From contig NC_045147.1 of the NCBI RefSeq assembly GCF_008831285.2, positions 21,158,981 through 21,222,980 of the forward strand: a stretch of 64,000 bases of DNA, in the 5' to 3' direction. Under the pieces are notes generated by a model. That model saw only the letters and a program-made list of their open reading frames with translations, was not told the DNA's origin and searched no databases. The translations under genes and the position numbers were made by a program. Positions 1 through 64,000 of this stretch are shown in pieces. Every line of letters starts with the position of its first letter. Positions within the stretch are counted from its first letter, which is position 1. Source of the DNA: Nymphaea colorata. Its lineage: Eukaryota > Streptophyta > Magnoliopsida > Nymphaeales > Nymphaeaceae.

Positions 1-29
1 CTGAATATATAAGGATCCAACCCGAATCC

Positions 30-506
30 CGAGTTTGAATTCGATTAGGGAGATCAGACTAAGCCAAATTTGTTCCCAACTCGATTACGTCCCTATTGAC
101 GCAGAGAGACGAGAAAAAAAAAAACATGAAAAAGTTAATCATGGAGTTAAAAAATTTAGGTCAGATGAATCACGTAGCGTGAAAAGGACATAACTTTAAC
201 ATATGAATATATTAAAACATCTATTTTTTGAATTAAATTCTCTCATCGTGTTAGAAGACTAGACTAGGAGGTCAAGTTTTGCTAAAAGTCAAACACGTAA
301 AAACTTTGCCTGGACTTTGAAGCAAAGTGCCATATTATGGCAATTAAAAGTGTGTTAGTTGTTGGTTAGTACAATGACGTTTGCAATCATAGGCGTTGCA
401 TTTGCAAATGAGCCGAACTTGATCATAGAATTGATATATGACATCTTCAATTTTGAGACACTTAGGCTACATTTGGATTTCAGATCTCGTGCAGATTTCA
501 AATGTA
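30..506. repeat. Dispersed duplicate of 49533-50006
   Basis: This AT-rich stretch is repeated with modest divergence at 49533-50006, in the same orientation. Shared blocks include the runs around gattagggagatcaga and tttcagatctcgtgcagatt. No coding potential is convincing: the 61-codon frame at 359-544 is not preserved as a gene in the other copy. It marks a segmental duplication that brackets the receptor-kinase array. I cannot say whether it is flanking DNA of an old gene copy or an interspersed element. Confidence 0.7.
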
Positions 507-2204
507 TCGGACCACAAAATACAGGATTGTTTCATCTTCAATAATTGTTGAATAGAAGAAACTCATTAGACTGAAATCCATCCCGTGTTTGTTTCGTTCA
601 CAGATTTAGCATCGTCAATGAGAATCGAACAAGAGATATGCTGCTTTATTGGTCCCCATCCGACCAACCATACTAAGCCTCTTATCTAGCAAATTAAAGG
701 GAATGATGCCATTTAGGGTGTTAAAATTTACAAGTAATGGAGCCACCCACCATTATTGAGTTGAGCTGTAATGCAATGCAAAGGGTCTATGTCAAGCCAG
801 CAAAGTGGAAGGCGAGGGGCTTGCAAGAGCTCCGGTTGGCAACTTTGGAATCTTTTGATGTGAAGTGCACGCACAGGTCATTTCTAGGAAGCTTCTTTGT
901 TGCATTGTTCATGAATTCAATTCTACAAATCAAGCATTTAATTTCATGTTAGAAAACGACAGCAACCTCTATGAAATTATTTACATGAGAAAATTTTTCT
1001 GGTATCGTAATCTTTTGTGGTATATAATTTATTTCACTTCAAAAAAAAAAAAAAACAAACTTACGTGTTCGATGGCTTTTCTAATATATAAAAAAAAAGT
1101 CTTCTTCAACCTAGTTAAGAGAATTGCATTTATTTTCTATTGATTCTATTCTAAAGCCCCCATAAATGTCTGCTATAACTTTTTGTTTTGACCCAACGGA
1201 TTGGGTGAGTTCAACAAGAACACAAGGAAAATCTAAAAAATGTTTGATGAGTATCGGTTTGACTTTTTCGCCGAATAAAGTTCTTATTGAGATCACAAAT
1301 TAAATTTAATATATTTTCAGCTATTGGCTCGTGAATAATGAAAACAAGTGAATCGCAAAAACATCTGTTCACTCAATACCATTTTTGAACTGGTTTTTCC
1401 AACTCATTTTTTTTTCTTTCACCTATCTTATTTTTCTCTCTCTTTTTTTTTATCACCACCATTGTTTTCAACTTTAAGATCAGTTGAATTTTAGAGAGAG
1501 AAAAGTACTTTAACACGCATTCAATAATAATAAGAAAAAGTAAAATTTGTCGTGAATCTTTTATTAATATATCTGCTGATATTAGTCGATCCACCAAATA
1601 CATGCCATTAGCTTGGCCCCCACTTGAATATTTTGCACACTATATATTTAAATAAATAGATTGGATTTGGACCGAATAGGCGAATATCGGACGGAATTGC
1701 TTGAAAATAAGGAAAAAGTTAAACATCCAACTAAGAAATCGGATTGAATTTGGATTCAACAAATGACATTCGAACATATTTTGGTTTCAAATTCAGTTTT
1801 AAATAAATACTCTATATCCAATATGCATATATTTTCGAATTTTTTCTTGACATGTTATAATACCGCTCAGATTCAGTAGTTAGTGCAGTTAAAGGAAGGA
1901 TTGAGATTTGGTTGTAAAAAAGAAAAAGTCACAAACACATATTGAATTTAAAAGTCGGATTCAGATATAGTATTAGACTCTTCTCCGTTCCTATTCGGAT
2001 CCAACCGAATTTTAGTAGGGGCAACGCGATCAATATTTCACGTCCAAGAATTTTTTTATATATAATTCTGAATAAGCAACAATCTGCCCAAGAGTTCATG
2101 TATGATACTGGAGGTAATGTTATTATTTTATTATTTTATTATTGTTTGCTATAACGATCTAATCTGAAATGGTTTTTGCATTTATAGAGCTCATTTCGAT
2201 TTGA
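507..2204. other. Intergenic, no gene seen
   Basis: This is AT-rich DNA with only short chance frames. From about 1640 to 2040 there are scattered GGATT/CCGAAT words resembling the denser block at 41851-42245. I see no protein homology, structural RNA or clear terminal repeats. Confidence 0.5.
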
Positions 2205-4444
2205 TATATTTACAAAATCAAGCATCTTTTTCTTACAAGTTGATTCTCTTTATTGAAGCAACACCAAAATCAATAAGCAATAAAAAGGTTCGCACTTATA
2301 TTTTCTCGAATCCATGAGAAGCCATCACTTATATCTAATTACCCATCAGGCGTTTGATTGCCCTTTCTTTTAAGATTTGACAACTGTACAGTAGTTTTAA
2401 GATCAGACCTTCCCACTTGTGATCTTAAATCCGACTTTTTGTCAATGCAAAAACATAAAATACAAATTTCGGATCCTAAGATCCTTAGTTTGACGAATCA
2501 TGAATACTACGAGTGGAATTTTTACTGCATCAGCAAAAACATGCCACATAAGATCTATCTCAGATCTATGGATTTCAAATATGAAGTAAACAAATGTCCC
2601 TTACAAAAGAACTCAGATTTGATATGCACTTCTCTCCCATAGTCCTAATAAGAGTATGATTGGAATCTGATAAAGAATCACCCAAGTCAGATATAAATGT
2701 CAGACAATATGCCAGTGGTTGGACCCAATTCTTATCATTTACATCCCAAAATACAAAATGGCTTCCTGCTCTGTTTCCTCGAACATTACATATACAGAAG
2801 TAAAATATTGGGTTACCAATGTACCAATCTTTAAAAACATGAATTCAACATGTAACACCTGTTCCGTTCATGCTCGGAAGTCTTCGAGTATCGAATTCTG
2901 CAGGTTCTTTCTGTGTTCTGTAGTATCTAATCGCATCTTGACTGTGCCAAAGAACCGCATATTGGAACATCTGAAAAACTGAAAGGTGTTTACCAATGAT
3001 GTGTGCCGAAATACAGACACGATCAACTTAGCCGATGAATGCAAAAACGAGCCAGATCAACTCTTGAATGGTGAAACAATTTTAACAGAATATTCCGCTC
3101 AAATAAATCACGTGATCTGTTAAAAATAAAAATGAAATGATTTATATAACCTCAAGAAATATGACGATGCTGCTACCTGCTGCAAACACCCTCCTGAAAG
3201 CTGCGGATTCGTTTGAGCTTTAATGATCAATTCACTAATAAACTCTTTTATCAGCTGGAATAAAGAACCCTGTTTCTTAGGAATTGGGGACTGGAATTCA
3301 CTAAGAATAGGGCATGATTCTCATTCTCCGAGACCGATATCTCAATTCCCATGCGTTGGATATCAACTCTTACATTGCATTCGTTTCTCTTCTAAAAAAT
3401 TGTTATCAATATCAATTTATTATAAGTATCATGGATGATCTAATATATCGTTTCCTGTTTCCTGTTCTTCCTTACCCATTTCCTGTTTGTTAATTCCGAT
3501 TCTAGTACTGCTTCCCGTTTCTAATTTTAGTCCGCAGCAAATATGAGGAGAACCACCATAGTCCTTCCGTCATTTTCCTTCTGCAACTGTGCTCTTCAAG
3601 TGGTGTTCTTGAACAAAGAAGTCCGTTACAATGTAAAAAATAAATTTTCATTTTATAAAATTCATTCAGATTCTCTGCTCTGTGCATCAGTGAGCAGTAG
3701 TGCTTCTTATGTGTCCTGCACGTCCGCATTAGAGTCGGACCACACCGGGTGTTTATCAGAACAACTGAATAGCACCTGCCGGTAGAGACAAGAAGACCCC
3801 CCTGAAAAACACAACTCATTGGCAGCAGAAACATTTCGGTAACGTGGTCGGTAACTTATTCTGCTGCTTCTTAGCAGAACTCAGAGAAGCAAAAAAAACT
3901 CGTCTTAAAGGATGGTAAACAAGAAGGGAAGCAGAGTCTGAAAAAGCAGAAAAGCTGACCATATTATCCTAATACAAGCGTGACAAAGAAAGGGGTTCCA
4001 TGAAAACGAAGGCAATTTCAGAACACAATTGAGGATTATCATGGAACAAACAATAAAGGGAAGAGATACAAATACTGAGCTATATTGCTCGGATGAATTT
4101 ATTGCTAGGAGGCCGCATTATTGGTTATAAGCTACATTTAGGAGGTGGCATATGGAGGATAAAGACAGCAGAAGGGCGTCGGTTTTAGTTCCTTCTGCAG
4201 CTGAATTCACGGTAGTATACATTAATGCAACAGGAAAAAGGTCTACTGGAAAGGCTGGTGAAGCAAAATAAACCATAAACAGGGCCATCAAGGCCTGTTG
4301 CAGCTCCTCTGCAACTCGTTGGCTGCACAAACTGGAAACTTGAAGCTTCAAAATTTCCTTCCCCGTAGCAAATGGAAACGAGTATCGTCTAATTTCCAAT
4401 ATAACTAGTAGAAGAAAAACATATATAATACCAAGAATCCAAGA
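2205..4444. repeat. 3' flank of gene A, partly duplicated downstream of gene C
   Basis: Two blocks recur in order before gene C. About 2208-2640 matches 12946-13450, and about 3797-4444 matches 13487-14096. The middle (2640-3795) is missing from the second copy. The minus strand here follows the stop codon of gene A, so it should hold its 3' UTR; an AATAAA (minus) lies at 4098-4103, about 345 nt past the stop. The 93-codon frame at 4118-4399 is broken in the second copy, so I do not call it a gene. Confidence 0.7.
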
Positions 4445-7147
4445 TTACCGCCCTTTTGGATTCATGATCTGGGAGAAAACTGCACTTGGCTGCATCTGCT
4501 CTGAACCCATGCTGGTGGAGCTCCCACCTTCGAAGCTTGTGCTGCTGTTAAGAGTGTCAGGAGTCGGCCAATTAATGGCGTCATCAGATCGCTTCCCCTT
4601 GGCAGAAAGCGGTGCCTCCTGATCATCCAAGTCGCCAACAAAACCAACGACCACACCCTTCTCGTCTGCCTCCTCTGCGCTGCTCTGCAAGCTGAGAGAA
4701 AACTCTAAGTTCCAGAGCACATTGGTCATGGCGGGACGATCTGCTCCTTCGTCAGCCAAGCACTTCTCTGCAGTCTCAGCAAACTTGCGCAGGCTCTCCG
4801 CTGCGATCTTCCCACTTAGAAAGGGATCAACGATCTGTTCTATCACGCCTTTTCTCATGCAGTGGAGCGCCCATTCCGCCAGGCAGACCTCCATGGTGGG
4901 GCGCGACCTGTCGAGCGCAGGGCGAGCTGAGAGAACCTCAAACAGAACCACCCCGAAAGAATAGACGTCAGATTTCTCGGTGAGCCGCTGCAGGCGGTGG
5001 TACTCAGGGTCGAGATACCCGAAGGTGCCCTTCACACCTGTGCTCACATGGGAAGGTTCAATCTCCGAGCCCATCTTCGAGAGGCCAAAATCAGAGATCT
5101 TTGCCACCCAATTGCCGTCGAGGAGAATGTTGGCGGACTTCACGTCTCTGTGTATAAGGGTGTGCTTGGCTCCGGTGTGGAGATGGTGCAGCCCCTTGGC
5201 CGCACCGATGCAGATCTCGAGCCTTTGTCTCCAAGACAACGGTGAGGCTTTTCTGCCGTAGAGGTGCTCACGCAGATTGCCACGGGCCATGTACTCGTAA
5301 ACCAAAATCATCTCGGAGCTGTCCTCGCAGTAGCCGATCAGGGGGACCAGGTGGCGGTGGCGGAGCTTCGAGAGCATCTCGATTTCGTTTTGGAATTCGT
5401 GAACGCCTTGCTGCGAGAGCTCGCTCCCTCTTTTTACGGCGACTTCATTGCCACCATCAATAACGCCCTTGTAGACCTTACCGAAACCGCCGGCCCCAAG
5501 AAGGAGAGACTCGCTGAAGTTGTCGGTGGCCTCAACGATCTCTGAGAACCTGAAGTGCCGGCAATAACCATGAGAGGCGTTGCTTAGAGCGCCCAGGCTC
5601 TTCTCTGCTGAAAATGCAGTCGATTTCCTGTTTTCCCCTTGTGCATAAGGCGATAGCGGGACCCCTGTCGACCCACTACCATCACTCCCTTTCTCCTTCT
5701 TCTTCCGCAGGCACCCGCACAACAGGCAGCAGATGCAAGCGCCGACAACAAGCGCGGCAGCTATGCCCCCCACGGCGCCTGCAATCTCGTGGCTGTGACC
5801 ACCACCATGACGACCAATGGGAGAACTATTCTCCGGTGCAGGCGCTGGCGGCAGGAGGTCAGGATTTGGTCCGGCAAGGTTACCAGATGAGTCATTGACC
5901 TTGAACACTTCAAGCCCATTAAGGATTGCATCTCCGTAATACGGTCGAACATCAACATCTGGATGGAGCTCAATCCTCAAATCGCTTTGCTTGCCACTCG
6001 TCGGAGGCACTATTACCGTGTAATCTCTATACACTGCTACGCCAGTGTATGGAGGAGATTGGACGTTTTCCTTCGCACTGTAAATCACATCGAATCCAGG
6101 ATCCGCAGTCATGTTGTTCACGTACACATTGAATACCCTTTGGTTCACTTGGAACACCTCAGACTGAATCTCACAAAAATGAAGTCTAATCAAGTAGCGG
6201 AATCCATTATCGACAGTAATAGACCAAGTGAGGTTGTAGTTCAGGTTGATAGAGGCATTATGACCCATAGACCGAGCAGTGCCATACACGTCTGGTGGAG
6301 CAATATACTCCGGGACAGCCTTTGAGTACTGGATACTTACGTTGGGATCACGGGAGTAGGAAACTCCAAAACCAGCTCCAAAGATGTATTTAGAGTCATC
6401 GTACCAGGTTCGAGAGAGGCCGGAATCAAAGGTGGGGGAGATGTAAGCCCCTCCTACGTTTAACCGAACGATAGCTTGCAGAGCATGAGAATGACGTATG
6501 GGGAATATTTGGCTGGTTGGAACAATAGAGGCATCAGAAGGGAACAATTCCGGTGAAGACACAATCTCTATTCCATTGATAAAGGCGAACGAATCGGGGG
6601 TGTTTGGTGAGGGAGTAAATGTGAGGATGAGGAAGCCAGAGGAGGAGACGGTGATGAAGAACTCACGTATGATGTAGGCTTGTGTGAGGGCTAAAGCGGT
6701 GATGAATGGGCTGAAGTTGCTGAGCAGAGTGTAAGGCGCAGTTGTGACAGAAAAGAAAGCATTCTTAGGGTCTCGGTCATTGTAGACAACAGGGAAGAAG
6801 TGGAGCCGAACGAAATAACGACCTTCAGGAAGTGCAGTGAAGTTGTAAGAGGAAGCAGAAGTGAAGATGCGAACAGTTTGGTAGGGAACAACAGATTGGA
6901 GGAGAGAAAGGTCGGTGCTGGAAGCTCGGGCAGAGAAAGAAGATTGTAAATTTGATGGACCAAAGTGGGTGGTGGAGTCGCTGGTCCATCGACGCTTATC
7001 GGCATCAACATTGTCAGAGGAGTCCCCACAGTTGAGAAGGATACTCACGGGTTTGAAGAAAGGTGTGGAGCTGACAAGAGAAAAAAAAAGCAACAAATGG
7101 AAGACAGGTAGCAGAAGGAGAGACTGCCAGCAAGTTGATTCCTTCAT
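4445..7147 (-). CDS. FERONIA-type CrRLK1L receptor kinase, copy A (900 aa)
   Basis: This is a predicted plasma-membrane receptor Ser/Thr kinase of the CrRLK1L family, whose members sense cell-wall state and RALF peptides. Seen in order: signal peptide 1-27, malectin-like ectodomain about 37-415 with many NxS/T sites, Pro-rich stalk 428-445, membrane span 454-479, basic stop-transfer RKKKEK, and kinase about 548-815. Kinase motifs are intact: Gly loop GAGGFG from 551, K572 (VAVKRG), E590, HRD 666-668, DFG 686-688, DPE 713-715 and DRP 803-805. The tail ends SAVFSQIMNPKGR, as I recall for FERONIA, so I place it in that clade. The coding region is intronless, as usual for the family. I chose the ATG at 7147 because it is the first after a likely splice acceptor; the open frame above it has no ATG. 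Copy C is its close duplicate. Confidence 0.93.
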   Translation of the reverse strand: MKESTCWQSLLLLPVFHLLLFFSLVSSTPFFKPVSILLNCGDSSDNVDADKRRWTSDSTTHFGPSNLQSSFSARASSTDLSLLQSVVPYQTVRIFTSASSYNFTALPEGRYFVRLHFFPVVYNDRDPKNAFFSVTTAPYTLLSNFSPFITALALTQAYIIREFFITVSSSGFLILTFTPSPNTPDSFAFINGIEIVSSPELFPSDASIVPTSQIFPIRHSHALQAIVRLNVGGAYISPTFDSGLSRTWYDDSKYIFGAGFGVSYSRDPNVSIQYSKAVPEYIAPPDVYGTARSMGHNASINLNYNLTWSITVDNGFRYLIRLHFCEIQSEVFQVNQRVFNVYVNNMTADPGFDVIYSAKENVQSPPYTGVAVYRDYTVIVPPTSGKQSDLRIELHPDVDVRPYYGDAILNGLEVFKVNDSSGNLAGPNPDLLPPAPAPENSSPIGRHGGGHSHEIAGAVGGIAAALVVGACICCLLCGCLRKKKEKGSDGSGSTGVPLSPYAQGENRKSTAFSAEKSLGALSNASHGYCRHFRFSEIVEATDNFSESLLLGAGGFGKVYKGVIDGGNEVAVKRGSELSQQGVHEFQNEIEMLSKLRHRHLVPLIGYCEDSSEMILVYEYMARGNLREHLYGRKASPLSWRQRLEICIGAAKGLHHLHTGAKHTLIHRDVKSANILLDGNWVAKISDFGLSKMGSEIEPSHVSTGVKGTFGYLDPEYHRLQRLTEKSDVYSFGVVLFEVLSARPALDRSRPTMEVCLAEWALHCMRKGVIEQIVDPFLSGKIAAESLRKFAETAEKCLADEGADRPAMTNVLWNLEFSLSLQSSAEEADEKGVVVGFVGDLDDQEAPLSAKGKRSDDAINWPTPDTLNSSTSFEGGSSTSMGSEQMQPSAVFSQIMNPKGR

Positions 7148-8340
7148 CTCTCTGAGACACCTGAAGCCCAACAAAAGCACAGAATCTACTTTACCATGCC
7201 ATGCACAAGTAAATGAAAAGTATCTCAGTATCCAAGAGAAATATGAACAAAATTTGCAACTTTTCTAGAATCCCAAGCATTTTTAGAGACTTGAAAATTT
7301 GACCGGGTAGGAAGTAGGGAGAAGAAAAGGAGCTGTGTTTTCACCAAAGCAATTTGATTAGCGATTGAAGAGGTGATAGCACAATGAAATTTACTGAAAC
7401 CACAAATGCAACGATTGAGATTCTCGAAAAAAAATCAGAAAATAGAAAAGAAATAAAATTTGTATAATCCAACTTTTGATATTCCGCAGGGGAAAACGCA
7501 GATAGACCTACTGCACGCGAAAGCTCGCTTATGGGAAACTCGTCTAACGACTTCGATTTCACAGATTGATGCCAAAAATTCGCAGAATAACCCTCTAGTT
7601 TCCTAAGAGAAACAAAGACAGGAAATAAGAGAAAACATGATGCTGGAGCGGAAGGACATCGGATTCCAACACTCCACCAACATAGAGAGAGAGATAGAGA
7701 GAGAGAGAGAAAGAGCAGTTACCGGTACAGACAACAAATTGCTCCCAAACGAGTTAGGTTCCAGCTGGAAGCTTCAGGAAGAACGGGATTGGAGATGGAG
7801 CTCTGGTGATGGGCAATACCTTTTTGGTAAATATAGCATCGGATGGAGGAGGAAGACTGAGGAGAGGATCGACATTCCGGTCGTCGTCGGGAAGCGACGA
7901 CCATGCATCCATCTCCTCCACTCGACGTACGCAAAGTGTTTTCTCTCTCTTCCAAAATTCCAAAATGAAGACGGAAAAGGCTGCATCAGAAAGCAATGAT
8001 AATGGCGATCCGATGCGACGTGCAGTGGAGACAACCATCGATCGGGTATTTACCTCCTTCCTTTCTCAGGCATCAATTTCCGATCCCCCCAAGCAGAGTA
8101 TTTCAGTCGACCTCGTTATGAATTGATTCCTTTTACCGGCCGACGTGGGGCTTCATGTTTCATACGCTTATTATTTGACAAAATATCTTATAAGTTCTTT
8201 TTACCTTAATTATTTGTACACGTTGTTTATATATTTTTCAGACGAATATAGATACGGTACTTTTAACTCTCTATTCAGGCTGATGGTACTTTTAATCTGT
8301 AGATATGTATATAAATATATATATATGTTTATATTTCATG
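7148..8340 (-). promoter_or_regulatory. Leader and promoter block of copy A with likely 5'-UTR intron
   Basis: This block recurs before most copies in the array. On the minus strand a donor GTAACT starts at 7722 and is followed at once by a CT-rich tract (GA repeats on the plus strand, 7687-7715). An acceptor CAG ends at 7161, thirteen bases before the start codon. That implies an intron of about 562 bp in the 5' UTR. Conservation decays beyond about 8340. The intron is inferred from splice signals and recurrence; no transcript is available. Confidence 0.6.
7754..7912 (-). CDS. Candidate upstream ORF in the leader of copy A (52 aa)
   Basis: This short frame starts MDAWSSLPDDDRNVD and ends before the inferred intron donor at 7722. 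The same start and first dozen codons appear, with small changes, in the leaders of copies B, C, D and G (M-D/G-A/T-W-S/P-SLP-x-DDRNVD). The downstream part drifts in frame between copies, so only the beginning looks constrained. It could be a translated uORF that limits kinase translation, or simply conserved leader DNA. No known domain is visible. Confidence 0.3.
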   Translation of the reverse strand: MDAWSSLPDDDRNVDPLLSLPPPSDAIFTKKVLPITRAPSPIPFFLKLPAGT

Positions 8341-8345
8341 TGTGA

Positions 8346-9578
8346 TAATATACTTTTAAGATCATAACAATTCCAACTGTCGTTACTATTATTTTCTCTA
8401 ATTAAATGTTTACACTTCAACACCGAACATTAAATAAAAAGAGAGGTCAACATCCTCTATATTGTGTCAATTAGTATATATACTGCCTAACGACCAAACT
8501 CCTCTAATTATTTGATAAGTTTTAGTTAGAAAAAAAAAGGCATAAATGAAGAAGCTCGTATACCACACAATTTTTTAGGAAGAGTGACTGTCAGTGTGTG
8601 ATGCCCAATCTTAATGGCAATGACAAGTATGAGGGCAGCGGATTGTGAAGAGTAAGATAGGGACAAATAATAAACTTTAAAGAAACAAAATATGTTTCAG
8701 TGTTTATACCTAACAGGCAATAAAGGAGGTGGTTGATTGGAGACAGGGGCTTATGCTGAGAAGCTATGAAACATAGTATGTTTCAGTAGTATACCTAATT
8801 CTTGAGAGATTGTTTAAAAGAAGTTAACAAACTAAGCAACTTGTTTGATCAATCAATGATATGTGCCGTGCATGACCACGAGTATATCAGATCGTGGTTA
8901 TTTTGTCGCTATAGGCTCAGCCCATGGTTGACTGAGGCCGGCGTGACTAAGCTTATCTCGAGGTAGGTTTTACTATAAGCCCGATTCGATCTTCAGCTAA
9001 TTCATTTGATACTTAGTCGTTAGTAAATTAAGATGAGTAAGATTTTGAGAAGGATATTTTACAATTCATGCCCACTTCTAGCGACCTGGCTAGGACGTTT
9101 AAATTACTATTGGACGTGAAGTCCCATCATCGAGAAATTAAAGTCCGGATCGTCGGATCGAGGAGATGTGCGGCTGAATGATGTTACGTAGGCAAGCTGC
9201 AGTGCTATCTGATTCCTGCCCAAATCTGTGGTTGTGATTTGATGACAACGTAGTTGACAGACATGTCATGTGGAAAATTTGTGCACATTTGTTCATATTA
9301 ATCAACCAAGATTTTTTTTTCTTATGTTTCAACTTTTCTACGTTCTGTTTCATTTATTCTTTAAAAGCTTTCTATGCGTGACAAAAACTGTGATAGTACT
9401 TAAAAAAGAAAAACAAAAACAGAAGTTCATTAACATTTTCTGTTGTTAATTAAGTCGACTCACGACCAAGCTCCACTGATGACGACCTCGCTGTTTCACC
9501 TTCCGGAGTGCTGAGCTAATTAATTTTTCCGTCTTCACAACACGAGTATATGCGAGTACAGTATACCAGATCGCTCGA
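8346..9578. other. 3' flank of copy B
   Basis: The interval holds the downstream region of copy B on the minus strand. About 8350-9470 is similar to 18140-19070 and, more weakly, to 35120-35880 and 44390-44660, so it is part of the repeating unit. From 8901 onward it is nearly identical to 20222 onward (see the duplicated tract). No other gene was found. Confidence 0.6.
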
Positions 9579-11955
9579 CTACATGCTCCGTGAATCCATG
9601 GTGGCCTGCTCAGCATAAGTCGAACTGCTTCTATCATCATCAGTATGCCAAACCATGGAAGACAGGGACACCTCTTCATCATCACCATCCACGGTCATGG
9701 AAGGACCGGCAGCCAATCCCTCACCCTTCTTCTCCTCTTCTCCGCTGATCTGCAAAAAGAGGGCAAGCTCCAAACTACTTACCACATTCGCCATAGACGG
9801 ACGGTCTGCACTCTGCTCTGCCAAGCACCTCTCTGCGGTTTCTGCAAACTTGTGGAGGCACTCGAGTGCTATCTTTCCCTCTAGAAATGGGTCGATGATC
9901 CGCTCGGTTCTTCCCAATCTCATAGAGCGCAACGCCCAATCGGCTAGACCGATCTCTTCCATGTGACGTGACATGTCGATCACCGGTCGAGCACACAAAG
10001 TCTCCAGCAGAACCACTCCAAACGAGTAAACATCTGATTTCTCGGTCAGCCTGTGCAAGCGAAAGTATTCTGGATCAAAGTAGCCGAAGGTGCCCTTCAC
10101 CCCTGTGCTCACATGGCTGCAATCCAATGAGGACCCCATCCTAGAGAGGCCGAAGTCGGAAACCTTGGCCACCCAATTCTCATCCAAGAGTATGTTTGTG
10201 GTTTTTACATCCCTATGTATAAGCGTATAAGTGGCTCCGGCATGAAGATAATGAAGCCCCTTAGCGGCACCAATGCATATCTCAAGTCTCTGCCTCCAAG
10301 ATAAAGGCGGGTGGTTAGTGCCATAGAGGTGTTGACGCAGGGTGCCGTGAGCCATGTGGTTATAGACAAGTATCATCTCAGAGTTGTCATCACAGTAACC
10401 GATGAGAGAAACCAGGTGGCGATGGCGGAGCTTAGAGAGCATCTCGATTTCGTTCTTGAATTCACGCAATCCCTGCTCCGCTAGTTGGTTCCCACGCTTG
10501 ATGGCAACTTTGGTGCCGCCATCTATTTCGCCCATGTAGACCTTGCCAAAGCCACCACGCCCAAGGAGGAGAGCATCGTCAAAATTGTTGGTGGCTGCTG
10601 TCATCTCAGAGAACCTGAAGTGCCGGCAATAAGCATTAGAGGCGTTGCTCTGAGCGACCTGGCCCTTCTCTGCTGGAAATAGAGTCGATTTCTCCTTTTT
10701 CCCTTGTGAATAAGGCGATAACGGGACCCACGTAGACGCACTACCATCACTCCCTTTGTCCCTCTTCTTCCGCCGGGCTCTGCACAACAGGCAGCAGGTG
10801 CAAGCGCCGGCAACAAGCGCGGCAGCTATGCCTCCCACGGCGCCTGCAATCACGAGGCTGTGACGACCAACGGGCGGAGAACTATTCTTAGGTGCTGGCG
10901 CCCACGGGAGGTCTGGATTTGGTCCAGCAAGGTTACCAGATGAGTCATTGACCTTGAAGACTTCAAGCCCATTAAGAATTGCATCTGCGTGATTGGGTCC
11001 GATCTCAGCATCTGGATGGAGCGTAATCGACATGTCGCTCTGTTCACTTCCCTCTAAAGGCACTTCTATGATATAGTCCCTGTACACAGCCACACCTGTC
11101 AAAATTCTAGTGTTGACTTTCTTAGATGCATAGTCAAGCACATCAAATTTAAGATCTGCCGTCATGTTGTTCACATATATGTCGAACACCCTCTGGTTCA
11201 CGTTGTTGATCTTTGATTGTATCTCACAGAAATGAAGCCTAACCCAGTAGCGAAATCCGTTGTCTATAGCAATATTCCACTGGAGGTTATAGTTCTTGTC
11301 AACCGATGCATTAGGCCCCATTGATCGAGCAGTGCCATACACGTCTGTTGGTGCAATATAATCTGGGAGAGCATGAGAATACTGTATGCTTATATTTGGA
11401 TCACGGTTGTAGGAAACTCCAAAAGCGGCACCAAAGACATATGGAGTATCATCATACCATGTCCGGAAGAGGAGGCCGGAATCAGAGGTGGGAGAGACGT
11501 AAGCTCCGCCCACATTCAGCCGAACGACGGTTTGCAAAGCCTCGGAATGTTGTATGCGAAATATTTGGTCGGTTTGGCCAACGGTGGAAGAAGGGTTGAA
11601 GGCGAAGGAACGGAAAAGTTCTGGCGAAGACACGACCTCTATGCCATTGATGAAGGCGAACGAATCAGGGGTGCTTTGTGAGGGAGTGAAGGTGAGGGCG
11701 AGGGAGCCAGAGGAGGGGACAGTGACGAAAAACTCACGCATGATGTAGGCTTGTGTGAGGGCTAAAGCGGTGATGGTGGGATTGAAGTTGCTGAGCAGAG
11801 TGTAAGGCCCAGTTGTAACAGAAAAGAAGGCATTTTTAGGGTCTCGGCCATTGTAGACAGCAGGGAAGAAGTGGAGCCGAACGAAATGACGACCTTCAGG
11901 AAGTGCAGTAAAATTGTAAGAGGAAGCAGAAGTGAAGATGCGAGCTGTTTGGTAG
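8901..11955. repeat. Donor copy of a 3.05 kb near-identical tract
   Basis: Bases 8901-11955 match 20222-23277 almost perfectly. I see about five differences, all in the non-coding first 500 bases (for example C/T at 8907, a one-base poly-T change and a T/C near 9357). The encoded proteins are identical throughout. This locus looks native because its left flank (8820-8900) continues in the same order as the related flank at 35580-35700. At the other copy the tract starts abruptly inside a copia fragment. Confidence 0.9.
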
Positions 11956-12150
11956 GGAACAACAAGAGGGAAGAAAGCAAGGTCGGCGTGGGAAGCTCGG
12001 GCAGAGAAAGAAGATTGTAAATTTGAGAGACCAAAGTGGTTGATGGACTCGTCGGTCCATCTACGGTTATCGCCTATCGGCATCAACATCCTCATAATCG
12101 GAGGAACCGCCACAATTGAGGAGAGGCAGCCAACAAGTTGATTTCTTCAT
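9579..12150 (-). pseudogene. CrRLK1L receptor kinase copy B, signal peptide lost and frameshifted
   Basis: From codon 50 or so onward this is a complete receptor kinase: malectin-like ectodomain, membrane span, kinase with GRGGFGKVY, VAIKRG, IHRDVK and SDFG, and the MDSRSM tail. That part equals copy D residue for residue. The beginning is broken. The ATG at 12150 is followed by MKKSTCWLPL and then jumps straight to LNCG, an in-frame loss of 27 codons that removes the hydrophobic core of the signal peptide. About 15 codons later an extra 7 bases shift the frame into stops, so translation from this ATG gives 27 residues. The long frame resumes without an ATG until 12095. A product started there would lack a signal peptide. 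I call it a probable pseudogene, although the rest has stayed open. Confidence 0.85.
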
Positions 12151-12945
12151 CCTCCCCGACACACCTGAAACCCAAGAAAAGCACAGAATCTACTTACCAT
12201 GCCCATGTAAATTTTCAAGAAGCACTTTGATTTGCAAGTGAAGAGGCGACGGTAGCACCTGCAATCAAATTTACTGAAACCACAAATGCAGAGCCTGGGA
12301 TTCTCAAAAATTCAGAAAAAAGAAAAATACGAAAATTTGTATCGTCCGGCTTTTGATATTCCGCCATGGAAAAGACAGATTGACCATGTGCACACGGGAG
12401 AGAGCTCCTGAAAAACTCATCTAGCAGCTTAGGGCCGTAGAGTTTACGCGGATAATGACATAGTTCACAGAACAGAACTCCTTAGTTGCCAGAGAATGAG
12501 AGAAACAAGAAACAGGCAAGAAGTGAAAACAAGATACTGGAAGCATCGGATTCTACCGTGCCACCACCATCGAGAGAGAGGGAGAGAGAGAGAGAAAGAG
12601 AGAGAGTTACCAGACACCAAATTGCTCCGAAACTAGTTAGATTCCAGCCAAAAGCTTCATCTAGTCACAGGAAAAACGAGTGAAGTCAGGATCGGATTGG
12701 AGGAGGTGGAGCTTTGGGTGTGGGCGATCCCTTTTGGACCTTAACGCTGGAAATAGGAGTCCACCGGAGAGAATCAACATTCCGGTCGTCGTGGGGAAGC
12801 GATGGCCATGTATCCATCTTCCCCACTCGAGGTGCGCCATCTCTCTCACAATTCCAATATGGTGACAGAAGAGGCTGCATCAGAAAGCGATGATAATGGC
12901 GATCCGATGTGACGTGCAGTGGAGACAACCATTGACCGGGTACAA
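12151..12945 (-). promoter_or_regulatory. Leader block of copy B
   Basis: It is similar to the leaders of D and K (23505-24360, 48165-49150). It contains the GA tract (about 12571-12607) next to a TTACCAG donor region on the minus strand, and the uORF-like start MDTWPSLPHDDRNVD near 12815. It ends at about 12945, where sequence like the 3' flank of gene A begins. Confidence 0.55.
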
Positions 12946-14096
12946 AATCAAGCATGTCTTATACATTAATTCTCTGTATTGAAGCAATACCAAAAGCAAT
13001 AAGCAATAAAAAGGTTCTCACTTCTATTTTCGGGAATCCATGAGAAGCCATCCTTGTTGCCACCCTCAGGCAAACGACCACAGAGATAATTTGACCAAAA
13101 TTTCCGCTCATTTTCTCATCTCAGCTATCGATCTTGATCTCTTATTATGGCAATGTAATGCCAGTTAAAAGAGGTGGATAGTCGTGATGAAAATGAATAT
13201 GATATATCTAATTACCCATCAGGCGTTTGACTGCCCTTCATCTAAGACTTTTTAGGATTTGAGAACTGTAGTTTTAAGATCAGACACTCCCATTTGCGAT
13301 CTTAAATACGACTTCTTCTCAATGCAAAAAGGTAAAATACAAATTTCAGATATGAACCTAAGGTCCTTAGTTTGACGAATCATGAATATTATGAGTGGAA
13401 TTTTTACTGCATCAGCACAAACATGTCACATTAGATCTATATCAGAAAGCATTAGATATTAGATCTATACTAAGATCCTTAGTATGACCCCTCGAAGAAC
13501 ACAACTCATTGGCAGCAGAAACATTCCGGTAACATAACTTTGTTAACTTATTTTGCTGCTTCTTAAAAGAACTCAGAGAAGCAAAAGAAACGCGTCTTAA
13601 AGGATGGTAAACAAGAACGGAAGCAGAGTCTGTGAAAAAGCAGACAAGCAGACCATATTATCCTAATACAAGCTGACCATTTCAGAACACAATTGAGCAT
13701 TGTCATGTAACAAACAATAAAGGGAAGAGGTACAAATACTGAGCTATATTAGCAGTAGGCCGCATTATTGGTTATAGGCGGAGGTGGCATATGGAGGAAA
13801 AAGACAGCAGAAGGGCGTCTGTTTTATTTCCTCCTCCAGCTGAATTCACGGTAGTATACATTAATGCAACAGCGAAAAGGTCCACTGGAAAAGGCTTGTG
13901 AGGCAAATTAAGCCATAAACAGGGCCACCAAGGCCCGTTGCAGCTCCTCTGTAACTCCCCTTACTTGTTGGCTGCACAAACTGGAAACTTGAAGCTTCAA
14001 AATTTCCTTCCCCGTAGCAAATGGAAACGAGTATGTTCGTCTAATTTCCAATATAACTAGTAGAAGAAAAACATATATAATACCAAGAATCCAAGA
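12946..14096. repeat. 3' flank of gene C, shortened copy of 2205-4444
   Basis: This stretch matches the DNA downstream of gene A in two blocks, with about 1.15 kb missing between them (join near 13480). It should include the 3' UTR of gene C on the minus strand. With gene C and its leader it forms a second copy of the roughly 6 kb unit around gene A. Confidence 0.7.
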
Positions 14097-16796
14097 TTAC
14101 CGCCCTTTAGGATTCATGATCTGGGAGAAAACTGCACTTGGGTGCATCTGCTCTGAACCCATGCTGGTGGAGCTCCCACCTTCGAAGCTTGTGCTGCTGT
14201 TAAGAGTATCAGGAGTCGGCCAATTAATGGCGTCATCAGATCGCTTCCCCTTGGCAGAAAGCGGTGCCTCCTGATCATCCAAGTCGCCAACAAAACCAAC
14301 GACCACACCCTTCTCGTCTGCCTCCTCTGCGCTGCTCTGCAAGCTGAGAGCAAACTCTAAGTTCCAGAGCACATTGGTCATGGCGGGACGATCTGCTCCT
14401 TCGTCAGCCAAGCACTTCTCTGCTGTCTCAGCAAACTTGCGCAGGCTCTCCGCTGCGATCTTCCCACTTAGAAAGGGATCAACGATCTGTTCTATCACGC
14501 CTTTTCTCATGCAGCGGAGCGCCCATTCCGCCAGGCAGACCTCCATGGTGGGGCGCGACCTGTCGAGCGCAGGGCGAGCTGAGAGAACCTCAAACAGAAC
14601 CACCCCGAAAGAATAGACGTCAGATTTCTCGGTGAGCCGCTGCAGGCGGTGGTACTCAGGGTCGAGATACCCGAAGGTGCCCTTCACACCTGTGCTCACA
14701 TGGGAACGATCCATCTCCGAGCCCATCTTCGAGAGGCCAAAATCAGAGATCTTTGCCACCCAATTGCCGTCGAGGAGAATGTTGGCGGACTTCACGTCTC
14801 TGTGTATAAGGGTGTGCTTGGCTCCGGTGTGGAGATGGTGCAGCCCCTTGGCCGCACCGATGCAGATCTCGAGCCTTTGTCTCCAAGACAACGGTGAGGC
14901 TTTTCTGCCGTAGAGGTGCTCACGCAGATTGCCACGAGCCATGTACTCGTAAACCAAAATCATCTCCGAGCTGTCCTCGCAGTAGCCGATCAGGGGGACC
15001 AGGTGGCGGTGGCGGAGCTTCGAGAGCATCTCGATTTCGTTGTGGAATTCTTGAGCGCCTTGCTGCGAGAGCTCGCTCCCTCTTTTTACGGCGACTTCAT
15101 TGCCACCATCAATAACGCCCTTGTAGACCTTACCGAAACCGCCGGCCCCAAGAAGGAGAGACTCGCTGAAGTTGTCGGTGGCCTCAACGATCTCTGAGAA
15201 CCTGAAGTGCCGGCAATAACCACTAGAGGCGTTGCTTAGAGCGCCCAGGCTCTTCTCTGCTGAAGATGCAGTCGATTTCCCGTTTTCCCCTTGTGCATAA
15301 GGAGATAGCAGGACCCACGTCGACCCACTACCACCACTCCCTTTTTCCTTCTTCTTCCTCTGGCACCCGCACAACAGGCAGCAGATGCAAGCGCCGACAA
15401 CAAGCGCGGCAGCTATGCCGCCCACGGCGCCTGCAATCTCGTGGCTGTGACCAGCACCACCATGACGACCAATGGGAGAACTATTCTCCGGTGCAGGCGC
15501 TGGCGGCAGGAGGTCAGGATTTGGTCCGGCAAGGTTACCAGATGAGTCATTGACCTTGAACACTTCAAGCCCATTAAGGATTGCATCTCCGTAATACGGT
15601 TGAACATCAACGTCTGGATGGAGCTCAATCCTCACATCGCTTTGCTTGCCACTCGACCGAGGCTGTATTACCATGTAATCTCTATACACTGCCACGCCAG
15701 TATAAATATCAGCTTGGACATTTTTCTTCGCACTGAAAATCACATCGAATCCATGATCCGCAGTCATATCATTCACGTACACATTGAATACCCTTTGGTT
15801 CTCTTGAAACACCTCAGACTGAATCTCACAAAAATGAAGTCTAATCAAGTAGCGGAATCCATTATCGACAGTAATAGACCAAGTGAGGTTGTAGTTTTGG
15901 TTGACAGAGGCATTAGGACCCATAGACCGAGCAGTGCCATACACGTCTCGTGGAGCAATATACTCCGGGACAGCCTTTGAGTACTGGATACTGACGTTGG
16001 GATCACGGGAGTAGGTAACTCCCAAACCAGCAGCGAAGATGTATGAAAGGTCATCGTACCAGGTTCGAGAGAGGGCAGAATCAGAGGTGGGGGAGACGTA
16101 AGCCCCTCCTACGTTTAACCGAACGATAGTTTGCAGAGCATCAGAATCACGTATGGGGTATATTTGGGTGGTTGGAACAGTGGATGCACCTAAAGGGAAC
16201 AATTCCTTCTTCGAAGACACAATCTCTATTCCATTGATAAAGGCGAACGAATCGGAGGTGTTTGGTGAGGGAGTAAATGTGAGGGTGAGGTAGCCAGAGG
16301 AGGAGACAGTGATGAAGAACTCACGTAAGATGTAGTTTTGTGAGAGGGCTGAAGCGGTGATGGCGGGGCTGAAGTTGCTGAGCAGAGTGTAACGCCCAGT
16401 TGTGACAGAAAAGAAGGCATTCTTAGTGTCTCGGTCATTGTAGACAGCAGGGAAGAAGTGGAGCCGAACAAAATGACGACCTTCAGGAAGTGCAGTGAAG
16501 TTGTAAGAAGAAGCAGAAGTGAAGATGCGAGCTGTTTTGTAGGGAACAACAGAAGGGAGTTCAGTGCTAGAAGTTTGGGCAGCAAAAGAAGATTGTAAAT
16601 TTGAGAGACCAAAGTGGGTGGTGGAGTCATTGGTCCATGGACGTTTATCGTTGTCAACATCGTTAGAGGAAGCGCCACAGTTGAGAAGGATACTCGCGGG
16701 TTTGAAGAAAGGTGTGGAGCTGACAAATGAAGAAAAAAGCATCAAATGGAAGACAGGTAGCAGAAGCAGAGGCAGCCAGCAAGTTGATTCCTTCAT
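14097..16796 (-). CDS. FERONIA-type CrRLK1L receptor kinase, copy C (899 aa)
   Basis: This is a close tandem duplicate of copy A with the same architecture: signal peptide, malectin-like ectodomain, membrane span followed by QRKKKEK, kinase and the tail SAVFSQIMNPKGR. Kinase motifs [28 protein letters not shown] and DPEY are all present. Most differences from A are in the first half of the ectodomain (for example a Lys-Lys insertion before ELF near residue 199), while the kinase is almost unchanged. An upstream ATG at 16940 is in frame, but a likely splice acceptor lies between it and the MKEST start, so I use 16796. It is expected to act at the plasma membrane in cell-wall or RALF signalling, by family. 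Confidence 0.93.
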   Translation of the reverse strand: MKESTCWLPLLLLPVFHLMLFSSFVSSTPFFKPASILLNCGASSNDVDNDKRPWTNDSTTHFGLSNLQSSFAAQTSSTELPSVVPYKTARIFTSASSYNFTALPEGRHFVRLHFFPAVYNDRDTKNAFFSVTTGRYTLLSNFSPAITASALSQNYILREFFITVSSSGYLTLTFTPSPNTSDSFAFINGIEIVSSKKELFPLGASTVPTTQIYPIRDSDALQTIVRLNVGGAYVSPTSDSALSRTWYDDLSYIFAAGLGVTYSRDPNVSIQYSKAVPEYIAPRDVYGTARSMGPNASVNQNYNLTWSITVDNGFRYLIRLHFCEIQSEVFQENQRVFNVYVNDMTADHGFDVIFSAKKNVQADIYTGVAVYRDYMVIQPRSSGKQSDVRIELHPDVDVQPYYGDAILNGLEVFKVNDSSGNLAGPNPDLLPPAPAPENSSPIGRHGGAGHSHEIAGAVGGIAAALVVGACICCLLCGCQRKKKEKGSGGSGSTWVLLSPYAQGENGKSTASSAEKSLGALSNASSGYCRHFRFSEIVEATDNFSESLLLGAGGFGKVYKGVIDGGNEVAVKRGSELSQQGAQEFHNEIEMLSKLRHRHLVPLIGYCEDSSEMILVYEYMARGNLREHLYGRKASPLSWRQRLEICIGAAKGLHHLHTGAKHTLIHRDVKSANILLDGNWVAKISDFGLSKMGSEMDRSHVSTGVKGTFGYLDPEYHRLQRLTEKSDVYSFGVVLFEVLSARPALDRSRPTMEVCLAEWALRCMRKGVIEQIVDPFLSGKIAAESLRKFAETAEKCLADEGADRPAMTNVLWNLEFALSLQSSAEEADEKGVVVGFVGDLDDQEAPLSAKGKRSDDAINWPTPDTLNSSTSFEGGSSTSMGSEQMHPSAVFSQIMNPKGR

Positions 16797-17365
16797 CTCC
16801 CTGAGGCACCTGAAGCCCAACAAAAACACAAAATCTACTTTACCATGCACATGTAAATGAATTTCTAAGTATCTCAGAGAAATATGCAGGGAGAAGACTG
16901 TTCCAGACAAAATTTGCAACTTTCCGAGAACCCCAAACATTTTTTGAGACTAGAAATATTGGCTTGAATATTTAACCCGGTCGAAAGTAGGGAGAAGGAA
17001 ATGACCTCTGTTTTCATTAAAGCAATTTGATTAGCGATTGAAGAGGTGACAGGAGCACCTGCAATCAAATTTACTGAAACCACAAATGCAAAGCAACGAT
17101 TGAAATTCTAAAAAAAAATCAGAAAATAGAAAAGAAATAAAATTTGTATAATCCGACTTTTGATATTCCGCCGGAAAAAACGCAGATAGAGCTACTGCAC
17201 GCGAGAGCTCGCTCCTGGGAAACTCGTCTAACGACTTGGATTTTACAGGATGACGCCAAAAATTTACAGAATAACTCTCCAGTTGCCCGAGAGAAACAAA
17301 GACGGGCAATAAGTGCCAACATGATGCTGGAGGGGAAGGACGTCGGATTCCAACACTCCACCAAC

Positions 17366-17424
<59 letters not shown>

Positions 17425-17880
17425 TTACCGGTACAGACAACAAATTGGTCCCAAACGAGTTAGGTTCCAGCCGGAAGCTTTATCCAGCTAAAGGAAGAAC
17501 GGGATTAGAGGAGATGGAGCTCTGGGGATGGGCGATACTTTTTTGGTAAATATAGCGTGGGAGGGAGGAGGAACACTCAGGAGTCCACCAGGAGAGGATG
17601 GGCATTCCGGTCGTCTTCCGGAAGCGACGACCATGCATCCATCTCCCCCACTCGTCATACCCAAAGTGTTTTCTCTCTCTTCCAAAATTCCAAAATGGAG
17701 ACAGAAAAGGCTGCATCAGAAAGCAATGATAATGGCGATCCGATGCGACGTGCACTGGAGACAGCCATCGACCTTCTTCCTGTCTCAGGCATCAATTTCT
17801 GATCCCCCGAAGAAGAGTATTTCAGTCGACCTGGTTATGAATTGATTCCTTTTACCGGCCGATGTGGGCTTCATGTTTCA
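16797..17880 (-). promoter_or_regulatory. Leader and promoter block of copy C
   Basis: It has the same organisation as the leader of A: an acceptor-like CAG just upstream of the ATG, a GTAACT donor next to a long GA/CT tract near 17425, then a conserved first-exon-like region with a start MDAWSSLPEDDRN at 17642. Homology to other copies fades beyond about 18400. Confidence 0.55.
17369..17421. repeat. (GA)n microsatellite, about 52 bp
   Basis: This is the longest of a series of GA tracts at the same place in each leader (others near 7687, 12571, 34349, 43612 and 48786). On the gene strand it is a CT run directly after the inferred 5'-UTR intron donor. Length differs strongly between copies. 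Confidence 0.95.
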
Positions 17881-19197
17881 TACGCTTATTATTTTTCAAA
17901 ATATCTTATACTTTCTTTTTACCTTATAATTATTTTCATAGGTTGTTTATCTATTTTTCAGACAAAATATACATAAGGTTTCTTGCTTATTCCCTTGATT
18001 GCCAGAATCATTATATTGCTTGACCAATTCGATTGTATTTCCAATTTTTCCAACAAGGGCTTTGAATTTTAACTCTCAATTTAGGCTGATGGTACTTTTA
18101 ATCTGTAGCAACTAGTATTTGGGCGGTTTTTAAATAATTTTTGATTTATCAAATATATACATATTCATGTGTGATAATATAATATACTTTTAAGATCATA
18201 ACAACTCCAACTGTTGTTACTATTATTTTTTCTAATCAAATATTTACACTGCAACACCGAACATTAAATAAAAAAGAGAGGTCAACACCCTCTATATTGT
18301 TTCAATTAGTATATATATTTTATGCATGTGAAAACTTAGTTGTAGTCTAACGACCAAACTCCTCTAATTATTTGATAAGTTTTGCTAGAAAAAAAAAATA
18401 GAAATAAATGAAGAAGATCGTATACCACACAATTTTTTAGGGAGAGTGACTTTCAATGTGTGATGCCCAATCTTGATGGCAATGACAAGTATGTGGGCAG
18501 CGGATTATAAACAAGAAGATAGCGACAAATAATAAACTTTAAAGAAACAAAACATGTTTCAGTATTATACCTAACAGGCAATAAAGGAGGTGGTTGATTG
18601 GAGACAGAGGCTTATGATGAGAAGCTATGAAACATAATATGTTTCAGTATTATACTTAATTCTTGATAGATTGATAGCAAGTTTTACTATAAGCCCGGTT
18701 CGATGTTAAGCTAATTCATTTGATACTTAGTCGTTAATAAATTAAGATCAATAAGATTTTGAGAAGGTTATTGTACAATTCAGGCCCACTTCTAATTCAG
18801 GTCCCATCATCGAGAAGCTGCAGTGCTATCTGTTGCTGCCCAAATCTGTGGTTGTGATTTGATGACAATGTAGTTGACAGACATATCTTGTGGAAAATTT
18901 GTGCACATTTGTTCATATTAAACAACCAAGATTTTTTTTTCTAGTGTTTCAACTTTTCTACGTACTGTTTCATTTACTCTTTAAAAGCTTTCCATGCGAG
19001 ACAAAAACTGTGAAAGTACTTAAAAATTAAAAGAACAAAAACAGAAGATCATTAACATTTTCTATTGTTAATGAAGTCGACTCACGACCAAGCTCCATTG
19101 ATGACGACCTCGCTGTTTCACTTTCCGCAGTGCTGAGGTAATTTTTCCGTCTTCACAGCATGAGTAGATGAGAGTACAGTACACCATCTGGCACGAC
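17881..19197. other. 3' flank of the interrupted kinase copy
   Basis: The region is homologous to the 3' flank of copy B (8346-9578), in the order expected downstream of a kinase gene on the minus strand, with small deletions (for example near 18670 and 18800). No independent gene is visible. Confidence 0.6.
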
Positions 19198-19698
19198 TAC
19201 ATGCTCCGTGAATCCATGGTGGCCTGTTCAGCAAAAGTCGAACTGCTTCTTTCATCATCAGTATGCCAAACCATGGAAGAGATAGACACCTCTTCATCAT
19301 CACCATCGATGGTTATTGAAGGACCGGGTGCCAATCCCTCCCCCTTCTTCTCCTCTGATCTGCAAAAAGAGGGCAAGCTCCAAACTACTTACCACATTCG
19401 CCATGGAGGGACGGTCTGCACTCTGCTCTGCCAAGCACCTTTCTGCGGTCTCTGCGAACTTGAGGAGGCACTCGAGTGCTATCTTTCCTTCTAGAAATGG
19501 GTCGATGATCCGCTCGGTTCTTCCCAATCTCATAGAGCGCAACGCCCAATCGGCTAGACCGATCTCTTCCATGGGACGTGACTTGTCGATCGCCGGTCGA
19601 GCACACAAAATCTCTAGCAGAACCACTCCAAATGAGTAAACATCTGATTTCTCGATCAGCCTGTGGAAGCGAAAGTATTCGGGATCAAAGTAGCCGAT
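19198..19698 (-). pseudogene. C-terminal remnant of a CrRLK1L kinase cut by a copia LTR
   Basis: The remnant begins at [13 protein letters not shown] in the activation segment and runs through the kinase C-lobe ([21 protein letters not shown]) to the MDSRSM-type tail. Upstream, the reading frame stops at 19698, where an LTR (TGTTA...) starts immediately after the codons for GYFD. An 8-base deletion near 19350 also throws the tail out of frame. It is the 3' end of the gene that stood here before the retrotransposon insertion. Its 5' part appears to survive at the start of copy D. Confidence 0.88.
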
Positions 19699-19998
19699 GT
19701 TAAAAAACCATAAGAAGAACAAGGAGAAACAACAAGAATTTACGTGGTTTGTTACTGAGGCCTACGTCCACGGAGGAAGAAGAAGACTTTTTTTTTTTTT
19801 TTTTTTATTTCACTGTTCTATTTACAATTAAAGAGAGAAGAGAGATTTATACACTTTGATTTTGGCGATAACCAAGAGAACGGTTATGCAAAGAATTATG
19901 GAGGATTTCTTTCCCTTATCTGATTAATCGTAACGGCAGGATACTCTTGTTATGCTTGCCAATCTTGATGACAATCTTCCTCCATAAATCTCGTAACA
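19699..19998 (-). mobile_element. Copia 3' LTR, about 300 bp
   Basis: On the minus strand the LTR starts TGTTACGAG at 19998 and ends TTTTTTAACA at 19699. It is preceded by a polypurine tract (GAGGGGGAGA, about 20000-20009) and by the end of a copia RNase H frame. Its end lies directly in the kinase codons of the remnant. The matching 5' half of the element and second target duplication are absent because the element is cut at about 20221. Confidence 0.85.
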
Positions 19999-20009
19999 AT
20001 CTCCCCCTC

Positions 20010-20226
20010 AAGTTGGAGGACAGATATCAATCTGTCTCAACTTGTTTACAATTTCACTTTTGACATGACATGTTTCAATAGTTTCATCTTGATTTTTTTC
20101 TTTAATGAAGTGACAGTCAATTTCGATGTGTTTAGTCCTTTCATGAAAAACTGGATTTGCCCCGATATAGATTGCAGCCATATTGTCGCATATAAGCTTT
20201 ATAGGCTCTAGTACATCAATATTTTG
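20010..20226 (-). pseudogene. Truncated copia RNase H end
   Basis: The minus strand encodes [18 protein letters not shown], then [17 protein letters not shown], the well-known C-terminal signature of Ty1/copia RNase H, and ends in a stop just before the polypurine tract. Everything upstream (integrase, reverse transcriptase) is missing. The frame is cut at about 20221-20226, where the duplicated tract from the copy B locus begins. Confidence 0.88.
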
Positions 20227-23200
20227 TTGCTATAGGCTCAGCCCATGGTTGACTGAGGCCGGCGTGACTAAGCTTATCTCGAGGTAGGTTTTACTATAAG
20301 CCCGATTCGATCTTCAGCTAATTCATTTGGTACTTAGTCGTTAGTAAATTAAGATGAGTAAGATTTTGAGAAGGATATTTTACAATTCATGCCCACTTCT
20401 AGCGACCTGGCTAGGACGTTTAAATTACTATTGGACGTGAAGTCCCATCATCGAGAAATTAAAGTCCGGATCGTCGGATCGAGGAGATGTGCGGCTGAAT
20501 GATGTTACGTAGACAAGCTGCAGTGCTATCTGATTCCTGCCCAAATCTGTGGTTGTGATTTGATGACAACGTAGTTGACAGACATGTCATGTGGAAAATT
20601 TGTGCACATTTGTTCATATTAATCAACCAAGATTTTTTTTTTCTTATGTTTCAACTTTTCTACGTTCTGTTTCATTTACTCTTTAAAAGCTTTCTATGCG
20701 TGACAAAAACTGTGATAGTACTTAAAAAAGAAAAACAAAAACAGAAGTTCATTAACATTTTCTGTTGTTAATTAAGTCGACTCACGACCAAGCTCCACTG
20801 ATGACGACCTCGCTGTTTCACCTTCCGGAGTGCTGAGCTAATTAATTTTTCCGTCTTCACAACACGAGTATATGCGAGTACAGTATACCAGATCGCTCGA
20901 CTACATGCTCCGTGAATCCATGGTGGCCTGCTCAGCATAAGTCGAACTGCTTCTATCATCATCAGTATGCCAAACCATGGAAGACAGGGACACCTCTTCA
21001 TCATCACCATCCACGGTCATGGAAGGACCGGCAGCCAATCCCTCACCCTTCTTCTCCTCTTCTCCGCTGATCTGCAAAAAGAGGGCAAGCTCCAAACTAC
21101 TTACCACATTCGCCATAGACGGACGGTCTGCACTCTGCTCTGCCAAGCACCTCTCTGCGGTTTCTGCAAACTTGTGGAGGCACTCGAGTGCTATCTTTCC
21201 CTCTAGAAATGGGTCGATGATCCGCTCGGTTCTTCCCAATCTCATAGAGCGCAACGCCCAATCGGCTAGACCGATCTCTTCCATGTGACGTGACATGTCG
21301 ATCACCGGTCGAGCACACAAAGTCTCCAGCAGAACCACTCCAAACGAGTAAACATCTGATTTCTCGGTCAGCCTGTGCAAGCGAAAGTATTCTGGATCAA
21401 AGTAGCCGAAGGTGCCCTTCACCCCTGTGCTCACATGGCTGCAATCCAATGAGGACCCCATCCTAGAGAGGCCGAAGTCGGAAACCTTGGCCACCCAATT
21501 CTCATCCAAGAGTATGTTTGTGGTTTTTACATCCCTATGTATAAGCGTATAAGTGGCTCCGGCATGAAGATAATGAAGCCCCTTAGCGGCACCAATGCAT
21601 ATCTCAAGTCTCTGCCTCCAAGATAAAGGCGGGTGGTTAGTGCCATAGAGGTGTTGACGCAGGGTGCCGTGAGCCATGTGGTTATAGACAAGTATCATCT
21701 CAGAGTTGTCATCACAGTAACCGATGAGAGAAACCAGGTGGCGATGGCGGAGCTTAGAGAGCATCTCGATTTCGTTCTTGAATTCACGCAATCCCTGCTC
21801 CGCTAGTTGGTTCCCACGCTTGATGGCAACTTTGGTGCCGCCATCTATTTCGCCCATGTAGACCTTGCCAAAGCCACCACGCCCAAGGAGGAGAGCATCG
21901 TCAAAATTGTTGGTGGCTGCTGTCATCTCAGAGAACCTGAAGTGCCGGCAATAAGCATTAGAGGCGTTGCTCTGAGCGACCTGGCCCTTCTCTGCTGGAA
22001 ATAGAGTCGATTTCTCCTTTTTCCCTTGTGAATAAGGCGATAACGGGACCCACGTAGACGCACTACCATCACTCCCTTTGTCCCTCTTCTTCCGCCGGGC
22101 TCTGCACAACAGGCAGCAGGTGCAAGCGCCGGCAACAAGCGCGGCAGCTATGCCTCCCACGGCGCCTGCAATCACGAGGCTGTGACGACCAACGGGCGGA
22201 GAACTATTCTTAGGTGCTGGCGCCCACGGGAGGTCTGGATTTGGTCCAGCAAGGTTACCAGATGAGTCATTGACCTTGAAGACTTCAAGCCCATTAAGAA
22301 TTGCATCTGCGTGATTGGGTCCGATCTCAGCATCTGGATGGAGCGTAATCGACATGTCGCTCTGTTCACTTCCCTCTAAAGGCACTTCTATGATATAGTC
22401 CCTGTACACAGCCACACCTGTCAAAATTCTAGTGTTGACTTTCTTAGATGCATAGTCAAGCACATCAAATTTAAGATCTGCCGTCATGTTGTTCACATAT
22501 ATGTCGAACACCCTCTGGTTCACGTTGTTGATCTTTGATTGTATCTCACAGAAATGAAGCCTAACCCAGTAGCGAAATCCGTTGTCTATAGCAATATTCC
22601 ACTGGAGGTTATAGTTCTTGTCAACCGATGCATTAGGCCCCATTGATCGAGCAGTGCCATACACGTCTGTTGGTGCAATATAATCTGGGAGAGCATGAGA
22701 ATACTGTATGCTTATATTTGGATCACGGTTGTAGGAAACTCCAAAAGCGGCACCAAAGACATATGGAGTATCATCATACCATGTCCGGAAGAGGAGGCCG
22801 GAATCAGAGGTGGGAGAGACGTAAGCTCCGCCCACATTCAGCCGAACGACGGTTTGCAAAGCCTCGGAATGTTGTATGCGAAATATTTGGTCGGTTTGGC
22901 CAACGGTGGAAGAAGGGTTGAAGGCGAAGGAACGGAAAAGTTCTGGCGAAGACACGACCTCTATGCCATTGATGAAGGCGAACGAATCAGGGGTGCTTTG
23001 TGAGGGAGTGAAGGTGAGGGCGAGGGAGCCAGAGGAGGGGACAGTGACGAAAAACTCACGCATGATGTAGGCTTGTGTGAGGGCTAAAGCGGTGATGGTG
23101 GGATTGAAGTTGCTGAGCAGAGTGTAAGGCCCAGTTGTAACAGAAAAGAAGGCATTTTTAGGGTCTCGGCCATTGTAGACAGCAGGGAAGAAGTGGAGCC

Positions 23201-23277
23201 GAACGAAATGACGACCTTCAGGAAGTGCAGTAAAATTGTAAGAGGAAGCAGAAGTGAAGATGCGAGCTGTTTGGTAA
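20222..23277. repeat. Recipient copy of the 3.05 kb near-identical tract
   Basis: This is nearly identical to 8901-11955. The left end sits in a copia RNase H frame and shares only about 8 bases (TATTTTGT) with the donor. The right end lies in the ectodomain around codon 76 of copy D. Beyond it the sequence stops resembling B and resembles K instead (NSEIPSVPYQTA). This is the signature of ectopic copying into this locus. Confidence 0.9.
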
Positions 23278-23504
23278 GGAACAGAAGGGATTTCAGAGTT
23301 AAAAGCTTGGGCAACTAAAGAAGATTGTAAATTTGAGAGACCAAAGTGGGTGGTGGAGTCGTTGGTCCATCGACGCTTATCTTCATCAACATCGTCAGAG
23401 GAAGCGCCACAGTTGAGAAAGATACTCACCACAAAAGAAGAAAAAAACAACAAATGGAAGATAGGTAGCAGAAGGAGAGGCAGCCAGAAAGTTGATTCCT
23501 TCAT
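20901..23504 (-). CDS. CrRLK1L receptor kinase copy D, conversion-repaired (867 aa)
   Basis: This is an intact receptor kinase. Seen: signal peptide about 1-27 (shortened, running FSSFVVSIFLNCG without the usual TPFFKPV), malectin-like ectodomain to about 410, membrane span about 445-467, basic RARRKKRDK, and kinase with GRGGFGKVY (541-549), K562, HRD 656-658 and DFG 676-678. The tail ends MDSRSM instead of the FERONIA tail. Residues from about 77 on are identical to copy B, while the first 76 resemble copy K. The gene is thus a mosaic, and unlike B it keeps a usable signal peptide. The ATG at 23504 follows the same acceptor-like CAG seen in the other copies. Predicted plasma-membrane receptor. 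Confidence 0.9.
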   Translation of the reverse strand: MKESTFWLPLLLLPIFHLLFFSSFVVSIFLNCGASSDDVDEDKRRWTNDSTTHFGLSNLQSSLVAQAFNSEIPSVPYQTARIFTSASSYNFTALPEGRHFVRLHFFPAVYNGRDPKNAFFSVTTGPYTLLSNFNPTITALALTQAYIMREFFVTVPSSGSLALTFTPSQSTPDSFAFINGIEVVSSPELFRSFAFNPSSTVGQTDQIFRIQHSEALQTVVRLNVGGAYVSPTSDSGLLFRTWYDDTPYVFGAAFGVSYNRDPNISIQYSHALPDYIAPTDVYGTARSMGPNASVDKNYNLQWNIAIDNGFRYWVRLHFCEIQSKINNVNQRVFDIYVNNMTADLKFDVLDYASKKVNTRILTGVAVYRDYIIEVPLEGSEQSDMSITLHPDAEIGPNHADAILNGLEVFKVNDSSGNLAGPNPDLPWAPAPKNSSPPVGRHSLVIAGAVGGIAAALVAGACTCCLLCRARRKKRDKGSDGSASTWVPLSPYSQGKKEKSTLFPAEKGQVAQSNASNAYCRHFRFSEMTAATNNFDDALLLGRGGFGKVYMGEIDGGTKVAIKRGNQLAEQGLREFKNEIEMLSKLRHRHLVSLIGYCDDNSEMILVYNHMAHGTLRQHLYGTNHPPLSWRQRLEICIGAAKGLHYLHAGATYTLIHRDVKTTNILLDENWVAKVSDFGLSRMGSSLDCSHVSTGVKGTFGYFDPEYFRLHRLTEKSDVYSFGVVLLETLCARPVIDMSRHMEEIGLADWALRSMRLGRTERIIDPFLEGKIALECLHKFAETAERCLAEQSADRPSMANVVSSLELALFLQISGEEEKKGEGLAAGPSMTVDGDDEEVSLSSMVWHTDDDRSSSTYAEQATMDSRSM

Positions 23505-24360
23505 CTCCCTGAGACACCTGAAACCCAACAAAAGTACAGAATCTACTTACCATGCACATGTACATTTTCAAGAAGCACTTTGATTTGCAAGTGAAGAGGC
23601 GACAGTAGCACCTGCAATCAAATTTACTGAAACCACAAATGCAGCGCCTTGAATTCTCGAAAATTCAGAAAAAAGAAAAGAACGAAAATTTGTATCGTCC
23701 GGCTTTTGATATTCCGCCATGGAAAACACAGATTGACCAACACGAGAGAGAGCTCCTGAAAACCTTGTCTAGCAGCTTGGGGCCGTAGACTTTACGCGGA
23801 TAATGACATAGTTCACAGAACATAACTCCCTAGTTGCCAGAGAATGAGAGAAGGCAAGAAGTGAAAACAAGATACTGGAATGCTTCTAACGTGCCACCAC
23901 CATCCAAAGAGAGTGAGAGAGAGAGAGTTACCAGTACTGACACCAAACTGTTCCGAAACGAGTTAGATTCCAGCCAGAAGCTACATACAGTTACAGGAAA
24001 AACGGGTGAAGCCAGGATAGGATTGGAGGAGGTGGAGCTTTGGGGCTGGGCAATCCCTTTCGGTTAACGCTGGAAAGAGGAGTCCACCAGAGAGAATCAA
24101 CATTCCGGTCGTCGTCGGGAAGCGATGACCATGTACCCATCTTCCTCACTCGACGTGCGCAAAGCTTTTTCTTCTCTCAAAATTCCAATATGGAGACAGA
24201 AAAGGAGGCATCTGAAAGCGATTGCAATGGCCGTCCGATGCGACGCACAGTGGAGACCACCATCGGGTATTTACCATCGTCCTTTCTCAGGCCTTAATTT
24301 CTGATCCCCCAAAGTAGAGTATTTCAATCGATCTGGTTATGACTTGATTCCATTTACCGG
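23505..24360 (-). promoter_or_regulatory. Leader block of copy D
   Basis: It is related to the leaders of B and K. It has a short GA tract (about 23913-23928), a TTACCAG donor region on the gene strand, and a uORF-like start MGTWSSLPDDDRNVD near 24138. Confidence 0.5.
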
Positions 24361-25028
24361 TCGATGTAGAGTCGTCACATTTGATTTGATTATTATTTTT
24401 CAAAATACTTTTGAAACTTTTTTTGGTTTACTTTGTAATTATTGTTACATGTCGTTTATCTATTTTTCAAATGAATATAAATGTTTTTTTTTTTTTTGTG
24501 TATTCGCTTGATTTACAGGATCATTAGTTTGCGTAGCCAATTGGATTTTATTTCCAATTTTTCCAACAAGGGTTTTCAGTTTTAACTCTCTATTTAGGCT
24601 GACGGTGCTTTTAATAGTAGTCTAACCATTTACTGCTACTCGTAAATGCATTTTTATATAAGTGAATAAGAGTTTGATCCCGGAGATGTGTGGGTGGATC
24701 ACCTTAATTATGTTCACACGGTACACTGCTGCCAGGATTGCTGGTGCCAAATGTGTCAAACTCATCTTGTTAGATACGGCATACAATATTCATGGTTCGA
24801 GCTTTTTCAGTGGTTAAATAATTAATATTATTAAGATTTTGAAGAAGTGGTCTGGGTCGTCGAGTCCGGGAGATGTGTGGTTGGATCAATGGAGTTAGAC
24901 AAACGAAAGTGCTACCTCATTGCTGCCCAAATGTGTGGCTGTGATTTGAAGATACACTGGTGTAGTAATATACGTGGTAGAAAATATCTTGTAGAAAACT
25001 GTCTTTTTCAAAATATTAGAAGAGAACT
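24361..25028. other. Intergenic, decayed promoter-distal repeat
   Basis: About 24360-24640 is similar to DNA beyond other leaders (17880-18110, 30080-30320, 49150-49440). The rest is AT-rich, with no gene seen. Confidence 0.45.
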
Positions 25029-25593
25029 ACATACCTGTGTAGGCACTCCGGCATGATTTTTCCCACCAAGAACCAACCGGTGATCAGCTGGGTTCTTCCC
25101 TCTCTCATAGAGTGCAACGCCCACTCAGCCAGGCTGATCTCTTCCATGGGACGTGACGGCAACTTTGGTGCCTGTAGACCTTGCCAAAGCCACCACAGCC
25201 AAGGAGGCGGGCATCGTCAAAACTGTTGGTGGCTGCCATTATCTCAGAGAGCGAAAAATGCCGACAATGAGTGTTGGGGGAGCGATTGAGTGTCGCCTCA
25301 CTGCATCTAGAATTGTTGGTAGCTGTTGGAAATGCAAACCATTTCCTCTTCTGATCTTAAACACCTCAAGCCCATTAAGAATTGGATCAGTGTAATACGG
25401 TGGACTATCAATATTTGGATGGAGCTCAATTCGCAAATCACTTTGTTAGTCGTTCGTCAGAGGCATTATTATCATGAAATCTTCATACACTGGCACACCA
25501 ATGTAAAGAGGAGCATGGACTTCTCTTTTTGCATAGAAAAGCACACATCTAGCCCAGAGTCTGCAGTCATGTTGTTCAAATACACGTTGAAAG
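25029..25593 (-). pseudogene. CrRLK1L remnant E (H-like) with large internal deletions
   Basis: The segments follow the order of copy H but with gaps. A kinase C-lobe piece ending near MEEISLAEW jumps near 25157 to the N-lobe start, losing about 535 bp including the catalytic loop. A second gap near 25345 removes the membrane span and juxtamembrane part. It then continues into the ectodomain to about 25593, with further point changes such as an in-frame stop near 25448. Homology ends abruptly at 25593. It is non-functional. Confidence 0.85.
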
Positions 25594-26050
25594 AGAGAAA
25601 CTGAGATCGACAACATGAATACAAGATGTAGAAAACAAGGAGTGAAAAGACAAATCATTGGTAGCTTGAATGATGGTCAAGCAAGATTCACATCGAACAT
25701 GTGATCAGAGGGTAGTCAACAGCCAAATCAGCCTCCATTTCATCAAGCTGCGGACTTGAACTGGCCTGAGAATAAGACCAGCGGTAGGAAACAAATGCAG
25801 CCTTGTACTAGAGGGTTGAAGGAGGAAGCGGAGGGGAACAGAGTCGGGGTGGCAACGCCTAGCAGAAGCAAGGCAAGTTGTCTGTTCATCTCGTTGAGCA
25901 GCCTTATAATCGAATGCAGATATCTACTTCACTTCACCTGTATTGAGACACTTGTTGCCTTTCCAGGGATGGAAAAAAAGAAAAGGAAAAAGACAATCGT
26001 GGGGTGGATATCATAGTTTTCCATCCTTTCCTCTTCGACGATCTAGAGAG
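25594..26050. other. Unclassified, possible retroelement-linked DNA
   Basis: About 25690-25756 resembles 51535-51592, the sequence just left of the complete copia element, in the same orientation (shared words such as atcagcctccattt and ggacttgaac). A frame at 25756-26016 has no recognisable domain. No gene is called. Confidence 0.35.
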
Positions 26051-26291
26051 GCTCTGATACCATTTTAGATTTCAGAGTTACTGAAATCTCTCTGCAATCG
26101 GTGTATAGATACCTGCAAGAAGAAGTGGTCTCAAGGGAGACCGCAGAAACAGAAAGAGAATAGAAGGCGAAAGAAGATTCTTTATTCATTTTCTGTATAT
26201 ATATGTAAATAGAAGTATACTTCTTGGTGGGATACAGTTGTAACACCGCAAGCACTGCTGAGTCTTCGAGACTCTTCTTCAACACGTATCA
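26051..26291 (-). mobile_element. Probable copia LTR remnant with primer-binding site
   Basis: On the minus strand a region starting TGATACGTG at 26291 runs through a possible AATAAAG signal. It ends at about 26063, directly followed by TGGTATCAGAGC (26062-26051), the initiator-Met tRNA primer site of plant copia elements. The right-hand end of the LTR lacks a clean CA and no partner LTR is visible, so it is an old fragment. Confidence 0.6.
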
Positions 26292-26448
26292 GCTAGGTAA
26301 CCAAACACGTGATCTCAAACTTACAATATCTAGACAAGACCTGAGAAGTTGGTTGCCAACTAAAGTACAAATCTGAAAAATGTTTTTAAGGCTGTACAGA
26401 AGATCGATCTATTGGATTCCAAGTCACAAAACACGGTACCAGAGTGCA

Positions 26449-28963
26449 TCATTTCTGAATCACAGGTGAACAATCATCATCAGGTACGCAGGTATTTGCT
26501 AGCTCCTCATTTGCCTCCTCAGCTTGCAGCTGCAGACGGAGAGCCAACTCCAAATTCATGAGCACGTTGGCCATGGAAGGACGGTCTTCTCTCCGATCCG
26601 CCGAGCACTTCTCTGCTATTTGTACAAACTTGTGCAGACATTCTGGTGCAATTTTCCCTTTCAGGAACGGATCGATAATCTCGTTGAGGCTTCCATTCCT
26701 CCGGTGCTGCGCTGCCCACGCAGCCAGGTTCATCTCTGTCGAAGGGCACGACTCATCAAGTGCAGGTCGAGCGCAGAGAACCTCAAGTAGCACAACCCCA
26801 AATAAGTAAACGTCTGATTTTTCAGTGAGCCGCTTTGTCCGAAAGTACTCCGGATCAAAGTAGCCGAAGGTGCCCTTCACCAGCGTGCTCACATGGCTGC
26901 AATCCAGCGATGGGGTCATTTTAGAAATACCGAAATCAGAGACCTTGGCCACCCAATTCTCATCAAGAAGTATGTTGGCGGTCTTCACGTCTCTGTGTAT
27001 AAGGATGTGCTTGGCTCCGGTGTGGAGATGGTGCAGCCCCTTGGCCGCACCGATGCAGATCTCGAGCCTTTGTCTCCAAGACAATGGTGAGGCTTTTCTG
27101 CCGTAGAGGTGTTCACGCAGATTGCCACGAGCCATGTACTCGTAAACCAGAATCATAACTGTCCTCGCAGTAGCCGATCAGGGAGACCAGGTGGCGGTGG
27201 CGGAGTTTCGAGAGCATCTCGATTTCGTTGTGGAATTCTTGAGCCCCTTGCTGCGAGAGCTCGCTCCCCCTTTTTACGGCGACTACGATGCCACCGTCAA
27301 TAACGCCCTCGTAGACCTTGCCGTGACCACCGGCCCCAAGAAGGAGAGAATCGCTGAAGTTGTCGGTGGCCTCCACGATCTCTGAGAACCTGAAGTGCCG
27401 GCAATAACCATTAGAGGCGTTTCTTAGAGCGCCCAGGCTCTTCTCTGCTGAAAATGCAGTCGATTTCCCGTTTTTCCCTTCTGCATAAAGAGATAGCGGG
27501 ACCCACGTCGACCCACTACCACCACTCCCTTTCTCCTTCTTCTTCCTCTGGCGCCCGCACAACAGGCAGCAGATGCAAGCGCCGACGACAAGCGCGGCAG
27601 CTATGCCGCCCTTGGCGCCTGCAATCTCGTGGCTGTGACCACCACTATGACGACCAACGGAAGAACTATTCTCCTGTGCAGGCGATGGCGGCGGGAGGTC
27701 TTGATTTGGTCCGGCAAGGTTCCCTGAAGAGTCATTGATCTTGAACACTTCAAGCCCATTAAGAATTGCATCTGCTTAATACGGGTGAACATCAACATCT
27801 GGATGGAGCTCAATTCGCTTTGCTTGCCACTCGACGGAGGCACTATTACCATGTAATCTCTATACACTGCTACGCCAGTGTATGGAGGAGCTTGGACGTT
27901 TTCCTTCGCACTGTAAATCACATCGAATCCAGGATCCGCGGTCATGTTGTTCACGTACACATTGAATACCCTTTGGTTCTCTTTGAACACCGCAGACTGA
28001 ATCTCACAAAAATGAAGTCTAATCAAGTAGCGGAATCCATTATCGACAGGAATATACCAAGTGAGGTTGTAGTTCAGGTTGAGAGAGGTATTAGAACCCA
28101 TGGACCGAGCAGTACCATACAGGTCTGGTGGAGCAATATACTCCGGGACAGCCTTTGAGTACTGGATACTTACGTTGGGATCACGGGAGTAGGAAACTCC
28201 AAAACCAGCTCCAAAGATGTATTGAGAGTCATCGTGCCAGGTTCGAGAGAGGCCGGAATCAGAGGTGGGGGAGATGTAAGCCCCTCTTACGTTTAACCGA
28301 ACGACAGTTTGCTGAGCCTCAGAATCACGTATGAGGAATATTAGGTCCTTTGAAACAATATAGGCACCTGAAGGGAACAATTATGGCAATCTCTATGCCA
28401 TTGATGAAAGCCAACGAATCTGGGGTGCTTAGTGAAGGAGTGAAGGTGAGGGTGAGGGAGCCAGAGGAGGGGACAGTGACGAAGAACTCACGCATGATGT
28501 AGGCTTGTGAGAGGGCTAAAGCGGTGATGGCGGGGCTGAAGTTGTTGAGCAGATTGTAAAGCTCAGTTGTGACAGAAAAGAAGGCATTCTTAGGGTCTCG
28601 GCCATTGTAGACAGCAGGGAAAAAGTGGAGCCGAACAAAATGACGACCTTTAGAAAGTGTAGTAAAGTTGTAAGAGGAAGCAAAAGTGAAGATGCGAGCA
28701 GTTTGGTAGGGAACAACAGAAGGGAGTTCAGCGCTAGAAGTTTGGGCAGCGAAAGAAGATTGTAAATTTGAGGGACCAAAGTGGGTGGTGGAGTCGTTGG
28801 TCCATGGACGCTTATCGTCATCAACGCTGTCAGAGGAAGCGCCACAGTTGAGAAAGATACTCACGGGTTTGAAGAAAGGTGTGGAGCCGACAATAGAAGA
28901 AAGGAGCAACAAACAGAAGATAGATAGCATAAGCTGAGGCAGCGAGTAAGTTGATTCCTTCAT
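26449..28963 (-). pseudogene. CrRLK1L receptor kinase copy F, several frameshifts
   Basis: All parts of a receptor kinase are present in order but not in one frame. Breaks seen by comparison with copies A and G: about 8 bases lost near 28382 (after INGIEI), about 7 lost near 27814, a TAA in place of a tyrosine codon near 27776, and 5 lost near 27155 (after the N-lobe). The C-lobe (26449-27156) is of another origin: it reads [21 protein letters not shown] and ends [13 protein letters not shown], unlike either tail class. Copy F is therefore also a mosaic. The signal peptide (MKESTYSLPQLMLSIFCLLL) is intact. Confidence 0.9.
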
Positions 28964-30090
28964 CTTCCTGAGACACCTGAAACCCAACGAAAGCCCAGAA
29001 TCTACTTGACCATGCCAATGTAAATGAAAAATTTCTAAGTATCAAGAGAACTATTGCTAAAAATATTTATGTTGTTTTGCAGAGGTAAGACTCTTCGAGA
29101 TAAACGTCTACAATTTCCAAATATCAGAGGATCCCGAGCATTTTCGAGACCAAAAAATCCCGGTGGACAGTCTATTATTGGCCTGAAAATGTAAAACGGG
29201 CAGGAAGGAGGGATGAAAAATGGAGCTCTGTTTTCGTAGAAGTATTTGATTAGCGATTGAAGAGATGATAGCAGCGCATGCAATCAAATTCACTGAAACC
29301 ATAAATGCAACGGCAGGAATTCTAGAAAAAATTCAGAAAATAGAAATGAAATTTTGTATATCCGACTTTTGACATTTTGCCATGGAAAACGCAGATTGTC
29401 CAACTGCTCAAAGGAGAGTGCTCCTGGCACACTCGCCTAGCAGCTTAGAGCCTTATATTTCGTGCGGATAACACCAGAGTTCAGAAAACTTAACTCCCCA
29501 GAGTTGCCAGAAAATGAGAGAAACAAAGAACAGTCAAAAGCGGAGACAAGATGCTGGAGGGACGTCGGTTTCTAACCCTTCACCGCTGTAAAAGAAAAGA
29601 GAGTGAGAGGGAGTTACCAGTACTGACAACAAATCGCTCTGAAACGAAGTAGATTTTGGCCGGAAGCTTCATGCAGCCATAGGAAGAACGGGTGAAGCCA
29701 GGATTTGAGGATATGGAGGTCTGCGGGTGGGTGATACCTTTTTGGTAAATATAGCTTGTGATGGAGGAGGAACACTGAGGAGTCCACGAGGAGAGGATCG
29801 ACATTCCGGTCATCGTCGCGGCCATGCATCCATCTCCTCCCCTCGACATACGCAAAGCCTTCTCTCTCTTTTCCAAAATTCCAAAGTGGAGACAAAAAAG
29901 GCTCCATCAGAAAGCGATGATAATGGCGGTCCGATGCGACCTGCAGTGGAGAGAACCATCGATCGGGTTTTTTACCTTCTTCCTTTCTCAGGCATCAATT
30001 TCTGATCCTCCCGAAGCAGAGTATTTCAGTCGACCTCGTTATGAATTGATTCCTTTTACCGGCCGTCGTGGGGCTTCACGTTTCATGTGC
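28964..30090 (-). promoter_or_regulatory. Leader block of pseudogene F
   Basis: It is homologous to the leaders of A, C, G and J, with the acceptor region near the ATG and a TTACCAG donor near 29615. The GA tract is nearly gone and the uORF-like start is broken (MDAWPRR then stop). Confidence 0.5.
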
Positions 30091-30614
30091 TTATAATTTT
30101 TCAAAATATTTTAAATAGTTTTCACTTTCTTTGTAATTATTTTTACATGTTGTTTACTTATTGTTGAAACGAGTATACATAAATGTTTTTTGCTTATTCG
30201 CTTGATTCCTATGATCATTATGTTGCTTAACCAATTCGTTTTTATTTCCAATTTTCCCAACAAGGTGGGTTTTGAGTTTTAAAACTCTATTTGGGCCAAT
30301 GGTGCTTTAATTGGTAGCAATTAGCATTTGGGCAATTTTATCAAAAGAAATTTGATTTATCAATTCTTAAGGTATATATTTTCCACATGTGATAATATAG
30401 TTTTAACATCATAACAATTCCAACTGTTGTTGCTATTATTTTTTGTAATTAAATATTTACTCTTCAACTCTGAACATGAAATAAAAAGAGTGGATAACAG
30501 AGCGTATATTGTGTCAATAAGCATGTATATTTTTTGAATGTGAAGACCTAGTTTTAGTCTAACGACCAGACTGCGATAATCATTTACTACTCATAAATAA
30601 CTTTTTATTAGTGT

Positions 30615-30700
<86 letters not shown>

Positions 30701-31138
30701 ATATATACGACTTTCAATTTCCATTCGACTGCTTCCTTTTCAAGGATTAAGAAAGAAGAAACTCTGGCGAAAAATTCTGTCCTGCTTGATTAGGTATCAG
30801 CTTCCATGCACATAAACCCCAACACATTCTAAAGTTCGAGCAAGAACACGTGAACTTGGTGTTGAGGCCGGCAGTATATAAAACAAAAGTAGGATTCCAA
30901 AATTTTCTTTTGTTAAATTGTTGGCTGGACATCCTAAGTTTCCCACTCCACACAATAGTTGAGATAAAGAAAACCTTGCTAACAATACGGGTGCAAACTC
31001 TCGTAAAATAGAACAGTTCGATGGTGAGACCATTAAGTTTTCTTTTGCGCAAGGGAGCGACCAAGCTCCACAGGTGACGACGTCAGCCGTCACTATTTCA
31101 CTTTCCACACTACTGAGCTAACTTTTCCATCTTCACAG
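30091..31138. other. 3' flank of gene G
   Basis: This is AT-rich DNA holding a long (TA)n tract and then the region downstream of gene G's stop. Frames at 30747-31108 have no family match I recognise. Confidence 0.4.
30618..30697. repeat. (TA)n microsatellite, about 80 bp
   Basis: The tract is nearly pure TA/AT with one G interruption at about 30647. It lies between the leader of F and the 3' end of gene G and separates two array units. Confidence 0.95.
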
Positions 31139-33751
31139 CTACATGCTCCGTGAATCCATGGCGGCCTGCCCAATACAAGTTGACACGCTTCTGTTATCAT
31201 CAGTTTTCCACACAGTGGAAGACATGGACACCCCTTCATCATCACCATCTAGGCTCACATTGGAATAACCAGCAGCCAATCCCTCATCCATGTTCCCCTC
31301 TTCTTCCCTGATCTGTAAAAACAAGGCAATCTCCAAATTGCTTACCACATTGGCCATAGACGGACGCTTTGCACTTTTTTCTGCCAAGCACTTCTCGGCG
31401 GTTTTTGCATACCTGTGTAGGCACTCCGGCATGATTTTTCCCTCCAAGAACCGATCAATGATCTGCTCGGTTCTTCCCTCTCTAATAGACAACAACGCCC
31501 ACTCAGCCAGGCTGATCTCTTCCATTGGACGTGACATGTCGATCACGGGCCGAGCAGACAGAAGCTCTAACATAACTACCCCGAATGAGTAGACGTCTGA
31601 TTTCTCTGTCAACCTGCGCAGGCGGAAGTACTCTGGATCAAAGTAGCCGAAGGTGCCCTTCACCCCTGTGCTCACATGGCTGCAATCCAGTGACGATCCC
31701 ATCCTCGAGAGGCCGAAGTCGGAAACCTTGGCCACCCAATTCTCATCCAAGAGTATGTTTGTGGTTTTCACATCCCTATGTATAAGCGTATAGGTGGCTC
31801 CCGCATGAAGATAATGAAACCCCTTAGCCGCACCAATGCATATCTCAAGTCTCTGCCTCCAAGATAAAGGTGGGTGGTTAGTGCCATACAAGTGTTGACG
31901 CAGGGCGCCGTGAGCCATGTAATTATAGACAAGGATCATCTCGGAACTGTCGTATACCAGGTGGCGGTGGCGGAGCTTCGAGAGCATCTCGATTTCGTTT
32001 TGGAATTCGTGAGCGCCTTGGTGCGAGAGCTCGCTTCCCCTTTTTACGGCGACTACGATGCCACCGTCAATAACACCCTTGTAGACCTTGCCGAAACCGC
32101 CGGCCCCAAGAAGGAGAGACTCGCTGAAGTTGTCGGTGGCCTCAACGATCTCTGAGAACCTGAAGTGCCGGCAATAACCACTAGAGGCGTTGCTTAGAGC
32201 GCCCAGGCTCTTCCCTGCTGAAGATGCAGTCGATTTCCCGTTTTTCCCTTGTGCATAAGGAGATAGCGGGACCCACGTCGACCCACTACCACCACTCCCT
32301 TTCTCCTTCTTCTTCCTCTGGCACCCGCACAACAGGCAGCAGATGCAAGCGCCGACAACAAGCGCGGCAGCTATGCCGCCCACGGCGCCTGCAATCTCGA
32401 GCCTGTGACCACCACCACCATGACGACCAATGGGAGAACTATTCTCCTGTGCAGGCGCTGGCGGCGGGAGGTCTGGATTTGGTCCGGCAAGGTTACCAGG
32501 TGCGTTATTGATCTTGAACACTTCAAGCCCATTAAGTATTGCATCTGCGTAATGTGGTTCAACATCAATATCTGGATGGAGCTCAATCCACAAATCGCTT
32601 TGCTTGCCATTCGACCGAGGCAGTATTACCATGTAATCTCTATACACTGCCACCCCACTGTAAGGAGGAGCTTGGACGCTTTCCTTCGCACTGAGAATTA
32701 CATCGAATCCAGGATCCGCAGTCATATTATTCACGTACACATTGAATACCCTTCGGTTCTCTTGAAACACCTCAGACTGAATCTCACAAAAATGAAGTCT
32801 AATCAAGTAGCGGAATCCATTATCGACAGTAATAGACCAAGTGAGGTTGTAGTTCAGGTTGATAGAGGCATTAGGACCCATAGACCGAGCAGTGCCATAC
32901 ACGTCTGGTGGAGCAATGTACTCCGGGACAGCCTTTGAGTACTGGATACTTACGTTGGGATCACGGGAGTAGGAAACTCCCAAACCAGCAGCAAAGACGT
33001 ATGGAGAGTCATCAGACCAGGTTCGAGAGAGGGCAGAATCAGAGGTGGGGGAGATGTAAGCCCCTCCTACGTTTAACCGAACGATAGTTTGCAGAGCATC
33101 AGAATCACGTATGGGGTATATTTGGTTGGTTGGAACAGTGGAGGCACCTGAAGGGAACAATTCCGGCGAAGACACAATCTCTATTCCATTGATGAAGGCG
33201 AACGAATCGGAGGTGTTTGGTGAGGGAGTAAATGTGAGGGTGAGGTAGCCAGAGGAGGAGACAATGACGAAGAACTCACGCATGATGTAGGCTTGTGAGT
33301 TGGCTAAAGCGGTGATGGCGGGGCTGAAGTTGCTGAGCAGAGTGTAAGGCCCAGTTGTGACAGAAAAGAAGGCATTCTTAGGGTCTCGGTCATTGTAGAC
33401 AGCAGATAAAAAGTGGAGCCGAACGAAATGACGACCTTCAGGAAGTGCAGTGAAGTTGTAAGAGGAAGCAGAAGTGAAGATGCGAGCAGTTTGGTAGGGA
33501 ACTACAGAAGGGAGTTCAGCGCTAGAAGTTTGGGCAGTGAAAGAAGATTGTAAATTTGAGGGACCAAAGTGGGTGGTGGAGTCGTTGGTCCATCGACGCT
33601 TATCGGCATCAACATCGTCAGAGGAGCTGCCACAGTTGAGAAGGATACTCACGGGTTTGAAGGAAGGTGTGGAGCTGACAAGAGAAGAAAAAAGCAACAA
33701 ATGGAAGATAGATAGCAGAAGGAGAGGCAGCCAGCAAGTTGATTCCTTCAT
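31139..33751 (-). CDS. CrRLK1L receptor kinase copy G, chimeric, six-residue kinase deletion (870 aa)
   Basis: The frame is open from signal peptide to stop. The ectodomain, membrane span and kinase N-lobe are of the A/C type ([19 protein letters not shown]). From residue 600 on it is of the H type (LVYNYMAHG, SRMGSSLDC, MDSRSM tail). The two halves meet at [14 protein letters not shown]. There, 18 bases present in H are missing (between 31954 and 31955), removing the equivalent of SLIGYC, which is the beta-4 strand of the N-lobe and its turn. HRD and DFG motifs are intact. The product would be a full receptor whose kinase fold may be destabilised; whether it is active is unknown. The ATG at 33751 follows the conserved acceptor. 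Confidence 0.88.
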   Translation of the reverse strand: MKESTCWLPLLLLSIFHLLLFSSLVSSTPSFKPVSILLNCGSSSDDVDADKRRWTNDSTTHFGPSNLQSSFTAQTSSAELPSVVPYQTARIFTSASSYNFTALPEGRHFVRLHFLSAVYNDRDPKNAFFSVTTGPYTLLSNFSPAITALANSQAYIMREFFVIVSSSGYLTLTFTPSPNTSDSFAFINGIEIVSSPELFPSGASTVPTNQIYPIRDSDALQTIVRLNVGGAYISPTSDSALSRTWSDDSPYVFAAGLGVSYSRDPNVSIQYSKAVPEYIAPPDVYGTARSMGPNASINLNYNLTWSITVDNGFRYLIRLHFCEIQSEVFQENRRVFNVYVNNMTADPGFDVILSAKESVQAPPYSGVAVYRDYMVILPRSNGKQSDLWIELHPDIDVEPHYADAILNGLEVFKINNAPGNLAGPNPDLPPPAPAQENSSPIGRHGGGGHRLEIAGAVGGIAAALVVGACICCLLCGCQRKKKEKGSGGSGSTWVPLSPYAQGKNGKSTASSAGKSLGALSNASSGYCRHFRFSEIVEATDNFSESLLLGAGGFGKVYKGVIDGGIVVAVKRGSELSHQGAHEFQNEIEMLSKLRHRHLVYDSSEMILVYNYMAHGALRQHLYGTNHPPLSWRQRLEICIGAAKGFHYLHAGATYTLIHRDVKTTNILLDENWVAKVSDFGLSRMGSSLDCSHVSTGVKGTFGYFDPEYFRLRRLTEKSDVYSFGVVMLELLSARPVIDMSRPMEEISLAEWALLSIREGRTEQIIDRFLEGKIMPECLHRYAKTAEKCLAEKSAKRPSMANVVSNLEIALFLQIREEEGNMDEGLAAGYSNVSLDGDDEGVSMSSTVWKTDDNRSVSTCIGQAAMDSRSM

Positions 33752-34800
33752 CTCCCTGAGACACCTGAAGCCGAACAAAAGCACAGAATCTACTTTACCA
33801 TGTACATGTAAATGAAAAATTTCTAAGCATCCAAGAGAAATATTGCAGTGAAAAAGACTATTCCGGACAAAATTTGCAACTTTCTTAGCATCCCAACCAT
33901 TTTTGAGACTATAAATATTGGCTTGAAAATTTAAGCGGGGAGGTAGGAAGTAAGGAGAAGAAAAGAAGCTCTTTTCACGAAAGCAATTTGATTAGCGATT
34001 GAAGGGGTGATAGCAGCACCTGCAATCAAATTTACTGAAACCACAAATGCAGAGCAGCGATTGAAATTCTAAAAAAAAAAAAAAAATCAGAAAATAGAAC
34101 AGAAATAAAATTTGTATACTCCGACTTTTGATATTCCGCCGGGAAAAACGCAGATAGAGCTACTGCACGCGAGAGCTCGCTCCTGGGACACTCGTCTAAC
34201 GACTTGGATTTTACTGGATGACGGCAAAAAATTTCACAGAATAACTCTCCAGTTGCCTGAGAGAAACAGAGACGGGCAATAAGCGAAAACATGATGCTGG
34301 AGCGGAAGGACGTCCGATTCCAACACGCCACCTACATAGTGTGTGTGAAAGAGAGAGAGAGAGAGAGTAGTTACCAGTGCAGACAACAAATTGCTCCCAG
34401 ACGAGCTAGATTCCAGCCGGAAGCTTCATCCAGCTTAAGGAAGAACGGGATTGGAGGAGATGGAGCTCTGGCGGTGGAAGATACCTTTTTGGTAAATATC
34501 GCGTGGGATGGAGGAGGAAGACTGAGGAGTCCACCAGGAGAGAATCGACATCGTTGGGAAGCGACGACCATGCATCCATCTCCTCCACTCGACCTACACG
34601 AAGTGTTTTCTCTCTCTTCCAAAATTCCAAAATGGAGACAGAAAAGGCTGCATCAGAAAGCGATGATAATGGCGATCCGATGCGACGCGCAGTGGAGACA
34701 ACCATCGATCGGGTATTTACCTTCTTCCTTTCTCAGGCATCGAATTTCTGATCCCCCGAAGCAGAGTATTTCAATCGAACTGGTTATAAATCGATTCCAA
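33752..34800 (-). promoter_or_regulatory. Leader and promoter block of copy G
   Basis: It has the standard organisation: acceptor-like CAG before the ATG, a GA tract (about 34350-34368) beside the TTACCAG donor at about 34371-34377, then a conserved first-exon-like region. Confidence 0.55.
34406..34579 (-). CDS. Candidate upstream ORF in the leader of copy G (57 aa)
   Basis: It starts MDAWSSLPNDVDSLLVDSS and lies wholly upstream of the inferred intron donor, like the frame at 7754-7912. The first eight residues equal those in A. A 6-base loss relative to A keeps the frame. Without transcript data this remains a candidate. Confidence 0.3.
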   Translation of the reverse strand: MDAWSSLPNDVDSLLVDSSVFLLHPTRYLPKRYLPPPELHLLQSRSSLSWMKLPAGI

Positions 34801-37144
34801 TTAATTGCCGACGTGGGGAAGTCGCGTTTCATATGCTTATTATTTTTCAAAAAATAAAAAATAAAGTTTTTTGTACCTTGTAATTATTTTTACATGTAGT
34901 TTATCTATTTTTCAAACGAATATGAACAATGTTTCTTGCTTATTCGCTTGATTGCCAGTATCATTGTACTGCTTAGCCGATTCGATTTTATTTCCAATTT
35001 TTCCAACATGGTTACTGAGTTTTGACTCTCTATTTAGGCTGACGGTGCTTTTAATCGATAGCAACTAGCATTTGGGCGATTTTTCATTTAACAATTCTTA
35101 AGATATACATGTTTTTCACATGTGATAGTATACTTTTAAGATCATAACAATTCCAACTGTTTATTACTACTATTTTCTCTAATTAAATATTTGCACTTCA
35201 ACACCGAACATGAAATAAAAAAGAGGTCATACCGTGTCAACTAGCATACACACACATATATATATTTTATGAACGTGAAGACTAACGACCGAAATGTTCT
35301 AATTATTTACTACTCATAGATAAGTTTTTGTTAGTGAAAAGAAATACATATAAGCGTAAGTTTTTAGTAAGAATGATTTCCCGGTTGTTTCATGTTGACA
35401 ATGACAAGCATCTGGGCGGCGGATTATAAACAAGAAGATAGAGACAAATAATAAAACTTTAAAGAAACAAAATATGTTTCGTCTTATACCTAACAGGCAA
35501 TAGAGGCGGTGAAAGATTGGAGAGAATTCAAGGGCTTAAATGTTTCTTTATGATGAGAAGTTATGAGATCACCTTGTCTAGCGACCTAATTGTTGATTGA
35601 TTATTTTAAAGAAGTTAAGAAACTTATTTGACTAATGGATGATATATGCCATGCATGACCACAGATGTATAGATCTTGCATATTTGTCGTTCATTTAAAT
35701 AAATTAAGGTAGATAAGATTTTGAGGAGGTTATTGCACTATTGATTTGTCCACTTCCAATGAGCGAACCCTATCTGGTGTTAGCTAAGACGTTTGAGACT
35801 TTATTGGATGTGAGGTCCTGGATCGTCGGATGGAGAAGATGTGCGGCTGGATGATTGGTTGTTCTGATTTGATGTCAATGTACACATTGTTGACACTTTC
35901 ATATATTCAGATTTCGGATCATATATCTTGTGGTTCAGTTTTACGCTGAATTATGACTCCAATTGGCTTAATTTCCTTTCTTATAATTATTCTATAGGTA
36001 TACAGCATAGTCACAAATAATATTTTGAAGTTACAAATTAAATGGTGAGGTTTTTCTTGAGTATATTACCAAGAACTGAAAAAAGGTGGCAAAAACGGGT
36101 AAAAGAGGGCAAATTTTTAAAAATTAAAAAATAAAAGTAGGGGGAAAATAAATTTAGTGATAAACTAATAACACAAACATAAAAAACTAAGTAGACTTGC
36201 AACAAATAAAAAATAGAAAATTAAAAAAAAACTGCTTGCCATTGATAAAACGTGAACAAAATGAAAAAAAAGGGAAAAAAGTTGTTTTCGTGTATTTCTG
36301 TTTTTAATTTAAAAAAACTTTTTTAAAAATTTTAAAGGGCAATTTGATTTATCGCGTTTTTTTTTTTTGAAAAAAATGTGTTTTTTATGACATTGGATAT
36401 AGTTTGTGATGATTAGGAATATGTTTAGTGGTGGTATTATTATTGATGTGCTTATTCATCGTGTTCTTACGGATCCTATTTTCTCATTCTTATTGATAAT
36501 TTTTTATGATATTATTATATTCTTACATTTTATTGCATTGTATTCTTTTCCTGAATATTGCATCATATAAGATTACAAAATTTTCAATTTTTCTTCCCAG
36601 ATCACTACACAAGTTGTTGTCGTTGTAAATACTTCGCTTGAGCTATAAGCTATGTAAGCTTCTCCCACGATCTGCATGATTTCTTCATAAACTAAAATAT
36701 TATGAAAGATTAACTTAGCTTTTAAAGCTAGTGTTACGCACGCTGCTGCCAAACAAGGGATGTTCAGACGCTAAATTTAGATTTGAAGGAGCTGAGTTGC
36801 ATTTGGAACTGAAACATACGCGACTGGATCAGATATTATTAATTCTTCACCTTGTATGTAAGAAGATGCATTGGATCAGATATTAATTCCATTCATATCG
36901 ATCTATTCCGTCATATTACAACCCAAGCAGGATTGGATACAAAACGTAATTTGAATAAACGGATCCTGCCCCAATCTGAGTGGATATATAGGCAAAATCT
37001 TATTTCAATTCATTTCTAACATCTTCAAGTTGATTAAGAACAACATGACCTCAATGTCCAAAGCGTTTCTTGTCCAAACCAGGCCTGGTACGCAACGGAT
37101 TTGCTCTTGAGCGGAGTCCATAACACAATCGTGAAATTATTACT
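34801..37144. other. Intergenic, AT-rich
   Basis: About 34860-35880 resembles the promoter-distal and 3'-flank repeats at 8150-9060 and 17880-18780. From 36000 to 37000 it is very AT-rich with poly-A/T runs. No coding frame or structural RNA is evident. Confidence 0.45.
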
Positions 37145-37385
37145 TTAAGTTGATTCAATTTCATAAATTTCCTGTACATCACGAACAGATGGTCTGCTTC
37201 TCTCGTCCCTTGAAGACACGGATGCCTCTTCATCGTCCATTAAAGAACTGTTAGACGATCCCACCTCCTTCATGTTCCCCTCGTCTGCGCGGAATTGAAG
37301 AGCCAGAGCAAGCTCCAAACTGCTTACCACATTGGCCATAGATGGACGCTCTCCGCTTCTTTTAGCCAAGCAGTTGTATGCGGTC
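37145..37385 (-). pseudogene. CrRLK1L kinase tail fragment I
   Basis: The frame reads [18 protein letters not shown], then LELALALQFRADEGNMKE, the end of the kinase C-lobe and start of the tail. It then runs into a divergent tail ending EIYEIEST and a stop at 37145. Upstream of about 37385 similarity to the family is lost. Its tail differs from all others here, so it may come from another subfamily. Confidence 0.75.
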
Positions 37386-38933
37386 TGCGCGGAATTGAAT
37401 CTGCCAGTACGAGAAACACTCCGAAGATGCCAATGCTCAAAGGAGGATGAACAGAACCGAACAGAGGGGAGGGCGTGAAAGGCGATACCTCCTTGTCGGG
37501 CAATGGACATGTGCTAGGTGGGCCGTTGGCCACACAGTCTCACAAATTTTTAAAATTTCAAATTAGTGATTTTCAATAATTTATTTATTCATATATTAGG
37601 TGCCCCTTAACTTTATTCAATAATTTATTTATTCACTTTACCATGTTTGTTAATTTTTGAAGCAATAGCGATTGAACAAAAATTTATGGTTTTGCCACTG
37701 GCATGATGTAAAAATCAAACCACTTAAATTCTTATTAAAAATACATCAAACAAAAGAGAAACATGCCAACATGCTTACAAACACTAATTTAATATAAAGC
37801 ATACTTTGAAAACGTGGGGATGATTAGGCCCCAGCTTTTGATTAGAAAATAACGAATATATACTGATCATTTGTGTGTGTTTGTTCATTTGTAAAGGAGT
37901 ACCATTTCACCGGTCTAAGTGTTATGTTTGAGATTCCTTATTTTTGGTGTTCAACATGAGGATCTTTGTATGAGTCTTTGAACACTCTTGTAAGTAAAGT
38001 CTAATCAATCTTTTAGCTTACATTCCCTTGTGATGTAATGCCTTTTTAAGTAAATGAAACAAGTCATTACAAGTTCTTCTTCTCCTTGTGTCTATTTACG
38101 CACTCTTTGTTTTCAAGTTATCTGTGCATTTGCTTACCTTTTAAACTTACGACAGTTTGAAGGACTGTCGTATCTCACAGGCCGGCGAGAACAATCGCTC
38201 CGTGACTATTTATAAGTAGTTCTGAAAAACATTGGTTTGTTGTGAGGTGCCCTATAATTTGGGTATGTTTATCAGACATAAGTTCAAGTGACTTGGTGGT
38301 GTTGACCAGTTGGACATCATACCTTTCGATAATAGTATCTGGGTGTCAAGAGCAGGAGCAAAAGTCCATAGACGCGTAGCCTCCCTGAGGCAGATTGGGT
38401 GAGAAGCCAAACATGCAAAAGGATTGTCCAAAAAGATATGGGCTCTTAGTGTTGACATGGCTAACATGTTTCAAATTTTACTAAGGAAAAATGTTAAAAG
38501 CCATAAAAAAATAGAAAACCCTAAATTTGGACTAGTCTTAATATGAAACAAGTAACTGCGATGTGAGAGTAACTGCGATGTGACGGGTGCATCACGATGA
38601 GACAAGTAACTGTGAGATGTGGTGGGCAGGCCGACGTTGGCGCAATAAAAGGCAATGAAGGAGATGATTGTTTTTTCATCATTAACAACGATTTATTTAT
38701 GAACGCAAGAATAATAGGTCAATGAAAACTTAGATAACTGAATCGACAAGGGCTGTATAAAGTGGGTGGACTTGCTTAAAAATAAAACAATTTGATGGTG
38801 ACACCATATTTAGGCCAGAGAATGACCAAGCTCAACAGATAAATTTTACTTTCCACATGCTAAGATAAATTTTAAGATAATTTTCTATCTGAACAACACG
38901 AGTAGATGCACAAGTGCATACCATATCGCTCAG
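37386..38933. other. Intergenic, 3' flank of gene H
   Basis: The part next to 38933 is homologous to the 3' flank before gene G (31070-31138). From 37880 to 38240 the sequence has the look of an old LTR or gypsy fragment but lacks clear ends. No gene is called. Confidence 0.35.
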
Positions 38934-41597
38934 CTACATGCTCCGTGAATCCATGGCGGCCAGCCCATCAGAAGTCCACCGGATTTTCTCATCATCAGTT
39001 TGCCACACCATGGAAGACATGGACACCCCTTCATCATCACCATCTAGGCTCACATTGGAATAACCAGCAGCCAGTCCATCATCCATGTTCCCCTCTCCTT
39101 CGCTGATCTGTAAAAACAGGGCAATCTCCAAACTGCTTACCACATTGGCCATAGACGGACGCTCTGCACTTTTTTCTGCCAAGCACTTCTCGGCGGTTTC
39201 TGCATACCTGTGTAGGCACTCCGGCGTGATTTTTCCCTCCAAGAACCGATCAATGATCTGCTCGGTTCTTCCCTCTCTAATAGACAACAATGCCCACTCG
39301 GCCAGGCTGATCTCTTCCATTGGACGTGACATGTCGATCACAGGCCGAGCACACAGAAGCTCTAACATAACTACCCCAAATGAGTAGACGTCTGATTTCT
39401 CTGTCAACCTGCGCAGGCGGAAGTACTCTGGATCAAAGTAGCCGAAGGTGCCCTTCACCCCTGTGCTCACATGGCTGCAATCCAATGATGACCCCATCCT
39501 CGAGAGGCCGAAATCAGAAACCTTGGCCACCCAATTCTCATCCAAGAGTATGTTGGCGGTCTTCACGTCCCTGTGTATGAGTGTGTAGGTGGCTCCGGCA
39601 TGAAGATAATGAAGCCCCTTAGCCGCACCAATGCATATCTCAAGTCTCTGCCTCCAAGATAAAGGTGGCTGGTTAGTGCCATAGAGGTGTTGACGCAGGG
39701 TGCCGCGAGCCATGTAGTTATAGACAAGGATCATCTCGGAACTGTCATCACAGTAACCGATTAGGGACACCAGGTGGCGATGGCGGAGCTTAGAGAGCAT
39801 CTCGATTTCGTTCTTGAATTCATGCACTCCCTGCTCTGCTTGTTGGTTCCCACGCTTGATGGCAACTTTGGTGCCGCCATCTATTTCACCTATGTAGACC
39901 TTGCCGAAGCCACCACGCCCAAGGAGGAGAGCATGGTCAAAATTGTTGGTGGCTGCTATTATCTCAGAGAGCGAAAAATGCCGACAATGAGTGATGGGGA
40001 AGTGATTAAGTGTCGCCTCATTACATCTAGAATCCTTGGTAGCTGTTGGAAGTGCAAACCATTTCCTCTTCGCCTGCTCAAGGGGAGATTGCAGTTTATG
40101 TTGACGTCCACCACCAACATCGCTCCATTTCGTCTTCCCTTTACCTTTCTTCTGTTGTCTAATCAGCACCAAGTAGAGGATGATAGCAATCCCCAACGCC
40201 ACGACAGTTACTGTTCCAATCACAACACCTATGATTGGGGTCTTATGGCCACCGTCACGCCCTACTTTTTCGGGTGAAGGCGGAGGCGAGAGGTCTGGAT
40301 TTGGCCGTGCAAGGTTTCTAGAGAGATCGCTGATCTTAATCACCTCAAGCCCATTAAGAATCGCATCTGCGTAATATGGTTGAACATCAATATCTGGATG
40401 GAGCTCAATCTTCAAGTCGCTTTGTTTGCCACTCGACGAAGGCACTATTACCATGTAATCTCTATACACTGCTACGCCAGTGTATGGAGGAGATTGGACG
40501 TTTTCCTTCGCACTGTAAATCACATCGAATCCAGGATCCGCAGTCATGTTGTTCACGTACACATTGAATACCCTTTGGTTCTCTTGGAACACCTCAGACT
40601 GAATCTCACAAAAATGAAGTCTAATCAAGTAACGGAATCCATTATCGACAGTGATAGACCATGTGAGGTTGTAGTTCAGGTTGACAGAGGCATTAGGACC
40701 CATAGACCGAGCAGTGCCATATACGTCTGGTGGAGCAATATACTCCGGGACATTCTTTGAGTACTGGATGCTTACATTCTGATCACGAGGGTATGAGACC
40801 CCTGAAGCATCAGGAAAGACATACGGCGTGTCATCATACCATGTTCTAAAGAGGCCAGAATCACCAGCGGGTGAGATGTATGCCCCACCAACATTTAGCC
40901 GAGCGACAGTTTGCAAGACATGATAATCATATATTCGGAATGTCAGGCCAGGAGTATTAACTATCTGGGAGGAGTTGGAGATGCCAGAGTTGAACAGTTC
41001 TGGCGAAGACACAATCTCAATTCCGTTGATGAAAGCGAACGAATAGGGTTTGCCCGATGAGGGAGCGAAAACAAGGGTGAGGGTTCCAGCGTGCCGGATG
41101 GTAATGAAGAATTCGTGTATGATGTAAGCTTGGTTGAAGTTTGTGACAATAGTAGCAGGGTTGAAGTTCTCGAGCAAAGTGTAAGCATCAGCAATGACAG
41201 AGAAGGTGGCATTATAGGGGTCGAGGTTGTTGTAGTAAGCAGGGAAAAAGTGGAGTCTAAGAAAATGGCGGCCTTCAGAGAGATCAGGAGACGTGTAAGT
41301 GGAAGTGGAAGTAAAGACTCGTGCAGTTCCATATGGAACTTTAGATGGGATTGGGAAAAAGTCAATGGTTTTGTTAGCTTGAGTGGGGAAAGAAGATGAG
41401 CCAGAGTAAGTGGCGCTAGAATCGTTGCTCCAGCGGCGCTTATCAGCATCGAGATCGTCGGCCGACGCCCCACAGTTTAGAAAGATTACATCCACCGGCT
41501 TGAAGGAAGAGGCAGCTGAGCATAACCGAGGGTCAAGAAGCAAGAAACAGCAGATATATTGGAAAAGCAGTCTCTCTGAAAAACTTGCCCTCTTCAT
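38934..41597 (-). CDS. CrRLK1L receptor kinase copy H (887 aa)
   Basis: This is an intact receptor kinase. Seen: signal peptide about 1-28, malectin-like ectodomain about 38-425, membrane span about 454-479 followed by RQQKKGKGK, a longer juxtamembrane region, Gly loop GRGGFGKVY (560-568), K581, HRD 675-677, DFG 695-697 and tail MDSRSM. The first ectodomain half (FPTQANKTIDFFPIPSK) and the membrane span are unlike A. The second half from about YIAPPDVYG to IELHPDIDV is almost identical to A, and the kinase is close to D and G. It is a mosaic, with its own start and end. The ATG at 41597 comes after an acceptor-like TTCAG. Predicted cell-wall or RALF sensor by family. Confidence 0.92.
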   Translation of the reverse strand: MKRASFSERLLFQYICCFLLLDPRLCSAASSFKPVDVIFLNCGASADDLDADKRRWSNDSSATYSGSSSFPTQANKTIDFFPIPSKVPYGTARVFTSTSTYTSPDLSEGRHFLRLHFFPAYYNNLDPYNATFSVIADAYTLLENFNPATIVTNFNQAYIIHEFFITIRHAGTLTLVFAPSSGKPYSFAFINGIEIVSSPELFNSGISNSSQIVNTPGLTFRIYDYHVLQTVARLNVGGAYISPAGDSGLFRTWYDDTPYVFPDASGVSYPRDQNVSIQYSKNVPEYIAPPDVYGTARSMGPNASVNLNYNLTWSITVDNGFRYLIRLHFCEIQSEVFQENQRVFNVYVNNMTADPGFDVIYSAKENVQSPPYTGVAVYRDYMVIVPSSSGKQSDLKIELHPDIDVQPYYADAILNGLEVIKISDLSRNLARPNPDLSPPPSPEKVGRDGGHKTPIIGVVIGTVTVVALGIAIILYLVLIRQQKKGKGKTKWSDVGGGRQHKLQSPLEQAKRKWFALPTATKDSRCNEATLNHFPITHCRHFSLSEIIAATNNFDHALLLGRGGFGKVYIGEIDGGTKVAIKRGNQQAEQGVHEFKNEIEMLSKLRHRHLVSLIGYCDDSSEMILVYNYMARGTLRQHLYGTNQPPLSWRQRLEICIGAAKGLHYLHAGATYTLIHRDVKTANILLDENWVAKVSDFGLSRMGSSLDCSHVSTGVKGTFGYFDPEYFRLRRLTEKSDVYSFGVVMLELLCARPVIDMSRPMEEISLAEWALLSIREGRTEQIIDRFLEGKITPECLHRYAETAEKCLAEKSAERPSMANVVSSLEIALFLQISEGEGNMDDGLAAGYSNVSLDGDDEGVSMSSMVWQTDDEKIRWTSDGLAAMDSRSM

Positions 41598-41850
41598 CCT
41601 CTTTCCGTGACCTGAATATGAGAAACACTTAATTTAGTTCGCTAGGACGTTGATCTCCAGCATGTGAGTTGGAAAATGCTTTACCATTAAAGGCAACAAT
41701 TGGGGGGCTCCTATCATTTGTTTTTTGGTTCTTTTATTTGGCTGGATGAGGGAAAGGATTCTATTAAATCGAAATCAATCGGACTTGTGGAAATAATCTC
41801 TGCGTTCGGCAGGCAAATCTAAGACGGGGCAGGGGTTGAAGAGCACTTAG
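41598..41850 (-). promoter_or_regulatory. Leader of gene H, duplicated at 50020-50165
   Basis: About 41640-41795 recurs at 50020-50165 with around ten percent differences. An acceptor-like TATTCAG lies 13 bases before the ATG. The duplicate at 50 kb no longer has a kinase gene next to it. Confidence 0.55.
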
Positions 41851-42245
41851 GGATGTCAACGGATCCGATTCAGATCGGATACATCTTCAACCATATCCGT
41901 TTTTTCGGATATTCATATATTCGGATTCGGATTTGAATTCGAATTCGGATAAAGCAAAGTCATATCCGAATCCGAAATCCGATTTTACAATCCGAATCCG
42001 ATTCGGATCCGAATTTTGAACCGGATTTTGCCATTTTTCAAGTATTAGATAGAGGATATTTGTCTAAAACTGAATCTGATCCGAATCCGTATCCGAATCC
42101 GATCCGATATTCATGCATATCCGAATTCGAATCCGAATCCGATCGGATGTCATTTATTAAATCCGAATCCGATCCGATTTCCTAATCGGATATTAAATTT
42201 TTATTCATATCCGTTTTTTTCAGATTGGATCGGTGGGATTTCCGA
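41851..42245. repeat. Dense ATCCGAATCCGAT block, likely non-autonomous transposon
   Basis: The words GGATCCGAT, CCGAATCC and ATCCGAAT recur in both orientations over about 390 bp, starting with tagggatgtcaacgg. Such subterminal arrays are typical of plant hAT-like or related DNA elements. I could not find a matching right terminal repeat, so the class is a guess. Confidence 0.5.
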
Positions 42246-42523
42246 TTCAAATGGGATATATTTTCCTAAGCGCACTGCAGAACTAGCACCTGAAGTTCTT
42301 CAGAATATGATGGAAAAAATGCCAGAAAAGCGATTCCAAAGCTGACATTTTCACAAAAACGATATTCACAAAAACGGAATAAAGGATGCTATATTCTCAT
42401 AAATGAACTAGAAAAAGTGCCAATCAACTCTTTTGCTCAGAGGCCTACTCAGGACCTAGGAAAAAAAAAAGGAAAAGAAAAGTGAACTGCGCCAAAGAAG
42501 AAAAATATGGCACGTGAAACCGT

Positions 42524-43041
42524 GGAGGCACCTGAAGGGAACAATTCCGACGATGGCATTGATGAAGGCGAACGAATCAGGGGTGCTTAGTGAGGGACTA
42601 AAGGTGAGGGTGAGGGAGCCAGAGGAGAGGGCAGTGACGAAAACTCATGCTTGTTGTAGGGTTGAGTGAGGGCTAAAGCGGTGATGGCGGGGCTGAAGTT
42701 GCTGAGCACAGTGTAAGGCCCAGTTGTGCCAGAAAAGAAGGTGAATTTAGGGTCTCGGTCATTGTAGACGGCAGGGAAGAAGTGGAGCCGAACCAAATGA
42801 CAACCTTCAAAAAGTGCAGTAAAGTTGTCAACTTGTAATAGGAAGCAGAAGTGAAGATGCGAGCAGTTTGGTAGGGAACAAGAGAAAGGAGAACAGAAAG
42901 GTCGCTGGAAGTTCAGGCAGAGAAACAAGATTGTAAATTTGAGGGACGAAAGTGGTTGGTAGAGTCGTTGGTCCATCGACGCTCAAAAAAAAGCAACAAA
43001 TGGAAGATAGGTAGCAGAAAGGCGTAAGTTGATTCCTTCAT
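42524..43041 (-). pseudogene. CrRLK1L N-terminal remnant J
   Basis: Only the signal peptide and the first part of the malectin-like ectodomain remain. Recognisable stretches are LVRLHFFPAVYNDRDPK and TVLSNFSPAITALALTQ. Small deletions break the frame (near 42650, 42830 and 42990). Family similarity ends at about 42524, in the ELFPSGAS region, so membrane span and kinase are missing. The ATG context at 43041 matches the other copies. Confidence 0.85.
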
Positions 43042-44100
43042 CTCCCTGAGACACCTGAAGCCCAATAAAAGCACAGAATCTACTTTACCATGCACATGTA
43101 AATGAAAAATTTCTCAGTATCCAAGAGAAACATGCAGGAGAAACTGTACCAGTCAAAATTTGCAATTTTCCTAGCATCCCAAAATCATTTTTGAGATATT
43201 GACTTGAAAATTTAAGCGGGGAAAGTAGGGAGAAGAAAAGGAGCTCTGTTTTCACCAAAGCAATTTGATTAGCGATTGAAAAGGTGATAGTAGCACCTGC
43301 AATCATATGTACTGAAACCACAAATGCAACGATTGAAATTCTAGAAAAAATTCAGAAAATAGAAAAGAAATGAAATGTGTATTATCTGACTTTTTATATT
43401 CCGCCGGGGAAAACGCAGATTGACCGACTGCGCACGGGAGCTCGCTCCTGGGAAACTCGTCTAACGACTTGGACTTTACCGGATGACGCCAAAAATTCAC
43501 ATAATAACTCTCCAGTTGCCTGAGAGAAACAAAGACGGGCAATAAGCGAGAACATGATGCTGGAGGGGAAGGACGTCGGATTCCAACACGCCGCCAACAT
43601 AGTGTGTGTGTTAGAGAGAGAGAGAGAGAGAGAAGTTACCAGTACAGACAACAAATTGCTCCCAAATGAGTTAGATTCCAGCCGGAAGCTTCATCCAGCT
43701 AAAGGAAGAACGGGATTGGAGGAGATTGAGCTTGGGGATGGGCAATACCTTTTTGGTAAATATAGCATGGGATGGAGGAGGAAGACTGAGTCGTCCACCA
43801 GGACCGGACCAGGAGGGAATCGACATTCCGGTCGTTGTCGCGACCATCACTCCCTTTCTCGTCCACTCGACGTACTCAAAGTGTTTTCTCTCTCTTCCAA
43901 AATTCCTAAAATGGAGACAGAAAAGGCTGCATCAGAAAGCGATGATAATGGCGATCCGATGCGACGTGCAATGGAGACAACCATCGATCGGGTATTTACC
44001 TCCTTCCTTTCTCAGGCATCAATTTCCGATCCCCCCAAGCAGAGTATTTCAGTCGACCTCGTTATGAATTGATTCCTTTTACCGGCCGACGCGGGGATTC
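43042..44100 (-). promoter_or_regulatory. Leader block of remnant J
   Basis: It is homologous to the leaders of A, C and G, with an acceptor-like CAG near the ATG, a GA tract at about 43612-43633 and a TTACCAG donor beside it. It has stayed well preserved although the coding region is destroyed. Confidence 0.55.
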
Positions 44101-45620
44101 ATGTTTCATACGCTTATTATATGTCAAAATATCTTATAGGTCCGTTTTACCTTATAATTATTTTCAGACGTTGTTTATCGATTTTTCAGACGAATATAGA
44201 TAAGGTTTCTTCCTTATTCTCTCGATTGCCAAGATCCTTGTCCAATTCGATTGTATTTCCAATTTTTCCAACAAGGGCTTTGAGTTTTAACTCTCTATTT
44301 AAGCTGATGGTACTTTTAATCTGTAGCAACTAATATTTGGGAGCGTTTTAAATAATTTTTTATTTATCAATTATATATATATATATATCATGTGTGATAA
44401 TATACTTATAAGATCATAACAAGTCTTACTATTATTTTTTATAATTAAATGTTTACACTTCAACTCCGAACATTAAATAGAAAGAGAGGTCAACACCCTC
44501 TATATTGTGTCAATTAGTATATCTATTGTCTTAACGGCCAAACTCTTCTAATTATGTTAGAAAGAAAAAGTAGTAAATGAAGAAGATCGTATACCACACA
44601 ATTTTTTGGGAAGAGTGACTGTCAATGTGTGATGCCCAATCTTGGTGGCAATGACAAGTATGTGGGCGGCGGACTATAAAGAGTGCGCTTCTTTCTTATA
44701 TGGTTTTGGATTTATTCATAGGAGCCGGTTGGGATCCGTCGAACCAAGTGCCTGAGCTCAAGAGTGGGTCGAGTTGTTACAATGGTATTAGAGCTGGTTC
44801 AACATTCGGAGCTAAAGTCCCACACATGTAGACGTGTGTGCCTTAAGGGGTGGATTGTAACACCCAAAAAATTTAGTTCCGTATTAAATATTACGAGAGA
44901 TCTTCAAGAGTTTATAAATGGAGTTATTGAATAGATGGTTGTCCAAGTTTTTAATATTTTTTAGACTGATTAGGAGGCGGATTGGGATCTCTCGAACCTG
45001 GAGCCCTTGCTCGAGAATAGGTCAAACAACAAGAATTTTTTTCTTGAAATAGTTTTTATGAACCATGAGATAGAAGGGATTTCTAGGGAACCTCCACCCA
45101 TATCTAACTGACGCCCTGAAAGGTCATACCATTAAAACACAAATTAAGGGAAATTTTTCAGGTGTTTGATTGGGTATCATGCACCCCAAACATATTTTTG
45201 GTTGGAGGGAGGTCAATAGTTGGAAAATTGAATGAATACTGTTTATTAAATTGGACGTTGTAAACTATTAACTAATTCCATCCGCCTACCAATCGAAGAG
45301 CTTCATCTGTCACATGTTTAATTTTTTAAAGTTCTTTTAAAAATTTGGTTCTTATGTTTTATTTTTTCTACATACACTTATTTAATATAATATTATCGAT
45401 TTTTGACCGATTCAGCTGCATTGCGGCCACCACAAGAATTAGGGTGACTAGGAACAATCGTTTTTAAGTTCTACTATGTTCGTATTATTAAAAGCTTTTT
45501 ATCCGAGATAAAACCGTGATACTACTTGTGATCTATAAAAAAGTTCATTTCGCCCATATAAAATTTTTGAAAAATTTTTTGTCATGAGTAGATGCGAGTA
45601 CAGTATGCCATATCGCTGGA
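44101..45620. other. Intergenic, mixed repeats
   Basis: About 44100-44660 continues the promoter-distal repeat seen at 8150-8640. Around 44700-44900 is a repeat-like stretch (attagagctggttcaac, then ggattgtaacaccc) that looks like retroelement border DNA without defined ends. No gene is seen. Confidence 0.4.
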
Positions 45621-48164
45621 CTACATGCTCCGTGAATCCATGGTGGCCTGCTCAGCATAAGTCGAACTGCTTCTATCATCATCAGTATGCCAAACCATGG
45701 AAGACATGGACACCTCTTCATCATCACCATCCACGGCCATGGAAGGACCGGCAGCCAATCCCTCCCCCTTCTTCTCCTCTTCTCCGCTGACCTGTAAAAA
45801 AAGGGCAAGCTCCAAACTACTTACCACATTCGCCATAGACGGACGGTCTGCACTCTGCCAAGCACCTTTCTGCAGTCTCTGCAAACTTGTGGAGGCAGTC
45901 GAGTGCTATCTTTCCCCTTAGAAATGGGTCGATGATCGGCTCGATTCTTCCCAATCTCATAGAGCGCAACGCCCAATCGGCCAGACCGATCTCTTCCGGT
46001 CGAGCACACAAAGTCTCTAGCAGAACCACTCCAAACGGGTAAACATCTGATTTCTCGGTCAGCCTGTGGAAGCGGAAGTATTCTGGATCAAAGTAGCCGA
46101 AGGTGCCCTTCACCCCTGTGCTCACATGGCTGCAACCCAATGAGGACCCCATCCTCGAGAGGCCGAAGTCGGAAACCTTGGCCACCCACTTCTCATCCAA
46201 GAGTATGTTTGTGGTTTTGACATTCCTATGTATAAGCGTATAGGTGGCTCCGGCATGAAGGTAATGAAGCCCTTTAACCGCACCAATGCATATCTCAAGT
46301 CTCTGCCTCTGGTTAGTGCCATAGAGGTGATGACGCAGGGTGCCGTGAGCCATGTGGTTATAGACAAGTATCATCTCAGAGTTGTCATCACAGTAAGCGA
46401 TGAGGGAAACCAGGTGGCGATGGCGGAGCTTAGAGAGCATTTCTATCTCGTTCTTGAATTCACGCACTCCCTGCTGTGATAGTTGGTTCCCTCGCTTGAT
46501 GGCAACCTTGGTGCCACCGTCTATTATCTCACCCCTGTACACTTTGCCAAAGCCACCAGCCCCAAGGAGCAGTTCATCGTCAAAATTGTTGGTGGCTGCT
46601 ATCATCTCGGAGAACCTGAAGTGCCGGCAATAAGCATTAGAGACCCGTAGTGCCGGCAATAAGCATTAGAGGCGTTGCTCTGAGCGACCAGGCTCTTCTC
46701 TGCTGGAATTAGAGTTGATTTCCCGCTTTTCCCTCGTACGTAAGGCGATAACGGGACCCGCAGGTGCAAGCGCCGGCAACAAGCGCGGCAGCTATGCCTC
46801 CCACGGCGCCTGCAATCACGAGGCTGTGACCACCACCATGACGACCAACGGGCGGAGAACTATTCTTAGGTGCAGGCGCCCACGGGAGGTCTGGATTTGG
46901 TCCAGCAAGGTTACCAGATGAGTCATTGACCTTGAAGACTTCAAGCCCATTAAGAATTGCATCTGCGTGATTGGGTCCGATCTCAGCATCTGGATGGAGC
47001 GTAATCGACATGTAGCTCCGTTCACTTCCCTCTACAGGCACTTCTATGATATAGTCCCTGTACACAGCCACGCCTGTCAAAATAGTAGTGTTGACTTTCT
47101 TAGATGCATAGTCAAGCACATCAAATTTAAGATCTGCCGTCATGTTGTTCACATATATGTCGAACACCCTCTGGTTCACGTTGTTGATCTTTGATTGTAT
47201 CTCACAGAAATGAAGCCTAACCCAGTAGCGAAATCCGTTGTCTATAGCAATATTCCACTGGAGGTTATAGTTCTTGTCGACCGATGCATTAAGCCCCATT
47301 GATCGAGCAGTGCCATACACGTCTGTTGGAGCAATATAATCTGGGAAAGCATCAGAATTCTGGACCCTTATATTTGGATCACGGTTGTAGGAAACTCCAA
47401 GAGCGGCACCATAGACGTATGGACTATCATCATACCAAGTCCGGAAGAGGAGGCCGGAATCAGAGGTGGGAGTGACGTAAGCTCCGCCCACATTCAGCCG
47501 AACGACGGTTTGCAAAGCCTCGGAATGTTGTATGCGAAATATTTGGTCGGTTTGGCCAACGGTGGAAGAAGGGTTAAAGGCGAAGGAACGGAAAAGTTCT
47601 ATGCCATTGTGAAGGCGAACGAATCAGGGGTGCCTTTTGAGGGGGTGAAGGTGAGGGCGAGGGAGCCAGAGGAGGGTGCAGTGATGAAAAACTCTTTAAC
47701 GATGAAGGCTTGTGTGAGGGCTAAAGCGGTGATGGAGGGACTGAAGTTGTCGAGCAGAGTGTAAGGCCCAGTGGTGACAGAAAAGAAGGCATTCTTGGAT
47801 CTCGGTCATTGTAGACAGCAGGGAAGAAGTGGAGGCGAACGAAATGACGACCTTCAGGAAGTGCAGTGAAGTTGTAAGAGGAAGTAAAAGTGAAGATGCG
47901 AGCAGTTTGGTAGGGAACAGAAGGGATTTCAGAGTTAAAAGCTTGGGCAACGAAAGAAGATTGTAAATTTGAGTGACCAAAGTGGGTGGTGGAGTCGTTG
48001 GTCCATCGACGCGTATCTTCATCAACATCGTCAGAGGAAGCGCCACAGTTGAGAAGGATACTCACGGGTTTGAGGTCATGGGTGGATCTGACAAGAGAAG
48101 AAAAAAGCAACAAATGGAAGACAAGTAGCAGAAGGAGAGGCAGCCAGCAAGTTGATTCCTTCAT
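45621..48164 (-). pseudogene. CrRLK1L receptor kinase copy K, frameshifted
   Basis: This is a full-length relative of B and D, broken in several places. Near 45857, 5 bases are lost. Near 45997, 24 bases are lost in frame. Near 46310, 15 are lost in frame (NHPPLSW region). At 46620-46670 a 29-base tandem duplication shifts the frame before the kinase. Near 46759 about 65 bases are lost, removing the end of the membrane span and its basic stop-transfer. Near 47600-47615 bases are lost including one that shifts frame, and near 47796 one is lost. The signal peptide is intact, the tail is MDSRSM and HRD reads HRN (IHRNVK), an Asp-to-Asn change in the catalytic loop. Confidence 0.9.
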
Positions 48165-49150
48165 CTCCCTGAAACACATGAAACCCAACAAAAGCACAGA
48201 ATCTACTTACCATGCACATGTAAATTTTTAAGAAGCACTTTGATTTGCAAGTGAAGAAGCGACAAATTTACTGAAACCACAAATCCAGCGGCTGGAATTC
48301 TCGAAAATTCAGAAAAAATAAAAGTACGAAAATTTGTATCAGTCTGACTTTTCATATTCTTGTTATGAAGTCAGTTCAGAAAGTTCTGAATTAATTAGGA
48401 GACAGCTGTAATGTAGTTGTTTACAACTGTACGCCACTAGCAAATACTTCTGATACATGTATGTACATCTGTCATATGCTGTATATATATATATATATAT
48501 CTGATGAATGAGAATAAAGTATGGCTCTCTCTCACGATACTAACATCTCCTTTCTTGCCCCAACTTCAAGAATTCCACATGGAAAACACAGATTGATGTG
48601 CACAGGAGAGAGAGCTCCTGAAAAGCTCGTCTAGGAGCTTAGGGCCGTAGAGTTTACGCGGATAATGACATAGTTCACAGGACAGAACTCCCTAGTTGCC
48701 AGAGAATGAAAGAAACAAGAAACAGGCAAGAAGTGAAGACAAGCTACTGGAAACATCGGATCCTAACGTGCCACCACCGTCGAAAGAGAGAGAGAGAGAG
48801 AGTTACCAGTACTGACAGCAAATTGTTCCCAAACGAGTTAGATTCCAGCCAGAAGCTTCATCTAGTCACAGGAAAAACAGGTGAAGTCAGGATAGGATTG
48901 GAGGAGGTGGAGCTTTGGGGGCGGGCGATCCCTTTTGGACCATGTATCCATCTTCCCCACTCGAGGTACGCAAAGCTTTTTCCATCTCTCTCAAAATTCC
49001 AATATGGAGACAGAAAAGGCGGCATCTGAAAGCGATGACAATGGCCGTCCGATGCGACGCACAGTGGAAACCACCATCGGGTACTTGCCATCTTCCTTTC
49101 TCAGGCCTCAACTTCTGATCCCCCAAAGTAGAGTATTTCAATCAACATGA
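48165..49150 (-). promoter_or_regulatory. Leader block of pseudogene K, interrupted by an LTR
   Basis: It is related to the leaders of B and D. A 185 bp LTR-like insert at 48361-48545 splits it. The GA tract is at about 48786-48802 with the TTACCAG donor next to it. The uORF-like start is cut short. Confidence 0.5.
48361..48545 (+). mobile_element. Probable solo LTR, about 185 bp
   Basis: The insert begins TGTTATGAAG and ends ACTAACA, with an AATAAAG signal and a short TA tract inside. In the leaders of B and D the flanking sequence is continuous (atattccgccatgg). Here the match breaks at about 48360 and resumes at about 48571. The 25 bases after the AACA end are also extra, so the exact boundaries and target duplication are unclear. 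Confidence 0.6.
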
Positions 49151-49532
49151 TTATCAATTGATTTCATTTGCCGGCCAATGTAGTTCGTCACATTTGTTTT
49201 GATTATTATTTTTCAATACATTTTTTAAACTTGTTTTTTTTTTGGTTTACTTTGTAATTATTGTTACATGTTCGTTTATCTATTTTTCAAATGAATATAA
49301 ATGATTTTTTTTTTTTTCATATTCGCTTGATTCACGGGATCATTAGTTTACGTAGCCAATTGGATTTTATTTCCAATTTTTCCAACAAGGGTTTTGAGTT
49401 TTAACTCTCTATATTAGGCTGACGGTGCTTCTTTAAATGATTTTTGATTTATCAATTCTTAAGACATGTTTCTTTTTTCGCTTGTGATAATATACTTTTA
49501 AGAGTATCATAACAATTCTGACAACAATTTTT
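49151..49532. other. Promoter-distal repeat
   Basis: Similar to 24360-24640 and to the distal parts of other leaders. No gene is seen. Confidence 0.45.
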
Positions 49533-50006
49533 TCGAGTTTGACTTCGATTAGGGAGATCAGATTAAGCCAAATTTGTTCCCAACTGGATTACGTCCCTAT
49601 TGACGAAGAGAGAGAAGAAAAAAAATGAAAAAATTAATCATGGAGTTAAAAAAATTAGGTCAGATGAGCCACGTAGCGTGAAAAAGACATTATTTTTAGT
49701 AAAAAATTCTATTTTTTGAATTAAATTTTTAATTCTCTCACCGTGCATTTTCAACTTAGAAGACTAGACCAGGTGTTCAGGTTTTGCTAAAAGTCAAACA
49801 CGTAAAAACTTTGCCTGGACTTTGAAGCCAAATGCCATAATAGAAGCAATTAAACGTGTATTAGTTGTTGGTTAATACAATAACTTTTTAAGTTTTTGCA
49901 ATCATAGACGTTGCATTTGCAAAGGAACCGAAATTGGTTATCTTCAATTCAATTTTGAGACACTTAGGCTGCACTTGGATTTCAGATCTCGTGCAGATTT
50001 CAAATC
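49533..50006. repeat. Second copy of 30-506
   Basis: It matches the left end of the window in the same orientation, and is followed at 50020-50165 by a copy of the gene H leader. Together they suggest that an H-type unit once stood here and lost its coding region. Confidence 0.7.
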
Positions 50007-51175
50007 GTGAGTTGATCTCCCTAGGACATTGATCTCCAGCGTGTGAGTTGGAAAATGCTTTACCATTAAAAGCAACAATTGAAGGGCTCCTATTATTTGT
50101 TTCTGGTTCTTTTATTTGGGTGGATGAGGAAAAGGATTCTATTAAACTAAAATCAATGGGAACTTGTGGAAATGATGATCCCAGGCAATAATTTATGTTT
50201 CCGATTTTATAAATGGCAGTTCATACTCGTTCGTAAAAGGGTCATAAGTTTCGTCTTTGTCAGCAACACGTTATTGAGCGTTTCTGCAAGTGGCTGCCTG
50301 GCTACATGCAAGAGGGTAAAACGAAAGATCACACTCACAGGCTGCCATTGGTACATCGAATGGTTTGGTATCGAATACTCATTTGCCAACACTCCACATG
50401 CTATTTCATTGAAATCTAATCTTCACGTTACTGTCGAAGGTGAGAATAGTGACTGACTGCGTCACCAAACCACGCCTTCCACTTTTGCGTTACCTTCCGT
50501 GCCTAGTGACTGACTGCGTCAAAATATATAAGTTGGCTAAAGTGTTAATTGGTTTGTATTGAATTAATTTAAATAATTGAGACCTGGTTTTCTTGTTCTT
50601 CATTGAGTCACTCCTAATTTTCTAAACTTGGTGGTACGTTGTTGAAGATATGTATGTATGCTTAACTTCGAAGAATGGTTGTGGTCATAGAAAATCAATG
50701 CATTAGTAACAGGGAAGGGAATCTCGTGGAAAATTTGTGCACCATTTTTTTATCGTTTTGATTTCAATCTTCAAATGAGGCGGTAAGTTGCTACGTTCGC
50801 TTGGCCTGCACGGAGGATGCCTGTTTATTTCTCTACTTTGTTGAAACAAATTCCTAATAGTATACTGTGCTAGTAGTCTTTATTAAGCGGTTAAATATAA
50901 GTAACAGGTTAGGCACGTATTTTTCTTAATGATGAGATTGAACTTTTACCGTCCAAGGTGAGTTTTAATAATAAAAAGTTGGGCAGTCATTTGTGGTAAC
51001 TGAAACGTTTGGCACTGGTCCGTTATTGTCCCAAACATTGGGCGGTAAATTGTAATTTTTCTTATGAAAAACACAAAAACAGAAAACAAAATACATGAGA
51101 GAAAGACTAGTAAACCAGACAGAGAAGACGAAAAAAAGAAGAGAAAAAACGCAAAAGAGAAAAAGCTCTGGGAAA
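50007..51175. other. Intergenic; includes H-leader copy at 50020-50165
   Basis: After the leader copy, a 96-codon frame at 50166-50456 has no recognisable domain. About 50900-51175 is A-rich on the plus strand and leads into the tandem repeats. Confidence 0.4.
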
Positions 51176-51540
51176 GCCTTCGCCAATACCTTCAAACAGA
51201 TTGAAGAAGAAAGATTCAGCTCCTCGATGAGAAAGCATGTCATCATCGTTCCAAAAATACAACCAAAGCCTTCGCCAATACCTTCAAACAGATTGAAGAA
51301 GAAAGATTAAGCTCCTCGAGGAGAAAGCATGTCATCGTTTCAAAAACACAACCAAAGCCTTCGCCAATACCTTCAAACAGATTGAAGAAGAAAGATTAAG
51401 CTCCTCGAGGAGAAAGCATGTCATCGTTCCAAAAACACAACCAAAGCCTTCGCCAATACCTTCAAACAGATTGAAGAAGAAAGATTCAGTTCCTGCTCCT
51501 CGAGGAAAAAGCATGTCATCGTTCCAAAAATACAACCACA
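51176..51540. repeat. Four tandem repeats of about 89-95 bp
   Basis: Units start at 51176, 51268, 51357 and 51446, each beginning gccttcgccaatacc and containing agctcctcga and agcatgtcatc. Spacings are 92, 89 and 89 bases, not multiples of three, so the repeat is not kept as a coding repeat. Units 2 and 3 are almost identical, pointing to recent expansion. The copia element starts 54 bases after the last unit. Confidence 0.92.
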
Positions 51541-51593
51541 CCGTAATCGACGGTCAGATCAGCCTCCATTTCTTCAGGCCATGGACTTGAACT

Positions 51594-52247
51594 TGAAAAG
51601 AGTCATCACCGACTCTTGAGAAGGGTCGAGAAGACCCAAGAGGCTACAAGCCTCTTCCGTTTTTTCTGTAAGTCGGTGGAAGTCTCCTCTCTTAAGTCGG
51701 TGCTTGTATAGTCGGTTGTATAGTCGGTGAAAAGAAAAATAATTTAAAAAGAAAAAATGGAAAACGGTGGAAGCTTCATCCACCGACCTCCTCTCCCTAT
51801 AAATAGGGATGGAGGGCATAGCGTGTGTGCATGAAAAGTGAGTTGCTCACTTGGTGAGCTTGAGCGTAGTGTGTGAAAAAGTGTGTGTGAGTCTTAGTCT
51901 ATGTGTTCACTTTGTGAGCTTGTGAGGTGTGTGAGTTGGGTGTACTTTATTTGTGAGCTTGTGAGTGTTACCTCGTGTGTTCACTTCGTGAGCTCGAGCG
52001 TTGCAGTTTCAAGTGTGCGCTGCAAGAGTGTTGGGTGTGTTAGCTCACTGCGTGAGTCGAGGTGAGTTTTCTTAAGTCCTCTTTTGTAATATCCAGTTTG
52101 ATGAATAAATAGTTTGCTTGTTCAAGTATATTTTGCCAAGTTATTATTGAGTATCAGTTTGGACGTCGAGACTCTGCTGGATTTTCTCTGTATAAATTCG
52201 AGTTTGTAGCTCAGTTATATTTAGGGTCCGCATTACGTTTCCCAACA
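51594..52247 (+). repeat. 5' LTR of the 51.6 kb copia element
   Basis: It runs from TGAAAAG to CCCAACA and pairs with 55072-55725. It contains a TATAAATA promoter box (51799-51806) and GTGAGCTTGTGAG-type short repeats. A tandem duplication of about 13 bases (tatagtcggttg) near 51710 is absent from the 3' LTR. Confidence 0.93.
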
Positions 52248-52249
52248 AG

Positions 52250-52261
52250 TGGTATCAGAGC
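52250..52261 (+). other. Primer-binding site, initiator Met tRNA
   Basis: TGGTATCAGAGC lies two bases after the 5' LTR. It is complementary to the 3' end of plant initiator methionine tRNA, the usual primer of copia reverse transcription. Confidence 0.92.
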
Positions 52262-52310
52262 GAGGTTCTGTCCGAGGGCCGATTTATTGGAATAGTTATA
52301 TCCTGGAATT

Positions 52311-55150
52311 ATGGCGGCATTAGCGGTTGCATTAGACAATATTGAGAAACTTAACAATAGTAATTATGGCTACTGGAAATCCTGTATGGAGTCGTATTTT
52401 TTAGGACAGGAATTATGGGAGATAGTATTAGGATCAGACACTAATATTCCTGTCGACAAGGAAGCGAAAAAGAAATGGATGATCAAAGCAGGAAAAGCTT
52501 TGCAATTAAGGTATCAATCGAGAAAGATTTATTAGAGCATATACGAGATGCTACGACTCCTAAAGAAGCATGGGATGCTTTTGCAACTCTATTTTCTCGA
52601 GCTAATGATGCCCGCCTACAATTGTTAGAAAATGATCTAGCTACATTAACTCAGGGAAGCATGTCGATAGCAGAATATTTTATGAAGGTTAAAAATATCT
52701 GTAGAGAGATATCTCAAATTGATCCTGAGTCAAAGATCAGTGAGACCCGTATACGGAGAATACTTATTCGCGGACTTCGTCCAGAATTTGGCAGTTTCAT
52801 AATTGGTGTTCAAGGCTGGCCAGTTCAACCAACTTTGTTGGAGTTAAAAAATCTCTTGATCAATCAAGAAACATTAGCGAAGCAAATGGTCGGGCTTTCT
52901 CTCAAGGGAAATAATGAGGAAGCTTTGTTTAGTAAGGGTCAGAGATCACGTTGGCCAGCTAAGCAAGTCATTCGGTCTCCAAGTAGGAACGTTGGTGAAA
53001 AGAAAGAGAAAAATGTAGAAAAGAAAACAAGAGAAACTACACAGCAGTGGAGACCAAAGATAAAATATTTTAGATGTGGGAAATTGGGTCATATTGCTCG
53101 TGACTGCAGAGTCAAAATAAATGAAGGAAATGCAGTCATGACAAGTAAGCAAGATGGGGGAGCTAATGAGACTGTACAGAAAAGTTCGTTTCTGTACTCA
53201 ATGGAGGTTAAAGAGGATATTATACAAGAAAGATGCAATTCCGCTCATACAAAACCCGTAAAAGAAAAGGAAGAGAAGATCAATTATCAAACTGATTGGA
53301 TAATTGATTCTGGATGCTCAAATCATATGACCGGTGATGAGAGCAAGTTCGTAAGTCTGAAAGAATATGATGGAAATCGAGTTGTTGTTACTGCTAACAA
53401 CACAAAGCTCCCAGTGGCACATATTGGAGAAGCAGAGGTTGTAGCCAATTTTGGCAAAGACAGGATTTTACGGAACGTTTATCATGTTCCAGGAATGACT
53501 AAGAATCTGTTGTCTGTGCCACAACTAACAGCTTTAGGGCACTATGTTGTGTTCGGCCCAAATGATGTAAAAGTTTATAAGGATGCAGATGTTCAAGGAA
53601 CTCCCATGTTTGAAGGAAGGAAAGTTGAGTCAATATATGTCTTGTCCGCAGAAACATCATATATTGACAAAGCAAAGAAACATGACACTGCAGATATCTG
53701 GCATGAGAGACTCGCTCATGTTGGATACAACAAACTTCGGGAGATGTCTAATAAGGGGCAGTTGATTGGCTTGCCCAAGCTTGAGGTACGAACTGACAAA
53801 GTATGCACAGGATGTCAGTATGGAAAGGCGCACAGGAGGCCATACAAAGAATCAAAATATAGAGCTAAAGCGTCATTCGAGCTTGTGCATTCAGACGTAT
53901 TCGGCAAAGTACCAGACCCATCAGTTGGAGGTAAGTGGTATTTTATCACTTTTATTGATGATTTTTCGAGATATACTTGGGTCTATTTTATGAAAGAAAA
54001 GTCTGAAGCACTTGAAAAATTTAAGGAGTTTCACCAGATGGTGAAAAAAGAACTTGGGCATAGAATTCGGTGTGTACGAACCGATAATGGTGGCGAATAT
54101 ACATCCAATATGTTTATGGCATACACGAGACAACATGGCATTCAAAGACAATTCACATGTGCCTATACACCACAGCAAAATGGAGTGGTAGAACGGAAGA
54201 ACCGCCACATAGCAGAAACATGTCGAAGCATGATGCATGCAAAGAACATGCCACCAAGATTTTGGGCCGAGTGTGTCAGCACGGCTGTACACGTAATCAA
54301 TCGACTACCAATGACGGAATTTAATTTTAAGTCTTCATATGAAATGCTCCATAAAAAGAAGTCATCTGTGAGTTATTTTCGAGTATTTGGTTGTGTTTGT
54401 TATGTTTTTATATCTGAGAAGCACATGACTAAGTTCGACAAAAAGGCACAGAGGTGTGTCTTCGGATATGACCCATATCGGAAAGGATGGAGATGCGCTA
54501 ATCCTAGCACTAGGCAAGTCTATGTCTCTCGCGACGTCATTTTCGATGAAGCATCGTCGTGGTGGTCAGAAGAGAAAAAGACGCTTCCAGACTCTTCAGT
54601 TCTTGAGAGAGATGTTCAAAATAAAATACAATTTGAGATAAATCAAGGAGAGCCTGAGCTTGAAGACACAGAAGCAAGACGACCTGATAAACAGGTCCAA
54701 ATGTCTGAACATAGTTCAAGACAAGAAGGACGAGCAGATCCATGGAGAACAGGAGTAAGTCCAATCCAACAAAGAACTGCAGAAGAAGAAAGACCATCAC
54801 AACTTGAAGAGCCAGAAGAAGCACCAATAGCACTAAGAAGATCAACGAGAATACGAAAACCAAATCCAAAATATACAAATGCAGACTGTGCCATCATGGA
54901 GGAGATCGACCCAGCTTCTTTTGAAGAAGCAAAAGATGTTGAAAAATGGCATGCAGCATTGGAGCGTAACGAGACTCGAGAACTCATACAAAAAGCTTAC
55001 CAGTGCAAACATTTACCAAGCTTGAAGAATGTTAAGAGTCATGAGTCGAGAGTCGGTAATGAGGGGGAGATTGAAAAGAGTCATCACCGACTCTTGAGAA
55101 GGGTCGAGAAGACCCAAGAGGCTACAAGCCTCTTCCGTTTTTTTTTGTAA
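52311..55150 (+). pseudogene. Copia gag-protease-integrase polyprotein, frameshifted, reverse transcriptase missing
   Basis: Gag starts MAALAVALDNIEKL at 52311. A one-base shift near 52500 moves it into the frame that then stays open to 55150. In that second frame (numbered from 52475): UBN2-type gag to about 145; zinc knuckle 198-211 with Tyr at the first Cys position (YFRCGKLGHIARDC); protease DSG at 278-280; integrase HHCC with H410, H415, C444, C447; and catalytic D473, D537 and E573. After the RT-proximal motif RRSTRIRKP and about 50 residues the frame runs into the polypurine tract and 3' LTR, so reverse transcriptase and RNase H are deleted. The product would be a packaging or integration remnant only. 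Confidence 0.9.
55061..55071 (+). other. Polypurine tract
   Basis: GAGGGGGAGAT lies directly before the 3' LTR, the expected plus-strand priming site. Confidence 0.9.
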
Positions 55151-55725
55151 GTCGGTGGAAGTCTCCTCTCTTAAGTCGGTGCTTGTATAGTCGGTGAAAA
55201 GAAAAATAATTAAAAAAGAAAAAATGGAAAACGGTGGAAGCTTCATCCACCGACCTCCTCTCCCTATAAATAGGGATGGAGGGCGTAGCGTGTGTGCATG
55301 AAAAGTGAGTTGCTCACTTGGTGAGCTTGAGCGTAGTGTGTGAAAAAGTGTGTGTGAGTCTTAGTCTATGTGCTCACTTTGTGAGCTTGTGAGGTGTGTG
55401 AAAAAATTGTGAGTTGGGTGTGCTCTATTTGTGAGCTTGTGAGTGTTAGCTCGTGTGTTCACTTCGTGAGCTCGAGCGTTGCAGTTTCAAGTGTGCGCTG
55501 CAAAAGCGTTGGGTGTGTTAGCTCACTGCGTGAGTCGAGGTGAGTTTTCTTAAGTCCTCTTTTGTAATATCCAGTTTGATGAATAAATAGTTTGCTTGTT
55601 CAAGTATACTTTGCCAAGTTATTATTGAGTATCAGTTTGGACGTCGAGACTCTGCTGGATTTTCTCCGTATAAATTCGTGTTTGTAGATGAGTTATATTT
55701 AGGGCCTGCATTACGTTTCCCAACA
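55072..55725 (+). repeat. 3' LTR of the 51.6 kb copia element
   Basis: It matches 51594-52247. It includes an extra aaaaaattgtga-type insertion near 55402 and lacks the 13-base duplication of the 5' LTR. Confidence 0.93.
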
Positions 55726-55863
55726 GAACTGACCTATCAAATGACTCAGAAAACTTTACCAAGTGTAAATTTCATTTAGCAAAGAGAGAAAGAAAGAGAG
55801 AGAGAGTTGATTGTTGGTGTATGGAACTTGATCCATACTAAACACTCATTTACAATACCGCGG

Positions 55864-56092
55864 AGCGATGAGGGAAACCAGGTGGCAATGGCGGAGCTTA
55901 AAGAGCATTTCTATCTCGTTCTTGAATTCTCGCACTCCTTGCTGTGATAGTTGGTTCCCCCGCTTGATGGCAACCTTGGTGCCACCGTCTATCTCACCCC
56001 TGTACACTTTGCCAAAGCCACCAGCCCCAAGGAGCAGTTCATCGTCAAAATTGTTGGTGGCTGCTATCATCTCGGAGAACCTTGTTAGTGTA
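55864..56092 (-). pseudogene. Captured CrRLK1L kinase N-lobe fragment L
   Basis: It encodes [42 protein letters not shown], and ends in [12 protein letters not shown]. It covers the juxtamembrane end and kinase N-lobe only. It matches copy K (46396-46620) with about six base differences, and lacks the extra Ile codon that K has in EIIDGG. It is too short to make a kinase. Confidence 0.9.
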
Positions 56093-56394
56093 TGGAAGTT
56101 GATCCATATTGGACACTCATTTGCAATACCGCGGACATATATGTCATTTTGTAAGGGCATATATGTCATTTTGTACAAATGCGGGTTTGCCCTAATCCTT
56201 ATGTTTTGAGGATGGCCGCCGGTTGTTGTGTGTCAGTCTGTGTGTTCTTCTAAGAGAGAGAATACAAGAGATCTGTGCGACCGTGGACGTAGGAGATTAT
56301 TGCTCTGAACCACGTAAATCGTTGTCTTCTTCCTTGTTGCTTCTAACCCCCTCTTGAGAGTGTGAGAAGAGAGTTTATTGTGTTGTTCCTAACA
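56093..56394 (+). repeat. Copia-type LTR, 302 bp
   Basis: It begins TGTTAGTGTATGG and ends CCTAACA. It contains CCGTGGACGTAGG and CCACGTAAATC, words also found in the LTR at 19699-19998, so both belong to related copia families. Confidence 0.85.
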
Positions 56395-56399
56395 TTGAT

Positions 56400-58263
56400 T
56401 TGATAGAATGGAAATGCATGACACATTTTGTAGACAATAAGTCCCTTAAATATAAAAGCAAACCACAAAAAAAAAATTAAAAAAATAAGATATACAAGAC
56501 AACAGCAAAAATAACAAAAATGCGAAAGAGCAAGTGAATAAAAAAGTGTCAACTCCAAGGTTAAGTGGAAAACGAGGGGCCATCTTCCCGTCAACCCTTT
56601 TCTTTCTTTCTTTCAGTTTATCTTGGGTGTTTTTCAATTTTTTTGGTATTATATTCATACCTAAAAATTTTGGTAAATTTTAATGGCCACATATACTATT
56701 TTCTTTCGTAGTATTTTTCGTACGAATCAAACTATAAATACAAGTTACGAAGGAGGTTGAGATTTAGAGCAGTCGCCCGAAACCCCTTACCTCATTTAAG
56801 TGGTATTTCGATCACTTGAAGAAAATAACTTGATCAATTTTATTTTTCAACTTAATCCTGCCATCTGGTGCCCTTAAAATTGGAAGCCCAGTCATCCCCA
56901 TTAAATCTGTCATATTAGAAAATAAATGTTCCAAACAAATTAAATACAGAACTAAGAGGGGCTTCCGAAGAATTCCATTCTGCGTAGATAATTTTGTCAG
57001 CAGCATCGAAATTACATTTAAATGTTCCAAGTTGCAGATCAGGAGGAAGACATCTTCAGTCACTACATTCAAGAGAACTTTACTTGAGTCACTTGTTTTT
57101 CTTAAAACTATAGGCTACAGAACAATTAGAAAAATATGGATGTGGAAGGTGGTTGGAGTTTTCCACCACAGACTCCCCACTTGCAAGAGAAGGGGTTTGA
57201 CCCTTTAAATTCAAGTGTGTAGGGGCGGAACTAGAAATTTTTCATTAAGGGAGTATAATTAAAGTTTTTAAATTTTAATTAGAGCCGAAATATCGTTTTT
57301 CAAAATTTTTATATATAACAATTAAAATTTTCTAAGATGTCAATGTATAAATAAAGAAACATTTGAAGATGTCATCCACACCAGCTCATGCGTGGCTCCT
57401 CCGTGATCTCACATGACTTGTAAGTCTGAGATTTTTTATTTTTTTTTTTTTGGTTATACGATTAAGCTCACTCTGTGGGCTTAATCTTTTTTATTTCTTT
57501 GCCGAATATCTGCTCATGACGTCAGCTCTCTTACAGTAGAGCTTACCAGGAGCTTTGGTTATGGTTTGATGAAATCAGGAGATGGAGATATTAGAGGAAT
57601 TCAACGCAGATCAGCGGTTCATGACGCGAGCTCTCTTACAGTGGAGTTCACCAGGAGCTACGGTTCTACTTATGGTTTGATGAGATCAAGAGATGGAGAC
57701 ATTAGAGGATTTCAATATGGATATTAAAAGATCACCAATTGTAGCTTATCGCATCAACGAGACAGAGCGTTTCGTCCTCTGAAACAGCAATAGAGAATCA
57801 AGGGAATCTTCGCAGAAAATTTGCGTGCGACTGTTTATTATTTTGTTTCCATTATACGACAAAAGCTCTCATCTAGGGCGCCAGATATGAACATCTCTGC
57901 CGAACGAGTAGTTATCATCTAGGGCGAAGAAGCTTCCGCTAAGTATTCTTGAATGCTCGGTTCAAGGAAAATGGATCATGCTGCAGACTCGGATCAATAT
58001 ACAATATTAACACTTTATGTTAAGGACCATATTTTAGCAAGTAGCACTACTTGTGTAAATTGAGAAGAGTTGACACAGACAAAGTAAATGAAGGAATGTG
58101 CCTTCAATCATAGGTATACATTGGAATCCGCCACCACCACAAATCTTAATCATATAGAGGTTAGACTAATTCTATTGCTAGTTCCATTAAATGACTTGTC
58201 ATCGATCAATTGTTTAATTCTCTGTCTCTGCCACTGTACCTCGCGAATTCCGATCCAAATCGT
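56400..58263. other. Intergenic, 3' flank of gene M
   Basis: The region is AT-rich. A minus-strand frame at 56812-57072 has no domain I recognise. An imperfect direct duplication lies at about 57513-57606 and 57619-57715 (shared ctctcttacagt and ggagatggaga, period about 106). The part next to 58263 should contain the 3' UTR of gene M. Confidence 0.45.
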
Positions 58264-60795
58264 TCACAAAACTGGTGTCATTGTTTGCCTGTTCGTTTCT
58301 CCCGCGTTCTCCTGCAGCCTGAGAGCTAACTCCAAATTCCATAGCACATCGACCATGGAAGGACGCTCTCCTCCCCTGTTCGCCAAGCACCTCTCTGTGA
58401 TCTCCCAGAACTTGCTTAGGCATCCAGCCTCGATCTTCCCCTTCAAGAAGGGATCAATCACCTCCTCGAGCTTGCCCCTACACTGACAGCTTAATGCCCA
58501 CTCCGCTAGGCCAATCTCCCTGGAAGGACGTGACATGTCGACCGCCGGTCGCGCACAAAGAGCCTCCAGCAGCACCACGCCGAACGAGTAGACGTCCGAC
58601 TTCTGCGTGAGCTTCTTCGTCCGGAAGTACTCCGGGTCGAAGTAGCCGAAGGTGCCCTTCACCTCCGTGCTCATGTAAGCGCAATCCACAGACGTGCCCA
58701 TTCTCGATATCCCAAAATCGGAGACCTTCGCTACCCAATTCTGGTCTATCAATATATTGTTGGTCTTCACGTCTCTGTGTACAAGCGTGTACTTTGCTCC
58801 GGTGTGAAGATAGTGCAGCGCCTTGGCGGCACCGATGCAGATCTCAAGCCTCTGCCTCCACGATAGATGTGGCTTGCCGGCACCGTAGAGGTGCTGGCGA
58901 AAAGTTCCTCGATGCATGTAGTCATAGACCAGTATCATCTCGGAGCTATCCTCGCAGAATCCGATCAGGGACACTAAGTGGCAGTGGTAAAGCTTAGAGA
59001 GAATATCAATTTCATTGTGGAACTGGATAATGCCGTGCTGTGAAAGCTCTTCCCCCCTTTTGACGGCAACTCTGATGCCATTGTCGATCACTCCCATGTA
59101 GACCTTGCTAAACCCACCAACCCCAAGGAGAAGAGTGTCGTCAAAGTTGTTGGTAGCCGCGACGATCTCAGAAAATTTGAAGCGCCGGCAGTTGGTGATA
59201 GGGACGCGGTCTGTAAATCCTGCGCCCTTCATGACATGTCTAATGGTTGCTGAAGTTGGATCCGACTTGCCTTTCTTTGGTTGCCTGTAGCTTGATCCGT
59301 TCCTACACAAAGCTCCGTCGTCATGGCTCTCCTTCTCCTTTTCCCTCTTCTTGAGTATCTTGAGCAACACTAAGAAAAGGAACGCACCAATACTAAGCAC
59401 AGCAGCAAAACCACCAATTGCACATAGAATTATGTGGTCATGTTCACCACCATGCCCACCAATAAGATGAAGAAACTTAGTTTCAGATGGTGGTGGTAGT
59501 GTGAAGCTTCGACTGGGTCCAGCAAGGCTATCAAATGTTTTGTTGACCTTGAAGACCTCAAGTCCATTGAGTATTGCATCTGTGTAAAAGGGTTTAATAT
59601 CAGTAACAGGCTGGAGCTCAATTAGCAAACGGCTTTCCTTGCCACTCTGCCCTGGCATTAATACCATGTAATCTTTATACACAGCCACACCAGTGTATGT
59701 GGGAGCTCTGATTTTTTCGCTTGCATAGAGAATCACGTCGAATTCAGGATCCGCCATCATGTTGTTCACATACACGTTGAATACCCTCCGGTTCTCTTTG
59801 TACACCTCCTGTTGAAGCTCACAGAAGTGAAGTCTGATCAAGTAGCGAAATCCATTGTCCACTGTAATGGACCAAGTGAGGTTGTAGTTCAAGTTCAAAG
59901 AGGTATTAAGCTCCATCGAGCGGGCTGTTGCGTATACATCATGCGGAGCAATGTAGTCTGGAACGCAGTAAGAGTAACGAATGAAGACGTTTCCTTCTGC
60001 TCGTTGTGTCTCTCCAAGAGCAGTGCCAAAGATATATCTGGAATCATCAGACCAGGTTCGGAAGAGCCCGGAATCCTCCATCGGTGAGATTGAACTCCCA
60101 CCAACATTCAGCCGTGCAACGGTTTGAAGGACATCATGATCATATATTGGGAGCAGTAGGCCAACGCCAACTGCAACGGAGGAATTAGTGATGCCAGAGT
60201 AGAACAATTGCGGCGAAGAGATGATCTCGATGCCGTTGATGAAGGCGAAGGTGGCACTTGATGATGGGATGAAGGAGAGGGTGAGATTGCCAGAGGAAGG
60301 GATGGTGATGAAGAATTCCTGGATAATGTAAAACTGGTTCAGGGAAGCAGCAGCTATGGTAGGGCTGAAGTTGCGGAGCAGAGTATATGGGCCGGCTTCG
60401 ACGGAGAAGAAGGCATTCTTGGGGTCGAGGCCATGGTAGAAAGAAGGATAGAAGTACAGCCGCAAAAAGTGGCGACCTTCCGATAGCCCAGTGAAGGTGG
60501 TAGTTGAAGCAGAGGTGAAGATGCGGGCGGTCTTGTGGGGAACTTCAGTAGGAAGAAGATTAGTGAGCGTCTCGGCTGCTTCTGCAGGGAAAGAAGATGA
60601 TGGGACAGAGGAAAAAAACTGGGCACTAGAGTCGTTAATCCAGAGACGCTTATCTGCATCTGTGGCATCGGTCGGCGACCCACAATTCACAAGGACGAAG
60701 TCACGGGGCTTGAAGGAATAAGCAGTTGTGTGAGATACCATGAAACAGAGAACACCTCGCAGAAGCAAAGATGCTGCTGAAGACGGCCTCTTCAT
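58264..60795 (-). CDS. Divergent CrRLK1L receptor kinase M (843 aa)
   Basis: This is a complete receptor kinase, clearly older than the array copies. Seen: signal peptide about 1-25, malectin-like ectodomain about 32-415, membrane span about 455-478, basic KILKKREKEKE, and kinase about 552-825 with K579, HRD 673-675, DFG 693-695 and DPE 720-722. The Gly loop reads GVGGFSKVY, with Ser at the third glycine (S563), and the usual KLRHRHLV is KLYHCHLV. The tail after the kinase is very short (ends RQTMTPVL) and lacks both tail motifs of the array. The second half of the ectodomain (NLNYNLTWSITVDNGFRYL) is still close to A. The ATG at 60795 is the first in frame. Catalytic activity may be reduced but all catalytic residues are present. 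Confidence 0.92.
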   Translation of the reverse strand: MKRPSSAASLLLRGVLCFMVSHTTAYSFKPRDFVLVNCGSPTDATDADKRLWINDSSAQFFSSVPSSSFPAEAAETLTNLLPTEVPHKTARIFTSASTTTFTGLSEGRHFLRLYFYPSFYHGLDPKNAFFSVEAGPYTLLRNFSPTIAAASLNQFYIIQEFFITIPSSGNLTLSFIPSSSATFAFINGIEIISSPQLFYSGITNSSVAVGVGLLLPIYDHDVLQTVARLNVGGSSISPMEDSGLFRTWSDDSRYIFGTALGETQRAEGNVFIRYSYCVPDYIAPHDVYATARSMELNTSLNLNYNLTWSITVDNGFRYLIRLHFCELQQEVYKENRRVFNVYVNNMMADPEFDVILYASEKIRAPTYTGVAVYKDYMVLMPGQSGKESRLLIELQPVTDIKPFYTDAILNGLEVFKVNKTFDSLAGPSRSFTLPPPSETKFLHLIGGHGGEHDHIILCAIGGFAAVLSIGAFLFLVLLKILKKREKEKESHDDGALCRNGSSYRQPKKGKSDPTSATIRHVMKGAGFTDRVPITNCRRFKFSEIVAATNNFDDTLLLGVGGFSKVYMGVIDNGIRVAVKRGEELSQHGIIQFHNEIDILSKLYHCHLVSLIGFCEDSSEMILVYDYMHRGTFRQHLYGAGKPHLSWRQRLEICIGAAKALHYLHTGAKYTLVHRDVKTNNILIDQNWVAKVSDFGISRMGTSVDCAYMSTEVKGTFGYFDPEYFRTKKLTQKSDVYSFGVVLLEALCARPAVDMSRPSREIGLAEWALSCQCRGKLEEVIDPFLKGKIEAGCLSKFWEITERCLANRGGERPSMVDVLWNLELALRLQENAGETNRQTMTPVL

Positions 60796-63240
60796 CAGGC
60801 TGAGCAGATACGAAAGCAGATTTCTTCGTCACTTTAATATTGAGAGATCTCTTAGCATTCCTAAAAGCAGGGAGAAGAAAAGGTAGGGAAGTGGTCAAAG
60901 ATAATTGTGAGAGATTCTGGACAATTTCTCTCGTCGATCATTTTCGATGCATTTAATTGAACTGTCAATCGAAGGGAATATCCCGGTCTGGTCGTCACCG
61001 GAAAGCATAGTTGCCTTCTGGCCAACGGCACCATGCTTAGCCCTTTTAAGCTCTGTGGTCAAAAATGACTTCCGAAGTGAGCATCGAAAAGAAGGGATTG
61101 AAAGTGATCATCTTAGCCAGTAGCTTAGATTATAAACGACATCAATTTTGACTAAAAGTTGGGGATTTAGATTGCTGAAGGATGATGTTCGGAGACGATT
61201 TAAAAAGAAGAGAGTTTTTGGAGATTACATATAAAAACATAAAGCACATTATCAAAGATTTACATACTTGCGGTCTCCATGCTGGAGAAGGCAAGAAACA
61301 AAAACATATATATGATTCGTCGATGCATAGACATTACCCATCAAGCAGATCTAAAAATCAGTTGATTCACATTTTCCAGCTTACAAATTTCATTTTCCTA
61401 TCATGAAAGGTGATTTCGTGCTACTTTTATTTTGATAGAAAGTCAAGGAAAAACAGCGATTAGGAGGATGAGAAATGTTTTTTTTTTTTTTTAAATTAAG
61501 ACCATCCAATATTTGAAGTATTTTCTCGAAGATAATGCACTAAGAATGACCTTGGAAACGTACAAATGAAGTCGAGGATATATATAGTTGAAGAGTCAAA
61601 AAACATATGAGGTTCGGAGGACTTGGAGCAGGGCAGCCTCATAAGTCATAAATCAACTTTTATTTTTCTTTCCAAAATTATGGATTTGTTGATTTGGATG
61701 TATGAAAAATATTAAAATTTTATCGAAGCCCAGAAGCGATAAAATCTTATCTAAGCATCGAAAAAAGCTAGTGGAAGTAGTGTTTTATGTAGATTCCACA
61801 TACGCAGAAAGGGAAAGTGATCGTTGACGCAGATGAGCAGAGTAGATGGAGAACTTAGAATACCAGAAAGCTAGAAAACTTTTCCAGGACATTCATTCAC
61901 GTGTCAGCTTCGTCTTTCCTTTTCCATATGTACAAACGGAAAGTCGCTTATCAGATCCACATCCCGTCTTACTTTGCATTGACAAGTACAACTTAGTGGA
62001 AAGATCGAAGATCCAACTCTCCAGATTCCGGCATCGAGGATGAAAATTCCGAGGAAAGAAGGTAGTCTTCGTTGAAGTAGACACGAATTCTTCACCGTCC
62101 GATAAGTATTTCGATGTTCGCAGATGTTAGGGTTTGCAACGTAAGGTTCTCGGAAGGCCTTTCAGACGTGGAATTTGTGCGCGAGAGTTTTTGCGAGGCA
62201 GATTTCGCTCTCAGGTTTTAATGGGGGCGCGCGAGAGTGTGCATGTGGGCAGTTGGCCGGTGCTATCGGCTGGCAATGTTTGCCTAGAGCTTGTAGTTCA
62301 GGCCACGAAGTGAAAGGAAGAGTATGGAGGAGCAGTTCCGACCTCCGGAGTCATGCAGCGGTCCACCATTCATCCCCTCCTTCCTGTTTGTCCATCCAAG
62401 CCCTTTCTCCGAAGTATCCACCATGAACCTCTCCTTCCTTTCTCTCAGCGACGGATCCAAGGGCGGCCGGCAAAAAAAATGTCTTTCTTAAATTTACATG
62501 TAAACTTTATGTAAACTTTACAAAATTTCATGTAGCAGATGCAGGCCTGGCCTGGCCTGGCCTTGCCACCATTGTTCTTCAGCAACAGGAGGACGATCTC
62601 TCATCTATACAAACCATTCTTTTTCCATTGTTTTGTTGACAATTTTTAAAGTTCAGCTGCAATTTTTTCGCACTTAATTATTACTAATCGACTTTGGGAC
62701 ACGAAGGGATGAGCCCAAACAGTTTGGGTCGCATGGACAGAAACTCGACCTTAATATTCTAATCGTATTGCCATCACCATTCAAATGAAACTTGTTCAAC
62801 TCCCGACTCGAGAAGCATCTACTTTAAACATGTAATATCGTGATTCCAGTTTCCCTTCACCATAACGCGTCTTATATTCAGAGTCAACCTGTCTGGGCGT
62901 AAAAGGAACAGGAGATAAGGGTAGACATTGGGCCATGCATAACCAGACCAGACTGCACCACCCATCTTGAAACCAGCAAGACAAGAATCTACTCAGATCA
63001 AGTTTAACAAGCAACAGCTATTCAAAAACTTTGATCAGCATTATACCCACTTGGAACAAAGGCAACACAAGATTGATGGGGAGCAACCCAGATACATTGT
63101 CAAAAATGAAACAAAGCGTAGCACCAAAAACTAGTTACTGGTCACAATGGTGAGCTGCAACGAAAAATGCAGAACTAACATGCTCAGCTTGCTCCATCAC
63201 CATGCCAAAAAATAATTGAGGACAACAGCAGCTGTGCTCG
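60796..63240. other. Promoter region of gene M and 3' side of the TPR gene
   Basis: No convincing coding frame lies here. The first few hundred bases should hold the promoter and leader of M. About 62530-62560 has a short CCTGG repeat. The part next to 63240 should be the 3' UTR of the TPR gene on the minus strand. Confidence 0.45.
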
Positions 63241-63522
63241 TCACCTTTCATCTGATTTCACCGGCACACCCTTATATAGTTGTACCCGATCCCTGAGGGC
63301 ATCCCTCCGAGGCCGTGCTACCTTGTTATTTGGATCAAAGAGAAGAGCTTCCTCAAATGCCTTGAGAGCAGCCTTTAGATCTTTCTTCTTCTCATACGCA
63401 TCCCCTAAGTTGTTCCATGCTGTGACATAGCCAGGTTGAAGTTTTACAGCTTTCTCGAACTGAGCAACACCCTTCTCAAGTTTACCATCACGAGAGTAGC
63501 TGACCCCAAGTGCATTATGTAC
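63241..63522 (-). CDS. Last exon of a TPR protein, likely PYG7/Ycf37-like (partial)
   Basis: The exon encodes 93 residues and a stop, beginning after a splice acceptor (CCATTAG before 63522) in phase 0. Two tetratricopeptide repeats are visible: [19 protein letters not shown] and the following residues through LQPGY, and [15 protein letters not shown] through LFDPNNK. The end reads [17 protein letters not shown]. This combination fits the C-terminus of plastid PYG7 (a Ycf37 homologue needed for photosystem I assembly), from memory only. The rest of the gene lies beyond the right edge. It is unrelated to the kinase array and marks its boundary. Confidence 0.75.
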
Positions 63523-64000
63523 CTAATGGCAGTTTTACAAAATAAGTTTGACACATAAAAATTGAAACTGGTTATGTCACTTTCTATCTCTCTCTCTCTC
63601 ACTCTCTCTCAAGCACATGCATGCATACATGCAGAATGCACATGCAAAGAGCCAAATGAACTACCACAGTGGTTGGAGACTAAGAGGAGGCATTCTATAT
63701 GTTCTTTGGAAGGATAAGAGTCAAACAAGTGAAAGCGACAGTTGCAACAAGATGACAAATTTCAGAAACATCCACAATTTCATAGAACGTCAATGTCAAT
63801 AAGTTAAAACGCGCTTCACAGGCCCCTTCTAAGTAAGGAAACGCCTGCAATAACCACAAGTGCAACAAAAGTGAATAAGATGTAAAATTTATATCCTCAA
63901 CTTATAGAATTGCTGATCTTATGTCCAATGAAAAATTGCCTAAAGTGAATCCGGTTCCAGAAATTAAACAACAAATTCAATCGAAATTTCCAAGAAAACC
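63523..64000 (-). other. Intron of the TPR gene (to window edge)
   Basis: Non-coding, with a CT/TC-rich stretch (63585-63612) and a short GCATGCATACATGCA palindrome-like run. I could not identify the preceding exon with confidence within the window. Confidence 0.5.

Follow-up and report, generated by a model that had tools for sequence, protein, structure and literature searches.

The closest printed case that we found to the locus described here appears to be the OAK cluster of malectin-like receptor kinases in Arabidopsis thaliana, in which two neighbouring genes have a 2.7 kb fragment in common, identical in both and ascribed to recent gene conversion (PMC3136440). As at our locus, these are malectin-type receptor kinases in tandem whose promoter and coding sequences have different histories, although the OAK tract begins 13 bp ahead of the start and ends 60 bp into the kinase sequence, in genes with introns, and the passages that describe it mention neither a transposon-cut recipient nor a microhomology junction, both of which feature here (PMC3136440). 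A survey in rice, concerned likewise with non-reciprocal copying between paralogues and stressing the pseudogenes among them, recorded 377 conversions in 626 gene families and a frequency of same-chromosome conversion that drops with distance, but one-sided junctions into a transposon are not treated in its abstract (PMC2277409). In rice, too, foreign segments are known to be copied in by synthesis-dependent repair where a break adjoins a transposon: breaks left by transposon excision carry SDSA filler DNA, sometimes in combined repair patterns; these fillers measure 1–123 bp and accompany DNA transposons, whereas approximately 3 kb lies beside an LTR element in our case (PMC4423477). Among the literature matches listed, which comprise titles and the beginnings of abstracts with thin coverage of subscription journals, there was no transposon-cut receptor kinase patched from a paralogue. 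The process itself is of a known kind, and what is unusual is that a transposon-cut recipient, a leaderless donor and readable junctions occur together.

The window, by which we mean the whole stretch of 64,000 nt analysed (C10:21158981-21222980 of a 408 Mb genome), contains malectin receptor kinase genes in a head-to-tail row on the minus strand, seven of them open frames of 838-947 codons with Malectin_like and kinase domains, besides broken copies. Gene D, the subject of this analysis, is predicted from its domain architecture to encode a FERONIA-type (CrRLK1L) receptor kinase, both domains of this type being present (Pfam Malectin_like at 30-411, PK_Tyr_Ser-Thr at 540-804). Its top PDB matches are the FERONIA kinase (E = 1.4e-136) and the FERONIA ectodomain (E = 5.1e-110), the ANXUR ectodomains ranking after FERONIA in the ectodomain search, and its translation shows by eye a hydrophobic N terminus and a hydrophobic stretch ahead of ARRKKR. 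D is itself one member of a tandem array and a putative receptor. Elsewhere in the array, units A (3795-8258) and C (13486-17979) are 93.4% alike, gaps not counted, and since a B/D-type unit follows each, a two-gene block (A-B, C-D) has probably been duplicated. Further broken kinase copies, in several frames, lie at 25031-25631, 26515-28963 and 42506-43041.

The D locus is a mosaic with two sequence boundaries, the B flank retains its own order, and gene B lacks a signal-peptide segment. The features concerned are as follows.

8901-11954, minus strand: donor tract in gene B (base-by-base alignment, flank order)
9579-12150, minus strand: gene B, body open, signal-peptide segment deleted (ORF list, alignment of 5' ends)
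18067-19194, minus strand: 3' flank of the old gene D, collinear with the B 3' flank save for deletions (identity, flank comparison)
19195-19697, minus strand: 3' coding end of the old gene D, with the end of the kinase C-lobe, the C-terminal tail and a TAG stop at 19195-19197 (alignment, match ends)
19698-19998, minus strand: copia 3' LTR, TG at 19698 and CA at 19998 (element reads on the minus strand)
19999-20224, minus strand: 3' end of the copia internal region, cut off (translation, genomic relatives)
20220-20224, no strand: left junction of copia and donor sequence, TATT/TATTT microhomology (copia and B match limits)
20222-23276, minus strand: copied tract in D, near-identical to 8901-11954 (3050/3054 identical plus one indel)
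20901-23504, minus strand: gene D, FERONIA-like malectin receptor kinase of 867 codons, chimeric (ORF list, domains, translation)
23277-23565, minus strand: own 5' end of gene D, with signal peptide, start of the malectin domain and 5' leader (identity, tree)
23573-24615, minus strand: own upstream region of gene D (self-comparison, tree, identity)
45583-49430, minus strand: gene K, broken third member of the B/D/K group and reference for D's own ends (self-comparison, trees, alignment)

The preliminary description of this DNA had proposed that the 3' end of an older gene stops at a copia LTR, and the match limits agree: of the seven kinase matches other than D itself, six break off at query base 98 (19697) and one at base 96, while most LTR matches reaching the 19698 end begin within two bases of it, one weak match (76%) beginning 11 bases earlier. 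The insertion falls in a part of the D kinase domain that we take to be the activation segment. From the TG...CA ends of the LTR and the copia-type pol of its relatives, 19698-20224 can be classed as a fragment of a Ty1/copia LTR element; two genomic relatives of the copia end (L004 and L007) have RVT_2 upstream of the matching part, and L004 also has an SH3-like pol domain. The reading of 19999-20224 resembles what is presumably the end of RNase H, and of the element's opposite end nothing is left at the locus.

The remnant of the old gene together with its flank (18681-19697) is 92.9% like B, and its tail carries a single 8-bp frameshift deletion, which fits later decay. Changes unique to the old tail, called against B and K only, with no outgroup and with gapped codons dropped, number 20, of which 12 are synonymous and eight nonsynonymous, where 78% nonsynonymous would be expected (P = 0.0003). 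Hence, constraint probably acted on the old D during most of its existence, the copia hit coming late, and a recipient long dead before the insertion is not favoured. The kinship of the tail is not firm, since 13 sites unite D and B against K and six unite D and K against B, while the tree places the old D with K at 81/84.

At the left junction, 40 of the 50 candidate places for the junction query were scored, being D itself, B and 38 copia places. Copia similarity ends at query base 84-85 (20223-20224) in 32 of these 38, earlier in six and beyond in none, close to the cut at about 20221 given previously, and the B match begins at 20220. Four to five bases (TATT or TATTT) are therefore common to copia and donor, the number depending on which copia relative stands in for the lost sequence, and the approximately 8 bases of shared sequence claimed earlier must be rejected on these match limits. 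Among random junctions, at least four shared bases occur in 2.0% and at least five in 0.7% (three copia relatives, 40,000 draws each).

Between this junction and 23276 the locus is a near-perfect copy of 8901-11954, 11 kb away in gene B, as had been described for 20222-23277 and 8901-11955 with ends that are off by a few bases at most; of 3054 aligned bases, 3050 are identical (99.9%), with four substitutions and one 1-base indel, and beyond the right end D and B are 82.3% (23277-23565) and 89.8% (23573-24263) identical. All differences lie within 20228-20679 and there are none from 9358/20680 to 11954/23276, so that the coding part is identical at 2376 of 2376 bases and the non-coding part, a 678 bp 3' flank past the stop codon, holds all four substitutions. 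These substitutions are transitions throughout, one of them CG/TG, and the indel affects a homopolymer. In the self-comparison of the window the best pair among the matches listed is 20220-24263 with 8899-12932. Across six paralogues, the longest concordant run of B and D covers 682 of 753 variable columns, a length reached in none of 1000 permutations (mean 78.6), in a test that is liberal, 10 of 15 paralogue pairs having p <= 0.05; no other pair exceeds 83, the value for A and C. Such a tract of excess identity between less alike flanks is one mark of ectopic gene conversion, another being non-reciprocal transfer from an unchanged donor. A recent duplication of the whole unit can be rejected, because the flank stretches compared on both sides are only 82-93% like B.

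Smaller stretches of excess identity occur elsewhere in the array. The K sequence at 46906-47505 is 93-98% like B and D against 86-91% in adjoining tiles, which suggests another conversion patch. The kinase part of B and D at 21500-21650 is 96% like 31741-31888 of gene F over about 150 bases, with a longest concordant run of 20 where about seven are expected, and is likely to be another.

The right end of the tract, unlike the left, lies at an aligned homologous position, and beyond it gene D retains its own sequence. Here D is 95.3% identical to K, and a tree groups D with K at a support of 98/98, in keeping with the K-like 5' end reported in the preliminary description; however, this likeness is only partly special, since B is divergent, and many of the 34 sites (of 37 at which D matches just one of B and K) where D agrees with K reflect changes of B's own. 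The tree of the upstream region places B, D and K in one group, the order among them not being clear. The 867-codon frame is intact and open throughout, as had been stated, its codons 1-76 being D's own sequence and the remainder inside the copied tract. The donor is itself damaged: the segment coding for the signal peptide is found in D, K, A, C, E and F and absent from B, where the frame from the original start (12150) meets a stop after 27 codons and the longest ORF, of 838 codons from 12095, uses another frame without leader. The earlier notion of a gene restored by copying consequently holds for the copied tract and the open frame but not as plain restoration; because the donor has no signal-peptide segment, D, on this comparison, is a chimera of two damaged genes, joining its own leader and first 76 codons to the body of B.

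For the 3' part of the tract, the flanks support B as the older arrangement and D as derived, because to either side of 8901 the B sequence runs collinear with both the old D 3' flank and a further unit (35103-35760), with no copia at that point in the one or the other. There are two such witnesses, one of them the recipient's own remnant, and as both have deletions beside 8901 the collinearity concerns the two sides and not the exact base. Copying from D to B is rejected for this part, given that the flank of D is the one interrupted by copia. Within the B 3' flank, about 150 bases at 8813-8966 are missing in the old D and partly missing in the 35 kb unit.

Divergence of the non-coding part of the tract is 4/678, or 0.59% (95% interval 0.16-1.5%), about 8% of the divergence between the old D and B (7.4% in a pool that includes approximately 500 coding bases), a proportion based on only four substitutions. 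The absence of change in 2376 coding bases sets an upper bound of about 0.13%. Given the coding/non-coding ratio of 0.62 between A and C, the probability that all four substitutions would be non-coding is 0.0098, and for this reason the data are a poor fit to one copy of even age. A later, second exchange may have affected the coding part, in either direction; if so, neither the boundary on the right at 23277 nor the direction of copying in the coding part is proven, and the B-to-D direction claimed before thus stands for the 3' part and is conditional for the rest. A later exchange from D to B could explain how the leaderless B has stayed open.

Taken together, the interrupted older gene, the truncated copia element, the B tract and the own 5' end of the preliminary description survive the tests of alignment, match limits and flanks, and ectopic gene conversion, by one-sided homology copying and end joining, is the best explanation and in our judgement a probable one. 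A tract that is homologous at its right end and joined by microhomology at its left fits one-sided homology repair. Under this model, D would at the start have been an ordinary FERONIA-like malectin receptor kinase gene in the head-to-tail array, and copia would have inserted into its kinase domain. We infer that a later break in D or copia was repaired in a single event in which homology served at one end: the end on the 5' side, near 23277, would have invaded the paralogue B and copied approximately 3.05 kb of it, through the stop codon and 678 bp of 3' flank, before joining through the 4-5 bp of microhomology linked the new strand to the copia end that was left. The rest of copia and D's own middle would have been lost, the product being an open 867-codon gene that unites the leader and upstream region of D with the body of B and leaves the old tail as a scar.

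The same final structure, with a non-homologous left and an aligned homologous right junction, would result from two crossovers, if a break in copia were joined to the B 3' flank on the sister chromatid, giving a tandem duplication that spans B' to D', and the middle were then lost in an unequal homologous crossover of B' with D'. We regard this as unlikely, as it requires two events and a lost intermediate, and no near-identical second C-D block appears among the best window self-matches listed. An error of assembly or haplotype, by which B reads or a B allele were placed in the D locus, might be suspected from so long and almost perfect a tract with a fully identical coding part, but it is made less likely by a window with no N anywhere and by the character of the differences, since all-transition substitutions, one of them CG/TG, and a homopolymer indel are as in real mutation, although allelic differences would look alike. 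The left junction, moreover, lies with its microhomology inside the copia coding end, not at a repeat boundary common to both loci, and the joined product is an open frame; we consider such an error quite unlikely.

LTR-mediated template switching by microsimilarity has been described (PMC5408686), and this precedent lends some plausibility to an RNA route. Copia reverse transcriptase would, at TATT(T), have changed its template from copia RNA to the messenger RNA of B, and D would have been patched by the resulting chimeric cDNA, with the copia end and the homologous 5' end of D as its anchors. The copia element and the kinase genes share a strand, microhomology of 4-5 bp would serve such a switch, and as the body of B is one open frame the absence of introns is no argument against it. 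However, a B transcript extending at least 678 nt past the stop would be needed, the right side has no second copia end or LTR, and a homology step at 23277 would still be required, so that we hold this route to be highly improbable. If it were true, the retrotransposon that broke the gene would also have helped to mend it, from the leader of one damaged gene and the body of another.

As a rule, damaged genes in receptor arrays are written off as dead. With conversion and end joining as the preferred explanation, the D locus suggests that the parts of one complete receptor can be spread over two neighbours damaged in different ways, the one cut by a transposon and the other lacking its leader, and that such parts can be united by break repair with both junctions and a scar left readable. 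If reads confirm the arrangement, one-sided repair in an array of plant receptors would here have left a clean record in nature, datable relative to the array duplications from the four substitutions in the tract. A further, isolated kinase fragment in the window (55852-56082) is 96% like K, from which it lies about 9 kb away, and is 0.7 kb beyond an open frame (52475-55150) that belongs to a separate copia element.
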